Assembly (NCBI GenBank): GCA_017443585.1
Contig: JAFSYV010000115.1
Location: forward strand, 1-33,954
DNA length: 33,954 nt
Direction of reading: 5' to 3'
Source: Lentisphaeria bacterium
GTDB taxonomy: Bacteria > Verrucomicrobiota > Lentisphaeria > Victivallales > Victivallaceae
Shown: piece after piece, positions 1 through 33,954 of the stretch
Layout: each line of letters opens with the position of its first letter
Numbering within the stretch: the first letter of the stretch is position 1
Position numbers and translations under genes: made by a program
Notes under the pieces: generated by a model
The model's input: the letters and a program-made list of their open reading frames with translations, nothing else
Told to the model about the DNA's origin: nothing
Database searches by the model: none

Positions 1-426
1 GCCCGGAACGTGCTGGGGTGGAAGGATGCGGACAGCAGTGAATTTTCCGCCGAAAGCACCCATCCCGTCATCGATCTGATGGAATCCCAGCGGGGGATCG
101 AGGCCAAGGGCGGGACCATGCGGCTGGGCCGTTTCGGCTGCCGTCTGACCCCGGGAACATTGGCGGCGGAGCTGTACGGAAAAGAGGAGATCGGCGAGCG
201 TCACCGCCACCGCTACGAGTTCAACAATCACTTCCGGAAAGAGCTCGAAGAAGCCGGACTGCGCATTTCCGGCGTCAATCCGGAACAGGATCTGGTGGAA
301 ATAGTGGAGATCCCGGATCATCCCTACTTCATCGGCTGCCAGTTCCATCCCGAGTTCAAATCCCGGCCCATGGAGCCCCATCCCCTCTTCGACGGGCTCA
401 TCCGGGTCGCACTGAAAGGTAAATGA
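1..426 (+). CDS. pyrG: CTP synthase, C-terminal part (cut by window edge)
   Basis: This is the C-terminal end of CTP synthase, which aminates UTP to CTP using glutamine-derived ammonia. The frame is open from base 1 and ends at TGA 424-426. What is visible is the end of the glutaminase domain: ARNVLG near the start, the segment HRHRYEFNN, and the motif QFHPEF, whose His and Glu belong to the Cys-His-Glu triad of class I glutamine amidotransferases. The catalytic Cys and the whole synthetase domain lie outside the window. The stop overlaps ATG 423-425, an alternative start of carB, so the two pyrimidine genes are probably cotranscribed and translationally coupled. Confidence 0.95.
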
Positions 427-428
427 TC

Positions 429-3400
429 ATGCCCAGACGCAATGACATCAAAAAAGTGCTCATCATCGGCTCCGGCCCCATAGTCATCGGGCAGGGGTGC
501 GAGTTCGACTACTCCGACGTACAGGCCTGCAAGGGGCTGAAAGCCGACGGCTTCGAAGTGATCCTGGTCAACTCCAACCCGGCCACGGTGATGACCGACC
601 CGGAGCTGGCGGACCGGACCTACATCGAACCCCTGACCTGCGAGATTTTGCAGGAGATCCTGCGGCGGGAACGTCCCGACGCGCTGCTGCCCACCCTCGG
701 CGGCCAGACGGCCCTGAACCTCGCCATGGAGCTGGAGGAAAAAGGGCTGCTCAAACGGTACAACACGGAGCTCATCGGGGCTTCGGCGGAGGCGATCCGG
801 CGGGCGGAAGACCGTCAGCTTTTCAAGGAGACCATGCAGAAGATCGGTCTCGACATGCCCCGTTCCGGTTCGGCCCATACTGAAAACGAAGCACGGGCCA
901 TCGCCCGGACCATCGGCAGCTGGCCCCTCATCATCCGGCCCGGATTCACCCTCGGCGGTACGGGGGGCGGCATCGCCCACGACGAGGAGGAGCTGGGCGT
1001 CATCGTCCGGCGGGGCTTGGAAGCGAGCCTCAACTGCGAAGTGCTGATCGAAGAATCGCTCCTGGGCTGGAAAGAGTTCGAAATGGAGGTCATGCGTGAC
1101 AAGAAGGGCAGCAGCGTCATCGTCTGCTCCATCGAGAACCTGGACCCCATGGGGGTGCATACGGGCGACAGCATCACCGTGGCCCCCATCCAGACCCTGA
1201 CCGACCGCGAGTATCAGGAAATGCGCACGGATTCGCTGCGGGTGCTGGCGGCCATCGGCGTGGAAACGGGCGGCAGCAACGTCCAGTGGGCCGTGGAGCC
1301 GGGAACGGGCCGCCGGATCATTATCGAAATGAACCCCCGGGTGAGCCGTTCCAGCGCTCTTGCGAGCAAGGCCACGGGCTTTCCCATCGCGAAGATCGCG
1401 GCGAAGCTGGCCGTGGGCTATACGCTGGATGAACTGCGCAACGACATCACGGGGAGCACCCCCAGCTGTTTCGAACCGGCGCTGGACTACGTGGTGACGA
1501 AGGTCCCCCGCTTCACTTTCGAAAAATTCCCCAGCGCGGAAACGACGCTGGGGACTCAGATGAAGTCCGTGGGCGAGGTCATGGCCATCGGCCGGACCTT
1601 CAAGCAGAGTATCCAGAAGGCCCTGCGGAGTCTGGAAACGGGCCGGGCGGGCTTCGGCGCCGACGGCAAGGACGGGAAATTCGAAGCCCTTTCGGACGAG
1701 GAGCTGGCGCATGAGATCAGTCGTCCCCACGCGGACCGGCTTTTCTGCATCCGGGCGGCCTTCAAACGGCACTGGAGCGTGGAAAAGGTCCACGGCCTGA
1801 GCGCCATCGACCCCTATTTCCTGCGGCATCTGGAAGAACTGAGCACGTTCGAAGAGGAGATCGCGGGCGCGGGCAGTGTGGAGAAACTGTCGCAGGATCC
1901 GGCGCTGTTCCGGCAGGCCAAGGAGCTGGGCTACAGCGACCGTCAGCTGGCGTTCCTCCTCAAGAGCACGGAAACCGCGGTCCGGCAGGCGCGGAAGGAT
2001 TCGGGCGTCGTCCCCGTCTACGGGGCGGTGGACACCTGCGCGGGAGAGTTCGAGGCGGTGACGCCCTACTATTACAGCACCTGGGCGGACCGGGGAGAAG
2101 AGGTCCGGAAGACGGGGAAGAGATCCATCATGGTCCTCGGGGGCGGCCCCAACCGGATCGGCCAGGGGATCGAGTTCGACTACTGCTGCTGCCATGCGGC
2201 CTTTTCCCTGCGCGAAGCGGGCTTCGAGGTGGTGATGGTTAATTCCAACCCCGAGACGGTTTCCACCGACTACGACACCAGCGACAAGCTGTACTTCGAG
2301 CCGCTGACCCTCGAGGATGTGATGAACATCTACGAACGGGAAAAGTGCGAAGGCGTGATCGTCCAGTTCGGCGGGCAGACGCCGCTCAACCTGGCCCTCG
2401 CCCTCAAACAGGCGGGAGCCCATGTGCTGGGGACGACCCCCGAGGACATCGACCTGGCCGAAGACCGGGACTATTTCAAGCAGCTGGCCTCGAAGATCGG
2501 GATCCGCCAGCCGGCCAGCGGCATCGCCCACAACGTGGAAGAAGCGGTGGCAGTGGCCGAAGGGATCGGCTACCCGGTGCTGGTGCGGCCCAGTTTCGTG
2601 CTGGGCGGCCGGGGCATGGTCATCGTCTACAAAGAGAAATACCTGCGGAAGTTCGTGGAAGAGGCCGCGGCCGCGGCGGAAGGCAAGCCCATCCTCATCG
2701 ACCGGTTCCTCGAAGAGGCGACGGAGCTGGATGTGGACTGCATTTCCGACGGCAAAACCACCGTCATCGGGGCCGTTCTGGAGCATGTGGAGCCCGCCGG
2801 GATCCACTCCGGGGATTCGGCGTCGGTGACGCCGCCCATGACCCTGGGGCCGGAGATCCGGGAACAGGTGAGGCAGTACGCGCTGGATTTCGCCCGCGAG
2901 CTCCACGTCTGCGGGCTGATGAACATGCAGCTGGCGGTGAAGGAGGGCGTGATCTACATGATCGAGGTGAACCCGCGGGCTTCGCGGACCATCCCCTTCG
3001 TGAGCAAATCCATCGGCCGCTCGCTTGCGGGGATGGCGGCGCTGTGCATGGTGGGCAGGAGCCTCGGGGAGCAGGGCTTCACCGAAGAGGTGAAACCGCC
3101 TTACACGGCGGTGAAGGAGGCGGTGTTCCCCTTCGTCAAATTCCCCGGCGCGGACGTGATACTGAGTCCCGAGATGAAATCCACGGGCGAGGTGATGAGC
3201 ATCGACCCCGACCGGGGGCTTGCCTACCTGAAAAGCCAGATCGCGGCGGGGAGCCGCCTGCCCCAGACGGGGACCGTCTTCCTTTCGGTGAAGGACGCGG
3301 ACAAGCCGAAGATCATCGAGATCGGCAAGAAGCTCCAGGAGCTGGGGTTCACGCTGTACGCGACGCTGGGCACCTCCACCTTGCTGTGGGGCGCCGGGAT

Positions 3401-3677
3401 CAAGACCCATGCGATCTTCCGGATCTCCGACGGGCGGCCCAATCTGCTGGATCTGCTCCACGAACACGGGGTGCAGTGGGTAATCAACACGACGGAGCCC
3501 GGCGCGGCGGCGCGGGTGGACGAGATCCTGATGCGGACCCGCGCGGTGGGCGCGGGAGTCCCGCTGACCACCACCATCGCGGGCGCGACGGCGGCGTTGG
3601 AGGGGCTCTCGGACAAGCTGGAATTCGGCCGTTTCGAGGTCTGTTCGCTCCAGGAATATCACAGACATCTGAGGTAA
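429..3677 (+). CDS. carB: Carbamoyl-phosphate synthase, large subunit
   Basis: The large subunit makes carbamoyl phosphate from bicarbonate, ammonia and two ATP for pyrimidine and arginine synthesis. At about 1082 residues it has the usual length. Two homologous halves are clear: [20 protein letters not shown] near the N-terminus is echoed at the start of the second half by [19 protein letters not shown], each followed by an ATP-grasp domain with a [10 protein letters not shown]-like loop. The last ~130 residues form the MGS-like allosteric domain. I prefer ATG 429 ([10 protein letters not shown], as in the family) because AAGG at 416-419 is well spaced from it; ATG 423, overlapping the pyrG stop, is the alternative. 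No carA is seen in the window, so the glutaminase subunit must be encoded elsewhere. Confidence 0.97.
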
Positions 3678-3692
3678 ACAACAAGAATTGAA

Positions 3693-5231
3693 ATGGAAAA
3701 GATAATCGTTCTCGATTTCGGTTCGCAGTACAGTCAGCTGATCGCGCGGCGGATCCGGGAGTGTCACGTCTACAGCCAGATCGTGCCTTTCGGGACGCCT
3801 GCGGCGGAGATAAGAAAAGAAGCGCCGAAGGGGATCATCCTTTCGGGCGGCCCGGCCAGCGTGTACGCGGAAAACGCGCCCAAATGCGACCCGGCGATTT
3901 TCGACCTCGGGGTGCCCGTGCTGGGCATCTGCTACGGGCTGCAGCTCACGCTGCACACCTTCGGCGGCGTGATCGCCCGTTCGGCGGCCCGCGAGTACGG
4001 AAAAGCCGAGGTGCGGATAAAGAAGGCGACTCCCCTCTTCGCCGGGCTCCCGGAGCGGATCGAGGTGTGGATGAGCCACGGGGACAAAGTGACCGAGCTT
4101 CCCCCCGGCGGAGCCGAGATCCTCGGGGAAAGCGAAAACACCTCTTTCTGCGCGCTGAAACTGAAGGACCGGGAAATCTACGGACTTCAATTTCACCCCG
4201 AGGTGGCCCATACGCCCCGGGGGAAGGAGATCTTGAACAACTTCTGCACCCGGATCTGCGGATGCCGCGGCGAGTGGCGGATGAGCTCCTTCGTCGAGAG
4301 CGCGGTGAAGGAGATCCGGGAAAAGGTCGGAAAAGCCAAGGTGATCCTCGGGCTTTCCGGCGGCGTCGATTCCAGCGTGGCGGCGGCGCTGATCCACCGG
4401 GGGATCGGGGACCAGCTGCACTGCATCTTCGTCGACAACGGGCTGCTGCGGAAGAACGAGCCGGAGCGGGTGAGGGAACTTTTCGGAAAATCCTTCAAGA
4501 TGCAATTGACGTGCGTGGACGCGTCGGAGCGGTTTCTGTCGAAGCTTGCGAACGTGAGCGACCCCGAAACCAAGCGCAAGATCATCGGGAAGGAGTTCGT
4601 GGAGGTCTTCACCGAGGCCGCCGCCGGGATCCCCGATGCGGAGTTTCTGGGACAGGGGACCACCTATCCGGACGTGATCGAAAGCGTGTCCATCGCCGGG
4701 AATCCCTCGGCTCTGATCAAGAGCCACCACACCGTGGGGGGCCTGCCCGCGGGGCTGAAGTTCAAACTGCTGGAGCCGTTGAAGTGCCTTTTCAAGGACG
4801 AAGTGCGGGAGCTGGGGCGTGAGCTGGGACTGCCCGAAGAGGCGGTGATGCGCCAGCCCTTCCCCGGCCCCGGTCTGGCGGTGCGGCACCTGGGCGCGGT
4901 GACCCGCGAGACGCTGGAAATACTCCGGAACGCGGACGAGGTCGTGACCCAGGAGATCCGGGCGGCGGGACTGTACCGCAAGGTCTGGCAGTCCTTCGCG
5001 GTCTTCCTCCCCGTGCGGAGCGTGGGCGTGATGGGCGACGAGCGCAGTTACGACTGGTGCATAGCCTTGCGGACGGTGGAAAGTTCCGACGGGATGACGG
5101 CGGACTGGGCCGAACTGCCCTACGAGGTGATCCGGAAGATCTCCGGCCGGATCACGAACGAGGTCGCCGGGGTGAACCGGGTCGTCTACGACGTGACCAG
5201 CAAGCCCCCCGCCACCATCGAGTGGGAATAG
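3693..5231 (+). CDS. guaA: GMP synthase (glutamine-hydrolysing)
   Basis: GMP synthase converts XMP to GMP with ATP and glutamine in the cytoplasm. The 512-residue protein has the normal three-part layout. The N-terminal class I glutaminase has the nucleophile Cys80 in GICYGLQ and His168/Glu170 in QFHPE. The ATP-pyrophosphatase domain has the PP-loop SGGVDSS at residues 222-228. The C-terminal dimerisation domain ends [11 protein letters not shown], the usual GuaA ending. It starts 15 bases after carB and is probably in the same transcript. No obvious terminator follows; the next 180 bases hold a pseudopilin remnant and then the convergent AraC-family gene. Confidence 0.97.
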
Positions 5232-5241
5232 ACACCTCCGT

Positions 5242-5363
5242 GCCGCCCCCGTCAGTTGCCGGAACAATAAGCGGATCGAAATCCTCCCTGACCGGCCGTG
5301 AAGTGAAATCCTCCCGGCTCCGCCGTCCCGCGGCCCGGTGTCCTTTCGGCGAAGCGGGGCTGG
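5242..5363 (+). pseudogene. Collapsed remnant of a pseudopilin gene
   Basis: Two blocks of this intergenic stretch match two separated blocks of the intact pseudopilin gene at 6494-7285. Bases 5242-5268 match 6611-6637 (the stretch encoding AAAVSCQNN) with 3 mismatches in 27. Bases 5273-5363 match 6950-7040 (encoding [11 protein letters not shown] and [11 protein letters not shown]) with about 11 mismatches in 91. The roughly 310 bases between the blocks in the intact gene are missing here, and the two blocks are in different frames, so no pilin can be made. The second block is itself still open and runs to TGA 5393-5395. It looks like a duplicated pseudopilin gene that lost its middle; a dispersed repeat captured from such a gene is the alternative. 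Confidence 0.6.
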
Positions 5364-5410
5364 AGCCGGGCCGTATCGCGTGGCGCATTCCCTGAGGTCG
5401 GCGGCCGGCG

Positions 5411-6286
5411 TCATTCGCTGAAGAGATCGGCCAGCTCCTTCGCCCAGCGTTCCTTTTCGCGGCGGAACTCGCCCGGTGTGACGTGGAAGCGCTCCCGGAA
5501 TTTCCGGTGAAAGGAGCCCGCCCCGGAAAACTGGAGTTCCCGGACGATCTCCGCCAGCGGCTCCTTCGAACGCAGCAGCGCCGCCGCGGCCGCCCGGAGC
5601 TTCAGCTCCTCCACATAGCGGTGGGGCGTGGTGTGAAAAGTCCTCTTCCAGTACTGGTAGAAGGAGGCGTGGGAAAATCCGAACTGCTCCGCCACGGTGT
5701 CCAGAGCGAGTTTTTCGTCGAAGTGGTGCTGGAAGTAGAGTTCGACTTCACGGATGCGGCTCTCCGGCGTCCGCTCTCCGGCGGGAGCTCCCTGCCGGAC
5801 AAAGAGGAGCTCCCGCAGGATGTCGAAACAGATGCCGTCGATCCGGTCTCCGGGGTTTTCCAGCGAGGTGCAGATGCGGATGAACTTGCGGAATTCGCCC
5901 ACGAGCCGCTGAAGTTCCGTTCCCAGCCGCAGGGGCAGAAAGGGCTCTTCGGGGAACAGGCCCCACGAACGCAGCAGCGCCACGGTTTCCGCCGGATAGC
6001 TGAAGCCGATGGCCTCACGGGGAGAAACGCCGTCGAGGCGGATCCTCATGCCGGGACGCTTGAAGACCACGTTGGGAAAGGGGATGTTCATGATCCGGCC
6101 GTCGATCTCGTCCCGGCACAGCCGGGCGTCCGAATCGAGGCGCACCGTGACCTCGTACTTGCCGAAGATCATCTCCTGCTCGTCCGCCGGGAAGCGTCTC
6201 CGGCCGCAGGAATACAATCCTGACACATTTGCCGGGAAACGGGAAACACGTTTCAGCTCCAGCGCATCCGGAAAAATGAATGCCAT
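5411..6286 (-). CDS. AraC-family transcriptional regulator
   Basis: This 291-residue protein ends in an AraC/XylS DNA-binding domain (about residues 180-280). Its first helix-turn-helix lies around LDTVAEQFGFSHASFYQYWK, the second around EIVRELQFSGAGSFHRKF, and it closes with the family signature F.V.PGEFRR. The N-terminal ~160 residues are probably an effector-binding domain of unknown ligand. A purine-rich ribosome site (GAAAGG) sits ahead of ATG 6286. The gene is divergent from the pseudopilin/secreted protein/glycoside hydrolase unit, so by common AraC logic it probably controls that unit, perhaps in response to a sugar; this is inference. Confidence 0.9.
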   Translation of the reverse strand: MAFIFPDALELKRVSRFPANVSGLYSCGRRRFPADEQEMIFGKYEVTVRLDSDARLCRDEIDGRIMNIPFPNVVFKRPGMRIRLDGVSPREAIGFSYPAETVALLRSWGLFPEEPFLPLRLGTELQRLVGEFRKFIRICTSLENPGDRIDGICFDILRELLFVRQGAPAGERTPESRIREVELYFQHHFDEKLALDTVAEQFGFSHASFYQYWKRTFHTTPHRYVEELKLRAAAAALLRSKEPLAEIVRELQFSGAGSFHRKFRERFHVTPGEFRREKERWAKELADLFSE

Positions 6287-6329
6287 AGGGAAAACCTTTC
6301 TTCATCAACGAAAAACACCTGTCCTTCCT

Positions 6330-6358
6330 AATATATTCCCACCGGGCCTTTTTTGCAA
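6330..6358 (-). promoter_or_regulatory. Predicted promoter of the AraC-family gene
   Basis: On the minus strand, -35 TTGCAA (6353-6358) is followed after 17 bases by -10 TATATT (6330-6335), about 44 bases ahead of ATG 6286. The spacer contains CGGTG, but further from the -10 box than in the other promoters of this window. Confidence 0.55.
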
Positions 6359-6405
6359 CTCGCGGGGAGGGGCGAAAGCCTGCTTTTTACCGGAAAAAAT
6401 ACGAT

Positions 6406-6425
6406 TTGATATACCTTGATATACA
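6406..6425 (+). promoter_or_regulatory. Tandem 10-base repeat, candidate operator
   Basis: TTGATATACC (6406-6415) is followed directly by TTGATATACA (6416-6425), two near-identical units one helical turn apart. They lie 8 bases upstream of the -35 box of the pseudopilin promoter, in the region shared with the divergent AraC-family gene. A direct repeat there is a plausible site for that regulator. AraC sites are often longer and about 21 bases apart, so this is only a candidate. Confidence 0.4.
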
Positions 6426-6433
6426 AAATAACC

Positions 6434-6461
6434 TTGCCTTGGAGCTTTGCGGTGCTATATT
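6434..6461 (+). promoter_or_regulatory. Predicted promoter of the first pseudopilin unit
   Basis: TTGCCT (6434-6439), a 16-base spacer ending GCGGTGC, then TATATT (6456-6461). The TG one base ahead of the -10 box makes it an extended -10 promoter. Fifteen bases here (GCGGTGCTATATTAT) recur exactly in the minus-strand promoter at 31830-31857. Confidence 0.6.
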
Positions 6462-6493
6462 ATAAGGCATATCGTCAAAAAAAGGGAATGAGA

Positions 6494-7285
6494 ATGAAAA
6501 AACAAACCAAAGACTCCGTTTTCACGCTGATCGAACTTCTGGTGGTCATCGCCATCCTCGCCATCCTCGCCTCCATGCTGCTGCCCGCGTTGCAGCAGGC
6601 CCGGGACCGGGCCGCCGCCGTCAGTTGTCAGAACAATTTCAAGACGCTGGGCAACGCCCTGGCCCTCTACCTTCAGGACAACAGCGACTTCTGGCCGGGC
6701 TACTGGAACGGCGGCAGTCCCAACCAGACCTTCCGCTCGTGTTTCTTTTACTGCAAGAAGCGTCCTGCGAACAACGCCGGAGACTTCGGGCTTCTGTGCG
6801 ACTATCTGGGGTTCGACTCGAACGCCTCTCTTTTCGGCGTCCGCCGCGTGAACAACGAGATGGTCGTCTGCAAATTCGCCTGTCCGAAACTGCCCCGCGA
6901 GGTCGCTCCCGGAAAAGAGTACCGGAGCGGTCTCGCCATGACCAAGAACGGGTCGAAATCCTCCCTGACCAACCGTGAAGTGAAGAGCACCCGGCTCCGC
7001 CGTCCCGCGGCCTGGTGTCCTTTCGGCGAAGTGGAGCAGGGCGATCTTTCCGCGTGTCTTGCGTGGAACTACGAGGCCGTTCCGGGCGAGGTGAAGACCA
7101 ACGCCTTCGCCTACCGCCACGGCTCGGGCAGCGGCGCGGGCGCGGTGCTCATTTACGGCGACTTCCATGTGGCCCTGCTGAATAAGTATCAGATCCCCGC
7201 CAACTGGTCCGTGGGCAGCCCCGCCTACTACGGCTGCTTCTGGAATCCCTGGCCGCAGGCGGGCTACGAAGACCGGTGGAAATAA
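6494..7285 (+). CDS. Type II secretion/type IV pilin-like pseudopilin
   Basis: This 263-residue protein starts with a short basic leader (MKKQTKDSV) followed by the class III signal [16 protein letters not shown], the hydrophobic N-terminal helix of pilins and pseudopilins with Glu at +5 for assembly and N-methylation. The residue before the cut site is Val rather than the usual Gly. Then comes [13 protein letters not shown], typical of the large pseudopilin families of Lentisphaerota and Planctomycetota. The C-terminal part has AYRHG followed by [10 protein letters not shown], a version of the H-X9-DG type ending. ATG 6494 is chosen because AGGGA (6483-6487) is ideally spaced; ATG 6488 is also possible. 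Its ligand is unknown. It heads a unit with a secreted protein and a glycoside hydrolase, so a role in binding or handling a glycan at the surface is plausible. Confidence 0.85.
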
Positions 7286-7318
7286 GCCGCGTTGCGCCCG
7301 GCGAAGGGGCCCATCGAC

Positions 7319-7780
7319 ATGAAAAAGACGCTCCTCATTCCGGCGGCGCTCTGCGGCATTTTCTCCGGACTGGCGGGACTGACCGTTGCAGAGAGCGGAA
7401 AATCTCCCTGTCAGATCGTGGTCCCCGAACCCGCGGGGAACAAGGCCCTGGACGATTACGTCGCCCTGGGCGGCAAGGTGATCCGGACCGCCGTCAAAAA
7501 GGCTTCCGGAGCCGTCGTCACCGTGACCCTCCCGGGCCGGGGCAAGGCGTATCTCACCGCCGGATGGGTCAACGCCGCGGGCCGCTTCGCCGCCAACAGT
7601 TCCGAAGTTCCGGGGACGGTCCTTTCCGACCGGCCCCAGGTGCTGACCCGGACCTTCCGCCCGACGCCGCGGATCCGGCAGAAGGGGGGCGACGCCTTTT
7701 ACGCCAACATCTTCCTCCGCCGTCCCGACGGGGGATTCATCATGCAGAAAGCGGAACTGAGGATCCGCAGGGCAAAATAA
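7319..7780 (+). CDS. Small secreted protein of unknown function
   Basis: I do not recognise this 153-residue protein. ATG 7319 gives a standard signal peptide: MKKT, then a hydrophobic stretch LLIPAALCGIFSGLAGL, with likely cleavage after TVAES or nearby. A frame start further upstream (7292) would bury the signal and is rejected. The mature part is rich in alternating hydrophobic and Thr/Val residues (GAVVTVTLPG, KAYLTAGWVN), suggesting a small beta-sandwich. It lies between a pseudopilin and a putative glycoside hydrolase, 33 bases after the former and 20 before the latter, and is probably cotranscribed with both. A carbohydrate-binding or accessory role is possible but not shown. Confidence 0.7.
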   Translation: MKKTLLIPAALCGIFSGLAGLTVAESGKSPCQIVVPEPAGNKALDDYVALGGKVIRTAVKKASGAVVTVTLPGRGKAYLTAGWVNAAGRFAANSSEVPGTVLSDRPQVLTRTFRPTPRIRQKGGDAFYANIFLRRPDGGFIMQKAELRIRRAK

Positions 7781-7800
7781 CCGACAAGGAGAATCGTTCC

Positions 7801-9663
7801 ATGGCACAGCAGCAATTTCTCGAACTCGACAACGGCAAACTCGATCTGCGCCTCGCTTCCGACGGATCGAGGATCGAGATCCGCACTCCCCGGGGCACCT
7901 TGTGGGAACGGGAGAACTACATCACCGCGGTCTACGGCGGGCAGAGGCTGCTGGAACTGCTCCCGTGGAGCAAGGTGAAGACCTCCCTCGCCGACGACGA
8001 GATCCGCATCGACATCACCGATACCGTCTGGTACGGCCGTTTTCCGGGGCACGGGTACTTAAAACCCGATCCCGCGCCGCCCATCACTTTTTCGTTCCGG
8101 ATCAGGCTGGAAGACGAGGATGTCCTCTTCATCACCGAAGTCCCGAAAAACCTCGACGACGAGACCGTGGAGATCTTCTTCCCCGACGCGGCGCTGAAAT
8201 GGGACACCGCCAAACCGGGAGAACTGGCCGGAGCCTTCAACACGGCGGGGGCCCTCTTTTCCTATCCTTCGCAGGAGCGGCTCTATCTGGACTACTGGAC
8301 GATCCTGCCCGTGGCGGGCTTTTTCACCCCCGAAGGCGGCGCGGGGATCCGGACCGCGGAAGTTTGCGACTACCGGATCCGCCTCGACGTCAACAACCGG
8401 GGCCCCGCGGGACAGGCGGTCCTCATCCACAGCTTCGACCGGGGCAAGAGCGAGTACGAACGCACCGTGCGGATGCACTTCTTCCCCAAAGGGAGCAATT
8501 ACGTGGACCTGGCCAAGTGGCACCGGGCGGGCGTCAAGCGCGAAGGGCGCTTCGTCACGCTGAAGGACAAGATCGCCGCCACGCCCGAAGCGGCCAAGCT
8601 GGCGGGCTCCGTCATCTGGAAGCACAACGTCTACGCGTGTCCGGTCCCGCCCGGCGTGAAGAAGGATTACTCCCTCTACACCCGCAGCCTCGAGGCGGCC
8701 GAAGCCGAAGGCCGCCCCGGCAACTGGAGCGCGAAAGAAATCTTCGACACCGCTCACGCCGCCGGATTCGACCGGGTGTGCATCCTCAACACCGGGTGGA
8801 GCTACAAGGGCTTCGACAGCGGCTATCCCACCCGCTTCCCGGTGAATCCCGAACGGGGCACGGAAGAGGAGTTCAAGGCCGCCGCCGCCTACGGCCGGAG
8901 CTTGTCGCCCGACTACATCTTCTCGGTCCACGACAACTACCGGGACGTCTACCCCAATACGCCGGAATTTTCCTTCGACGAGGTCATGCGCGACCAGGAC
9001 GGCGGCCGCATCAAGGGCGGCATCTGGCAGGGGGGCCGCTGTTACCTCATGTGCGGGAAATGTACGCAGAAGTATGCGCAGAGGGACCTTGCCCATATCG
9101 CCGAAATGTGCGGAAGGGGGGCCATCTATCTGGACGTTCAGGGCGGGGTGACCCTGCGGAACTGCTACCATCCGGACCACCCCGGCTCCAAGCGGGACGA
9201 CGCCCGGTGGCGGCTGGAGACTTTCCGCCTCGCAAAGAAATTCATCGGCGCCGTGGCCACCGAGGGGGCGCCTCACGAGTTCGCCATACCGGACATCGAC
9301 CTGGGAGCCTATCCCGGCATCAAAAACGGCAACGCTTCCAACCGGCGGCCCATCCCCTTCCTGTATCTGGTCTACCACGATTCGCTCTACGGCTTCTTCG
9401 GGCAGGGGACCTGCGGCGTCTGGGGCAAAGAGTATGTGAACTACGTGGCCCTTTACGGGGCGCTGCCCTGGGACTTCGGGGCGGATTCGCTCCGCATTTC
9501 GCGGGAACTGCGCGACACTTGCACCGCGGAAATGCTCACCCACGAATTCCTTTCTGAAACGCTTCAGCGCACATGTTTTTCCGACGGCGTCCGGGTCCTC
9601 GCCAACTTCGGTTCGAAGGAGGAAGAGGGGATCCCCGCCGGAAGTTTCGTCATCAGAAAGTGA
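7801..9663 (+). CDS. Putative glycoside hydrolase (DUF5696/GH101-like)
   Basis: This 620-residue protein looks like a carbohydrate-active enzyme: an N-terminal beta-sandwich (about 1-260), then an (alpha/beta)8-barrel-like part with aromatic and acidic motifs. It resembles DUF5696/GH101-type proteins, whose relatives cut O-glycans of mucins; I am not certain of the family. Candidate catalytic acids are Asp445 in IYLDVQGG and Glu488 in ATEGAPHEF, with DIDLGAY close behind. A CYHPDHPGSKRDD segment resembles the substrate loop of such barrels. No signal peptide is visible, so it acts inside the cell or is exported in another way. AAGGAGA just ahead supports ATG 7801. It is the last gene of the AraC-adjacent unit. 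Confidence 0.65.
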   Translation: MAQQQFLELDNGKLDLRLASDGSRIEIRTPRGTLWERENYITAVYGGQRLLELLPWSKVKTSLADDEIRIDITDTVWYGRFPGHGYLKPDPAPPITFSFRIRLEDEDVLFITEVPKNLDDETVEIFFPDAALKWDTAKPGELAGAFNTAGALFSYPSQERLYLDYWTILPVAGFFTPEGGAGIRTAEVCDYRIRLDVNNRGPAGQAVLIHSFDRGKSEYERTVRMHFFPKGSNYVDLAKWHRAGVKREGRFVTLKDKIAATPEAAKLAGSVIWKHNVYACPVPPGVKKDYSLYTRSLEAAEAEGRPGNWSAKEIFDTAHAAGFDRVCILNTGWSYKGFDSGYPTRFPVNPERGTEEEFKAAAAYGRSLSPDYIFSVHDNYRDVYPNTPEFSFDEVMRDQDGGRIKGGIWQGGRCYLMCGKCTQKYAQRDLAHIAEMCGRGAIYLDVQGGVTLRNCYHPDHPGSKRDDARWRLETFRLAKKFIGAVATEGAPHEFAIPDIDLGAYPGIKNGNASNRRPIPFLYLVYHDSLYGFFGQGTCGVWGKEYVNYVALYGALPWDFGADSLRISRELRDTCTAEMLTHEFLSETLQRTCFSDGVRVLANFGSKEEEGIPAGSFVIRK

Positions 9664-9676
9664 TCTTCCGTTTCCG

Positions 9677-9705
9677 CCGCCCCTTTCCCCGTTGAAAAGG
9701 GGCGG
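9677..9705 (+). terminator. Strong hairpin after the glycoside hydrolase gene
   Basis: CCGCCCCTTT (9677-9686) pairs perfectly with AAAGGGGCGG (9696-9705) around a 9-base loop, 14 bases past the stop codon. No T-run follows on the plus strand, so it is either a U-less terminator or an mRNA 3'-end protector. It separates the glycan unit from the B12 locus. Confidence 0.5.
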
Positions 9706-9734
9706 AAAAGAGCGGAGAGCAGCCCCTTTCGAGG

Positions 9735-9763
9735 TTGAAAAAACAGGGGTTCGGGTGTATCTT
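9735..9763 (+). promoter_or_regulatory. Predicted promoter of the riboswitch-controlled B12 unit
   Basis: TTGAAA (9735-9740), a 17-base spacer ending CGGGTG, then TATCTT (9758-9763). The transcription start would fall around 9770, just ahead of the first riboswitch stem, which fits well. Confidence 0.6.
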
Positions 9764-9775
9764 ATATACAGAGCA

Positions 9776-9874
9776 TTTCGAAGTACACGCCCGGTGAACT
9801 CCCGTGAAAATCGGGGACTGTCCCGCAACTGTGAGAACGCGTCCGCGTTCGAGTCAGATCCCGGAACTTCGAAA
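9776..9874 (+). promoter_or_regulatory. Cobalamin riboswitch
   Basis: The stretch has the conserved core of cobalamin aptamers: CCGGTGAACTCCCGTGAAAA, CGGGGACTGTCCCGC, CAACTGTGA, and a B12-box-like GAGTCAGATCCCGG near the 3' side. It is closed by a perfect 9-base stem, TTTCGAAGT (9776-9784) with ACTTCGAAA (9866-9874). GAACGC (9835-9840) pairs with GCGTTC (9845-9850). A further small hairpin can form at about 9883-9897, just before the ribosome site (9907-9912), and may be the regulatory element. No T-run follows, so control is probably at translation start, turning the downstream genes down when B12 is plentiful. The first controlled gene is a pseudopilin. Confidence 0.88.
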
Positions 9875-9920
9875 ATCAACAACACGCTTCATGTGCGAGA
9901 GACACAGAAAGGCAAAAAAA

Positions 9921-10778
9921 ATGCAAGCGAAGTTTTTGTCCGCGGGGAGAGTTCCTTCCCGGACCGCCCTCAACTCCTTCACCCTCATCGAGCTCCTGGT
10001 GGTCATCGCCATCATCGCCATCCTGGCCGGAATGCTCCTGCCCGCGCTGCAGCAGGCCCGCGAAAGAGCCAAGAGCTCTTCGTGCACGTCGAACTTGAAA
10101 CAGCTCGGTCTGGCCAACAATGCCTACGCCGAAGATAACAGCGACTGGTTCTGCCGCTACGTGAATCCCGATCCCGGCGCCAGCGGCAAGAGCCTGCCCG
10201 GAAATTACTGGTTCGGACGCTCCGCCGACGGCAAGGTGTTCGACATGACCACCAGCCCCATTCTCGGCAGTTATTACGGCAACGTGCCGAAGGTCCTGAT
10301 CTGCCCTTCGGAACGGCTGGTCAAAGCGTACAACAACGGCGGTCATACCTACACGGGCGACGTCACTCAGGTCGCCAGCGGGGCGGGCGGATACGGCTAC
10401 ATGGGGCAGTGGTTCGGTGATTATGACCGGGAGGGCAAATCCATCAAACGGGGTATGACGGCCAACACTTCGCGCACGGTCCTGTTTGCCGACTCCGCCC
10501 GTTCCAAAATGGGCTCCAGTCTCTACGATCCTTACCGCACGGTCGCACTTCTGTACCCCCGGACCACCCCGCGCAGCACCCGGAATGACAATGCGGGCAA
10601 GGGAACGACTCATTTCCGTCACGCCAATACGGCCAACATCACCTGGGTGGACGGTCATGTTTCCGCCGAACAACCCGGCGAACTTTGTGACGATTCAGTC
10701 GCCCGGCTGGCCAAGATCGGATTTGCCGGGTCTCCGGAAAACGATCCCTATCTTCCGAGCGACAGATACATTCAATAA
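9921..10778 (+). CDS. Pseudopilin at the head of the B12 operon
   Basis: A 285-residue pseudopilin: a 19-residue leader ([11 protein letters not shown]...NS), then [16 protein letters not shown] and [14 protein letters not shown]. Conserved features follow in the usual order: the Cys pair region ([15 protein letters not shown]), [16 protein letters not shown], and the ending [16 protein letters not shown], the H-X9-DG form. ATG 9921 is used because GAAAGG (9907-9912) is well placed; an upstream in-frame GTG (9804) lies inside the riboswitch and is rejected. It is the first gene behind the cobalamin riboswitch, 21 bases before the radical SAM gene. Its product would be made when B12 is scarce. 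A surface role in corrinoid capture is my inference; no such function is established for pseudopilins. Confidence 0.88.
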
Positions 10779-10799
10779 TCCTGTTCGGGGGGAGGCGGC

Positions 10800-12086
10800 A
10801 TGAGGGGTACCAGACACGGCGGAGTGCGCAGTTTGATGGGTTATCCTGCCGCGGAGGAACCGGAACCCTTCGCGGCCTGGGACCGGGCGGTTTCCCGGCC
10901 GCCCCGGGAGGCGATTCTCTACATCCACATCCCCTACTGCCGTTCCCGCTGTTCCTTCTGCCCCTTCTACCGGGGGAGCGCGGATGAGCGGGAATGGCGG
11001 GAGTATGCGGCGCTGCTCGAAAAAGAGCTTCGGCAGACGGCCTCTCTTTTCGCCGGAACGGTCATCAGCACCGTCTATTTCGGCGGCGGCACGCCGAGCG
11101 ATCTGCCGCCCGGGGCCATAAGGCGGCTTCTGCGCACGCTGAAAAGTTGTTACCGCCTCGCCAACGACTGCGAGATCACCCTCGAATCCCGCATCGACGG
11201 CTTCGATGAGGAGCGGATCGCAGCGGCGCTCGAAAACGGCGTCAACCGCTTTTCTCTGGGCGTGCAGACCTTCGATACGGACTTGCGGCGGGCTCTTGGG
11301 CGAACGTCCGACCGGGAAACCGTGCTGAAACTCATCGAACTGCTGACCGGGGCCGGGCAGGCCTCCGTGGCGGCAGATATCCTTTACGGTTTGCCGGGAC
11401 AGACGCCGAAAATGCTGCTGAACGACCTCGACACGGCGGTGAAGGGGACCGCCCTTTCGGGCATCTCCTTCTACCGTCTCCATCTTCACGAAAAACTGCC
11501 CCTTGCCGGAAAGATCCGGCAGGGCCTCATGCCGGCTCTTCCCGGCGAGGAAGAGTGCTTCGAACTCTTCTCTCTCGCCGAGGACCGCCTGGAGGAGGCG
11601 GGAGCGAAGCGCATTTCCTTCAAGCACTTTTCCCTGCATCCGCGGGAAAGGGATCTCCACAACGAACTTTCCGCGTGGAAATCCCCCTGCATCCCCTTCG
11701 GCATCGGTGCGGGAGGACGGATCGGAGTCTGGCGGTTCGGTCAGGCCGGGGAGTTCGACCTTTATCGCCGCCTGACGGAAGAGGGGCGCAAGCCCCTGGC
11801 TTCGGCGGGAAGATTTCCCGCCGATCATGCCGCAGGCGCCCGAATCGCGGGCCAGCTCAACTGCCGGATGAACTGCGACCCCGAATACACCGCTTCCGCC
11901 GCGCCGGAAGAGTTGCGGGAAAAGGTCCGGAAAAATCTCGAAACCGCCCTCTCCGGACTGGCGGCGAAGGGATTTTTTCATCCGCCCCGGTTCGGTGCGT
12001 ACCGGCTGACCCGGCGGGGCCGGTTCCAATGCGGAGCCGTTGCAAGTGAACTTATGGAATGCGCCGCCCGCGCATGGGAACAATAA
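10800..12086 (+). CDS. Radical SAM enzyme, HutW/ChuW (HemN-like) type
   Basis: A 428-residue radical SAM protein of the HemN/HemW superfamily. The cluster motif is CX3CX2C: Cys47, Cys51 and Cys54 in YCRSRCSFC, followed by FYFGGGTP-like glycine-rich SAM contacts (YFGGGTPSDLPP) and the HemN-type segments RFSLGVQTFD and ADILYGLPGQT. The C-terminal part has GIGAGGRIG followed later by GRKPLAS, which I associate with HutW/ChuW/HmuW, enzymes that open heme without oxygen, rather than with HemN or HemW. GGAGG (10791-10795) precedes ATG 10800. It sits between a B12-riboswitch pseudopilin and a tetrapyrrole-type ABC importer. Whether it acts on heme, a corrinoid or a synthesis intermediate cannot be told from sequence. 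Confidence 0.82.
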   Translation: MRGTRHGGVRSLMGYPAAEEPEPFAAWDRAVSRPPREAILYIHIPYCRSRCSFCPFYRGSADEREWREYAALLEKELRQTASLFAGTVISTVYFGGGTPSDLPPGAIRRLLRTLKSCYRLANDCEITLESRIDGFDEERIAAALENGVNRFSLGVQTFDTDLRRALGRTSDRETVLKLIELLTGAGQASVAADILYGLPGQTPKMLLNDLDTAVKGTALSGISFYRLHLHEKLPLAGKIRQGLMPALPGEEECFELFSLAEDRLEEAGAKRISFKHFSLHPRERDLHNELSAWKSPCIPFGIGAGGRIGVWRFGQAGEFDLYRRLTEEGRKPLASAGRFPADHAAGARIAGQLNCRMNCDPEYTASAAPEELREKVRKNLETALSGLAAKGFFHPPRFGAYRLTRRGRFQCGAVASELMECAARAWEQ

Positions 12087-12104
12087 AAGAAAACGGAGTG
12101 TGCC

Positions 12105-13049
12105 ATGTACGAAAAAATCATCCCGGCGGTCCTCCTGATCGCCGCCGCCTTTTCTTCTCTCCCCGGAGCTGATCCCGCCGGAAATAAGCCGGCGCCTCGG
12201 ACGATCCCCTACCGGCAGCTCGACGGCAATACGGTCGCCGTCAAGGTCAACCCTCAGCGGGTGGTCATCGGCTACGGGTCCCTGGCCAAGGTGTGGGATC
12301 TGGCCGGGGGCCGCGCCATCGCCGTGCCCGGACTGCTTTCCAAGGACGCGCTTCCGGAAAGCATGAGAAATTTGCCCTCTTCGGGGTCGCCGCAAGTTCC
12401 CAACGTGGAGGCCGTCGCGGCCATGAAGCCCGATCTGGTGCTGCTGATGGGCCACCTGCCCCGGCACCGGGACTGCGCGGCGCTGTTCCAAAGCATGGGC
12501 ATCGACACCGTCTGCGTCACCTACAACACCTACAGGGACTTTCTCGAACTGCTCAAGTTTTTCTGCCGGCTCAACGGCCGGGAACTGAAGGATGTGCCCC
12601 GGGCGAAAAAGATCATCGCCGACGTCCAGTCCGTCTGCGCCGGGGTGAAGGGCCGTCCCGCGCCCCGCTGTGCGGTCTTGTTCGCCTCGGCCGCCGGATT
12701 TTCTCTCGAAGCGGGGGGGACCAACAACGGCATCATGCTGGAAATGCTGGGCGGGGAAAATATCCTCAAGGAGAAGGTCAGCCGCCGCGTCAAGTTCAGC
12801 TACGAAAAACTGCTGATGGAAAATCCGGACGTGATCTTCGTCGTGACCATGGGCAGAGCCCCGGCGCTGAAGAAGAAGTTCGAAAAGGAATTTTCTTCGC
12901 AGCCCGCGTGGCAGTCCATGAAGGCGGTGAAAAACAGCCGGGTCCACTTTCTGCCCTCCCGGCTCTTCCTGTACATGGCCGGCCCGGATTATCCCGAGGC
13001 GTTTCGGTACATGGCGAAACTGCTCTACCCCGACATGGAGCGGAAATGA
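12105..13049 (+). CDS. ABC transporter substrate-binding protein (BtuF/FecB type)
   Basis: A 314-residue periplasmic binding protein of the iron-siderophore/heme/B12 class. It begins with a signal peptide (MYEKIIPAVLLIAAAFSSLPGA) without a lipobox Cys, so it is predicted to be soluble in the periplasm. Family features are the segment RVVIGYGS, the motif PNVEAVAAMKPDLVLL that forms the first lobe edge, a long linking helix, and the C-terminal PDVIFVV and LPSRLFLYMAGP. The next gene starts inside its stop codon. Class alone does not separate B12, heme and siderophore binders; the riboswitch upstream and the cob genes downstream favour a corrinoid. Confidence 0.85.
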   Translation: MYEKIIPAVLLIAAAFSSLPGADPAGNKPAPRTIPYRQLDGNTVAVKVNPQRVVIGYGSLAKVWDLAGGRAIAVPGLLSKDALPESMRNLPSSGSPQVPNVEAVAAMKPDLVLLMGHLPRHRDCAALFQSMGIDTVCVTYNTYRDFLELLKFFCRLNGRELKDVPRAKKIIADVQSVCAGVKGRPAPRCAVLFASAAGFSLEAGGTNNGIMLEMLGGENILKEKVSRRVKFSYEKLLMENPDVIFVVTMGRAPALKKKFEKEFSSQPAWQSMKAVKNSRVHFLPSRLFLYMAGPDYPEAFRYMAKLLYPDMERK

Positions 13050-14056
13050 ACGGATTTTCGAGATTCCTCCACAGCGCCGCCGGGAGAACGTGCTTCTGTA
13101 TCGTCACCGCCATACTGCTGGCGGCGGCCATGGTGCTGAGTCTGCGCTTCGGGGCGCTGAAACTCACCACCTCGGAGATCCTGCGTCTTTTGTGGGAACG
13201 GCCTGAAGGGATCGAGAGCCAGATCATCATCAACATCCGTCTGCCCCGGATATTGCTGGGAGCCCTCACGGGGGCCTGTCTCGCCGCGGCGGGGACGATC
13301 CTGCAGAGCATCATGCGCAACCCGCTGGCCTCTCCGGGGATCATCGGCGTTTCCGCCGGGGCGGGACTTGCGGGGATACTGGTCATGCTGGCCGTCCCCC
13401 AGTTCAGCGTCCTGCTGGTCCCGGCGGCCTTCTGCGGAGCCTTGCTGACGGCGGTGCTGGTCTATCTGCTCGCGTGGAAACGGGGCGCTTCCCCCGTCCG
13501 GCTGATCCTGGCCGGGGTGGCGGTCTCGGCCATGCTGAGCGCTTTCAGCAGCACGATCCTGCTTTTCAACGCGGAAAAGGCCGGCGGGATCCTCGACTTT
13601 TCCATCGGCTCCCTTTCCGCCCGCTCCTGGCTTCAGATCGAACAGGCCGGGATCTACATGGGGCTCGGACTTCTCGGAGCCGTCGCGCTGGGTGCCAAAC
13701 TCAACATCCTCGCCCTGGGCGATGAGGTGGCCGCCGGGCTGGGCATGAACGTGGAAAGGGTGCGGTTTCTGGCCATCGCCGCGGCGGCGCTGCTGGCGGC
13801 TTCGGCGGTGAGCGTGGCGGGACTGCTCGGCTTCGTGGGGCTGATCGCGCCGCATATCGTCCGGCTCGTCATCGGGGGAGACAACCGTTTTCTCGTCCCC
13901 GGCTCCGCCCTTTTCGGCGGGCTCATGGTGGTTGCCTGCGACGCCGCGGGCCGCATGGTCATCGAGCCTTCCGAACTGCCGGTGGGGATCATCATGGCCC
14001 TCCTGGGGCCTCCCTTCTTTCTCTGGCTTTTGAGGAGACAGCGCTATGGAGCTTGA
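13046..14056 (+). CDS. ABC transporter permease (BtuC/FecCD type)
   Basis: A 336-residue inner-membrane permease of the FecCD family with about ten hydrophobic segments. Typical motifs are RLPRILLGALTGACLAAAG followed by QSIMRNPLASPGIIGVSAGAG in the first third, and GLLGFVGLIAPHIVRLVIG, the cytoplasmic coupling region that meets the ATPase, near the C-terminus. It starts with ATG 13046 overlapping the TGA of the binding-protein gene, and its end overlaps the ATPase gene by 11 bases. With its neighbours it forms a complete importer for a B12- or heme-like ligand. Confidence 0.92.
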   Translation: MNGFSRFLHSAAGRTCFCIVTAILLAAAMVLSLRFGALKLTTSEILRLLWERPEGIESQIIINIRLPRILLGALTGACLAAAGTILQSIMRNPLASPGIIGVSAGAGLAGILVMLAVPQFSVLLVPAAFCGALLTAVLVYLLAWKRGASPVRLILAGVAVSAMLSAFSSTILLFNAEKAGGILDFSIGSLSARSWLQIEQAGIYMGLGLLGAVALGAKLNILALGDEVAAGLGMNVERVRFLAIAAAALLAASAVSVAGLLGFVGLIAPHIVRLVIGGDNRFLVPGSALFGGLMVVACDAAGRMVIEPSELPVGIIMALLGPPFFLWLLRRQRYGA

Positions 14057-14834
14057 GGTCCGCGAAATCAAGGGCGGCTACGGCGCCGATCTGGTCATCG
14101 ACGGCGTGAGCTTCACCGTGCGGTCGGGCTCGGTGGTGACTTTGCTGGGGCCCAACGGCTCCGGCAAGTCCACGTTGCTGAAAATGCTGGGGCGGATCCT
14201 GAAGCCCCGCAGCGGAAGCGTGCTGCTGGACGGCAAAGAGCTCTCTTCCCTCGATTCCGCCGCACTGGCCCGGAAGATGGCCGTGCTGCCCCAGCTGCAT
14301 CAGGCTCCCGGCGAGATCACCGTGGAGGAACTGGTCACTTTGGGACGCTATCCCCACCGGGGATGGAACTTCGTCATGTCTTCCACTGACCGGGAGGCGG
14401 TGGAGCGCTCCCTTGCCATGACGCGGATGACGCAGTTCCGCGACCGGCCCATGAACTCCCTTTCCGGCGGCGAACGCCAGCGGGCGTGGATCGCCATGAC
14501 TCTCGCTCAGGAACCGGAACTGCTGCTCCTGGATGAACCCACCACCTTTCTCGACATCAGCTGTCAGTTCGAGATCGTCGAGATCATCCGGAAACTGAAC
14601 CGGGGATCCGGGCTCACGGTCGTCATGGTCCTCCACGACCTGAATCTGGCGGCCGCCTGCTCGGACCCGCTTATCATGCTCAAGGACCGCAAGATCCGCT
14701 GTACCGGCACTCCCGCCGAGGTCCTGACCCCGGAAATTTTGCGGGAGGTCTTCCAGATCGAAGCCCGGATCGTGATGCTCGAAGAGGGCTACCCCTGCTG
14801 CATCACCACCGGATCGGCAAGAGGTGAAAAATGA
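14046..14834 (+). CDS. ABC transporter ATP-binding protein (BtuD/FecE type)
   Basis: A 262-residue ATPase that powers the importer. All nucleotide-binding motifs are present: Walker A GPNGSGKST (about 36-44), Q-loop in AVLPQ, signature LSGGERQR, Walker B LLLLDEPTTFLD, and the switch His in VLHDLN. The pattern GEITVEELVTLGRYPH is typical of the FecE/BtuD branch. It overlaps both neighbours (permease end, chelatase start by ATGA), which supports one tightly coupled translation unit. Confidence 0.93.
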   Translation: MELEVREIKGGYGADLVIDGVSFTVRSGSVVTLLGPNGSGKSTLLKMLGRILKPRSGSVLLDGKELSSLDSAALARKMAVLPQLHQAPGEITVEELVTLGRYPHRGWNFVMSSTDREAVERSLAMTRMTQFRDRPMNSLSGGERQRAWIAMTLAQEPELLLLDEPTTFLDISCQFEIVEIIRKLNRGSGLTVVMVLHDLNLAAACSDPLIMLKDRKIRCTGTPAEVLTPEILREVFQIEARIVMLEEGYPCCITTGSARGEK

Positions 14835-16123
14835 AGATCCTGATCGTCTATGCCAGCCGGGAAACCGGCAACTCGGCCCGTGTGGCGCAGGCCATCGCCG
14901 ACCGGCTGGGGCCGGAGTGTTCCCTGTTCTCCGTTTCCCAAGCCCCCGATCCCGGCGGATTCGATTTCGTTGCGCTGGGCTTCGGCATCTACCGGGGCTG
15001 GCCCGACGGCGACATGATCGCCTATATGAAGCGCTGCCGGAAAAAGAAGGTCGGGCTTTTCATGACGCTGGGGGCGTGGCCGGACTCCGCGCCCGCCGCC
15101 AACTGTCTGGGCCGGGCCGAGGGGCTGCTTGCCGACTGCACGGTCTGCGTGAAATTCGCCTGCCAGGGAGCCTACGCGCCCGAGTTTCTCGCCAGACTCC
15201 AGAGCTTGCCCCCGACCTCCAGCCACGGGTGGACCCCGGAGCGGGCCCGGCGGATCACCGAGGCCATGAAGCACCCCGATGCGGAGGATCTGACCCGTGC
15301 CGGGGAGATGTTTTCTGCCGCAATCGAACACCTCCGCACTCAACCTTCCGTAACTTCCTCACCGATACAAAAAAAAGCGGTGGCGGCGGTCTTTTTCGGC
15401 AGTACGGTGCCGCGGGCGCGGGAAGCCTACCGGAAGATCACGGAGGAGACGGAAAAACGTTTCCCCGGCGTCCCGGTGTTTCAAGCCTACACTTCCGAGA
15501 TCGTGCGGAAGCGGACCGGGTACACGGTGCCCTCCCTGCCCGAGCTGCTCAAGAAACTTCAGCTCGAGGGGTACACGGGCGTGGACGTCCTTGCCGGTCT
15601 CCTGTCGCCGGGGGAGGAGTACCACCGCCTGCTCCGGGATGTCTCCGGTTTTTCGCGGAGCCTGCCCTGCCGCGTCACGCAGGTCCCCTTTTCCTCCCTC
15701 GGGCGGATGCGGGAATTTCTGAACCGGACCGCAGCCTCGCTGCCCCCCGAAAGGAAGCCCGATGAGGATGTGCTCTTCATGGGCCACGGCAATCCCGACG
15801 GCCGGGCCGACTTCATCTATATGACGGCGGCCCAGGAGCTGGCGAAGATCGATCCCCGGTTCCATCTGGCCTGCGTGGAGGGGGCTCCCGGTCTGGACGA
15901 GGTGATGCCGAAGCTGAATGCGAAGAAGGTGTACCTGGTCCCCTTCATGCTGGTGGCGGGAGATCACGCCCTCAATGATATGGCGGGGGAGGAAGAGGAG
16001 TCCTGGCGTTCCCGCCTCGAAGCGAAGGGCTTCCGGTGCGAATGCGTGCTCCGGGGGCTGGGCGAGGCGGAAGGTGTGGCCGCCTTGTTCCCCGACTATC
16101 TGAAGGCGCTGGATGAACCGTGA
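14831..16123 (+). CDS. cbiK: Flavodoxin-CbiK fusion (cobalt chelatase)
   Basis: A 430-residue two-domain protein. Residues 1 to about 172 form a flavodoxin-like domain: MKILIVYASRETGNSARVAQ with a phosphate-binding loop for FMN, FVALGFGIYRGWPDG, and LFMTLGAWPDS. From about residue 181 comes CbiK, the anaerobic sirohydrochlorin cobaltochelatase: VFFGSTVPRAREAY, the tetrapyrrole/metal His in FMGHGNPDGRADF, and FMLVAGDHALNDMAGEEEESW, a family signature. CbiK proteins are normally about 260 residues without a flavodoxin. The linker is encoded over a run of eight A bases (15368-15375 region), unusual in this GC-rich DNA. The flavodoxin could supply electrons to the radical SAM enzyme four genes upstream, as separate flavodoxins do in anaerobic heme-degradation loci; that is inference. 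Confidence 0.85.
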   Translation: MKILIVYASRETGNSARVAQAIADRLGPECSLFSVSQAPDPGGFDFVALGFGIYRGWPDGDMIAYMKRCRKKKVGLFMTLGAWPDSAPAANCLGRAEGLLADCTVCVKFACQGAYAPEFLARLQSLPPTSSHGWTPERARRITEAMKHPDAEDLTRAGEMFSAAIEHLRTQPSVTSSPIQKKAVAAVFFGSTVPRAREAYRKITEETEKRFPGVPVFQAYTSEIVRKRTGYTVPSLPELLKKLQLEGYTGVDVLAGLLSPGEEYHRLLRDVSGFSRSLPCRVTQVPFSSLGRMREFLNRTAASLPPERKPDEDVLFMGHGNPDGRADFIYMTAAQELAKIDPRFHLACVEGAPGLDEVMPKLNAKKVYLVPFMLVAGDHALNDMAGEEEESWRSRLEAKGFRCECVLRGLGEAEGVAALFPDYLKALDEP

Positions 16124-16163
16124 GAAAACTCCGGCAAAGTCATGCCGCTTTCGCACGGCGCAT

Positions 16164-16192
16164 TTGCAATTCGCGGCGTTCCGGTGTATGTT
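16164..16192 (+). promoter_or_regulatory. Internal promoter ahead of the B12 biosynthetic block
   Basis: TTGCAA (16164-16169), 17 bases ending CCGGTG, then TATGTT (16187-16192). It lies in the only gap of notable size (105 bases) of the B12 locus, about 37 bases ahead of the cobD-cbiP start. No aptamer fits between it and the gene, so transcripts from here would escape the riboswitch at 9776-9874. Confidence 0.6.
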
Positions 16193-16228
16193 GAGTAACG
16201 GTCAAGGAAAAATGGGAGAATTCGGACG

Positions 16229-18727
16229 ATGATCCGGCACGGAGGCGATCGGGCTTTTCTGGCGCAGCTTGCGCATTGCGATCCGGGAGAGATCCTGGAT
16301 TTCAGCGTGAATCTGCACCCCTCGGGGATGCCCGACGGGCTTCCCGCGGTCCTGCTGCGCGCCCTGAACAAGGTGGGCCCCTACCCGGAGCCTCACGCCG
16401 AGAGCCTTTCCCGTCTGGCGGGGGCCAAATGGAACCGGCCCGCGGGAGAATTCCTCTTCGGCAACGGCTCCAGCGAACTGCTGGAGCTCCTGCCCCGTGT
16501 TCTTCCCTGCCGGGAGGCCCTGATCGTCACGCCGGGCTATCTCGAGTACGCCCGGAGCTGCGAAAAGGCCGGGCTGACGGTCCGGGAGTTCCCCCTGCGC
16601 GAGGAGCGGGATTTCGTGCCGGACCTGACCGAACTGGTCCGGGCCGCTTCCCCCGGCGGACTGGTCATCATGGGCAATCCCGACAACCCCACGGGGGCGA
16701 CGGCGCCCGCGTCTTCCCTTTGGGAAACGGTGAAGGCGAACGAAGGACTCTTCTTCCTCATCGACGAAGCTTTCGCCGAGTTTTCCGGGGAGACATTGCT
16801 GGAACTGCCCCCTCTGCCCAATCTTTTCGTTCTGCACTCCCTGACCAAGTTCTACGCCATGGCGGGGGTGCGGGCGGGCTTCATCCGCGGCCCGGAACAG
16901 TGGATCGCCGCCATGCGGGAACTGCAGACCACCTGGAGCGTGGGGACCGTGGCGGCGGAGGCGGCGGCCTTTCTGCTGAGTTCCGACGTGCAGGACCGGG
17001 CCGTGGTGGACGAATTGCGGGAGGAGCTTGCTTCCGGGCTCCGGGCCGCCGGATTGAAGGTCTATCCCTCCCATGCCAATTATCTGCTCTGCCGCTCGGA
17101 GCGTCCCCTCTTCGAAGCTTTGCTCGAAAAGCGCATCGCCGTCCGGGACTGTTCCAACTATCCGGGGCTGGACGGGCACTATTTCCGGGTGGCGGTCCGC
17201 AGTCGCGGGGACAACGAAAAACTTCTGCAGGCCATCGCGCCTTCGCAGGCTCCGTATATCGCCTGCAAGCGCCCGAAACCCGCCGTCATGCTGCAGGGGA
17301 CCTGTTCCAACGCGGGCAAGAGCGTCCTCGCCGCCGCCTTCTGCCGCATCCTCCTTCAGGACGGCTTTTCCGTGGCGCCCTTCAAGGCCCAGAACATGGC
17401 GCTGAACTCCTTCGTCACCCCCGACGGCGGAGAGATCGGCCGGGCGCAGGCGGTGCAGGCCGAAGCCTGCCGTCTGGACCCCGACGTGCGCATGAACCCC
17501 ATCCTCCTGAAGCCGGACAGCGATCTGGGCAGTCAGGTGGTGGTGATGGGCCACCCCATCGGCAACTTCAAAGTCCGGGATTACTTCCGCAAGAAAAAGG
17601 AGCTGTGGCGCCAAGTCACGGCGGCCTACGATTCCCTCGCTTCCGAACACGACTGCGTGGTGCTGGAGGGGGCGGGCAGTCCGGGAGAGGTCAATCTGAA
17701 ATCCTCGGATATCGTCAACATGAACATGGCGAAGTACGCCTGCGCCCCCGTGATCCTGACCGGCGACATCGACCGGGGGGGCGTCTACGCCTCCTTCATC
17801 GGCACCTGGATGACCCTCGAGCCGGGGGAACGGGAACTGCTTTACGGCTTCCTCGTCAACAAATTCCGGGGGGACCCCTCCCTGCTCCGGGACGCCCACA
17901 CCTACGTGGAAAAGATGACGGGGAAGCCCGTCCTGGGCGTCATCGACTTTCAGCACAAGCTGGGATTGCCGGAAGAGGACTCCGTCGGATTCTCATTCGC
18001 CGCTCAGACGGCGAAGGATGCCCTCTGTCTCGACGCGGCGGTGATCCATCCGGGGCACATTTCCAACTTCACCGACTTCGCTCCTCTGGAGCAGGAACCC
18101 GACGTGCGGCTCCGGATCGTGGAAGAGGGGGACGATCTGGGGGATCCCGATCTGATCCTGCTCCCCGGAAGCAAATCCGTCGCGGGCGATATGGAAAGAC
18201 TTCGCCTTTCGGGGCTCTGGGAGAAATTGAAGCGGAGTTCCGCCTATCTCTGCGGCATCTGCGGCGGACTGCAGATGCTGGGCGAAAGGATCTGCGACCC
18301 GGAACACGTGGAGTCCGCGGGCGTCTGCGCGGAAGGGTTGGGTCTTTTACCCCTCGAAACCGTCATGGCCCCGGAAAAGACGCTCCTCCGGACCCGGAGT
18401 CTCTGCGGGGATCTCGGGGAAACCTCCGGCTACGAGATCCACCACGGCCGGACCCGTGCGCTGGCGGAGACGGTGACGGTCCACCGCACCCCTGACGGGC
18501 GGGAAACGGGCTTCGAAAAGGGGAACTGCTTCGGGACCTACCTGCACGGCATCTTCGACGACGACCGTTTCCGCCGGGCCTTCCTGAACCGCCTGCGGAA
18601 GAGGAAGAACTGGCCGGAAACCCCCGAGCGGACGCACTACGGGATCGAGGAGGCCTTGAACAAACTCGCCGACCACGTCCGCTCCCGGGTGGATCTGAAA
18701 AAACTGTACAGGAGAATGGGATTATGA
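16229..18727 (+). CDS. CobD-CbiP fusion: threonine-phosphate decarboxylase and cobyric acid synthase
   Basis: An 832-residue fusion. Residues 1 to about 340 are a PLP enzyme like CobD, which makes (R)-1-amino-2-propanol phosphate from threonine phosphate: LDFSVNLHPSG, MGNPDNPTG and the PLP Lys207 in HSLTKFYAMAGVRAGF. From about residue 352 it is CbiP/CobQ, which amidates adenosylcobyrinate diamide to cobyric acid: MLQGTCSNAGKSV (P-loop), PFKAQNMALNS, LTGDIDRGGVYAS, and the glutaminase nucleophile Cys678 in LCGICGGLQMLG. The two steps meet at CbiB, so joining them makes metabolic sense. GGGAG (16214-16218) serves ATG 16229. A seven-codon frame (16212-16232, MGEFGR) ends on its start codon. Confidence 0.92.
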   Translation: MIRHGGDRAFLAQLAHCDPGEILDFSVNLHPSGMPDGLPAVLLRALNKVGPYPEPHAESLSRLAGAKWNRPAGEFLFGNGSSELLELLPRVLPCREALIVTPGYLEYARSCEKAGLTVREFPLREERDFVPDLTELVRAASPGGLVIMGNPDNPTGATAPASSLWETVKANEGLFFLIDEAFAEFSGETLLELPPLPNLFVLHSLTKFYAMAGVRAGFIRGPEQWIAAMRELQTTWSVGTVAAEAAAFLLSSDVQDRAVVDELREELASGLRAAGLKVYPSHANYLLCRSERPLFEALLEKRIAVRDCSNYPGLDGHYFRVAVRSRGDNEKLLQAIAPSQAPYIACKRPKPAVMLQGTCSNAGKSVLAAAFCRILLQDGFSVAPFKAQNMALNSFVTPDGGEIGRAQAVQAEACRLDPDVRMNPILLKPDSDLGSQVVVMGHPIGNFKVRDYFRKKKELWRQVTAAYDSLASEHDCVVLEGAGSPGEVNLKSSDIVNMNMAKYACAPVILTGDIDRGGVYASFIGTWMTLEPGERELLYGFLVNKFRGDPSLLRDAHTYVEKMTGKPVLGVIDFQHKLGLPEEDSVGFSFAAQTAKDALCLDAAVIHPGHISNFTDFAPLEQEPDVRLRIVEEGDDLGDPDLILLPGSKSVAGDMERLRLSGLWEKLKRSSAYLCGICGGLQMLGERICDPEHVESAGVCAEGLGLLPLETVMAPEKTLLRTRSLCGDLGETSGYEIHHGRTRALAETVTVHRTPDGRETGFEKGNCFGTYLHGIFDDDRFRRAFLNRLRKRKNWPETPERTHYGIEEALNKLADHVRSRVDLKKLYRRMGL

Positions 18728-19242
18728 CACCGCCCGAAAGTTTCATCTATGTCTTCACCGGCAACGGCAAGGGCAAGACCTCGGCGGCGCTGGGCGCCGT
18801 CGTGCGGGCGCTGGGGTGGGACTGGCGCGTGGCGGTCCTGCAGTTCATGAAAAGCGACCGGGACACGGGGGAGCGGCTCTTTTTCAAGCGGTTTTTCCCG
18901 CAGGTCCTCTTCGAAGATCTGGGGCTGGGCCGCAGCTGCAAGCCCGGCGAACACAAGGCCGCCGCCCAGGCGGGCTGGCTCCGGGCGGCGGAACTGCTGC
19001 AGAAGTTCGACGGGGAACTGCTCGTGCTGGACGAACTCAACGTGACGCTGGGCAAGGGTTATCTGGAACTCCCCGCCGTGCTTCAGGCCCTGCGGGAGCG
19101 CCGGGCGGGGCTGAACGTGGTCGTCACCGGGCGCTATGCCCCGCCGGAAATTCTGGAACTGGCCGATCTGGTTTCGTCGATCGAAGAGGTGAAACACCCC
19201 TTCCAGTCGGGGATCCCGGCGCAGAAAGGGCTGGATTGGTGA
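18724..19242 (+). CDS. cobA: Cob(I)yrinic acid a,c-diamide adenosyltransferase (CobA/CobO/BtuR type)
   Basis: A 172-residue corrinoid adenosyltransferase that attaches the 5'-deoxyadenosyl group to Co(I) corrinoids. It has the P-loop GNGKGKTS (13-20) of the CobA/BtuR fold, VAVLQFMKSDRDTGE, and the Walker B-like LLVLDELNVTLGKGYL. Length is normal. ATG 18724 overlaps the TGA of the cobD-cbiP fusion and its own TGA overlaps the cbiC start, so it is embedded in a translationally coupled chain. Confidence 0.93.
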   Translation: MTPPESFIYVFTGNGKGKTSAALGAVVRALGWDWRVAVLQFMKSDRDTGERLFFKRFFPQVLFEDLGLGRSCKPGEHKAAAQAGWLRAAELLQKFDGELLVLDELNVTLGKGYLELPAVLQALRERRAGLNVVVTGRYAPPEILELADLVSSIEEVKHPFQSGIPAQKGLDW

Positions 19243-19904
19243 TGGACTTTTCGAACATACTCTGGAATCTGGACGGCAGCGGCATCGAGCAGGAAAGTTT
19301 CCGCCGCATCGACGCCGAAACGCCGCCCGAAAAGAGGGCGAAATTTTCCGAAAAGGAGTGGCATGTGGCCCGGAGACTGGTCCACACGGGGGCCGATTTT
19401 TCGCTCCTCGACGTACTGGAATTTTCCCCCGGCGCGGTGGAGTCGGGGCTCGCGGCGCTCCACCGGGGGTGCCCGATCTACAGCGACTCCAACATGATCC
19501 GCTCCGGGTTGTCCGTGCCGAAACTGCAGAAGTTCCACGCCTCCTACACCCGCGACTCCATCCTCTGCCCCATCGCCGACGAAGAGGTGGTCCGGTACGC
19601 ACGGGAACAGGGCGTCACCCGTGCGCTGGCGGCTGTGGAGATCCACCGGGAGTACTTCGACGACGCCATCTTCCTCTGCGGCAACTCGCCCCTCGCCCTG
19701 GCCTGGGTGGTCCGGCTCATCGCCTAAAGGAACATCCGGCCCGCCCTCATCATCGGCATGCCCGTGGGCTTCGTCAACGTGGTGGAGTCCAAGAAACTGC
19801 TGGACCATGCGGATGTTCCGTGGATCCGTCTCAACGGCCGCCGGGGCGGCAGTCCCTTCGCCGTGGCCGCGCTCCACGGGATCATGGAGAACGAACTTTC
19901 ATGA
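19242..19904 (+). pseudogene. cbiC: Cobalt-precorrin-8 methylmutase interrupted by an in-frame TAA
   Basis: CbiC moves a methyl group from C11 to C12 to give cobyrinic acid. From ATG 19242 the first 161 codons read as normal CbiC: SFRRIDAET, AQRLVH-type VARRLVHTGADF with the catalytic His, PIYSDSNMIRSGL, and GNSPLALAWVVRLIA. Codon 162 is TAA (19725-19727). The same frame then continues without other damage through RPALIIGMPVGFVNVVESK and RRGGSPFAVAALHGI to TGA 19902-19904, which overlaps the cbiD start exactly as at the other junctions. The family usually has a charged residue (Glu/Lys/Gly) at the stop position, so one base change explains it. It may be a fresh nonsense mutation, a sequencing error, or readthrough/suppression. 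TAA ends other genes here (carB, cobU, cobT), so general stop reassignment is excluded. Confidence 0.85.
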
Positions 19905-20959
19905 AAGTTGAACCGGGCAAAGAACTTCGCAACGGTTTCACCACGGGCAGCGCCGTGGCCGCCGCCGCCGTGGCCGCTTTCCGGAACTCGGCGGATCAGG
20001 TGGAGCTTCTTCTCCCCTCGGGGGAAACGCTCCTCATCCCCGTGCTCCATGCGGAGCCGGGGCGGGCTTCGGTGGTCAAGGACGGCGGGGACGATCCCGA
20101 CGTGACGAGCGGCATGACCCTCACCGTGACCCTCGCCCCCTGCGACGCCCCCGCGGACCCCAGGGACCACGAGGAGTCGGCGGACGGTCTGACGCTGGTG
20201 ATCCGGGGGCTTTCCGGGGTGGGCACGGTCACCCGGCCCGGTCTGGCCGTGCCCGTGGGCAAATACGCCGTCAATCCGGGGCCTCGGAAAATGCTCCTCG
20301 CCAATCTGCTCCGCGCCGGGGTCCGGGGGCGCTGGCTCGTCGGCATCGAAGCCGCCGACGGCGAGACCGTCGCGGCAGAGACGTTGAACCCCACCCTCGG
20401 CATCGTGGGCGGGATATCCATTTTGGGGAACTCCGGGATCGTCCGGCCCTACTCCAACGCGGCCTACGCCGCCGCGATCCGCCTGCAGATAAGGAGTTTC
20501 GCCGCTTCGGGCGGGCGGAAGGCGGCGCTGGTGACGGGGAACCGCACCGCCGAGGCCGTGGCCAGGGATTTTCCCGAGATCCCGCCCGAAGGGGTGGTCC
20601 GCATGGGGGATTTCGTCTACATCGCGCTCCGGGCGGCGGCGGAAAGTGCGCTCCCCGCCGTCGTGGTGGGCTGCATGCCGGGCAAACTCTTCAAATACGC
20701 CTGCGAAGAGAAGAACACCCACGCCCACAAGAGCAAACTCGACCTGACCCGTCTGCGCTCCTTCGGCGTCGATCTGCCGAACGTTCCCCTCGAAAGCATG
20801 GACTCCATGGGGGAACTTTCGCACCATCTCGCCCCCGAAGCGTGGCGCGAAGTCCTGCGCAAGGTCCATTCACGGGCCCTCGCGGTCCTGCAGAGCTGGG
20901 CCGGATCGACCCGGGTCGAAGCGGTCCTCTACAACGAAAAAGGAGAAAAAGTGTCATGA
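19901..20959 (+). CDS. cbiD: Cobalt-precorrin-5B C1-methyltransferase
   Basis: A 352-residue CbiD, the C1 methylase of the anaerobic pathway. Recognisable segments are LRNGFTTGSAVAAAA at the start, VKDGGDDPDVTSGM, GVGTVTRPGLAVPVGKYAVNPGPRKM, and GISILGNSGIVRPYSNAAY, all typical of the family. CbiD marks the early-cobalt route, in keeping with CbiK and CbiG. ATG 19901 overlaps the cbiC stop; GGAGAA at 19885-19890 gives it its own ribosome site, so it can still be translated if ribosomes stop at the cbiC TAA. Its end overlaps the cbiET start. Confidence 0.96.
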   Translation: MKVEPGKELRNGFTTGSAVAAAAVAAFRNSADQVELLLPSGETLLIPVLHAEPGRASVVKDGGDDPDVTSGMTLTVTLAPCDAPADPRDHEESADGLTLVIRGLSGVGTVTRPGLAVPVGKYAVNPGPRKMLLANLLRAGVRGRWLVGIEAADGETVAAETLNPTLGIVGGISILGNSGIVRPYSNAAYAAAIRLQIRSFAASGGRKAALVTGNRTAEAVARDFPEIPPEGVVRMGDFVYIALRAAAESALPAVVVGCMPGKLFKYACEEKNTHAHKSKLDLTRLRSFGVDLPNVPLESMDSMGELSHHLAPEAWREVLRKVHSRALAVLQSWAGSTRVEAVLYNEKGEKVS

Positions 20960-22161
20960 AGATCATCTGCGCGGGCTGCTGCGGCGATCTCCTTTCGCAG
21001 ACGGCCCTGAAAGCGGCGGAAAAGGCCGACATCGTCGCCGCCCCCCGGCGGCTCCTGGAGTCCGTCTCTTTGCCGGAGAACGCGGCGAAATGCGTCCTCG
21101 ACGCGAAATTCATCGCCGATTTGCCCCGGTTTTTCCGGGAAAACGATTCGAAAACGATCCTTTTTCTCGCCTCCGGGGATCCCCTCTATCACGGCATCGG
21201 CGGGACGCTCCGCCGTCTGCTGCCCGGCGAAAAGATCCTTTTTTACCCGGCGCCCACGGCCTTCCAGCAGTTTTTCGCCGCCATCGGGCAGCCGTGGGAA
21301 GGGGCGGAGCTCTTTTCGCTCCACGCAAAAGAGGAGGAACTGCCCTTCCGGCGGATTTTGCGCTCCCGGCTCTGCGCCGTCTACGGCGATGCGGCCCGCC
21401 CCGCCAAGGTCATCGCCCAGCAGCTGATCGCCCTCTGGCCCCCCTGCGCGAACCGGGCTGCCGCCGCCGGGTGCGACTTGGGAACTCCGGGGGAGTTCGT
21501 CATGCAGGGACGTCTGGAAGAGATCGCCGGCTGTGAAAAAGCGGCCGCCTCCCTCTCGGTGCTGGCGCTCCTCCCCGGCGGACCGGGCGAAGTCCCGCAA
21601 TTCCCGTTGGGGCTGCCCGACGACTCCTACACCCACTTCAAGAACATGATCACCCACCCGGAGATCCGGGCCGTGGTGCTGTCGAAACTGCGCCTCGGCC
21701 CCGGCGTTATGTGGGATCTGGGCGCGGGCAGCGGCTCCGTGGGGCTGGAGGCGGCGCTTCTCTGCCCCGGCCTCACCGTCTGCGCCGTGGAGAAAAACGA
21801 GGAGCGCTTCGCCCAGCTGCGGGAGAATCTCCGCCGGGAAGGCGTCGGCAATGTCAAGGCCTTTTTCGGGGAGGGGGAAACGCTGCTCGACACGCTCCCC
21901 GCTCCCGACCGGGTCTTCATCGGCGGCGGGGGGAGCGCGCTCCTCGAAGCGAGTTTCGCCCGCCTGAAACCGGGCGGACTTCTGGTCATGACGGGGGTCA
22001 TGCTCGACACATTGGCCCTCATGGAGTCCTTCCTCCCGGAATGTAGAAGCGAGTTCCTGCAGATCGGCATCAGCCGTTCGCGGGAGATCTCGCCGGGAAA
22101 ACTCATGCTGGCGGCGGAAAATCCCGTGGCCGTGGCCGTCTGGCGGAAAGGCGAGGCGTGA
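20956..22161 (+). CDS. cbiET: CbiE-CbiT fusion: cobalt-precorrin-6B C5/C15-methyltransferase
   Basis: A 401-residue bifunctional enzyme like CobL. The N-terminal ~200 residues are the tetrapyrrole-methylase CbiE (C5 methylation) with LFLASGDPLYHGIGGTL. From about residue 215 it is CbiT (C15 methylation and decarboxylation), a Rossmann methyltransferase with HFKNMITHPEIRAVVL and the SAM loop MWDLGAGSGSVGLE. The very N-terminus (MKIICAGCCGDLLS) departs from the usual GxGPG start of the family. ATG 20956 overlaps the cbiD TGA. Longer frame starts lie inside cbiD and are rejected. Confidence 0.94.
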   Translation: MKIICAGCCGDLLSQTALKAAEKADIVAAPRRLLESVSLPENAAKCVLDAKFIADLPRFFRENDSKTILFLASGDPLYHGIGGTLRRLLPGEKILFYPAPTAFQQFFAAIGQPWEGAELFSLHAKEEELPFRRILRSRLCAVYGDAARPAKVIAQQLIALWPPCANRAAAAGCDLGTPGEFVMQGRLEEIAGCEKAAASLSVLALLPGGPGEVPQFPLGLPDDSYTHFKNMITHPEIRAVVLSKLRLGPGVMWDLGAGSGSVGLEAALLCPGLTVCAVEKNEERFAQLRENLRREGVGNVKAFFGEGETLLDTLPAPDRVFIGGGGSALLEASFARLKPGGLLVMTGVMLDTLALMESFLPECRSEFLQIGISRSREISPGKLMLAAENPVAVAVWRKGEA

Positions 22162-23957
22162 AAGTGGACAACATCGGAAAAATCACCTTCGTGGGGGCCG
22201 GACCCGGCGCTCCGGACCTGATCACGGTCCGCGGACTGGCCTGCCTCAAGGAGGCCGACGTCATCATTTACGCAGGCTCCCTTGTGGATGAAAGACTCCT
22301 CGCCAACGCCCCCGGCGCGGTCCTGCACAACAGCGCGAAAATGGCGTTGGAAGAGGTCATGGAGATCATGCTCCGGGAGTTCCGCGCGGGGAAGAAGGTG
22401 GTCCGGCTCCACACCGGGGACCCGGCCGTCTACGGGGCCGTTTCCGAGCAGTACCGGGAGCTGGACAAGGCGGGCGTTCCCTACGAGGTGGTCCCCGGCG
22501 TCAGCAGCGTCTTCGCCGCCGCCGCCGCCCTCAAGGTGGAGCTGACCATGCCGGAGCTTTCCCAGAGCGTCATCATGACCCGCGCGCCGGGGCGCACCCC
22601 CGTGCCGCCCGGAGAGGCCCTTGAAGAGCTGGCGAAGCACGGGAGCACCCTCTGCATCTTCCTGAGCGTGGGCGATATGGATTCTCTTTGCGCCAAACTC
22701 GTCAAGGCGGGGCGTTCCCCCGAAACTCCGGCGGCGGCGGTCTATCGGGCCAGCTGGGAAAATCAGCGGATCGTCCGGGGAACCCTCGCCGACATCGCCG
22801 CCAAGGTGGCCGATGCGGGCATCAAGCGGCAGGCCATGATCGTGGTGGGCGAAGTGCTCACCCGCAGCGGGGAACTTTCGAAACTTTACGACCGCCATTT
22901 CACCACCGGGTTCCGCCATCACAAGTTTTCGGGAAAGGTCGCCGTTTTCGCCCTGACCCGTCAGGCGGTGCTCAAGGCTTCCGAGATCGCTTCGGGCCTC
23001 GCCGACGCCCGGCTTTTCGTGCCGGAAAAATTCGCCGGGAGCGCTCCGGAACTCCGCCGGTCCTGTTTCCCCGAAGGGGGCTTCGGCCGCTGTTTCGCGG
23101 AAAACTGGCCGCGGTTCGACGCTTTCGTCATGGTCATGGCCGCGGGGATCGTGGTCCGTCACCTCTCCGGCCTCTGCTCGGACAAGAAAAAGGACCCCGC
23201 CGTGGTGGTCTGCGACGAGCAGGGGAATTACGCCGTAAGTCTCCTTTCCGGCCACGTCGGGGGCGGCAACGACCTCGCCCGCGACGTATCTGCCGTCACG
23301 GGGGGCCGGGCCGTCATCACCACGGCGAGCGATGTGGAACAAATGCCCGCATTCGACGAGTTCGCCCGGCGTCACCGGGCGGAGATCCGCAACCCGGAAG
23401 CGCTGACCGCCGTCGCTTCCGACGTGGTCAACCGCGAGAAGATCGGCCTCGAAATGCCCCGAAGGCTCTTCGACGCATGTTTCGCCGGGAGGGAGCAGTT
23501 CACTCTGCTCCGGGAGCGGACCGACGGGCGTATGCTGGTCCACGCCCCCCGCGCCACACTGGAGCTGGCTCTGCCCTTCATCGTTCTCGGCATCGGCTGC
23601 CGGAAGAATGTGAGCTCCTCCCGGATCGCCGCCGTGGTCCGGCGCGTACTGGAGGAACTGCAGCTGGATATGGCCGATGTTTCCCTCATCGCCTCGGCCT
23701 CGGTCAAGCAGAATGAGCCGGGACTCCTCGATTTCGCCCGTGAGAACGGCTTGGAGTGCCGTTTCTTTTCCGCGGAACAACTCAACGCCGTTCCCGTGCC
23801 CAACCCCTCGGCGGCGGCCATGCGGGAGTTGGGCATCAACTCCGTTTCCGAGGCCTCGGCCCTGCTGGGCGCGGGGGAAGAAGCCGTGCTGATCAGAACG
23901 AAGCTGGCCGATACCGACGTCACCGTCGCCGCGGCCGAAAGGAGAAGCGTCGAATGA
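22158..23957 (+). CDS. CbiF-CbiG fusion: C11-methyltransferase and cobalt-precorrin-5A hydrolase
   Basis: A 599-residue fusion. Residues 1 to about 255 are CbiF, the cobalt-precorrin-4 C11-methyltransferase: FVGAGPGAPDLITVRG, VIIYAGSLVDERLL, RLHTGDPAVYGA, VVPGVSSVFAAAA. From about residue 260 it is CbiG, which opens the ring lactone and releases acetaldehyde: VMVMAAGIVVRHLSGL, SLLSGHVGGGNDLAR and VLGIGCRKNVSS. These enzymes act one after the other (CbiF then CbiG), so the fusion is of consecutive steps. The start is GTG 22158, overlapping the cbiET TGA; GTG 22164 is a less likely alternative. Confidence 0.94.
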   Translation: MKVDNIGKITFVGAGPGAPDLITVRGLACLKEADVIIYAGSLVDERLLANAPGAVLHNSAKMALEEVMEIMLREFRAGKKVVRLHTGDPAVYGAVSEQYRELDKAGVPYEVVPGVSSVFAAAAALKVELTMPELSQSVIMTRAPGRTPVPPGEALEELAKHGSTLCIFLSVGDMDSLCAKLVKAGRSPETPAAAVYRASWENQRIVRGTLADIAAKVADAGIKRQAMIVVGEVLTRSGELSKLYDRHFTTGFRHHKFSGKVAVFALTRQAVLKASEIASGLADARLFVPEKFAGSAPELRRSCFPEGGFGRCFAENWPRFDAFVMVMAAGIVVRHLSGLCSDKKKDPAVVVCDEQGNYAVSLLSGHVGGGNDLARDVSAVTGGRAVITTASDVEQMPAFDEFARRHRAEIRNPEALTAVASDVVNREKIGLEMPRRLFDACFAGREQFTLLRERTDGRMLVHAPRATLELALPFIVLGIGCRKNVSSSRIAAVVRRVLEELQLDMADVSLIASASVKQNEPGLLDFARENGLECRFFSAEQLNAVPVPNPSAAAMRELGINSVSEASALLGAGEEAVLIRTKLADTDVTVAAAERRSVE

Positions 23958-24706
23958 AGAACATCTTTGCCGTGGGGATCGGTCCGGGCGACCCCGAAGT
24001 GCTGACGCCGCAGGCCCGGAACGTCCTCGAAAGCTGTACGGCGGTGGCGGGCTACAAGCTCTATCTGGACCAGATTTCTCCCCTGCTCGCCGGGAAAAAG
24101 GTGATCCCCGGCGCCATGCGGCAGGAGGTGGAGCGCTGCCGGCTCGCGCTGGACGCCGTCCTCGCAGGCGAGATCACGGCGGTGGTCTCGTCGGGCGACG
24201 CGGGGGTCTACGGCATGGCCGGGCTGCTGCTGGAGCTCACCGGAGAGCCCCGGTACGCCGACATCGAAGTGACGGTGATCCCCGGCGTCACGGCGGCCCT
24301 CGCCTGCGGGGCGCTGGTGGGGGCCCCCTTCATGAACGACTTTGCGGTGCTGAGCCTTTCCGACCTGATGACCCCCGCCGAGCTGATCCGGCGGCGGGTG
24401 ACGGCGGCGGCCGATGCCGATCTGCCCACGGCGCTCTACAATCCGGCCAGTTCCAAGCGGCACGAACTGCTGGAGTTCGCCATAGCCGAGTTCCGCCGGG
24501 CGGGAGGGGAGGAGCTTCCCTGCGCCGTGATCTCCAACGCCTGCCGTCCCTCCCAGAAGATCACCGTCACGCGCCTGAAGGATTTTCCCTTCGGCGAGGT
24601 GACCATGACCTCGCTGGTGATCGTGGGCTGTTCCCGGACCGTGCTCCGGAACGGCAAGATGTTCAGTTTGCGCGGATCTGGAGTGAAGTACGGTGTCGGG
24701 AACTGA
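23954..24706 (+). CDS. cbiH: Cobalt-precorrin-3 C17-methyltransferase
   Basis: A 250-residue tetrapyrrole methylase that contracts the ring during C17 methylation. The start FAVGIGPGDPEVLTPQARNV and AGYKLYLDQI are typical of CbiH/CobJ (VxGYxxY), distinguishing it from CbiL. Others: SSGDAGVYGMAG, VIPGVTAALACGALVGAP, LYNPASSKRHE, and SLVIVGCSRT near the end. ATG 23954 overlaps the previous TGA. The end overlaps the cbiA start by 14 bases. Confidence 0.93.
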   Translation: MKNIFAVGIGPGDPEVLTPQARNVLESCTAVAGYKLYLDQISPLLAGKKVIPGAMRQEVERCRLALDAVLAGEITAVVSSGDAGVYGMAGLLLELTGEPRYADIEVTVIPGVTAALACGALVGAPFMNDFAVLSLSDLMTPAELIRRRVTAAADADLPTALYNPASSKRHELLEFAIAEFRRAGGEELPCAVISNACRPSQKITVTRLKDFPFGEVTMTSLVIVGCSRTVLRNGKMFSLRGSGVKYGVGN

Positions 24707-26003
24707 TTTTTCGCAATTCATGATCGCCGGGACGGGTTCCGGCAGCGGCAAGACCACGCTGACCCTGGGTCTGCTCCGGGCCCTGCGCCGCCGGGGCCTG
24801 CGCCCCGCGCCCTTCAAGTGCGGTCCGGACTACATCGACCCCCTGTTCCACCGACAGGCGGCGGGGCGTGTCTCCCGTAATCTGGACACCTTTTTCGGTT
24901 CGGAAAATGTGTACGCCCCTCATGTCCGGGAGGCCGACGTCGCCGTGGTCGAAGGGGTCATGGGGCTTTTCGACGGCATTTTCCCCGGCAAACTGCAGGG
25001 CTCCTGCGCCGAGATCGCCCGGAACTTGCACCTTCCGGTGCTCCTGACGGTCAACGCACGGGGCATTTCCGGCTCCGTCGCGCCGCTGGTCAAGGGCTTC
25101 GCCGAGTGGGAGAAGGATGTCCGCATCGCGGGCGTCATCGCCGACAACGTGGGCTCTCCCCGCCACGCCGAACTGCTCCGGGACTCCCTCGAAGCGGCCG
25201 GACTGCCTCCCCTCATCGGTTTCCTCGAGCGGAACGAGCGCTGGCAGCTCCCGGAACGCCACCTAGGGCTTTCCCTGCACGAGCTGTCGGACGCCTTTCT
25301 CGACAGTCTCGCGGAAAGTCTGGAAAAGACGCTGGACTTCGAGCTCCTCCTTTCCCTGACCCGTGCGCCCCGGCCCGAGAGCGCTCCCGCACCGCTCCCG
25401 GTTCCCCGTCTGCGCCTCGGCGTCGCCATGGACGAGGCCTTCTGCTTCTACTACGAAGCCAACTTCGACGCCCTGCGCCGGGCCGGGGTGGAGATCGTCC
25501 CCTTTTCGCCCCTCCGGGACCGGGAACTGCCCCCCCGGCTGAACGGCATCTATCTGGGGGGCGGCTACCCGGAACTCTTCCCGGAGGAACTGGGGGGAAA
25601 CCGGGTCCTTCGCGACGCCCTGCGGGAGTTCGCCCGCAGTCACCTCGTCTACGGCGAGTGCGGCGGCTACCTCTATCTTCTCGAAGAGCTCGCTTCGCCC
25701 GACGGGCGCACCTTCCCCGGTCTGGGCCTGCTCCCCGGAAAAGCGGTGATGAACACCCGCATCGCGGCGCTGGGCTACCGGAGCGTGGAGGGGAATTGGG
25801 GCCGCCTCAAGGGGCACGAATTCCACTACGCTTCCCTTGCCGCCGAGCCCCCCGCGCCCCATCTGTGGCAGGCAACGGACGCCCGCGGCCGCCGTTTCGC
25901 CTGCGGCGGGAGCCGGGGGCGTGTCCGCGGAAGTTTCATCCACCTCTACTTCGATTCCGACCCCGCCTTCGCGGAAAAATTCTGCCGGGAGCTGGAAATG
26001 TGA
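24693..26003 (+). CDS. cbiA: Cobyrinic acid a,c-diamide synthase
   Basis: A 436-residue CbiA that amidates the a and c side chains of cobyrinate with glutamine and ATP. It has the ATP loop AGTGSGSGKTTL near the N-terminus, FKCGPDYIDP, VVEGVMGLFDG, the linker IYLGGGYPELF, and the glutaminase nucleophile Cys323 in YGECGGYLYL, with the closing GSFIHLYF segment holding the last catalytic His. GTG 24693, 9 bases past GGAG, is the assigned start; ATG 24720 would remove nine residues and is also possible. TGATG joins it to cbiB. Confidence 0.95.
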   Translation: MSGTDFSQFMIAGTGSGSGKTTLTLGLLRALRRRGLRPAPFKCGPDYIDPLFHRQAAGRVSRNLDTFFGSENVYAPHVREADVAVVEGVMGLFDGIFPGKLQGSCAEIARNLHLPVLLTVNARGISGSVAPLVKGFAEWEKDVRIAGVIADNVGSPRHAELLRDSLEAAGLPPLIGFLERNERWQLPERHLGLSLHELSDAFLDSLAESLEKTLDFELLLSLTRAPRPESAPAPLPVPRLRLGVAMDEAFCFYYEANFDALRRAGVEIVPFSPLRDRELPPRLNGIYLGGGYPELFPEELGGNRVLRDALREFARSHLVYGECGGYLYLLEELASPDGRTFPGLGLLPGKAVMNTRIAALGYRSVEGNWGRLKGHEFHYASLAAEPPAPHLWQATDARGRRFACGGSRGRVRGSFIHLYFDSDPAFAEKFCRELEM

Positions 26004-26989
26004 TGGACTGCACGTTGTACATCCTGCTGGCGGCGGTCTTTGTTGCGGACGCGCTGCTCGGGGAGCCCCCCAACGCCTGGCATCCCGTGGCCTGGTTCGG
26101 GAGACTTGCGGCGCTGACGGAAAAGCTCTTCCGGAAGCTCTGCGGAAACGGCGTCCTTTCCGGAGCCCTCGCCTGGGCGTGTCTCACCCTGCCGATCCCC
26201 CTTCTTTTCGCCTTTCTCACCGCTTTCGCGGAGAACCGTTCCCGGTGGGGCGGCTTCGCCCTCGGAGTGCTGTGCTGTTACTTCTGCGTGGCCCTGCGTT
26301 CGCTCCACGACCACGGGGAGCGGATCCGCCGTCCCCTCCTGCGGGGCGACCTGACCGCCGCCCGCCGGGCCCTCGCCATGATCGTTTCCCGCGACACGGA
26401 AGATCTGAGCGGCTCCGAGATCGTCCGGGGAGCCGTGGAAAGCGTGGGCGAAAACCTCATCGACGCCGTGACCAGCGCCTGGTTCTGGATCGTCGCCGGA
26501 TATGCGGTCCGGGGGCTGCCGGGAGCGGTCTTCGGGGCCCTGTTCCTGCGCACGGTGAACACCCTCGACGCCTGCTGGGGCTACAAAAACGAAAGATACG
26601 GCCGTTTCGGCCGGGTCGCCGCCCGGACGGACGACGCGGTCCACTTCATCCCGGCCCGGCTGACTTTGCTGGCCATCGCTCTGAGTGCGCCGCTGGTAAA
26701 GGGGCGTTTCACGGAAACGCTTCGGATCGGGTGGCGCCACCGGCACGACCATCCCAGCCCCAACTCCGGATACGGCATGGCGGGCTTCGCCGGAGCCCTC
26801 AAAATCCGACTGGGCGGCCCCACGGTCTACGGCGGCGAAGTGGAAAATTACCCCTTCTGGGGCGACGGGCGAAAGGAGCTCCTCCCCGGCGACTTGCGCC
26901 GGGCGGAAATCCTCGCGTGGGCGGCTTCATTGATCTTCCTTCTCATCCTTTCGGGAGTTTACCTCTTGTGGCAGATGAACTTTTCCTGA
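26003..26989 (+). CDS. cbiB: Adenosylcobinamide-phosphate synthase, membrane protein
   Basis: A 328-residue membrane protein that joins adenosylcobyric acid to aminopropanol (phosphate). Family marks are DALLGEPPNAWHPVAWFGR at the start, IVSRDTEDLSGSEIVRGAVES and VGENLIDAVTSAWFW in the middle, LDACWGYKNERYGRFGRVAARTDD split over the next segment, and HPSPNSGYGMAGFAGAL. Several hydrophobic helices are evident, including a C-terminal one. ATG 26003 overlaps the cbiA stop as TGATG, and its 3' end overlaps the phosphatase gene by 22 bases. Confidence 0.95.
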   Translation: MDCTLYILLAAVFVADALLGEPPNAWHPVAWFGRLAALTEKLFRKLCGNGVLSGALAWACLTLPIPLLFAFLTAFAENRSRWGGFALGVLCCYFCVALRSLHDHGERIRRPLLRGDLTAARRALAMIVSRDTEDLSGSEIVRGAVESVGENLIDAVTSAWFWIVAGYAVRGLPGAVFGALFLRTVNTLDACWGYKNERYGRFGRVAARTDDAVHFIPARLTLLAIALSAPLVKGRFTETLRIGWRHRHDHPSPNSGYGMAGFAGALKIRLGGPTVYGGEVENYPFWGDGRKELLPGDLRRAEILAWAASLIFLLILSGVYLLWQMNFS

Positions 26990-27516
26990 TCCGCCACGGG
27001 GAACTCCCGAAGGAGTTCGCCGGGCGCTACGTGGGCTCCACGGATCCGGGACTTTCCCCGGAAGGCCGGGAGTCCTGCCGCGCCTTGAGTGCGCTCCGGT
27101 GCGACGCCGTCTACTCGAGCCCCCTGAAACGGGCGGTGGAAACGGCCCGGTGGATCCCCGCGCCCCTCTTCATCGACGACGACTTGCGCGAGATCGACTT
27201 CGGCGAGTGGGAAAATCTCACCTTCGAGGAGATCTCCGCCCGGATAACGCCGGAACATCTGGAACTGTGGACGAAGGAGCCCGACAAGATGTATTTCCCC
27301 GGCGGCGAGCGGGCGGAAGAGTTCGACGCGAGAGCGGACGCGGCCTTCGCCCGGATCGCTTCGCTGCCTCTCGCTTCGGTCGCGATAGTGACCCACGGCG
27401 GCGTCCTCATGCGGATCCTTTCCCGTTTGCGAGGGAAGCCCGGATACGCCTGTCTGCCGCCCCGCGGGGGGATGGTCCATCTGATCCAAGTCGAAGGAAA
27501 ATGGCATGAAAAATAA
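26968..27516 (+). CDS. cobC: Histidine phosphatase, CobC-like (alpha-ribazole phosphatase)
   Basis: A 182-residue phosphoglycerate-mutase-type phosphatase. The phosphohistidine motif RHGE is at residues 9-12 (LFLIRHGE), EIDFGEWENLTFEE holds the acidic residues common to CobC proteins, and VTHGGVLMRI contributes the second His. In B12 synthesis CobC removes the phosphate of alpha-ribazole phosphate or adenosylcobalamin phosphate. The start is GTG 26968 inside the end of cbiB, 10 bases after GGGAG; no better start puts the RHGE motif near the N-terminus. The gene overlaps cobU by 11 bases. Placement between cbiB and cobU supports the CobC role. Confidence 0.87.
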   Translation: MADELFLIRHGELPKEFAGRYVGSTDPGLSPEGRESCRALSALRCDAVYSSPLKRAVETARWIPAPLFIDDDLREIDFGEWENLTFEEISARITPEHLELWTKEPDKMYFPGGERAEEFDARADAAFARIASLPLASVAIVTHGGVLMRILSRLRGKPGYACLPPRGGMVHLIQVEGKWHEK

Positions 27517-28039
27517 ACTTATTCTGGTGACGGGGGGAGCCCGTTCGGGGAAAAGCCGCTTCGCGGAAAAACTGGCCCGCGGGGGCGGGGAAAAACGTTT
27601 CTACATCGCCACCGCGCCCGTTTTCGACGCCGAGATGGCGGAACGGGTCGCCCGGCACAAGGCGCTCCGGGCCAGGGACAACTGGCAGACCATCGAGGAG
27701 GAGACGGATCTTGTTTCCGCTCTTTCCCGCGCGGCGGAACAGGGGGCCGAAACGATCCTCGTGGACTGCCTCACCTTGTGGATCAGCAATCTTCTCTACC
27801 GCGACGAAAAACTTTCGGAAGAAGCTTTCGCCCAGGTGTGCGGAAAAGTCCTCGACCGGGCCCGTGAACTCCCGGCGCAAGTCGTCATGGTCATTAGCGA
27901 AGTGGGGCTGGGCCTGGTCCCCGAAAACGCTTTGAGCCGTCGGTTCCGGGACCTTTCGGGCCGCTGCGCCCAGCTGGTCGCCGAAAGGGCCGAAGAGGTC
28001 TATTTTCTCATCGCGGGCATTCCGCGGAGGATCAAATAA
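27506..28039 (+). CDS. cobU: Adenosylcobinamide kinase/guanylyltransferase
   Basis: A 177-residue CobU that phosphorylates adenosylcobinamide and transfers GMP to give adenosylcobinamide-GDP. Seen are the P-loop TGGARSGKS (9-17), FYIATAP, His51 in ARHKALR (the family's guanylylated His region), VDCLTLWISNLL, and VISEVGLGLVPENALSRRFRD split across the last third. Length is normal. It ends TAA at 28037-28039, one base before cobT. Confidence 0.96.
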   Translation: MKNKLILVTGGARSGKSRFAEKLARGGGEKRFYIATAPVFDAEMAERVARHKALRARDNWQTIEEETDLVSALSRAAEQGAETILVDCLTLWISNLLYRDEKLSEEAFAQVCGKVLDRARELPAQVVMVISEVGLGLVPENALSRRFRDLSGRCAQLVAERAEEVYFLIAGIPRRIK

Positions 28040-28040
28040 A

Positions 28041-29111
28041 ATGGATTTTTTACGTGAAATTTGCGGCGGCATCGTTCCCCAGTCACGGGAGCACCGGGAC
28101 CGGGCCGAGGCGTACATCAAGACCCTCACCATGCCGGAATGGGCTCTGGGCCGACTGCTGGATCTGGCCGTCGATCTGGCGGGCATGACCGGGGATCTTT
28201 CTCTGCCCGTGGGCCGGAAGGAGGTCATCCTCATGGCCGGGGACCACGGCATCGTCCGGCAGATGGTCTCGCCGCAGAAAAGCGACGTCACCTTGCAGAT
28301 GGTGCACAACTTCGTCCGGGGCGGGGCGGGCATCAACGCTCTCGCCGGCGCGGCCGGAGCCCGCATCAGCGTGGTGGACATGGGGGTCGCGGGGGACCTT
28401 TCGGAACTGGCGGCATCGGGGAAGATCATCGACCGCAGGATCGCTCCCGGCACGAAGGATTTTTCCCTCGAAAGCGCCATGACGCGCGAAGAGGCGGTCC
28501 GCTCGGTGGAAACCGGCATGAAACTCGTTCTGGAGCGCGCCGGGGAGACGGACGTTTTCGCCACGGGCGAAATGGGCATCGGCAACACCTCCCCCGCCAC
28601 GGCCATCCTGACGATCCTCGCCGGGGAGTCCGATCCGGCGAAGTTCGTGGGGCCCGGAGCGGGTCTGCCCCCGGAAAAACTGGCCCACAAGGCCGCCGTC
28701 ATCCGCCGGGGGCTGGAGATCAACCGGCCCGACCCGAAGGATCCCCTCGACATCCTCGCGAAAGTCGGGGGCTTCGAGATCGGCGGCATCGCGGGCGTCG
28801 TTCTGGGTTCGGCGTACTGCCGGAAGCCCGTGCTGGTGGACGGCTTCATTTCCACCGCGGGGGCGCTGCTCGCGGCGCAGTTCGCTCCCGCCGCCGCGGA
28901 GTACATGATCCTCGCCCACGGCAGCGCCGAGCCGGGACACGCCAAAATGGCGGAACTTCTGGGCAAGAAGCCCCTCCTCGACCTGAACTTGCGTCTGGGC
29001 GAAGGGACCGGGGCGGCCCTCGCCATGCCCCTTCTCGACGCGGCTTCGGCGGTCATGAACAAGATGGCCACGTTCGACAATGCGGGCGTCACGGTGGAAG
29101 GGATCAGGTAA
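28041..29111 (+). CDS. cobT: Nicotinate-nucleotide:dimethylbenzimidazole phosphoribosyltransferase
   Basis: A 356-residue CobT that activates the lower-ligand base to alpha-ribazole phosphate. Typical segments: LMAGDHGIVRQMVSPQKSDVT over two stretches, NFVRGGAGINALA, GEMGIGNTSPATAIL, GAGLPPEKLAHKAAVI, and Glu321 in RLGEGTGAALAMPLLDAA, the catalytic acid of the family. Length is normal. The start is one base behind the cobU stop and the stop abuts the cobS ATG. No gene for making dimethylbenzimidazole (bluB or bza) is in the window, so the base used is unknown. Confidence 0.97.
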   Translation: MDFLREICGGIVPQSREHRDRAEAYIKTLTMPEWALGRLLDLAVDLAGMTGDLSLPVGRKEVILMAGDHGIVRQMVSPQKSDVTLQMVHNFVRGGAGINALAGAAGARISVVDMGVAGDLSELAASGKIIDRRIAPGTKDFSLESAMTREEAVRSVETGMKLVLERAGETDVFATGEMGIGNTSPATAILTILAGESDPAKFVGPGAGLPPEKLAHKAAVIRRGLEINRPDPKDPLDILAKVGGFEIGGIAGVVLGSAYCRKPVLVDGFISTAGALLAAQFAPAAAEYMILAHGSAEPGHAKMAELLGKKPLLDLNLRLGEGTGAALAMPLLDAASAVMNKMATFDNAGVTVEGIR

Positions 29112-29837
29112 ATGCGGACATTTCTTGCGGCGCTCACCTTTCTGAGCATCCTCCCCGCGGGCAATTTTCTGCCCACCGAAGACGAAATGCGGCGGATGGC
29201 CGATTTCTACCCCGCGGCTGGGCTGGTCCTGGGAGCGCTCCTCTGGGGGGCGGGATGGGTCGGCTGCCGGTACTTCCCGCCGCTGGTCGCGGCGGCGCTG
29301 CTGACCTTCTTTTCGGAAGCCCTGACCAAGGGGTTCCATCTGGACGGGCTGGCCGATACGGCGGACGGATTTCTCTCGGGCCGCTCTCGGGAACGGAAGC
29401 TCGAGATCATGCACGACAGCCGCATCGGGACCATGGGTGTGGGAGCCGTCGTCTGCTGTCTCGGGCTGAAATTCGCCTGTTTCGCCTCACTGTCCCCCGC
29501 GCTGATGCCTGCGGCGGGAGCGATGATGATGGTCGCCGGCCGCTGGGGCATGACCTGTTACATCGCCATGAGCCGCTATGCAAGGGAAGACGGCCTGGGG
29601 CGGATCTGCTTCGAACGCAAGCCGATCTTCGGCGTACTGAGTGGTCTTGCCCTGACGGCGGCTTTCGGGGTGCTCTTTTTCGGGCTCCGGGCGTTGGTCG
29701 TTCCGGGGCTGTTCCTTGTGATGTTCGGCTGGAGCCGACTCACCCGGCGCGTCATCGGCGGCGCCACGGGGGACACCATCGGCTGTGCCGAGGAACTTTC
29801 GGAGGTGCTGACGCTCCTCATATTGCTTCTGATCTGA
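29112..29837 (+). CDS. cobS: Adenosylcobinamide-GDP ribazoletransferase (cobalamin synthase)
   Basis: A 241-residue membrane enzyme that joins adenosylcobinamide-GDP with alpha-ribazole (phosphate), the last assembly step. It starts AALTFLSILPAG, has the metal-binding signature FHLDGLADTADGFLSGRSRER-like segment (residues about 76-97, with His and three Asp), then MHDSRIGTMGVGAV and hydrophobic helices including GRWGMTCYIAMSRYAR. The start ATG follows the cobT TAA directly. It is the last B12 gene; a fucosidase follows 14 bases later. Confidence 0.96.
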   Translation: MRTFLAALTFLSILPAGNFLPTEDEMRRMADFYPAAGLVLGALLWGAGWVGCRYFPPLVAAALLTFFSEALTKGFHLDGLADTADGFLSGRSRERKLEIMHDSRIGTMGVGAVVCCLGLKFACFASLSPALMPAAGAMMMVAGRWGMTCYIAMSRYAREDGLGRICFERKPIFGVLSGLALTAAFGVLFFGLRALVVPGLFLVMFGWSRLTRRVIGGATGDTIGCAEELSEVLTLLILLLI

Positions 29838-29851
29838 AAGGGAAGAAAAAA

Positions 29852-31132
29852 ATGCGGCATTTCGGCGACGGACGGGACTGGTTTTTCGAAAAACGTTTCG
29901 GCTTGATGGTCCACTGGGGCATCTACAGCGTGGGGGCACGGCATGAGCAGGAACTCCAGCGCATGAAGACGCCCGTTTCCGTGTACGAGGAGTACGCCCG
30001 GCGCTTCGACCCGGTGAGATTCGACCCGGCTCAATGGCTGGATATGGCGCAGGAGGCGGGAATGGAATATCTGGTCTTCACCACGAAACACCACGACGGC
30101 TTCTGCATGTGGGATACCGCGCAGACAACCTACAACGTCATGCACACGCCTTACGGGCGGGACGTGGTCGGACTGCTGGCCGAGGAGTGCCACAAACGGG
30201 ATTTCCCTCTCGTGCTCTACTACTCCGTGGTGGACTGGCACCATCCGGCCTATCCCAATCTGGGCCGCCACCACGAGATCGAAACGGATGTTTCCAAACA
30301 CGACCCCGCCGCCTATCTGGCCTTCCTCAAGGCCCAGATCCGGGAGCTGTGCAGCAATTACGGCACGATCCACGGCATCTGGTGGGACATGAACGTCCCC
30401 GGTTTCGACGATCCCGAGATCCACGCCATGATCCGGCAGCTCCAGCCGTACGCGGTAATCAACAACCGGGGCTTCGGCGAGGGGGATTTTTCCACCCCGG
30501 AGCGGAATTTCGAAGCCCGGCCCGACGCCGCCTTCACGACGCCCACCGAGGCGTGCGACTCCGTCGGCGTCAACAGCTGGGGATTCCGGGAAAACGAGGA
30601 CTATCACACGGTGCATTACCTCAAGGCGAAGATCGCCGAATACATCGGCCGGGGCGGAAATTTCATTCTCAACGCAGGTCCCCGGAGCGACGGAACCTTC
30701 CCCGACGAGGCCCGGCGGATCTTCGCCGAAGTAGGGAAGTGGTACCGCCGGGTTTCGCCTGCTCTGACCGCGCCCCCCTGCGGCGGGAACGTGGAAGCGC
30801 CCGGACTTCTCTACACCGGGAAGGGGGAAGAGCTGAACGTCGTCGTGCTCAAGCTCCCCGGCTCCTCCACGCTGCGCCTGCCGCCCCTTAAGATCGCCCC
30901 GTCGGAAGCGTTCCTGCGCAACGACGGGACTTTCGTGAAGTCGACGCTGGAGCCCATCGTCTACCTGAGCGCCGCGGGGCCTTGCCTGCGTTTGACGGAG
31001 CTCCCGGTGGACTCCTGGGGGAACGACGTTCCGGTCTTCACCTTGAAATTCCCCGGAGCTTCCTTCGAGAACCGCGAAAAAACAGGAGCCGGCGACGCCT
31101 TGAAAAACGCGGGCTCCTGCGCTCAGGGGTGA
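29852..31132 (+). CDS. Alpha-L-fucosidase, GH29 family
   Basis: A 426-residue GH29 enzyme that removes alpha-L-fucose from glycans. It has RFGLMVHWGIYSVGA, FTTKHHDGFCMWDT (substrate His pair), and the nucleophile Asp179 in IHGIWWDMN. NFILNAGPRSDGTFPDEA closes the barrel, followed by a beta-sandwich. No signal peptide is visible. GGGAAG just upstream supports ATG 29852. It starts 14 bases after cobS with no terminator or promoter seen between them, so it is probably transcribed with the B12 genes. The last ten or so residues (KNAGSCAQG) are encoded by a 32-base repeat shared with 32587-32618, so the original C-terminus may have been altered. Confidence 0.9.
   Translation: MRHFGDGRDWFFEKRFGLMVHWGIYSVGARHEQELQRMKTPVSVYEEYARRFDPVRFDPAQWLDMAQEAGMEYLVFTTKHHDGFCMWDTAQTTYNVMHTPYGRDVVGLLAEECHKRDFPLVLYYSVVDWHHPAYPNLGRHHEIETDVSKHDPAAYLAFLKAQIRELCSNYGTIHGIWWDMNVPGFDDPEIHAMIRQLQPYAVINNRGFGEGDFSTPERNFEARPDAAFTTPTEACDSVGVNSWGFRENEDYHTVHYLKAKIAEYIGRGGNFILNAGPRSDGTFPDEARRIFAEVGKWYRRVSPALTAPPCGGNVEAPGLLYTGKGEELNVVVLKLPGSSTLRLPPLKIAPSEAFLRNDGTFVKSTLEPIVYLSAAGPCLRLTELPVDSWGNDVPVFTLKFPGASFENREKTGAGDALKNAGSCAQG
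31101..31132 (+). repeat. 32-base direct repeat, left copy
   Basis: Bases 31101-31132 and 32587-32618 agree at 30 of 32 positions, and both end in an in-frame TGA encoding (K/N)AGSCA(Q/L)G. Looser similarity extends some 20 bases further left. This copy forms the 3' end of the fucosidase gene. The two copies bracket the AT-richer island with the unknown and DUF6508-like genes. Confidence 0.75.
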
Positions 31133-31193
31133 CCCCGAAGCCGACTGCCTGGGGCCGCCCCGGCTCTCCACTGACCGGTGGCCGGATGGGTTT

Positions 31194-31640
31194 CTATGCC
31201 CGGCCGAACCCGAAACTGAGCAGATCCAGCGGATCGATCCCGCCATCATGCGATCCACAGCAGATACGTTCTCCATCGGAAGAACAGGATTGCAGCGTCA
31301 GGAACTTTTCTTTATGACGCGTTGTGAAATGCAGTGTGCTGCCGATCAGTTCCAGAAATTCCCGCTTGCCGAGAAGATGCTTTTGCGGCTCGTACCGGGA
31401 TTCGATCGCCCCGGCGGCGGCGCGGTAGCGGCGGACTCTCCGTTTGAGACGCCGCAATTCTGGCTCCGCCACCTGAGAGATGAACTTTTCGCGCCCGAGC
31501 TGTTTGAGTCTCCATAATTCACCCAGGCATGTCGGCTTGCCTGCCGAAAGCAGTGCGATCACGGTCTCCAAACAGCGGATGCTGACTTGGCAGGCTGCCC
31601 AGTTGCGGACGGACTTCGGGACATTGGGTTCGAGAATCAT
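31194..31640 (-). CDS. Unknown basic protein with structured leader
   Basis: I do not recognise this 148-residue protein. It is very basic in the middle (PELRRLKRRVRRYRAAA) and contains five or six Cys, among them the pair in ERICCGSHDGG near the C-terminus. No signal peptide or membrane helix is visible. It is judged real because AAAGGAAG (minus strand, 31648-31655) lies exactly 7 bases before ATG 31640 and because a promoter (31830-31857) and a hairpin-rich leader lead up to it. The basic helix could bind nucleic acid; that is only a guess. It may also be a decaying gene. It lies inside the repeat-flanked island and points towards the fucosidase gene. Confidence 0.55.
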   Translation of the reverse strand: MILEPNVPKSVRNWAACQVSIRCLETVIALLSAGKPTCLGELWRLKQLGREKFISQVAEPELRRLKRRVRRYRAAAGAIESRYEPQKHLLGKREFLELIGSTLHFTTRHKEKFLTLQSCSSDGERICCGSHDGGIDPLDLLSFGFGRA

Positions 31641-31642
31641 TT

Positions 31643-31818
31643 TGCGTCTTCCTTTCGACTAAAGACGCACCAAGAGGCGAGTGACGGCAAAAGCCGCCCG
31701 GATAATTTTTTTGATCTTTCGATCCGCATCCGCCAACGGCACCCCTGTGCCGCCGGCGATTCACCGTGGGTATCCGACCTCGGTTGACAGGCGCCGAACT
31801 CGACGCCACTCCTGATGC
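31643..31818 (-). promoter_or_regulatory. Structured 5' leader of the unknown basic protein gene
   Basis: No gene is seen here. The predicted transcript leader (minus strand) has three hairpins: CGGCAC/GTGCCG at 31737-31752 with a 4-base loop; CGGC/GCCG around TTTT at 31685-31696; and an 8-base stem TGCGTCTT/AAGACGCA at 31643-31669, whose loop and 3' arm contain the ribosome site AAAGGAAG just before the ATG. The last hairpin could switch translation on and off. It fits no riboswitch class I know. Confidence 0.45.
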
Positions 31819-31829
31819 ACTTTGCCGAT

Positions 31830-31857
31830 AATATAGCACCGCGTTCATAAAAATCAA
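31830..31857 (-). promoter_or_regulatory. Predicted promoter of the unknown basic protein gene
   Basis: On the minus strand: TTGATT (31852-31857), 16 bases ending GCGGTGC, then TATATT (31830-31835). Fifteen bases around the -10 box are identical to the promoter at 6434-6461. Confidence 0.55.
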
Positions 31858-31863
31858 CAAAAG

Positions 31864-31904
31864 TTTTGAAAAAAAACGAAAAAAATGGAAATTTTTTCAA
31901 AAAA
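31864..31904 (+). promoter_or_regulatory. A/T-tract block, likely UP element or bent DNA
   Basis: Runs of 8, 7 and 6 A or T bases, very unlike the surrounding GC-rich DNA, end five bases before the -35 box at 31909. TTTTGAAAAAA (31864-31874) and TTTTTTCAAAA (31892-31902) form an 11-base inverted repeat. The position suits an UP element that boosts the plus-strand promoter, and may also serve the divergent one. Confidence 0.45.
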
Positions 31905-31908
31905 CGTG

Positions 31909-31937
31909 TTGACCAATCCGCTTTTATTCCGTATATA
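31909..31937 (+). promoter_or_regulatory. Strong sigma70-type promoter of the DUF6508-like gene
   Basis: TTGACC (31909-31914), exactly 17 bases, TATATA (31932-31937). It lacks the GGTG element seen before most other -10 boxes of this window. Ribosome site AAGGAGG is at 31972-31978. Confidence 0.7.
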
Positions 31938-31985
31938 AGCCTGGAACATGTGATTTCTTAAAATTTTTTGCAAGGAGGTATGTCA

Positions 31986-32519
31986 ATGGAAGAAGACAGT
32001 GTCGTAAGAGTGCCCGTTTCCGAAATCCGTGAGCCGCTGTTGGAACTGTTCACATACATTCCGTATTTCGAGGGACGGGTCGGCGGTACCTTCAAATTCC
32101 AATATTGGGACGAAGAAACAGGCGAGGTGAAGGATGTTGAAGGCTATGAGGAGGCCAATCGGCAAGCATCGTTCCCCGACCCGGTTTTGGATGAAACGTT
32201 TCATAAATTTAAACGCACCCTGATTCGGGAGATTTACGACAAATTCGAATACGCCGACGGAACGTGGTGGTCGCGTTTCCCGAATACAAAATTAGGCGAT
32301 TGGGAATCGCCGATGGATAAACTCGGTTTTCTTTTGCAGAGACTCCTGTATGCTGCCATTCATGAAAGAATGTGTACCGGATATACTGAAGTATGCATGA
32401 AAAACGGGATATATCCGCGCCTTTTGGAGAAGATCAAGGCGGTACTTCCGGAAATCCCGGAAGATGCGGTCTTTATTCATCCGCGCCGGTCTCCCGGTCA
32501 AAAAGCAAAAAAGCCGTAA
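31986..32519 (+). CDS. DUF6508-like protein of unknown function
   Basis: A 177-residue acidic, probably cytoplasmic protein. Its start LLELFTYIPYFEG and end RMCTGYTEVCMKNGIYPRLLEKIKAVL resemble DUF6508, a small family often found on accessory DNA; function is unknown and the assignment is tentative. ATG 31986 is 7 bases after a perfect AAGGAGG; an earlier in-frame TTG (31968) overlaps that site and is rejected. Base composition and codon use are clearly AT-richer than in the neighbouring genes (many AAA, GAA, TTT, ATT codons), which suggests transfer. It has its own strong promoter. Confidence 0.75.
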   Translation: MEEDSVVRVPVSEIREPLLELFTYIPYFEGRVGGTFKFQYWDEETGEVKDVEGYEEANRQASFPDPVLDETFHKFKRTLIREIYDKFEYADGTWWSRFPNTKLGDWESPMDKLGFLLQRLLYAAIHERMCTGYTEVCMKNGIYPRLLEKIKAVLPEIPEDAVFIHPRRSPGQKAKKP

Positions 32520-32586
32520 TTCCCTGCTGATCAGGCAGAAGATACGGCTCTTCATAGGTGCGAGACAGCCGAAAACGACGAGGAGC

Positions 32587-32618
32587 TGAAAAAGGCGGGC
32601 TCCTGCGCTCTGGGGTGA
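32587..32618 (+). repeat. 32-base direct repeat, right copy
   Basis: Second copy of the repeat at 31101-31132 (30 of 32 identical). It lies in the 108-base gap between the convergent DUF6508-like and SGNH genes, and its frame (DEELKKAGSCALG then TGA) looks like a gene end without the gene. The gap otherwise holds a T-run at 32635-32640 but no convincing terminator. Confidence 0.75.
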
Positions 32619-32627
32619 GACCGCGGG

Positions 32628-33737
32628 TCAGGCCTTTTTTCCGGGAGCGTAGCCGTACTTTTCCAGCAGGCGGCGGAGGACCGGCTCCAGCTTGTCGGCC
32701 ATCCGGGTGAAGCCCAAATCGGTAGGATGGGCGCCGTCGATAGTGTTTTCGGTGTAGTCCTTCGGCGACCAGAATTTCGTCCCGTCCACGAAATAGATGT
32801 TCTTGTCGCCGGCCTTTTTCCGGGCCTTGAAGACGGTCCGGAACTCCTCCTTGAAGACGGGGATCTCGCAGGCGTAGCGGGGGCCGTAGGGGACCTTGGT
32901 CACGATTACGATGGGGACCAGGGGATGTTTCTCCCGCATGATCTCCAGAAAACGGGGCACCCGTTCGAGGACGAGCTGCGCGGAAACGCTGTTGGCTTCG
33001 CTGTCGATGACGATCATGGCGGGATCTTCGATCTCAGCCAGCAGTTCCGCCGCTTCGGGATCGTTCTGGCCGTTGCCGGAAAAGCCGAAGTTGAGGAACT
33101 CGACTTGAAGACGGCGGCTGAGCTGGTTGGTGAAGGCGCTCCCCGGCCGGGTGGCGGATCCCCCCTGGGTGATGGAGGTGCCGTAGATTACCACGGGCCG
33201 CTCCACGGGCAGGGGGGCGGGCGGCAGAAGCTTCGCTTTCTTTTCGAGACCGATCCACAGCTCTTCCACGCCGTTGTAGAGGGGGAAGTTCAGCCGGAAC
33301 TCCCGCATGGTCGTCTCGGCGGGGTGGAAGATCTCGCGCACATACTCCTTTTTGCCGCAGGCGGGGGCCGCGGAGTCCCAGAAGATCTCCTGCCCGAGCT
33401 CGCCCGTGTAGAGGTCGAAGCCGCTTCGGCCCGTTTCAGACATGGAGGTCGAGTCGGCGATCTTGACGCTCCGGACCCACAGGACGATACGGCGGCTGTC
33501 GGTACGGAACCGGAGCTGGCCCCCCGCGGTACAGGCCGCATGGTCGAGCACTCCCTGTCGGAAGTTCATCTTTTCCGCCTTGGCGGGAAAACGGCGGAAC
33601 CTTTTTTCGGACTCGAACCAGTAAAATCCCAGCACTTCGAAGGGTTTTTCTCTCGGATCCGCCCAGCGCAGTCCCGCCGGGTCGATCTTGGCGTTCCGCA
33701 GGTCGCTTTCGAGTTTTTTCACATCCGGTTTTCCCAT
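32628..33737 (-). CDS. SGNH/GDSL-type hydrolase
   Basis: A 369-residue two-domain protein. Residues 1 to about 170 form a beta-rich N-terminal domain of the kind preceding many SGNH esterases. The hydrolase part has the nucleophile Ser188 in YGTSITQGGSA, block II FGFSGNGQ (Gly/Asn of the oxyanion hole), IDSEANS in place of the usual GxND block III, and the Asp334/His337 pair in DGAHPTD. Likely an esterase acting on acetylated sugars or lipids. No signal peptide is visible. ATG 33737 is chosen because AAGGAG precedes it and the longer frame would run through the promoter and the rRNA terminator. It converges on the DUF6508-like gene. Confidence 0.85.
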   Translation of the reverse strand: MGKPDVKKLESDLRNAKIDPAGLRWADPREKPFEVLGFYWFESEKRFRRFPAKAEKMNFRQGVLDHAACTAGGQLRFRTDSRRIVLWVRSVKIADSTSMSETGRSGFDLYTGELGQEIFWDSAAPACGKKEYVREIFHPAETTMREFRLNFPLYNGVEELWIGLEKKAKLLPPAPLPVERPVVIYGTSITQGGSATRPGSAFTNQLSRRLQVEFLNFGFSGNGQNDPEAAELLAEIEDPAMIVIDSEANSVSAQLVLERVPRFLEIMREKHPLVPIVIVTKVPYGPRYACEIPVFKEEFRTVFKARKKAGDKNIYFVDGTKFWSPKDYTENTIDGAHPTDLGFTRMADKLEPVLRRLLEKYGYAPGKKA

Positions 33738-33780
33738 GATCTTTCGGCTCCTTTTTCGATCTTTTTCCGTTGCTGTCCAT

Positions 33781-33808
33781 AATATACACCGCGACCGGGG
33801 AATTGCAA
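33781..33808 (-). promoter_or_regulatory. Predicted promoter of the SGNH hydrolase gene
   Basis: On the minus strand: TTGCAA (33803-33808), 16 bases ending GCGGTG, then TATATT (33781-33786), 44 bases before the start codon. It is very like the promoters at 16164 and 6434. Confidence 0.62.
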
Positions 33809-33845
33809 GAAAAGAAACGTGGCAAACGGCGCTTTTCCGCGGGCG

Positions 33846-33889
33846 AAAAAAAAGGACCTTTCGGCGAGTGCGAATCGCTGAAAGGTCCT
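33846..33889 (-). terminator. Intrinsic terminator of the rRNA operon
   Basis: On the minus strand a 15-base stem (33875-33889 with 33853-33867, one G-U pair) with a 7-base loop is followed by eight T (plus-strand A-run 33846-33853). It lies 11 bases behind the 3' end of the 5S rRNA, as expected for the end of an rRNA operon. Confidence 0.9.
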
Positions 33890-33900
33890 CAAGAAAAATT

Positions 33901-33954
33901 CCCGGCATCGTGCTACTCTCCCATAGTCAATTGTACAGTACCATCGCCGCTGGA
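33901..33954 (-). rRNA. rrf: 5S ribosomal RNA, 3' part (cut by window edge)
   Basis: Read on the minus strand, the last 54 bases begin TCCAGCGGCGATGGTACTG, continue to ACTATGGGAGAGTAGCACG and end ATGCCGGG. This is the conserved 3' half of 5S rRNA (CGATGGTACTG and GGGAGAGTAG are hallmark stretches). The 5' half and presumably 23S and 16S lie beyond the window. The exact 3' end is set by the expected pairing with the 5' end and could be off by one or two bases. Confidence 0.88.

Follow-up and report, generated by a model that had tools for sequence, protein, structure and literature searches.

The window, a stretch of 33,954 nucleotides from a Lentisphaeria bacterium, carries on its forward strand an anaerobic B12 operon of about 20 kb that ends at position 29837. 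An earlier note on this DNA had read positions 10800–16123 as a salvage module in which a radical SAM enzyme, an importer and a flavodoxin-CbiK fusion lie behind a cobalamin riboswitch. Profile and Rfam matches recover all of these parts, but the module does not stand alone: it is the front part of the biosynthetic operon and runs straight into the genes that follow. These encode a fusion of CobD (threonine-phosphate decarboxylase) and CbiP (cobyric acid synthase) (16229–18727), the corrinoid adenosyltransferase CobA/BtuR (18724–19242), the precorrin-8 methylmutase CbiC (19242–19727), CbiD (19901–20959), a CbiE-CbiT fusion (20956–22161), a CbiF-CbiG fusion (22158–23957), CbiH (23954–24706), CbiA (24693–26003), CbiB (26003–26989), the alpha-ribazole phosphatase CobC (26968–27516, start approximate), CobU (27506–28039), CobT (28041–29111) and finally CobS (29112–29837). 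The cbiC gene is interrupted by an in-frame stop (TAA), beyond which homology goes on in frame to about position 19900.

The operon is headed by an AdoCbl (cobalamin) riboswitch (9762–9918), which lies outside the 10800–16123 interval and matches the full length of Rfam model RF01482 with 49.1 bits (E 3e-6), slightly short of the gathering score of 50. This assignment, and with it the cobalamin control proposed earlier, is supported by cobalamin-clan riboswitches directly ahead of the orthologous operon at 10 other loci (7 exceed the gathering score and 3 fall below it with E ≤ 7.2e-5). Low adenosylcobalamin would permit expression of the operon. The 3′ end of the riboswitch stops 3 bases short of the ATG of the first gene, a DUF1559-type pseudopilin (9921–10778; PF07596, PF07963) that the earlier note had overlooked. 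It shares 33–58% identity over about 240–310 residues with the operon pilins of the order, and its matches to other pilins reach at most 83 bits and are mostly N-terminal; judged by these alignments, it is orthologous across the B12 operons of the order. The protein may perhaps act at the cell surface as an aid to the importer.

The layout of riboswitch, pilin, radical SAM, importer, flavodoxin-CbiK, optional CbiL and CobD/CbiP is conserved in about ten genomes of the order Victivallales (Lentisphaerota), the neighbourhood conservation for which the earlier note had asked, and this excludes a chance assembly. Some relatives have CbiL in the gap before CobD-CbiP, where the window has none. A scan covering 84,980 species genomes showed no cbi operon in the flanks examined of the closest relatives outside Victivallales, which belong to Cloacimonadota, Desulfobacterota, Sutterella and others, and no relatives of the module were found on viral contigs. 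The genome bin has a completeness of 92% and a contamination of 7.45%; HemB, CbiH and this radical SAM protein were not found in its listed genus-mates. That the contig itself stems from contamination is disfavoured, if not fully excluded, by a window composition that fits the bin.

The radical SAM protein (10800–12086) has a HemN-like fold and matches the ChuW/HutW model TIGR04107 with 324 bits (E 1e-96), below the cut-off of 400 yet the top family and twice the score of HemW (155; HemN, 120). In a quick tree of 48 HutW-type proteins rooted on the genome's own HemW, the B12-linked proteins form a divergent clade (SH-aLRT 100) that groups with the HutW/ChuW/HmuW family of anaerobilin synthases, so that model scores and tree together rule out the HemW or HemN identity that would have spoken against the earlier reading. 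The protein retains the CxxxCxxC motif and the invariant residues C47, C51, C54, D123, D193, H276 and R282–R284. Two nearly invariant residues of the 48 HutW-type proteins are altered, however: Trp at position 277 (window numbering) is Phe or Tyr in all 10 B12-linked proteins, and Tyr at position 287 is His, Phe or Asn in 9 of the 10. The copies from the window's genome (G000), G036 and G037 belong to the subclade in which residue changes go furthest. Enzymes of the HutW type attach a carbon derived from SAM to a tetrapyrrole meso carbon (PMC10035031, PMC10404700); for the present protein, we infer substrate and chemistry from sequence.

The importer genes (12105–14834) encode a periplasmic substrate-binding protein (SBP) of the IsdE/HupD lineage (12105–13049), a FecCD/BtuC-type permease (13046–14056; PF01032, 308 bits) and an ATPase assigned by profile matches to the FecE/HmuV/BtuD type (14046–14834). 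The nearest relatives of the SBP are heme rather than siderophore SBPs, so that it gives no sign of the siderophore specificity that would have counted against the earlier reading. The axial heme ligands of IsdE, Met78 and His229 (IsdE numbering), are not conserved: across 15 aligned SBPs, the Met78 position holds Gln, Thr, Ser, Asn, Gly or Phe, with replacement in all or nearly all, and the His229 position is Met in 14. Because both IsdE ligands are lost and two HutW positions are changed, the cargo would be a tetrapyrrole other than heme, and the heme cargo envisaged earlier is unlikely. Protoheme is also an unlikely cargo for B12 synthesis because it lacks the side chains needed for corrin. 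The cargo is probably a ring of the siroheme or sirohydrochlorin type.

The last open reading frame of the module (14831–16123) joins a Flavodoxin_3 domain (14831–15349, residues about 1–173) to a CbiK cobalt-chelatase domain (15350–16123). The flavodoxin domain gives a full-length profile match to the heme-bound FldH 8g64 (E 6e-13), which is also its best flavodoxin in fold comparison (TM 0.82 on target, where ordinary flavodoxins reach about 0.6), and it has the cap region of the FldH type. His132, aligned with the axial heme ligand His134 of FldH (PMC10404700), does not vary among 7 fused domains and a stand-alone copy (G057). By profile, fold and ligand, this is indeed a flavodoxin of the heme-binding HmuF/FldH kind that the earlier note had recognized; HmuF and FldH are stand-alone proteins, but the domain is fused to CbiK in 8 genomes. 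The CbiK domain (PF06180, 149 bits; 122 bits for the equivalog NF047852, short of its cut-off of 400) keeps the GHG, VEG and AGDH active-site motifs (H319, E350, H379) common to 2xvx and 1qgo, and it has lost the His of the SLHxxxGxE motif that is present in 2xvx, 1qgo, 9b86 and most ring-making neighbours. The radical SAM gene and the fusion occur together (7 of 8 fused versus 2 of 20 unfused cases, p 0.0002). By these homologies, each part of the module is of heme-handling descent, though seemingly retuned.

HemB, HemC and SUMT (uroporphyrinogen methyltransferase) were not found in the assemblies of the window's genome or of seven relatives (G036, G037, G020, G022, G134, G126 and G057), which together make up the majority of the genomes carrying the module and among which G134 and G126 are each 99% complete; in ring-making relatives, the same searches cleanly detected HemB and a HemC-SUMT-HemD fusion. 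Because these genomes lack HemB, HemC and SUMT, the ring would have to come from outside, and on this basis the bacterium and many relatives probably make B12 from a scavenged external ring. A corrin pathway combined with the absence of precursor synthesis from the assemblies is the hallmark of a precursor salvager, although CbiL was not detected in G000. Among the 20 genomes that lack HemB/HemC, 18 have the importer alongside the operon, against 2 of the 9 that possess these genes (Fisher p 0.0007, uncorrected for kinship). The radical SAM gene does not track ring auxotrophy, since G056, G058 and G059, B12 genomes from the same order, have the importer and CbiK without it and two carriers (G025 and G136) possess HemB, HemC and SUMT; a strict link is not significant (p 0.27).

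The corrin pathway itself has gaps. CbiL was not found in the assemblies of G000, G036 and G037, and the pathway after CbiK is therefore incomplete in these three as assembled. In some relatives CbiK is absent as well, along with CbiL and CbiH, and no CbiX that could stand in for CbiK was found in the relatives without CbiK. Replacement of CbiJ by the radical SAM protein was considered, but none of the 28 genomes tested has CbiJ, whether or not it carries the module, which makes the comparison uninformative.

Taking together the operon, the riboswitch, the homologies, the gene order and the absence of HemB, HemC and SUMT from the assemblies, all established at the sequence level, we tentatively propose, with a probability of roughly 45%, that an Hmu-type uptake and handling module has been repurposed in a ring auxotroph to feed B12 synthesis from scavenged tetrapyrrole. 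Counting against this are the lack of CbiL in the three assemblies, the stop in cbiC, the contamination of the bin with the differing genus-mates, and the radical SAM gene's failure to track ring auxotrophy. The importer would take up a tetrapyrrole that other organisms have produced. Within the fusion, the FldH/HmuF-like domain would hold the metal-tetrapyrrole via His132 beside FMN, reduce it and pass it to the attached CbiK, where cobalt would be inserted, in the case of siroheme once its iron has been removed; the product would enter the corrin pathway, the direction of metal exchange being one that we infer. The radical SAM protein, of the kind with which HmuF-type flavodoxins are usually paired, may remodel the imported cargo or dispose of unusable rings. 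The earlier note had offered recovery of ring material or clearance of competing heme at low B12: recovery fits best, for a reason that it did not give, namely the missing HemB, HemC and SUMT, and clearance may be a role of the radical SAM protein.

A true Hmu-type heme uptake and degradation module under B12 control, in which imported heme is opened by the radical SAM protein, the flavodoxin reduces the product, iron is recovered or toxic or competing heme is cleared and CbiK serves ordinary B12 synthesis, is unlikely. The parts match the Fusobacterium hmu operon (PMC10404700), the radical SAM protein belongs to the HutW family and preserves its CxxxCxxC motif and invariant Asp residues, the FldH ligand His is retained and the closest relatives of the SBP are heme SBPs. 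However, the replaced IsdE ligands, the changes at W277 and Y287, the fusion to CbiK and the occurrence of the importer in B12 operons that have no radical SAM gene all speak against it. It is quite doubtful that the importer is an ordinary BtuFCD, with the flavodoxin reducing corrinoid cobalt for adenosylation by CobA and a minor or unrelated radical SAM protein. In Salmonella, the adenosylation of corrinoids relies on flavodoxin as reductant, and FecCD permeases include BtuC. In addition, PMC545781 describes cbiK-cbiL and btuCDF in Desulfovibrio as preceded by a B12 riboswitch. Against this, the SBP scores just 28.5 bits with the BtuF model NF002894 (cut-off 234), the flavodoxin belongs with FldH, which binds tetrapyrroles, and not with ordinary flavodoxins, its fusion partner is the enzyme that opens the pathway rather than CobA, and the missing ring synthesis is left unexplained unless whole corrinoids are imported, which would make the cbi genes unnecessary.

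The proposed scavenging of a ring for B12 has a bolder form, which we consider improbable: that the lineage makes B12 from its neighbours' siroheme or another finished isobacteriochlorin, with an importer, an iron-to-cobalt swap by the fusion, a new chemistry of the HutW family (e.g., meso-carbon methylation without ring opening) and a low-B12 switch. Less probable still is a radical SAM methyltransferase replacing a methylation step of the corrin pathway such as the C20 methylation by CbiL, as HutW-type meso-carbon alkylation from SAM (PMC10035031, PMC10404700) and the lack of CbiL in the most altered subclade might suggest, since CbiL coexists with the radical SAM protein in seven genomes (G020, G022, G025, G057, G126, G134 and G136) and was also not found in B12 genomes without it (e.g., G067, G121, G122 and G129).

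If repurposing for ring scavenging is correct, the operon makes accessible at the level of genes a part of B12 economy so far only outlined, namely cells that retain the corrin pathway yet buy in the ring, and tetrapyrroles beyond 5-aminolevulinate would circulate as public goods. Furthermore, a heme-degradation enzyme family would have a new use, alongside a new chelatase fusion. Porphyromonas gingivalis, cited in PMC6461909 as lacking the steps to precorrin-2, poses an old puzzle by having B12 genes but no synthesis of the precursor, and this puzzle would become testable in another phylum. Searches of the open-licence literature on HutW with cobalamin, on siroheme salvage and on FetB with CbiK yielded no account of the present combination.

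Among known systems, the Fusobacterium hmu heme operon (HmuTUV, HmuW, HmuF/FldH; PMC10404700) has the same FecCD-type importer, HutW-family radical SAM protein and FldH-type flavodoxin with its ligand His. Unlike it, the window combines the module with a B12 riboswitch, a full cbi/cob operon and a flavodoxin-CbiK fusion, its SBP lacks the IsdE ligands and its radical SAM protein belongs to a clade of its own with two altered positions. The Desulfovibrio cbiK-cbiL/btuCDF locus likewise has a B12 riboswitch, a FecCD-type importer, CbiK and CbiL, but in the available part of PMC545781 neither a HutW-type radical SAM protein nor a flavodoxin fusion is mentioned, and the importer is taken as BtuCDF. 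The CbiK chelatases and the CbiK-like heme-binding FetB (2xvx, 1qgo, 9b86) share the fold and active-site motifs of the window's domain, which differs in its fusion to an FldH-type flavodoxin and in the lost His of SLHxxxGxE. Finally, the tetrapyrrole precursor salvagers of Shelton et al. (PMC6461909) have, like the window, a corrin pathway without ring-precursor synthesis; proven salvagers take up 5-aminolevulinate, whereas the window's genome lacks HemB, HemC and SUMT and its operon is headed by a dedicated importer and handling module.

Contig C360, which makes up the window, belongs to a 4.13-Mb metagenome-assembled genome (completeness 92%, contamination 7.45%), and its composition fits that bin (r 0.88-0.98; GC 0.635 versus 0.58-0.64); HemB, CbiH, and a radical SAM protein of the window's type were found in none of the listed genus-mates. 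An AdoCbl riboswitch (9762-9918, + strand; 49.1 bits against a gathering score of 50, E 3e-6) has its 3' end 3 bases from the ATG of a DUF1559 pseudopilin gene (9921-10778, +), which is followed on the same strand by genes for the radical SAM protein, a substrate-binding protein (SBP), a FecCD permease, an ATPase, and a flavodoxin-CbiK fusion of 430 residues. Almost without gaps, cobD-cbiP, cobA, cbiC, cbiD, cbiET, cbiF-G, cbiH, cbiA, cbiB, cobC, cobU, cobT, and finally cobS, ending at 29837 (+), lie 3' of the fusion. The earlier note described a heme-salvage-like module at 10800-16123; its parts are indeed present, but because the cbi/cob genes run on from them, they make up the opening quarter of an operon for B12 biosynthesis and not a separate unit. 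In cbiC (19242-19900), an in-frame TAA occurs at codon 162, beyond which the frame still encodes CbiC-like sequence up to the gene end; CbiC is uninterrupted in relatives (~215-221 residues), and the TAA means either that the gene is broken or that the assembly is wrong here. Elsewhere in the window, a SAM-I/IV riboswitch (31697-31823, - strand; 48.9 bits) is followed by a 148-residue open reading frame (31194-31640, -).

The other carriers of this operon are listed as Victivallales/Lentisphaerae bacteria. A close radical SAM protein occurs in 11 of the 137 genomes of the order, and 10 of the 11 are tied to B12 genes by context, namely the contig order pilin-radical SAM-SBP plus cbi genes on the same or another contig of the genome; the eleventh (G018) lies within a heme-type locus. 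In G136, the module adjoins a cbi operon of opposite reading direction. A cobalamin-clan riboswitch precedes the operon pilin above gathering score in G036, G134, G022, G126, G025, G132, and G063, and below it, at E <= 7.2e-5, in G020, G037, and G057, while a scan of the G059 region gave none at gathering score. In the order, the pseudopilin gene is conserved at the head of B12 operons under riboswitch control (loci L027, L029, L031, L033, L034, L036, L153, L156-L159, L178, and L188). These operon pilins form an ortholog set with 33-58% identity over their length; other pilins match them mostly over the N-terminal 50-75 residues, and likeness is also confined to the N-terminal region for a second pseudopilin gene upstream (6416-7285). 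The operon pseudopilin possibly serves in surface capture or uptake.

Most of the genomes compared are metagenome bins, in which a single absence is weak and a pattern across many bins is stronger. Profile models for HemB (PF00490), HemC (TIGR00212), and uroporphyrinogen methyltransferase (SUMT; TIGR01469), all of which match cleanly in relatives that make the ring, found none of the three in the window's genome (G000), G036, G037, G020, G022, G134, G126, or G057; G134 and G126 are each 99% complete. Neither HemB nor HemC is present in 23 of 36 CbiH-bearing genomes. In ring-makers, HemC, SUMT, and HemD form a single fused frame of ~700-800 residues (L149, L163, L165, L166, and L042), near HemB, CbiL, and CbiK in several. 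An importer stands beside the operon in 18 of 20 genomes without HemB and HemC versus 2 of 9 ring-makers (p 0.0007; these genome counts carry shared ancestry, uncorrected). Since the pathway is present from CbiK onward and ring synthesis is missing, the cell would need a ring from outside.

Further gaps vary among the operons. The C20-methyltransferase CbiL was not found in G036, G037, or G000, the last searched as a whole genome and in the gap at 16123-16229; even so, the radical SAM protein as a CbiL replacement is disfavoured. CbiL lies between cbiK and cobD in G020, G057, and G126, and lone CbiL genes distant from cbi genes occur in G134, G131, G069, and G018. Between the cbiK/cbiL genes and cobD, G126 (L036, 15501-16487) and G134 (L029, 15970-17070) encode a membrane protein that we take to resemble the predicted cobalt transporter CbtX (COG3366). 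G132 and G133 are without CbiK, and for the L156, L157, L158, and L159 operons, with CbiL and CbiH present, neither a CbiK nor a CbiX chelatase was found genome-wide. Pilin and importer head operons wholly without CbiK, CbiL, and CbiH at L187 (G039) and L188 (G041), whose genomes also lack CbiH, so that the pathway there would have to begin at a cobalt-precorrin-4-like intermediate. CbiJ is absent from all 28 B12-pathway genomes of the order tested, ring-makers among them, so an alternative cobalt-precorrin-6A reductase may exist.

The SBP is closest to the heme-binding proteins Lmo2184 (E 1e-21) and IsdE (E 1e-18), with BtuF at 4e-6. The heme ligands of IsdE, which we take to be Met78 and His229, map onto the window SBP with a common offset of 29, where Gln and Met are found; among 15 aligned SBPs, the Met78 position is Q, T, S, N, G, or F, and the His229 position is Met in 14. 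As both ligand positions are replaced, the SBP is unlikely to bind heme in the way IsdE does. The G134 operon carries two SBP genes in tandem (L029, 11204-12981).

The best hit of a profile built from seven flavodoxin domains is heme-bound FldH (8g64), aligned along the whole length (E 6e-13), the runner-up reaching E 2e-5 over one third, and the predicted fold agrees with FldH at TM 0.82 on target versus ~0.6 for ordinary flavodoxins. FldH, whose heme-bound structure is 8g64, and HmuF bind heme through His134, deliver it to HmuW, and also reduce the reaction product (PMC10404700). In the window protein, this residue aligns with His132, which is invariant in all seven fused domains; its equivalent also occurs in the stand-alone G057 copy and in most heme-locus flavodoxins. 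The CbiK half retains the GHG, VE, and AGDH motifs of the CbiK-type structures 2xvx and 1qgo, and the SLHxxxGxE histidine is gone from every aligned CbiK of importer-headed operons but kept by ring-making neighbours. The radical SAM gene is present with 7 of 8 fused CbiK versus 2 of 20 unfused (p 0.0002, uncorrected for relatedness).

The top model for the radical SAM protein is ChuW/HutW (324 bits; cut-off 400), at twice the HemW score, and its fold is HemN-like. In a quick IQ-TREE search of 59 proteins, the ten B12-linked members group together on a long stem with full SH-aLRT support, and this clade branches from within the HutW-type proteins; ABC genes are paired with a flavodoxin in the neighbourhoods of many of the latter. 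The Fe-S cysteines and the DCEIT and RER motifs are retained. Position 277 is W in 46 of 48 HutW-type proteins but F or Y in all ten B12-linked ones, and position 287 is Y in 48 of 48 but in just one of the ten. W277 and Y287 may be pocket residues, a label kept conditional because Y287 sits in loop 286-290, where the structure model is uncertain.

The module includes parts from heme-handling lineages that keep their catalytic residues but are changed where side chains may contact the ring, and for these reasons we read it, from sequence comparison, as an Hmu-type uptake and handling set repurposed to supply B12 synthesis. By the chemistry known to us, heme cannot become a corrin, because its acetate side chains and ring methyls are missing. 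Siroheme and sirohydrochlorin are a single metal step from the CbiK product. The radical SAM role is the weakest point of the repurposing reading, since the protein is absent from three B12 genomes of the order that have importer and CbiK and present in two ring-making genomes; it could clear unusable heme or modify the cargo. Among known systems, tetrapyrrole precursor salvagers were described by Shelton et al., with proof for 5-aminolevulinate, and Porphyromonas gingivalis is cited there as being without the steps to precorrin-2 (PMC6461909).
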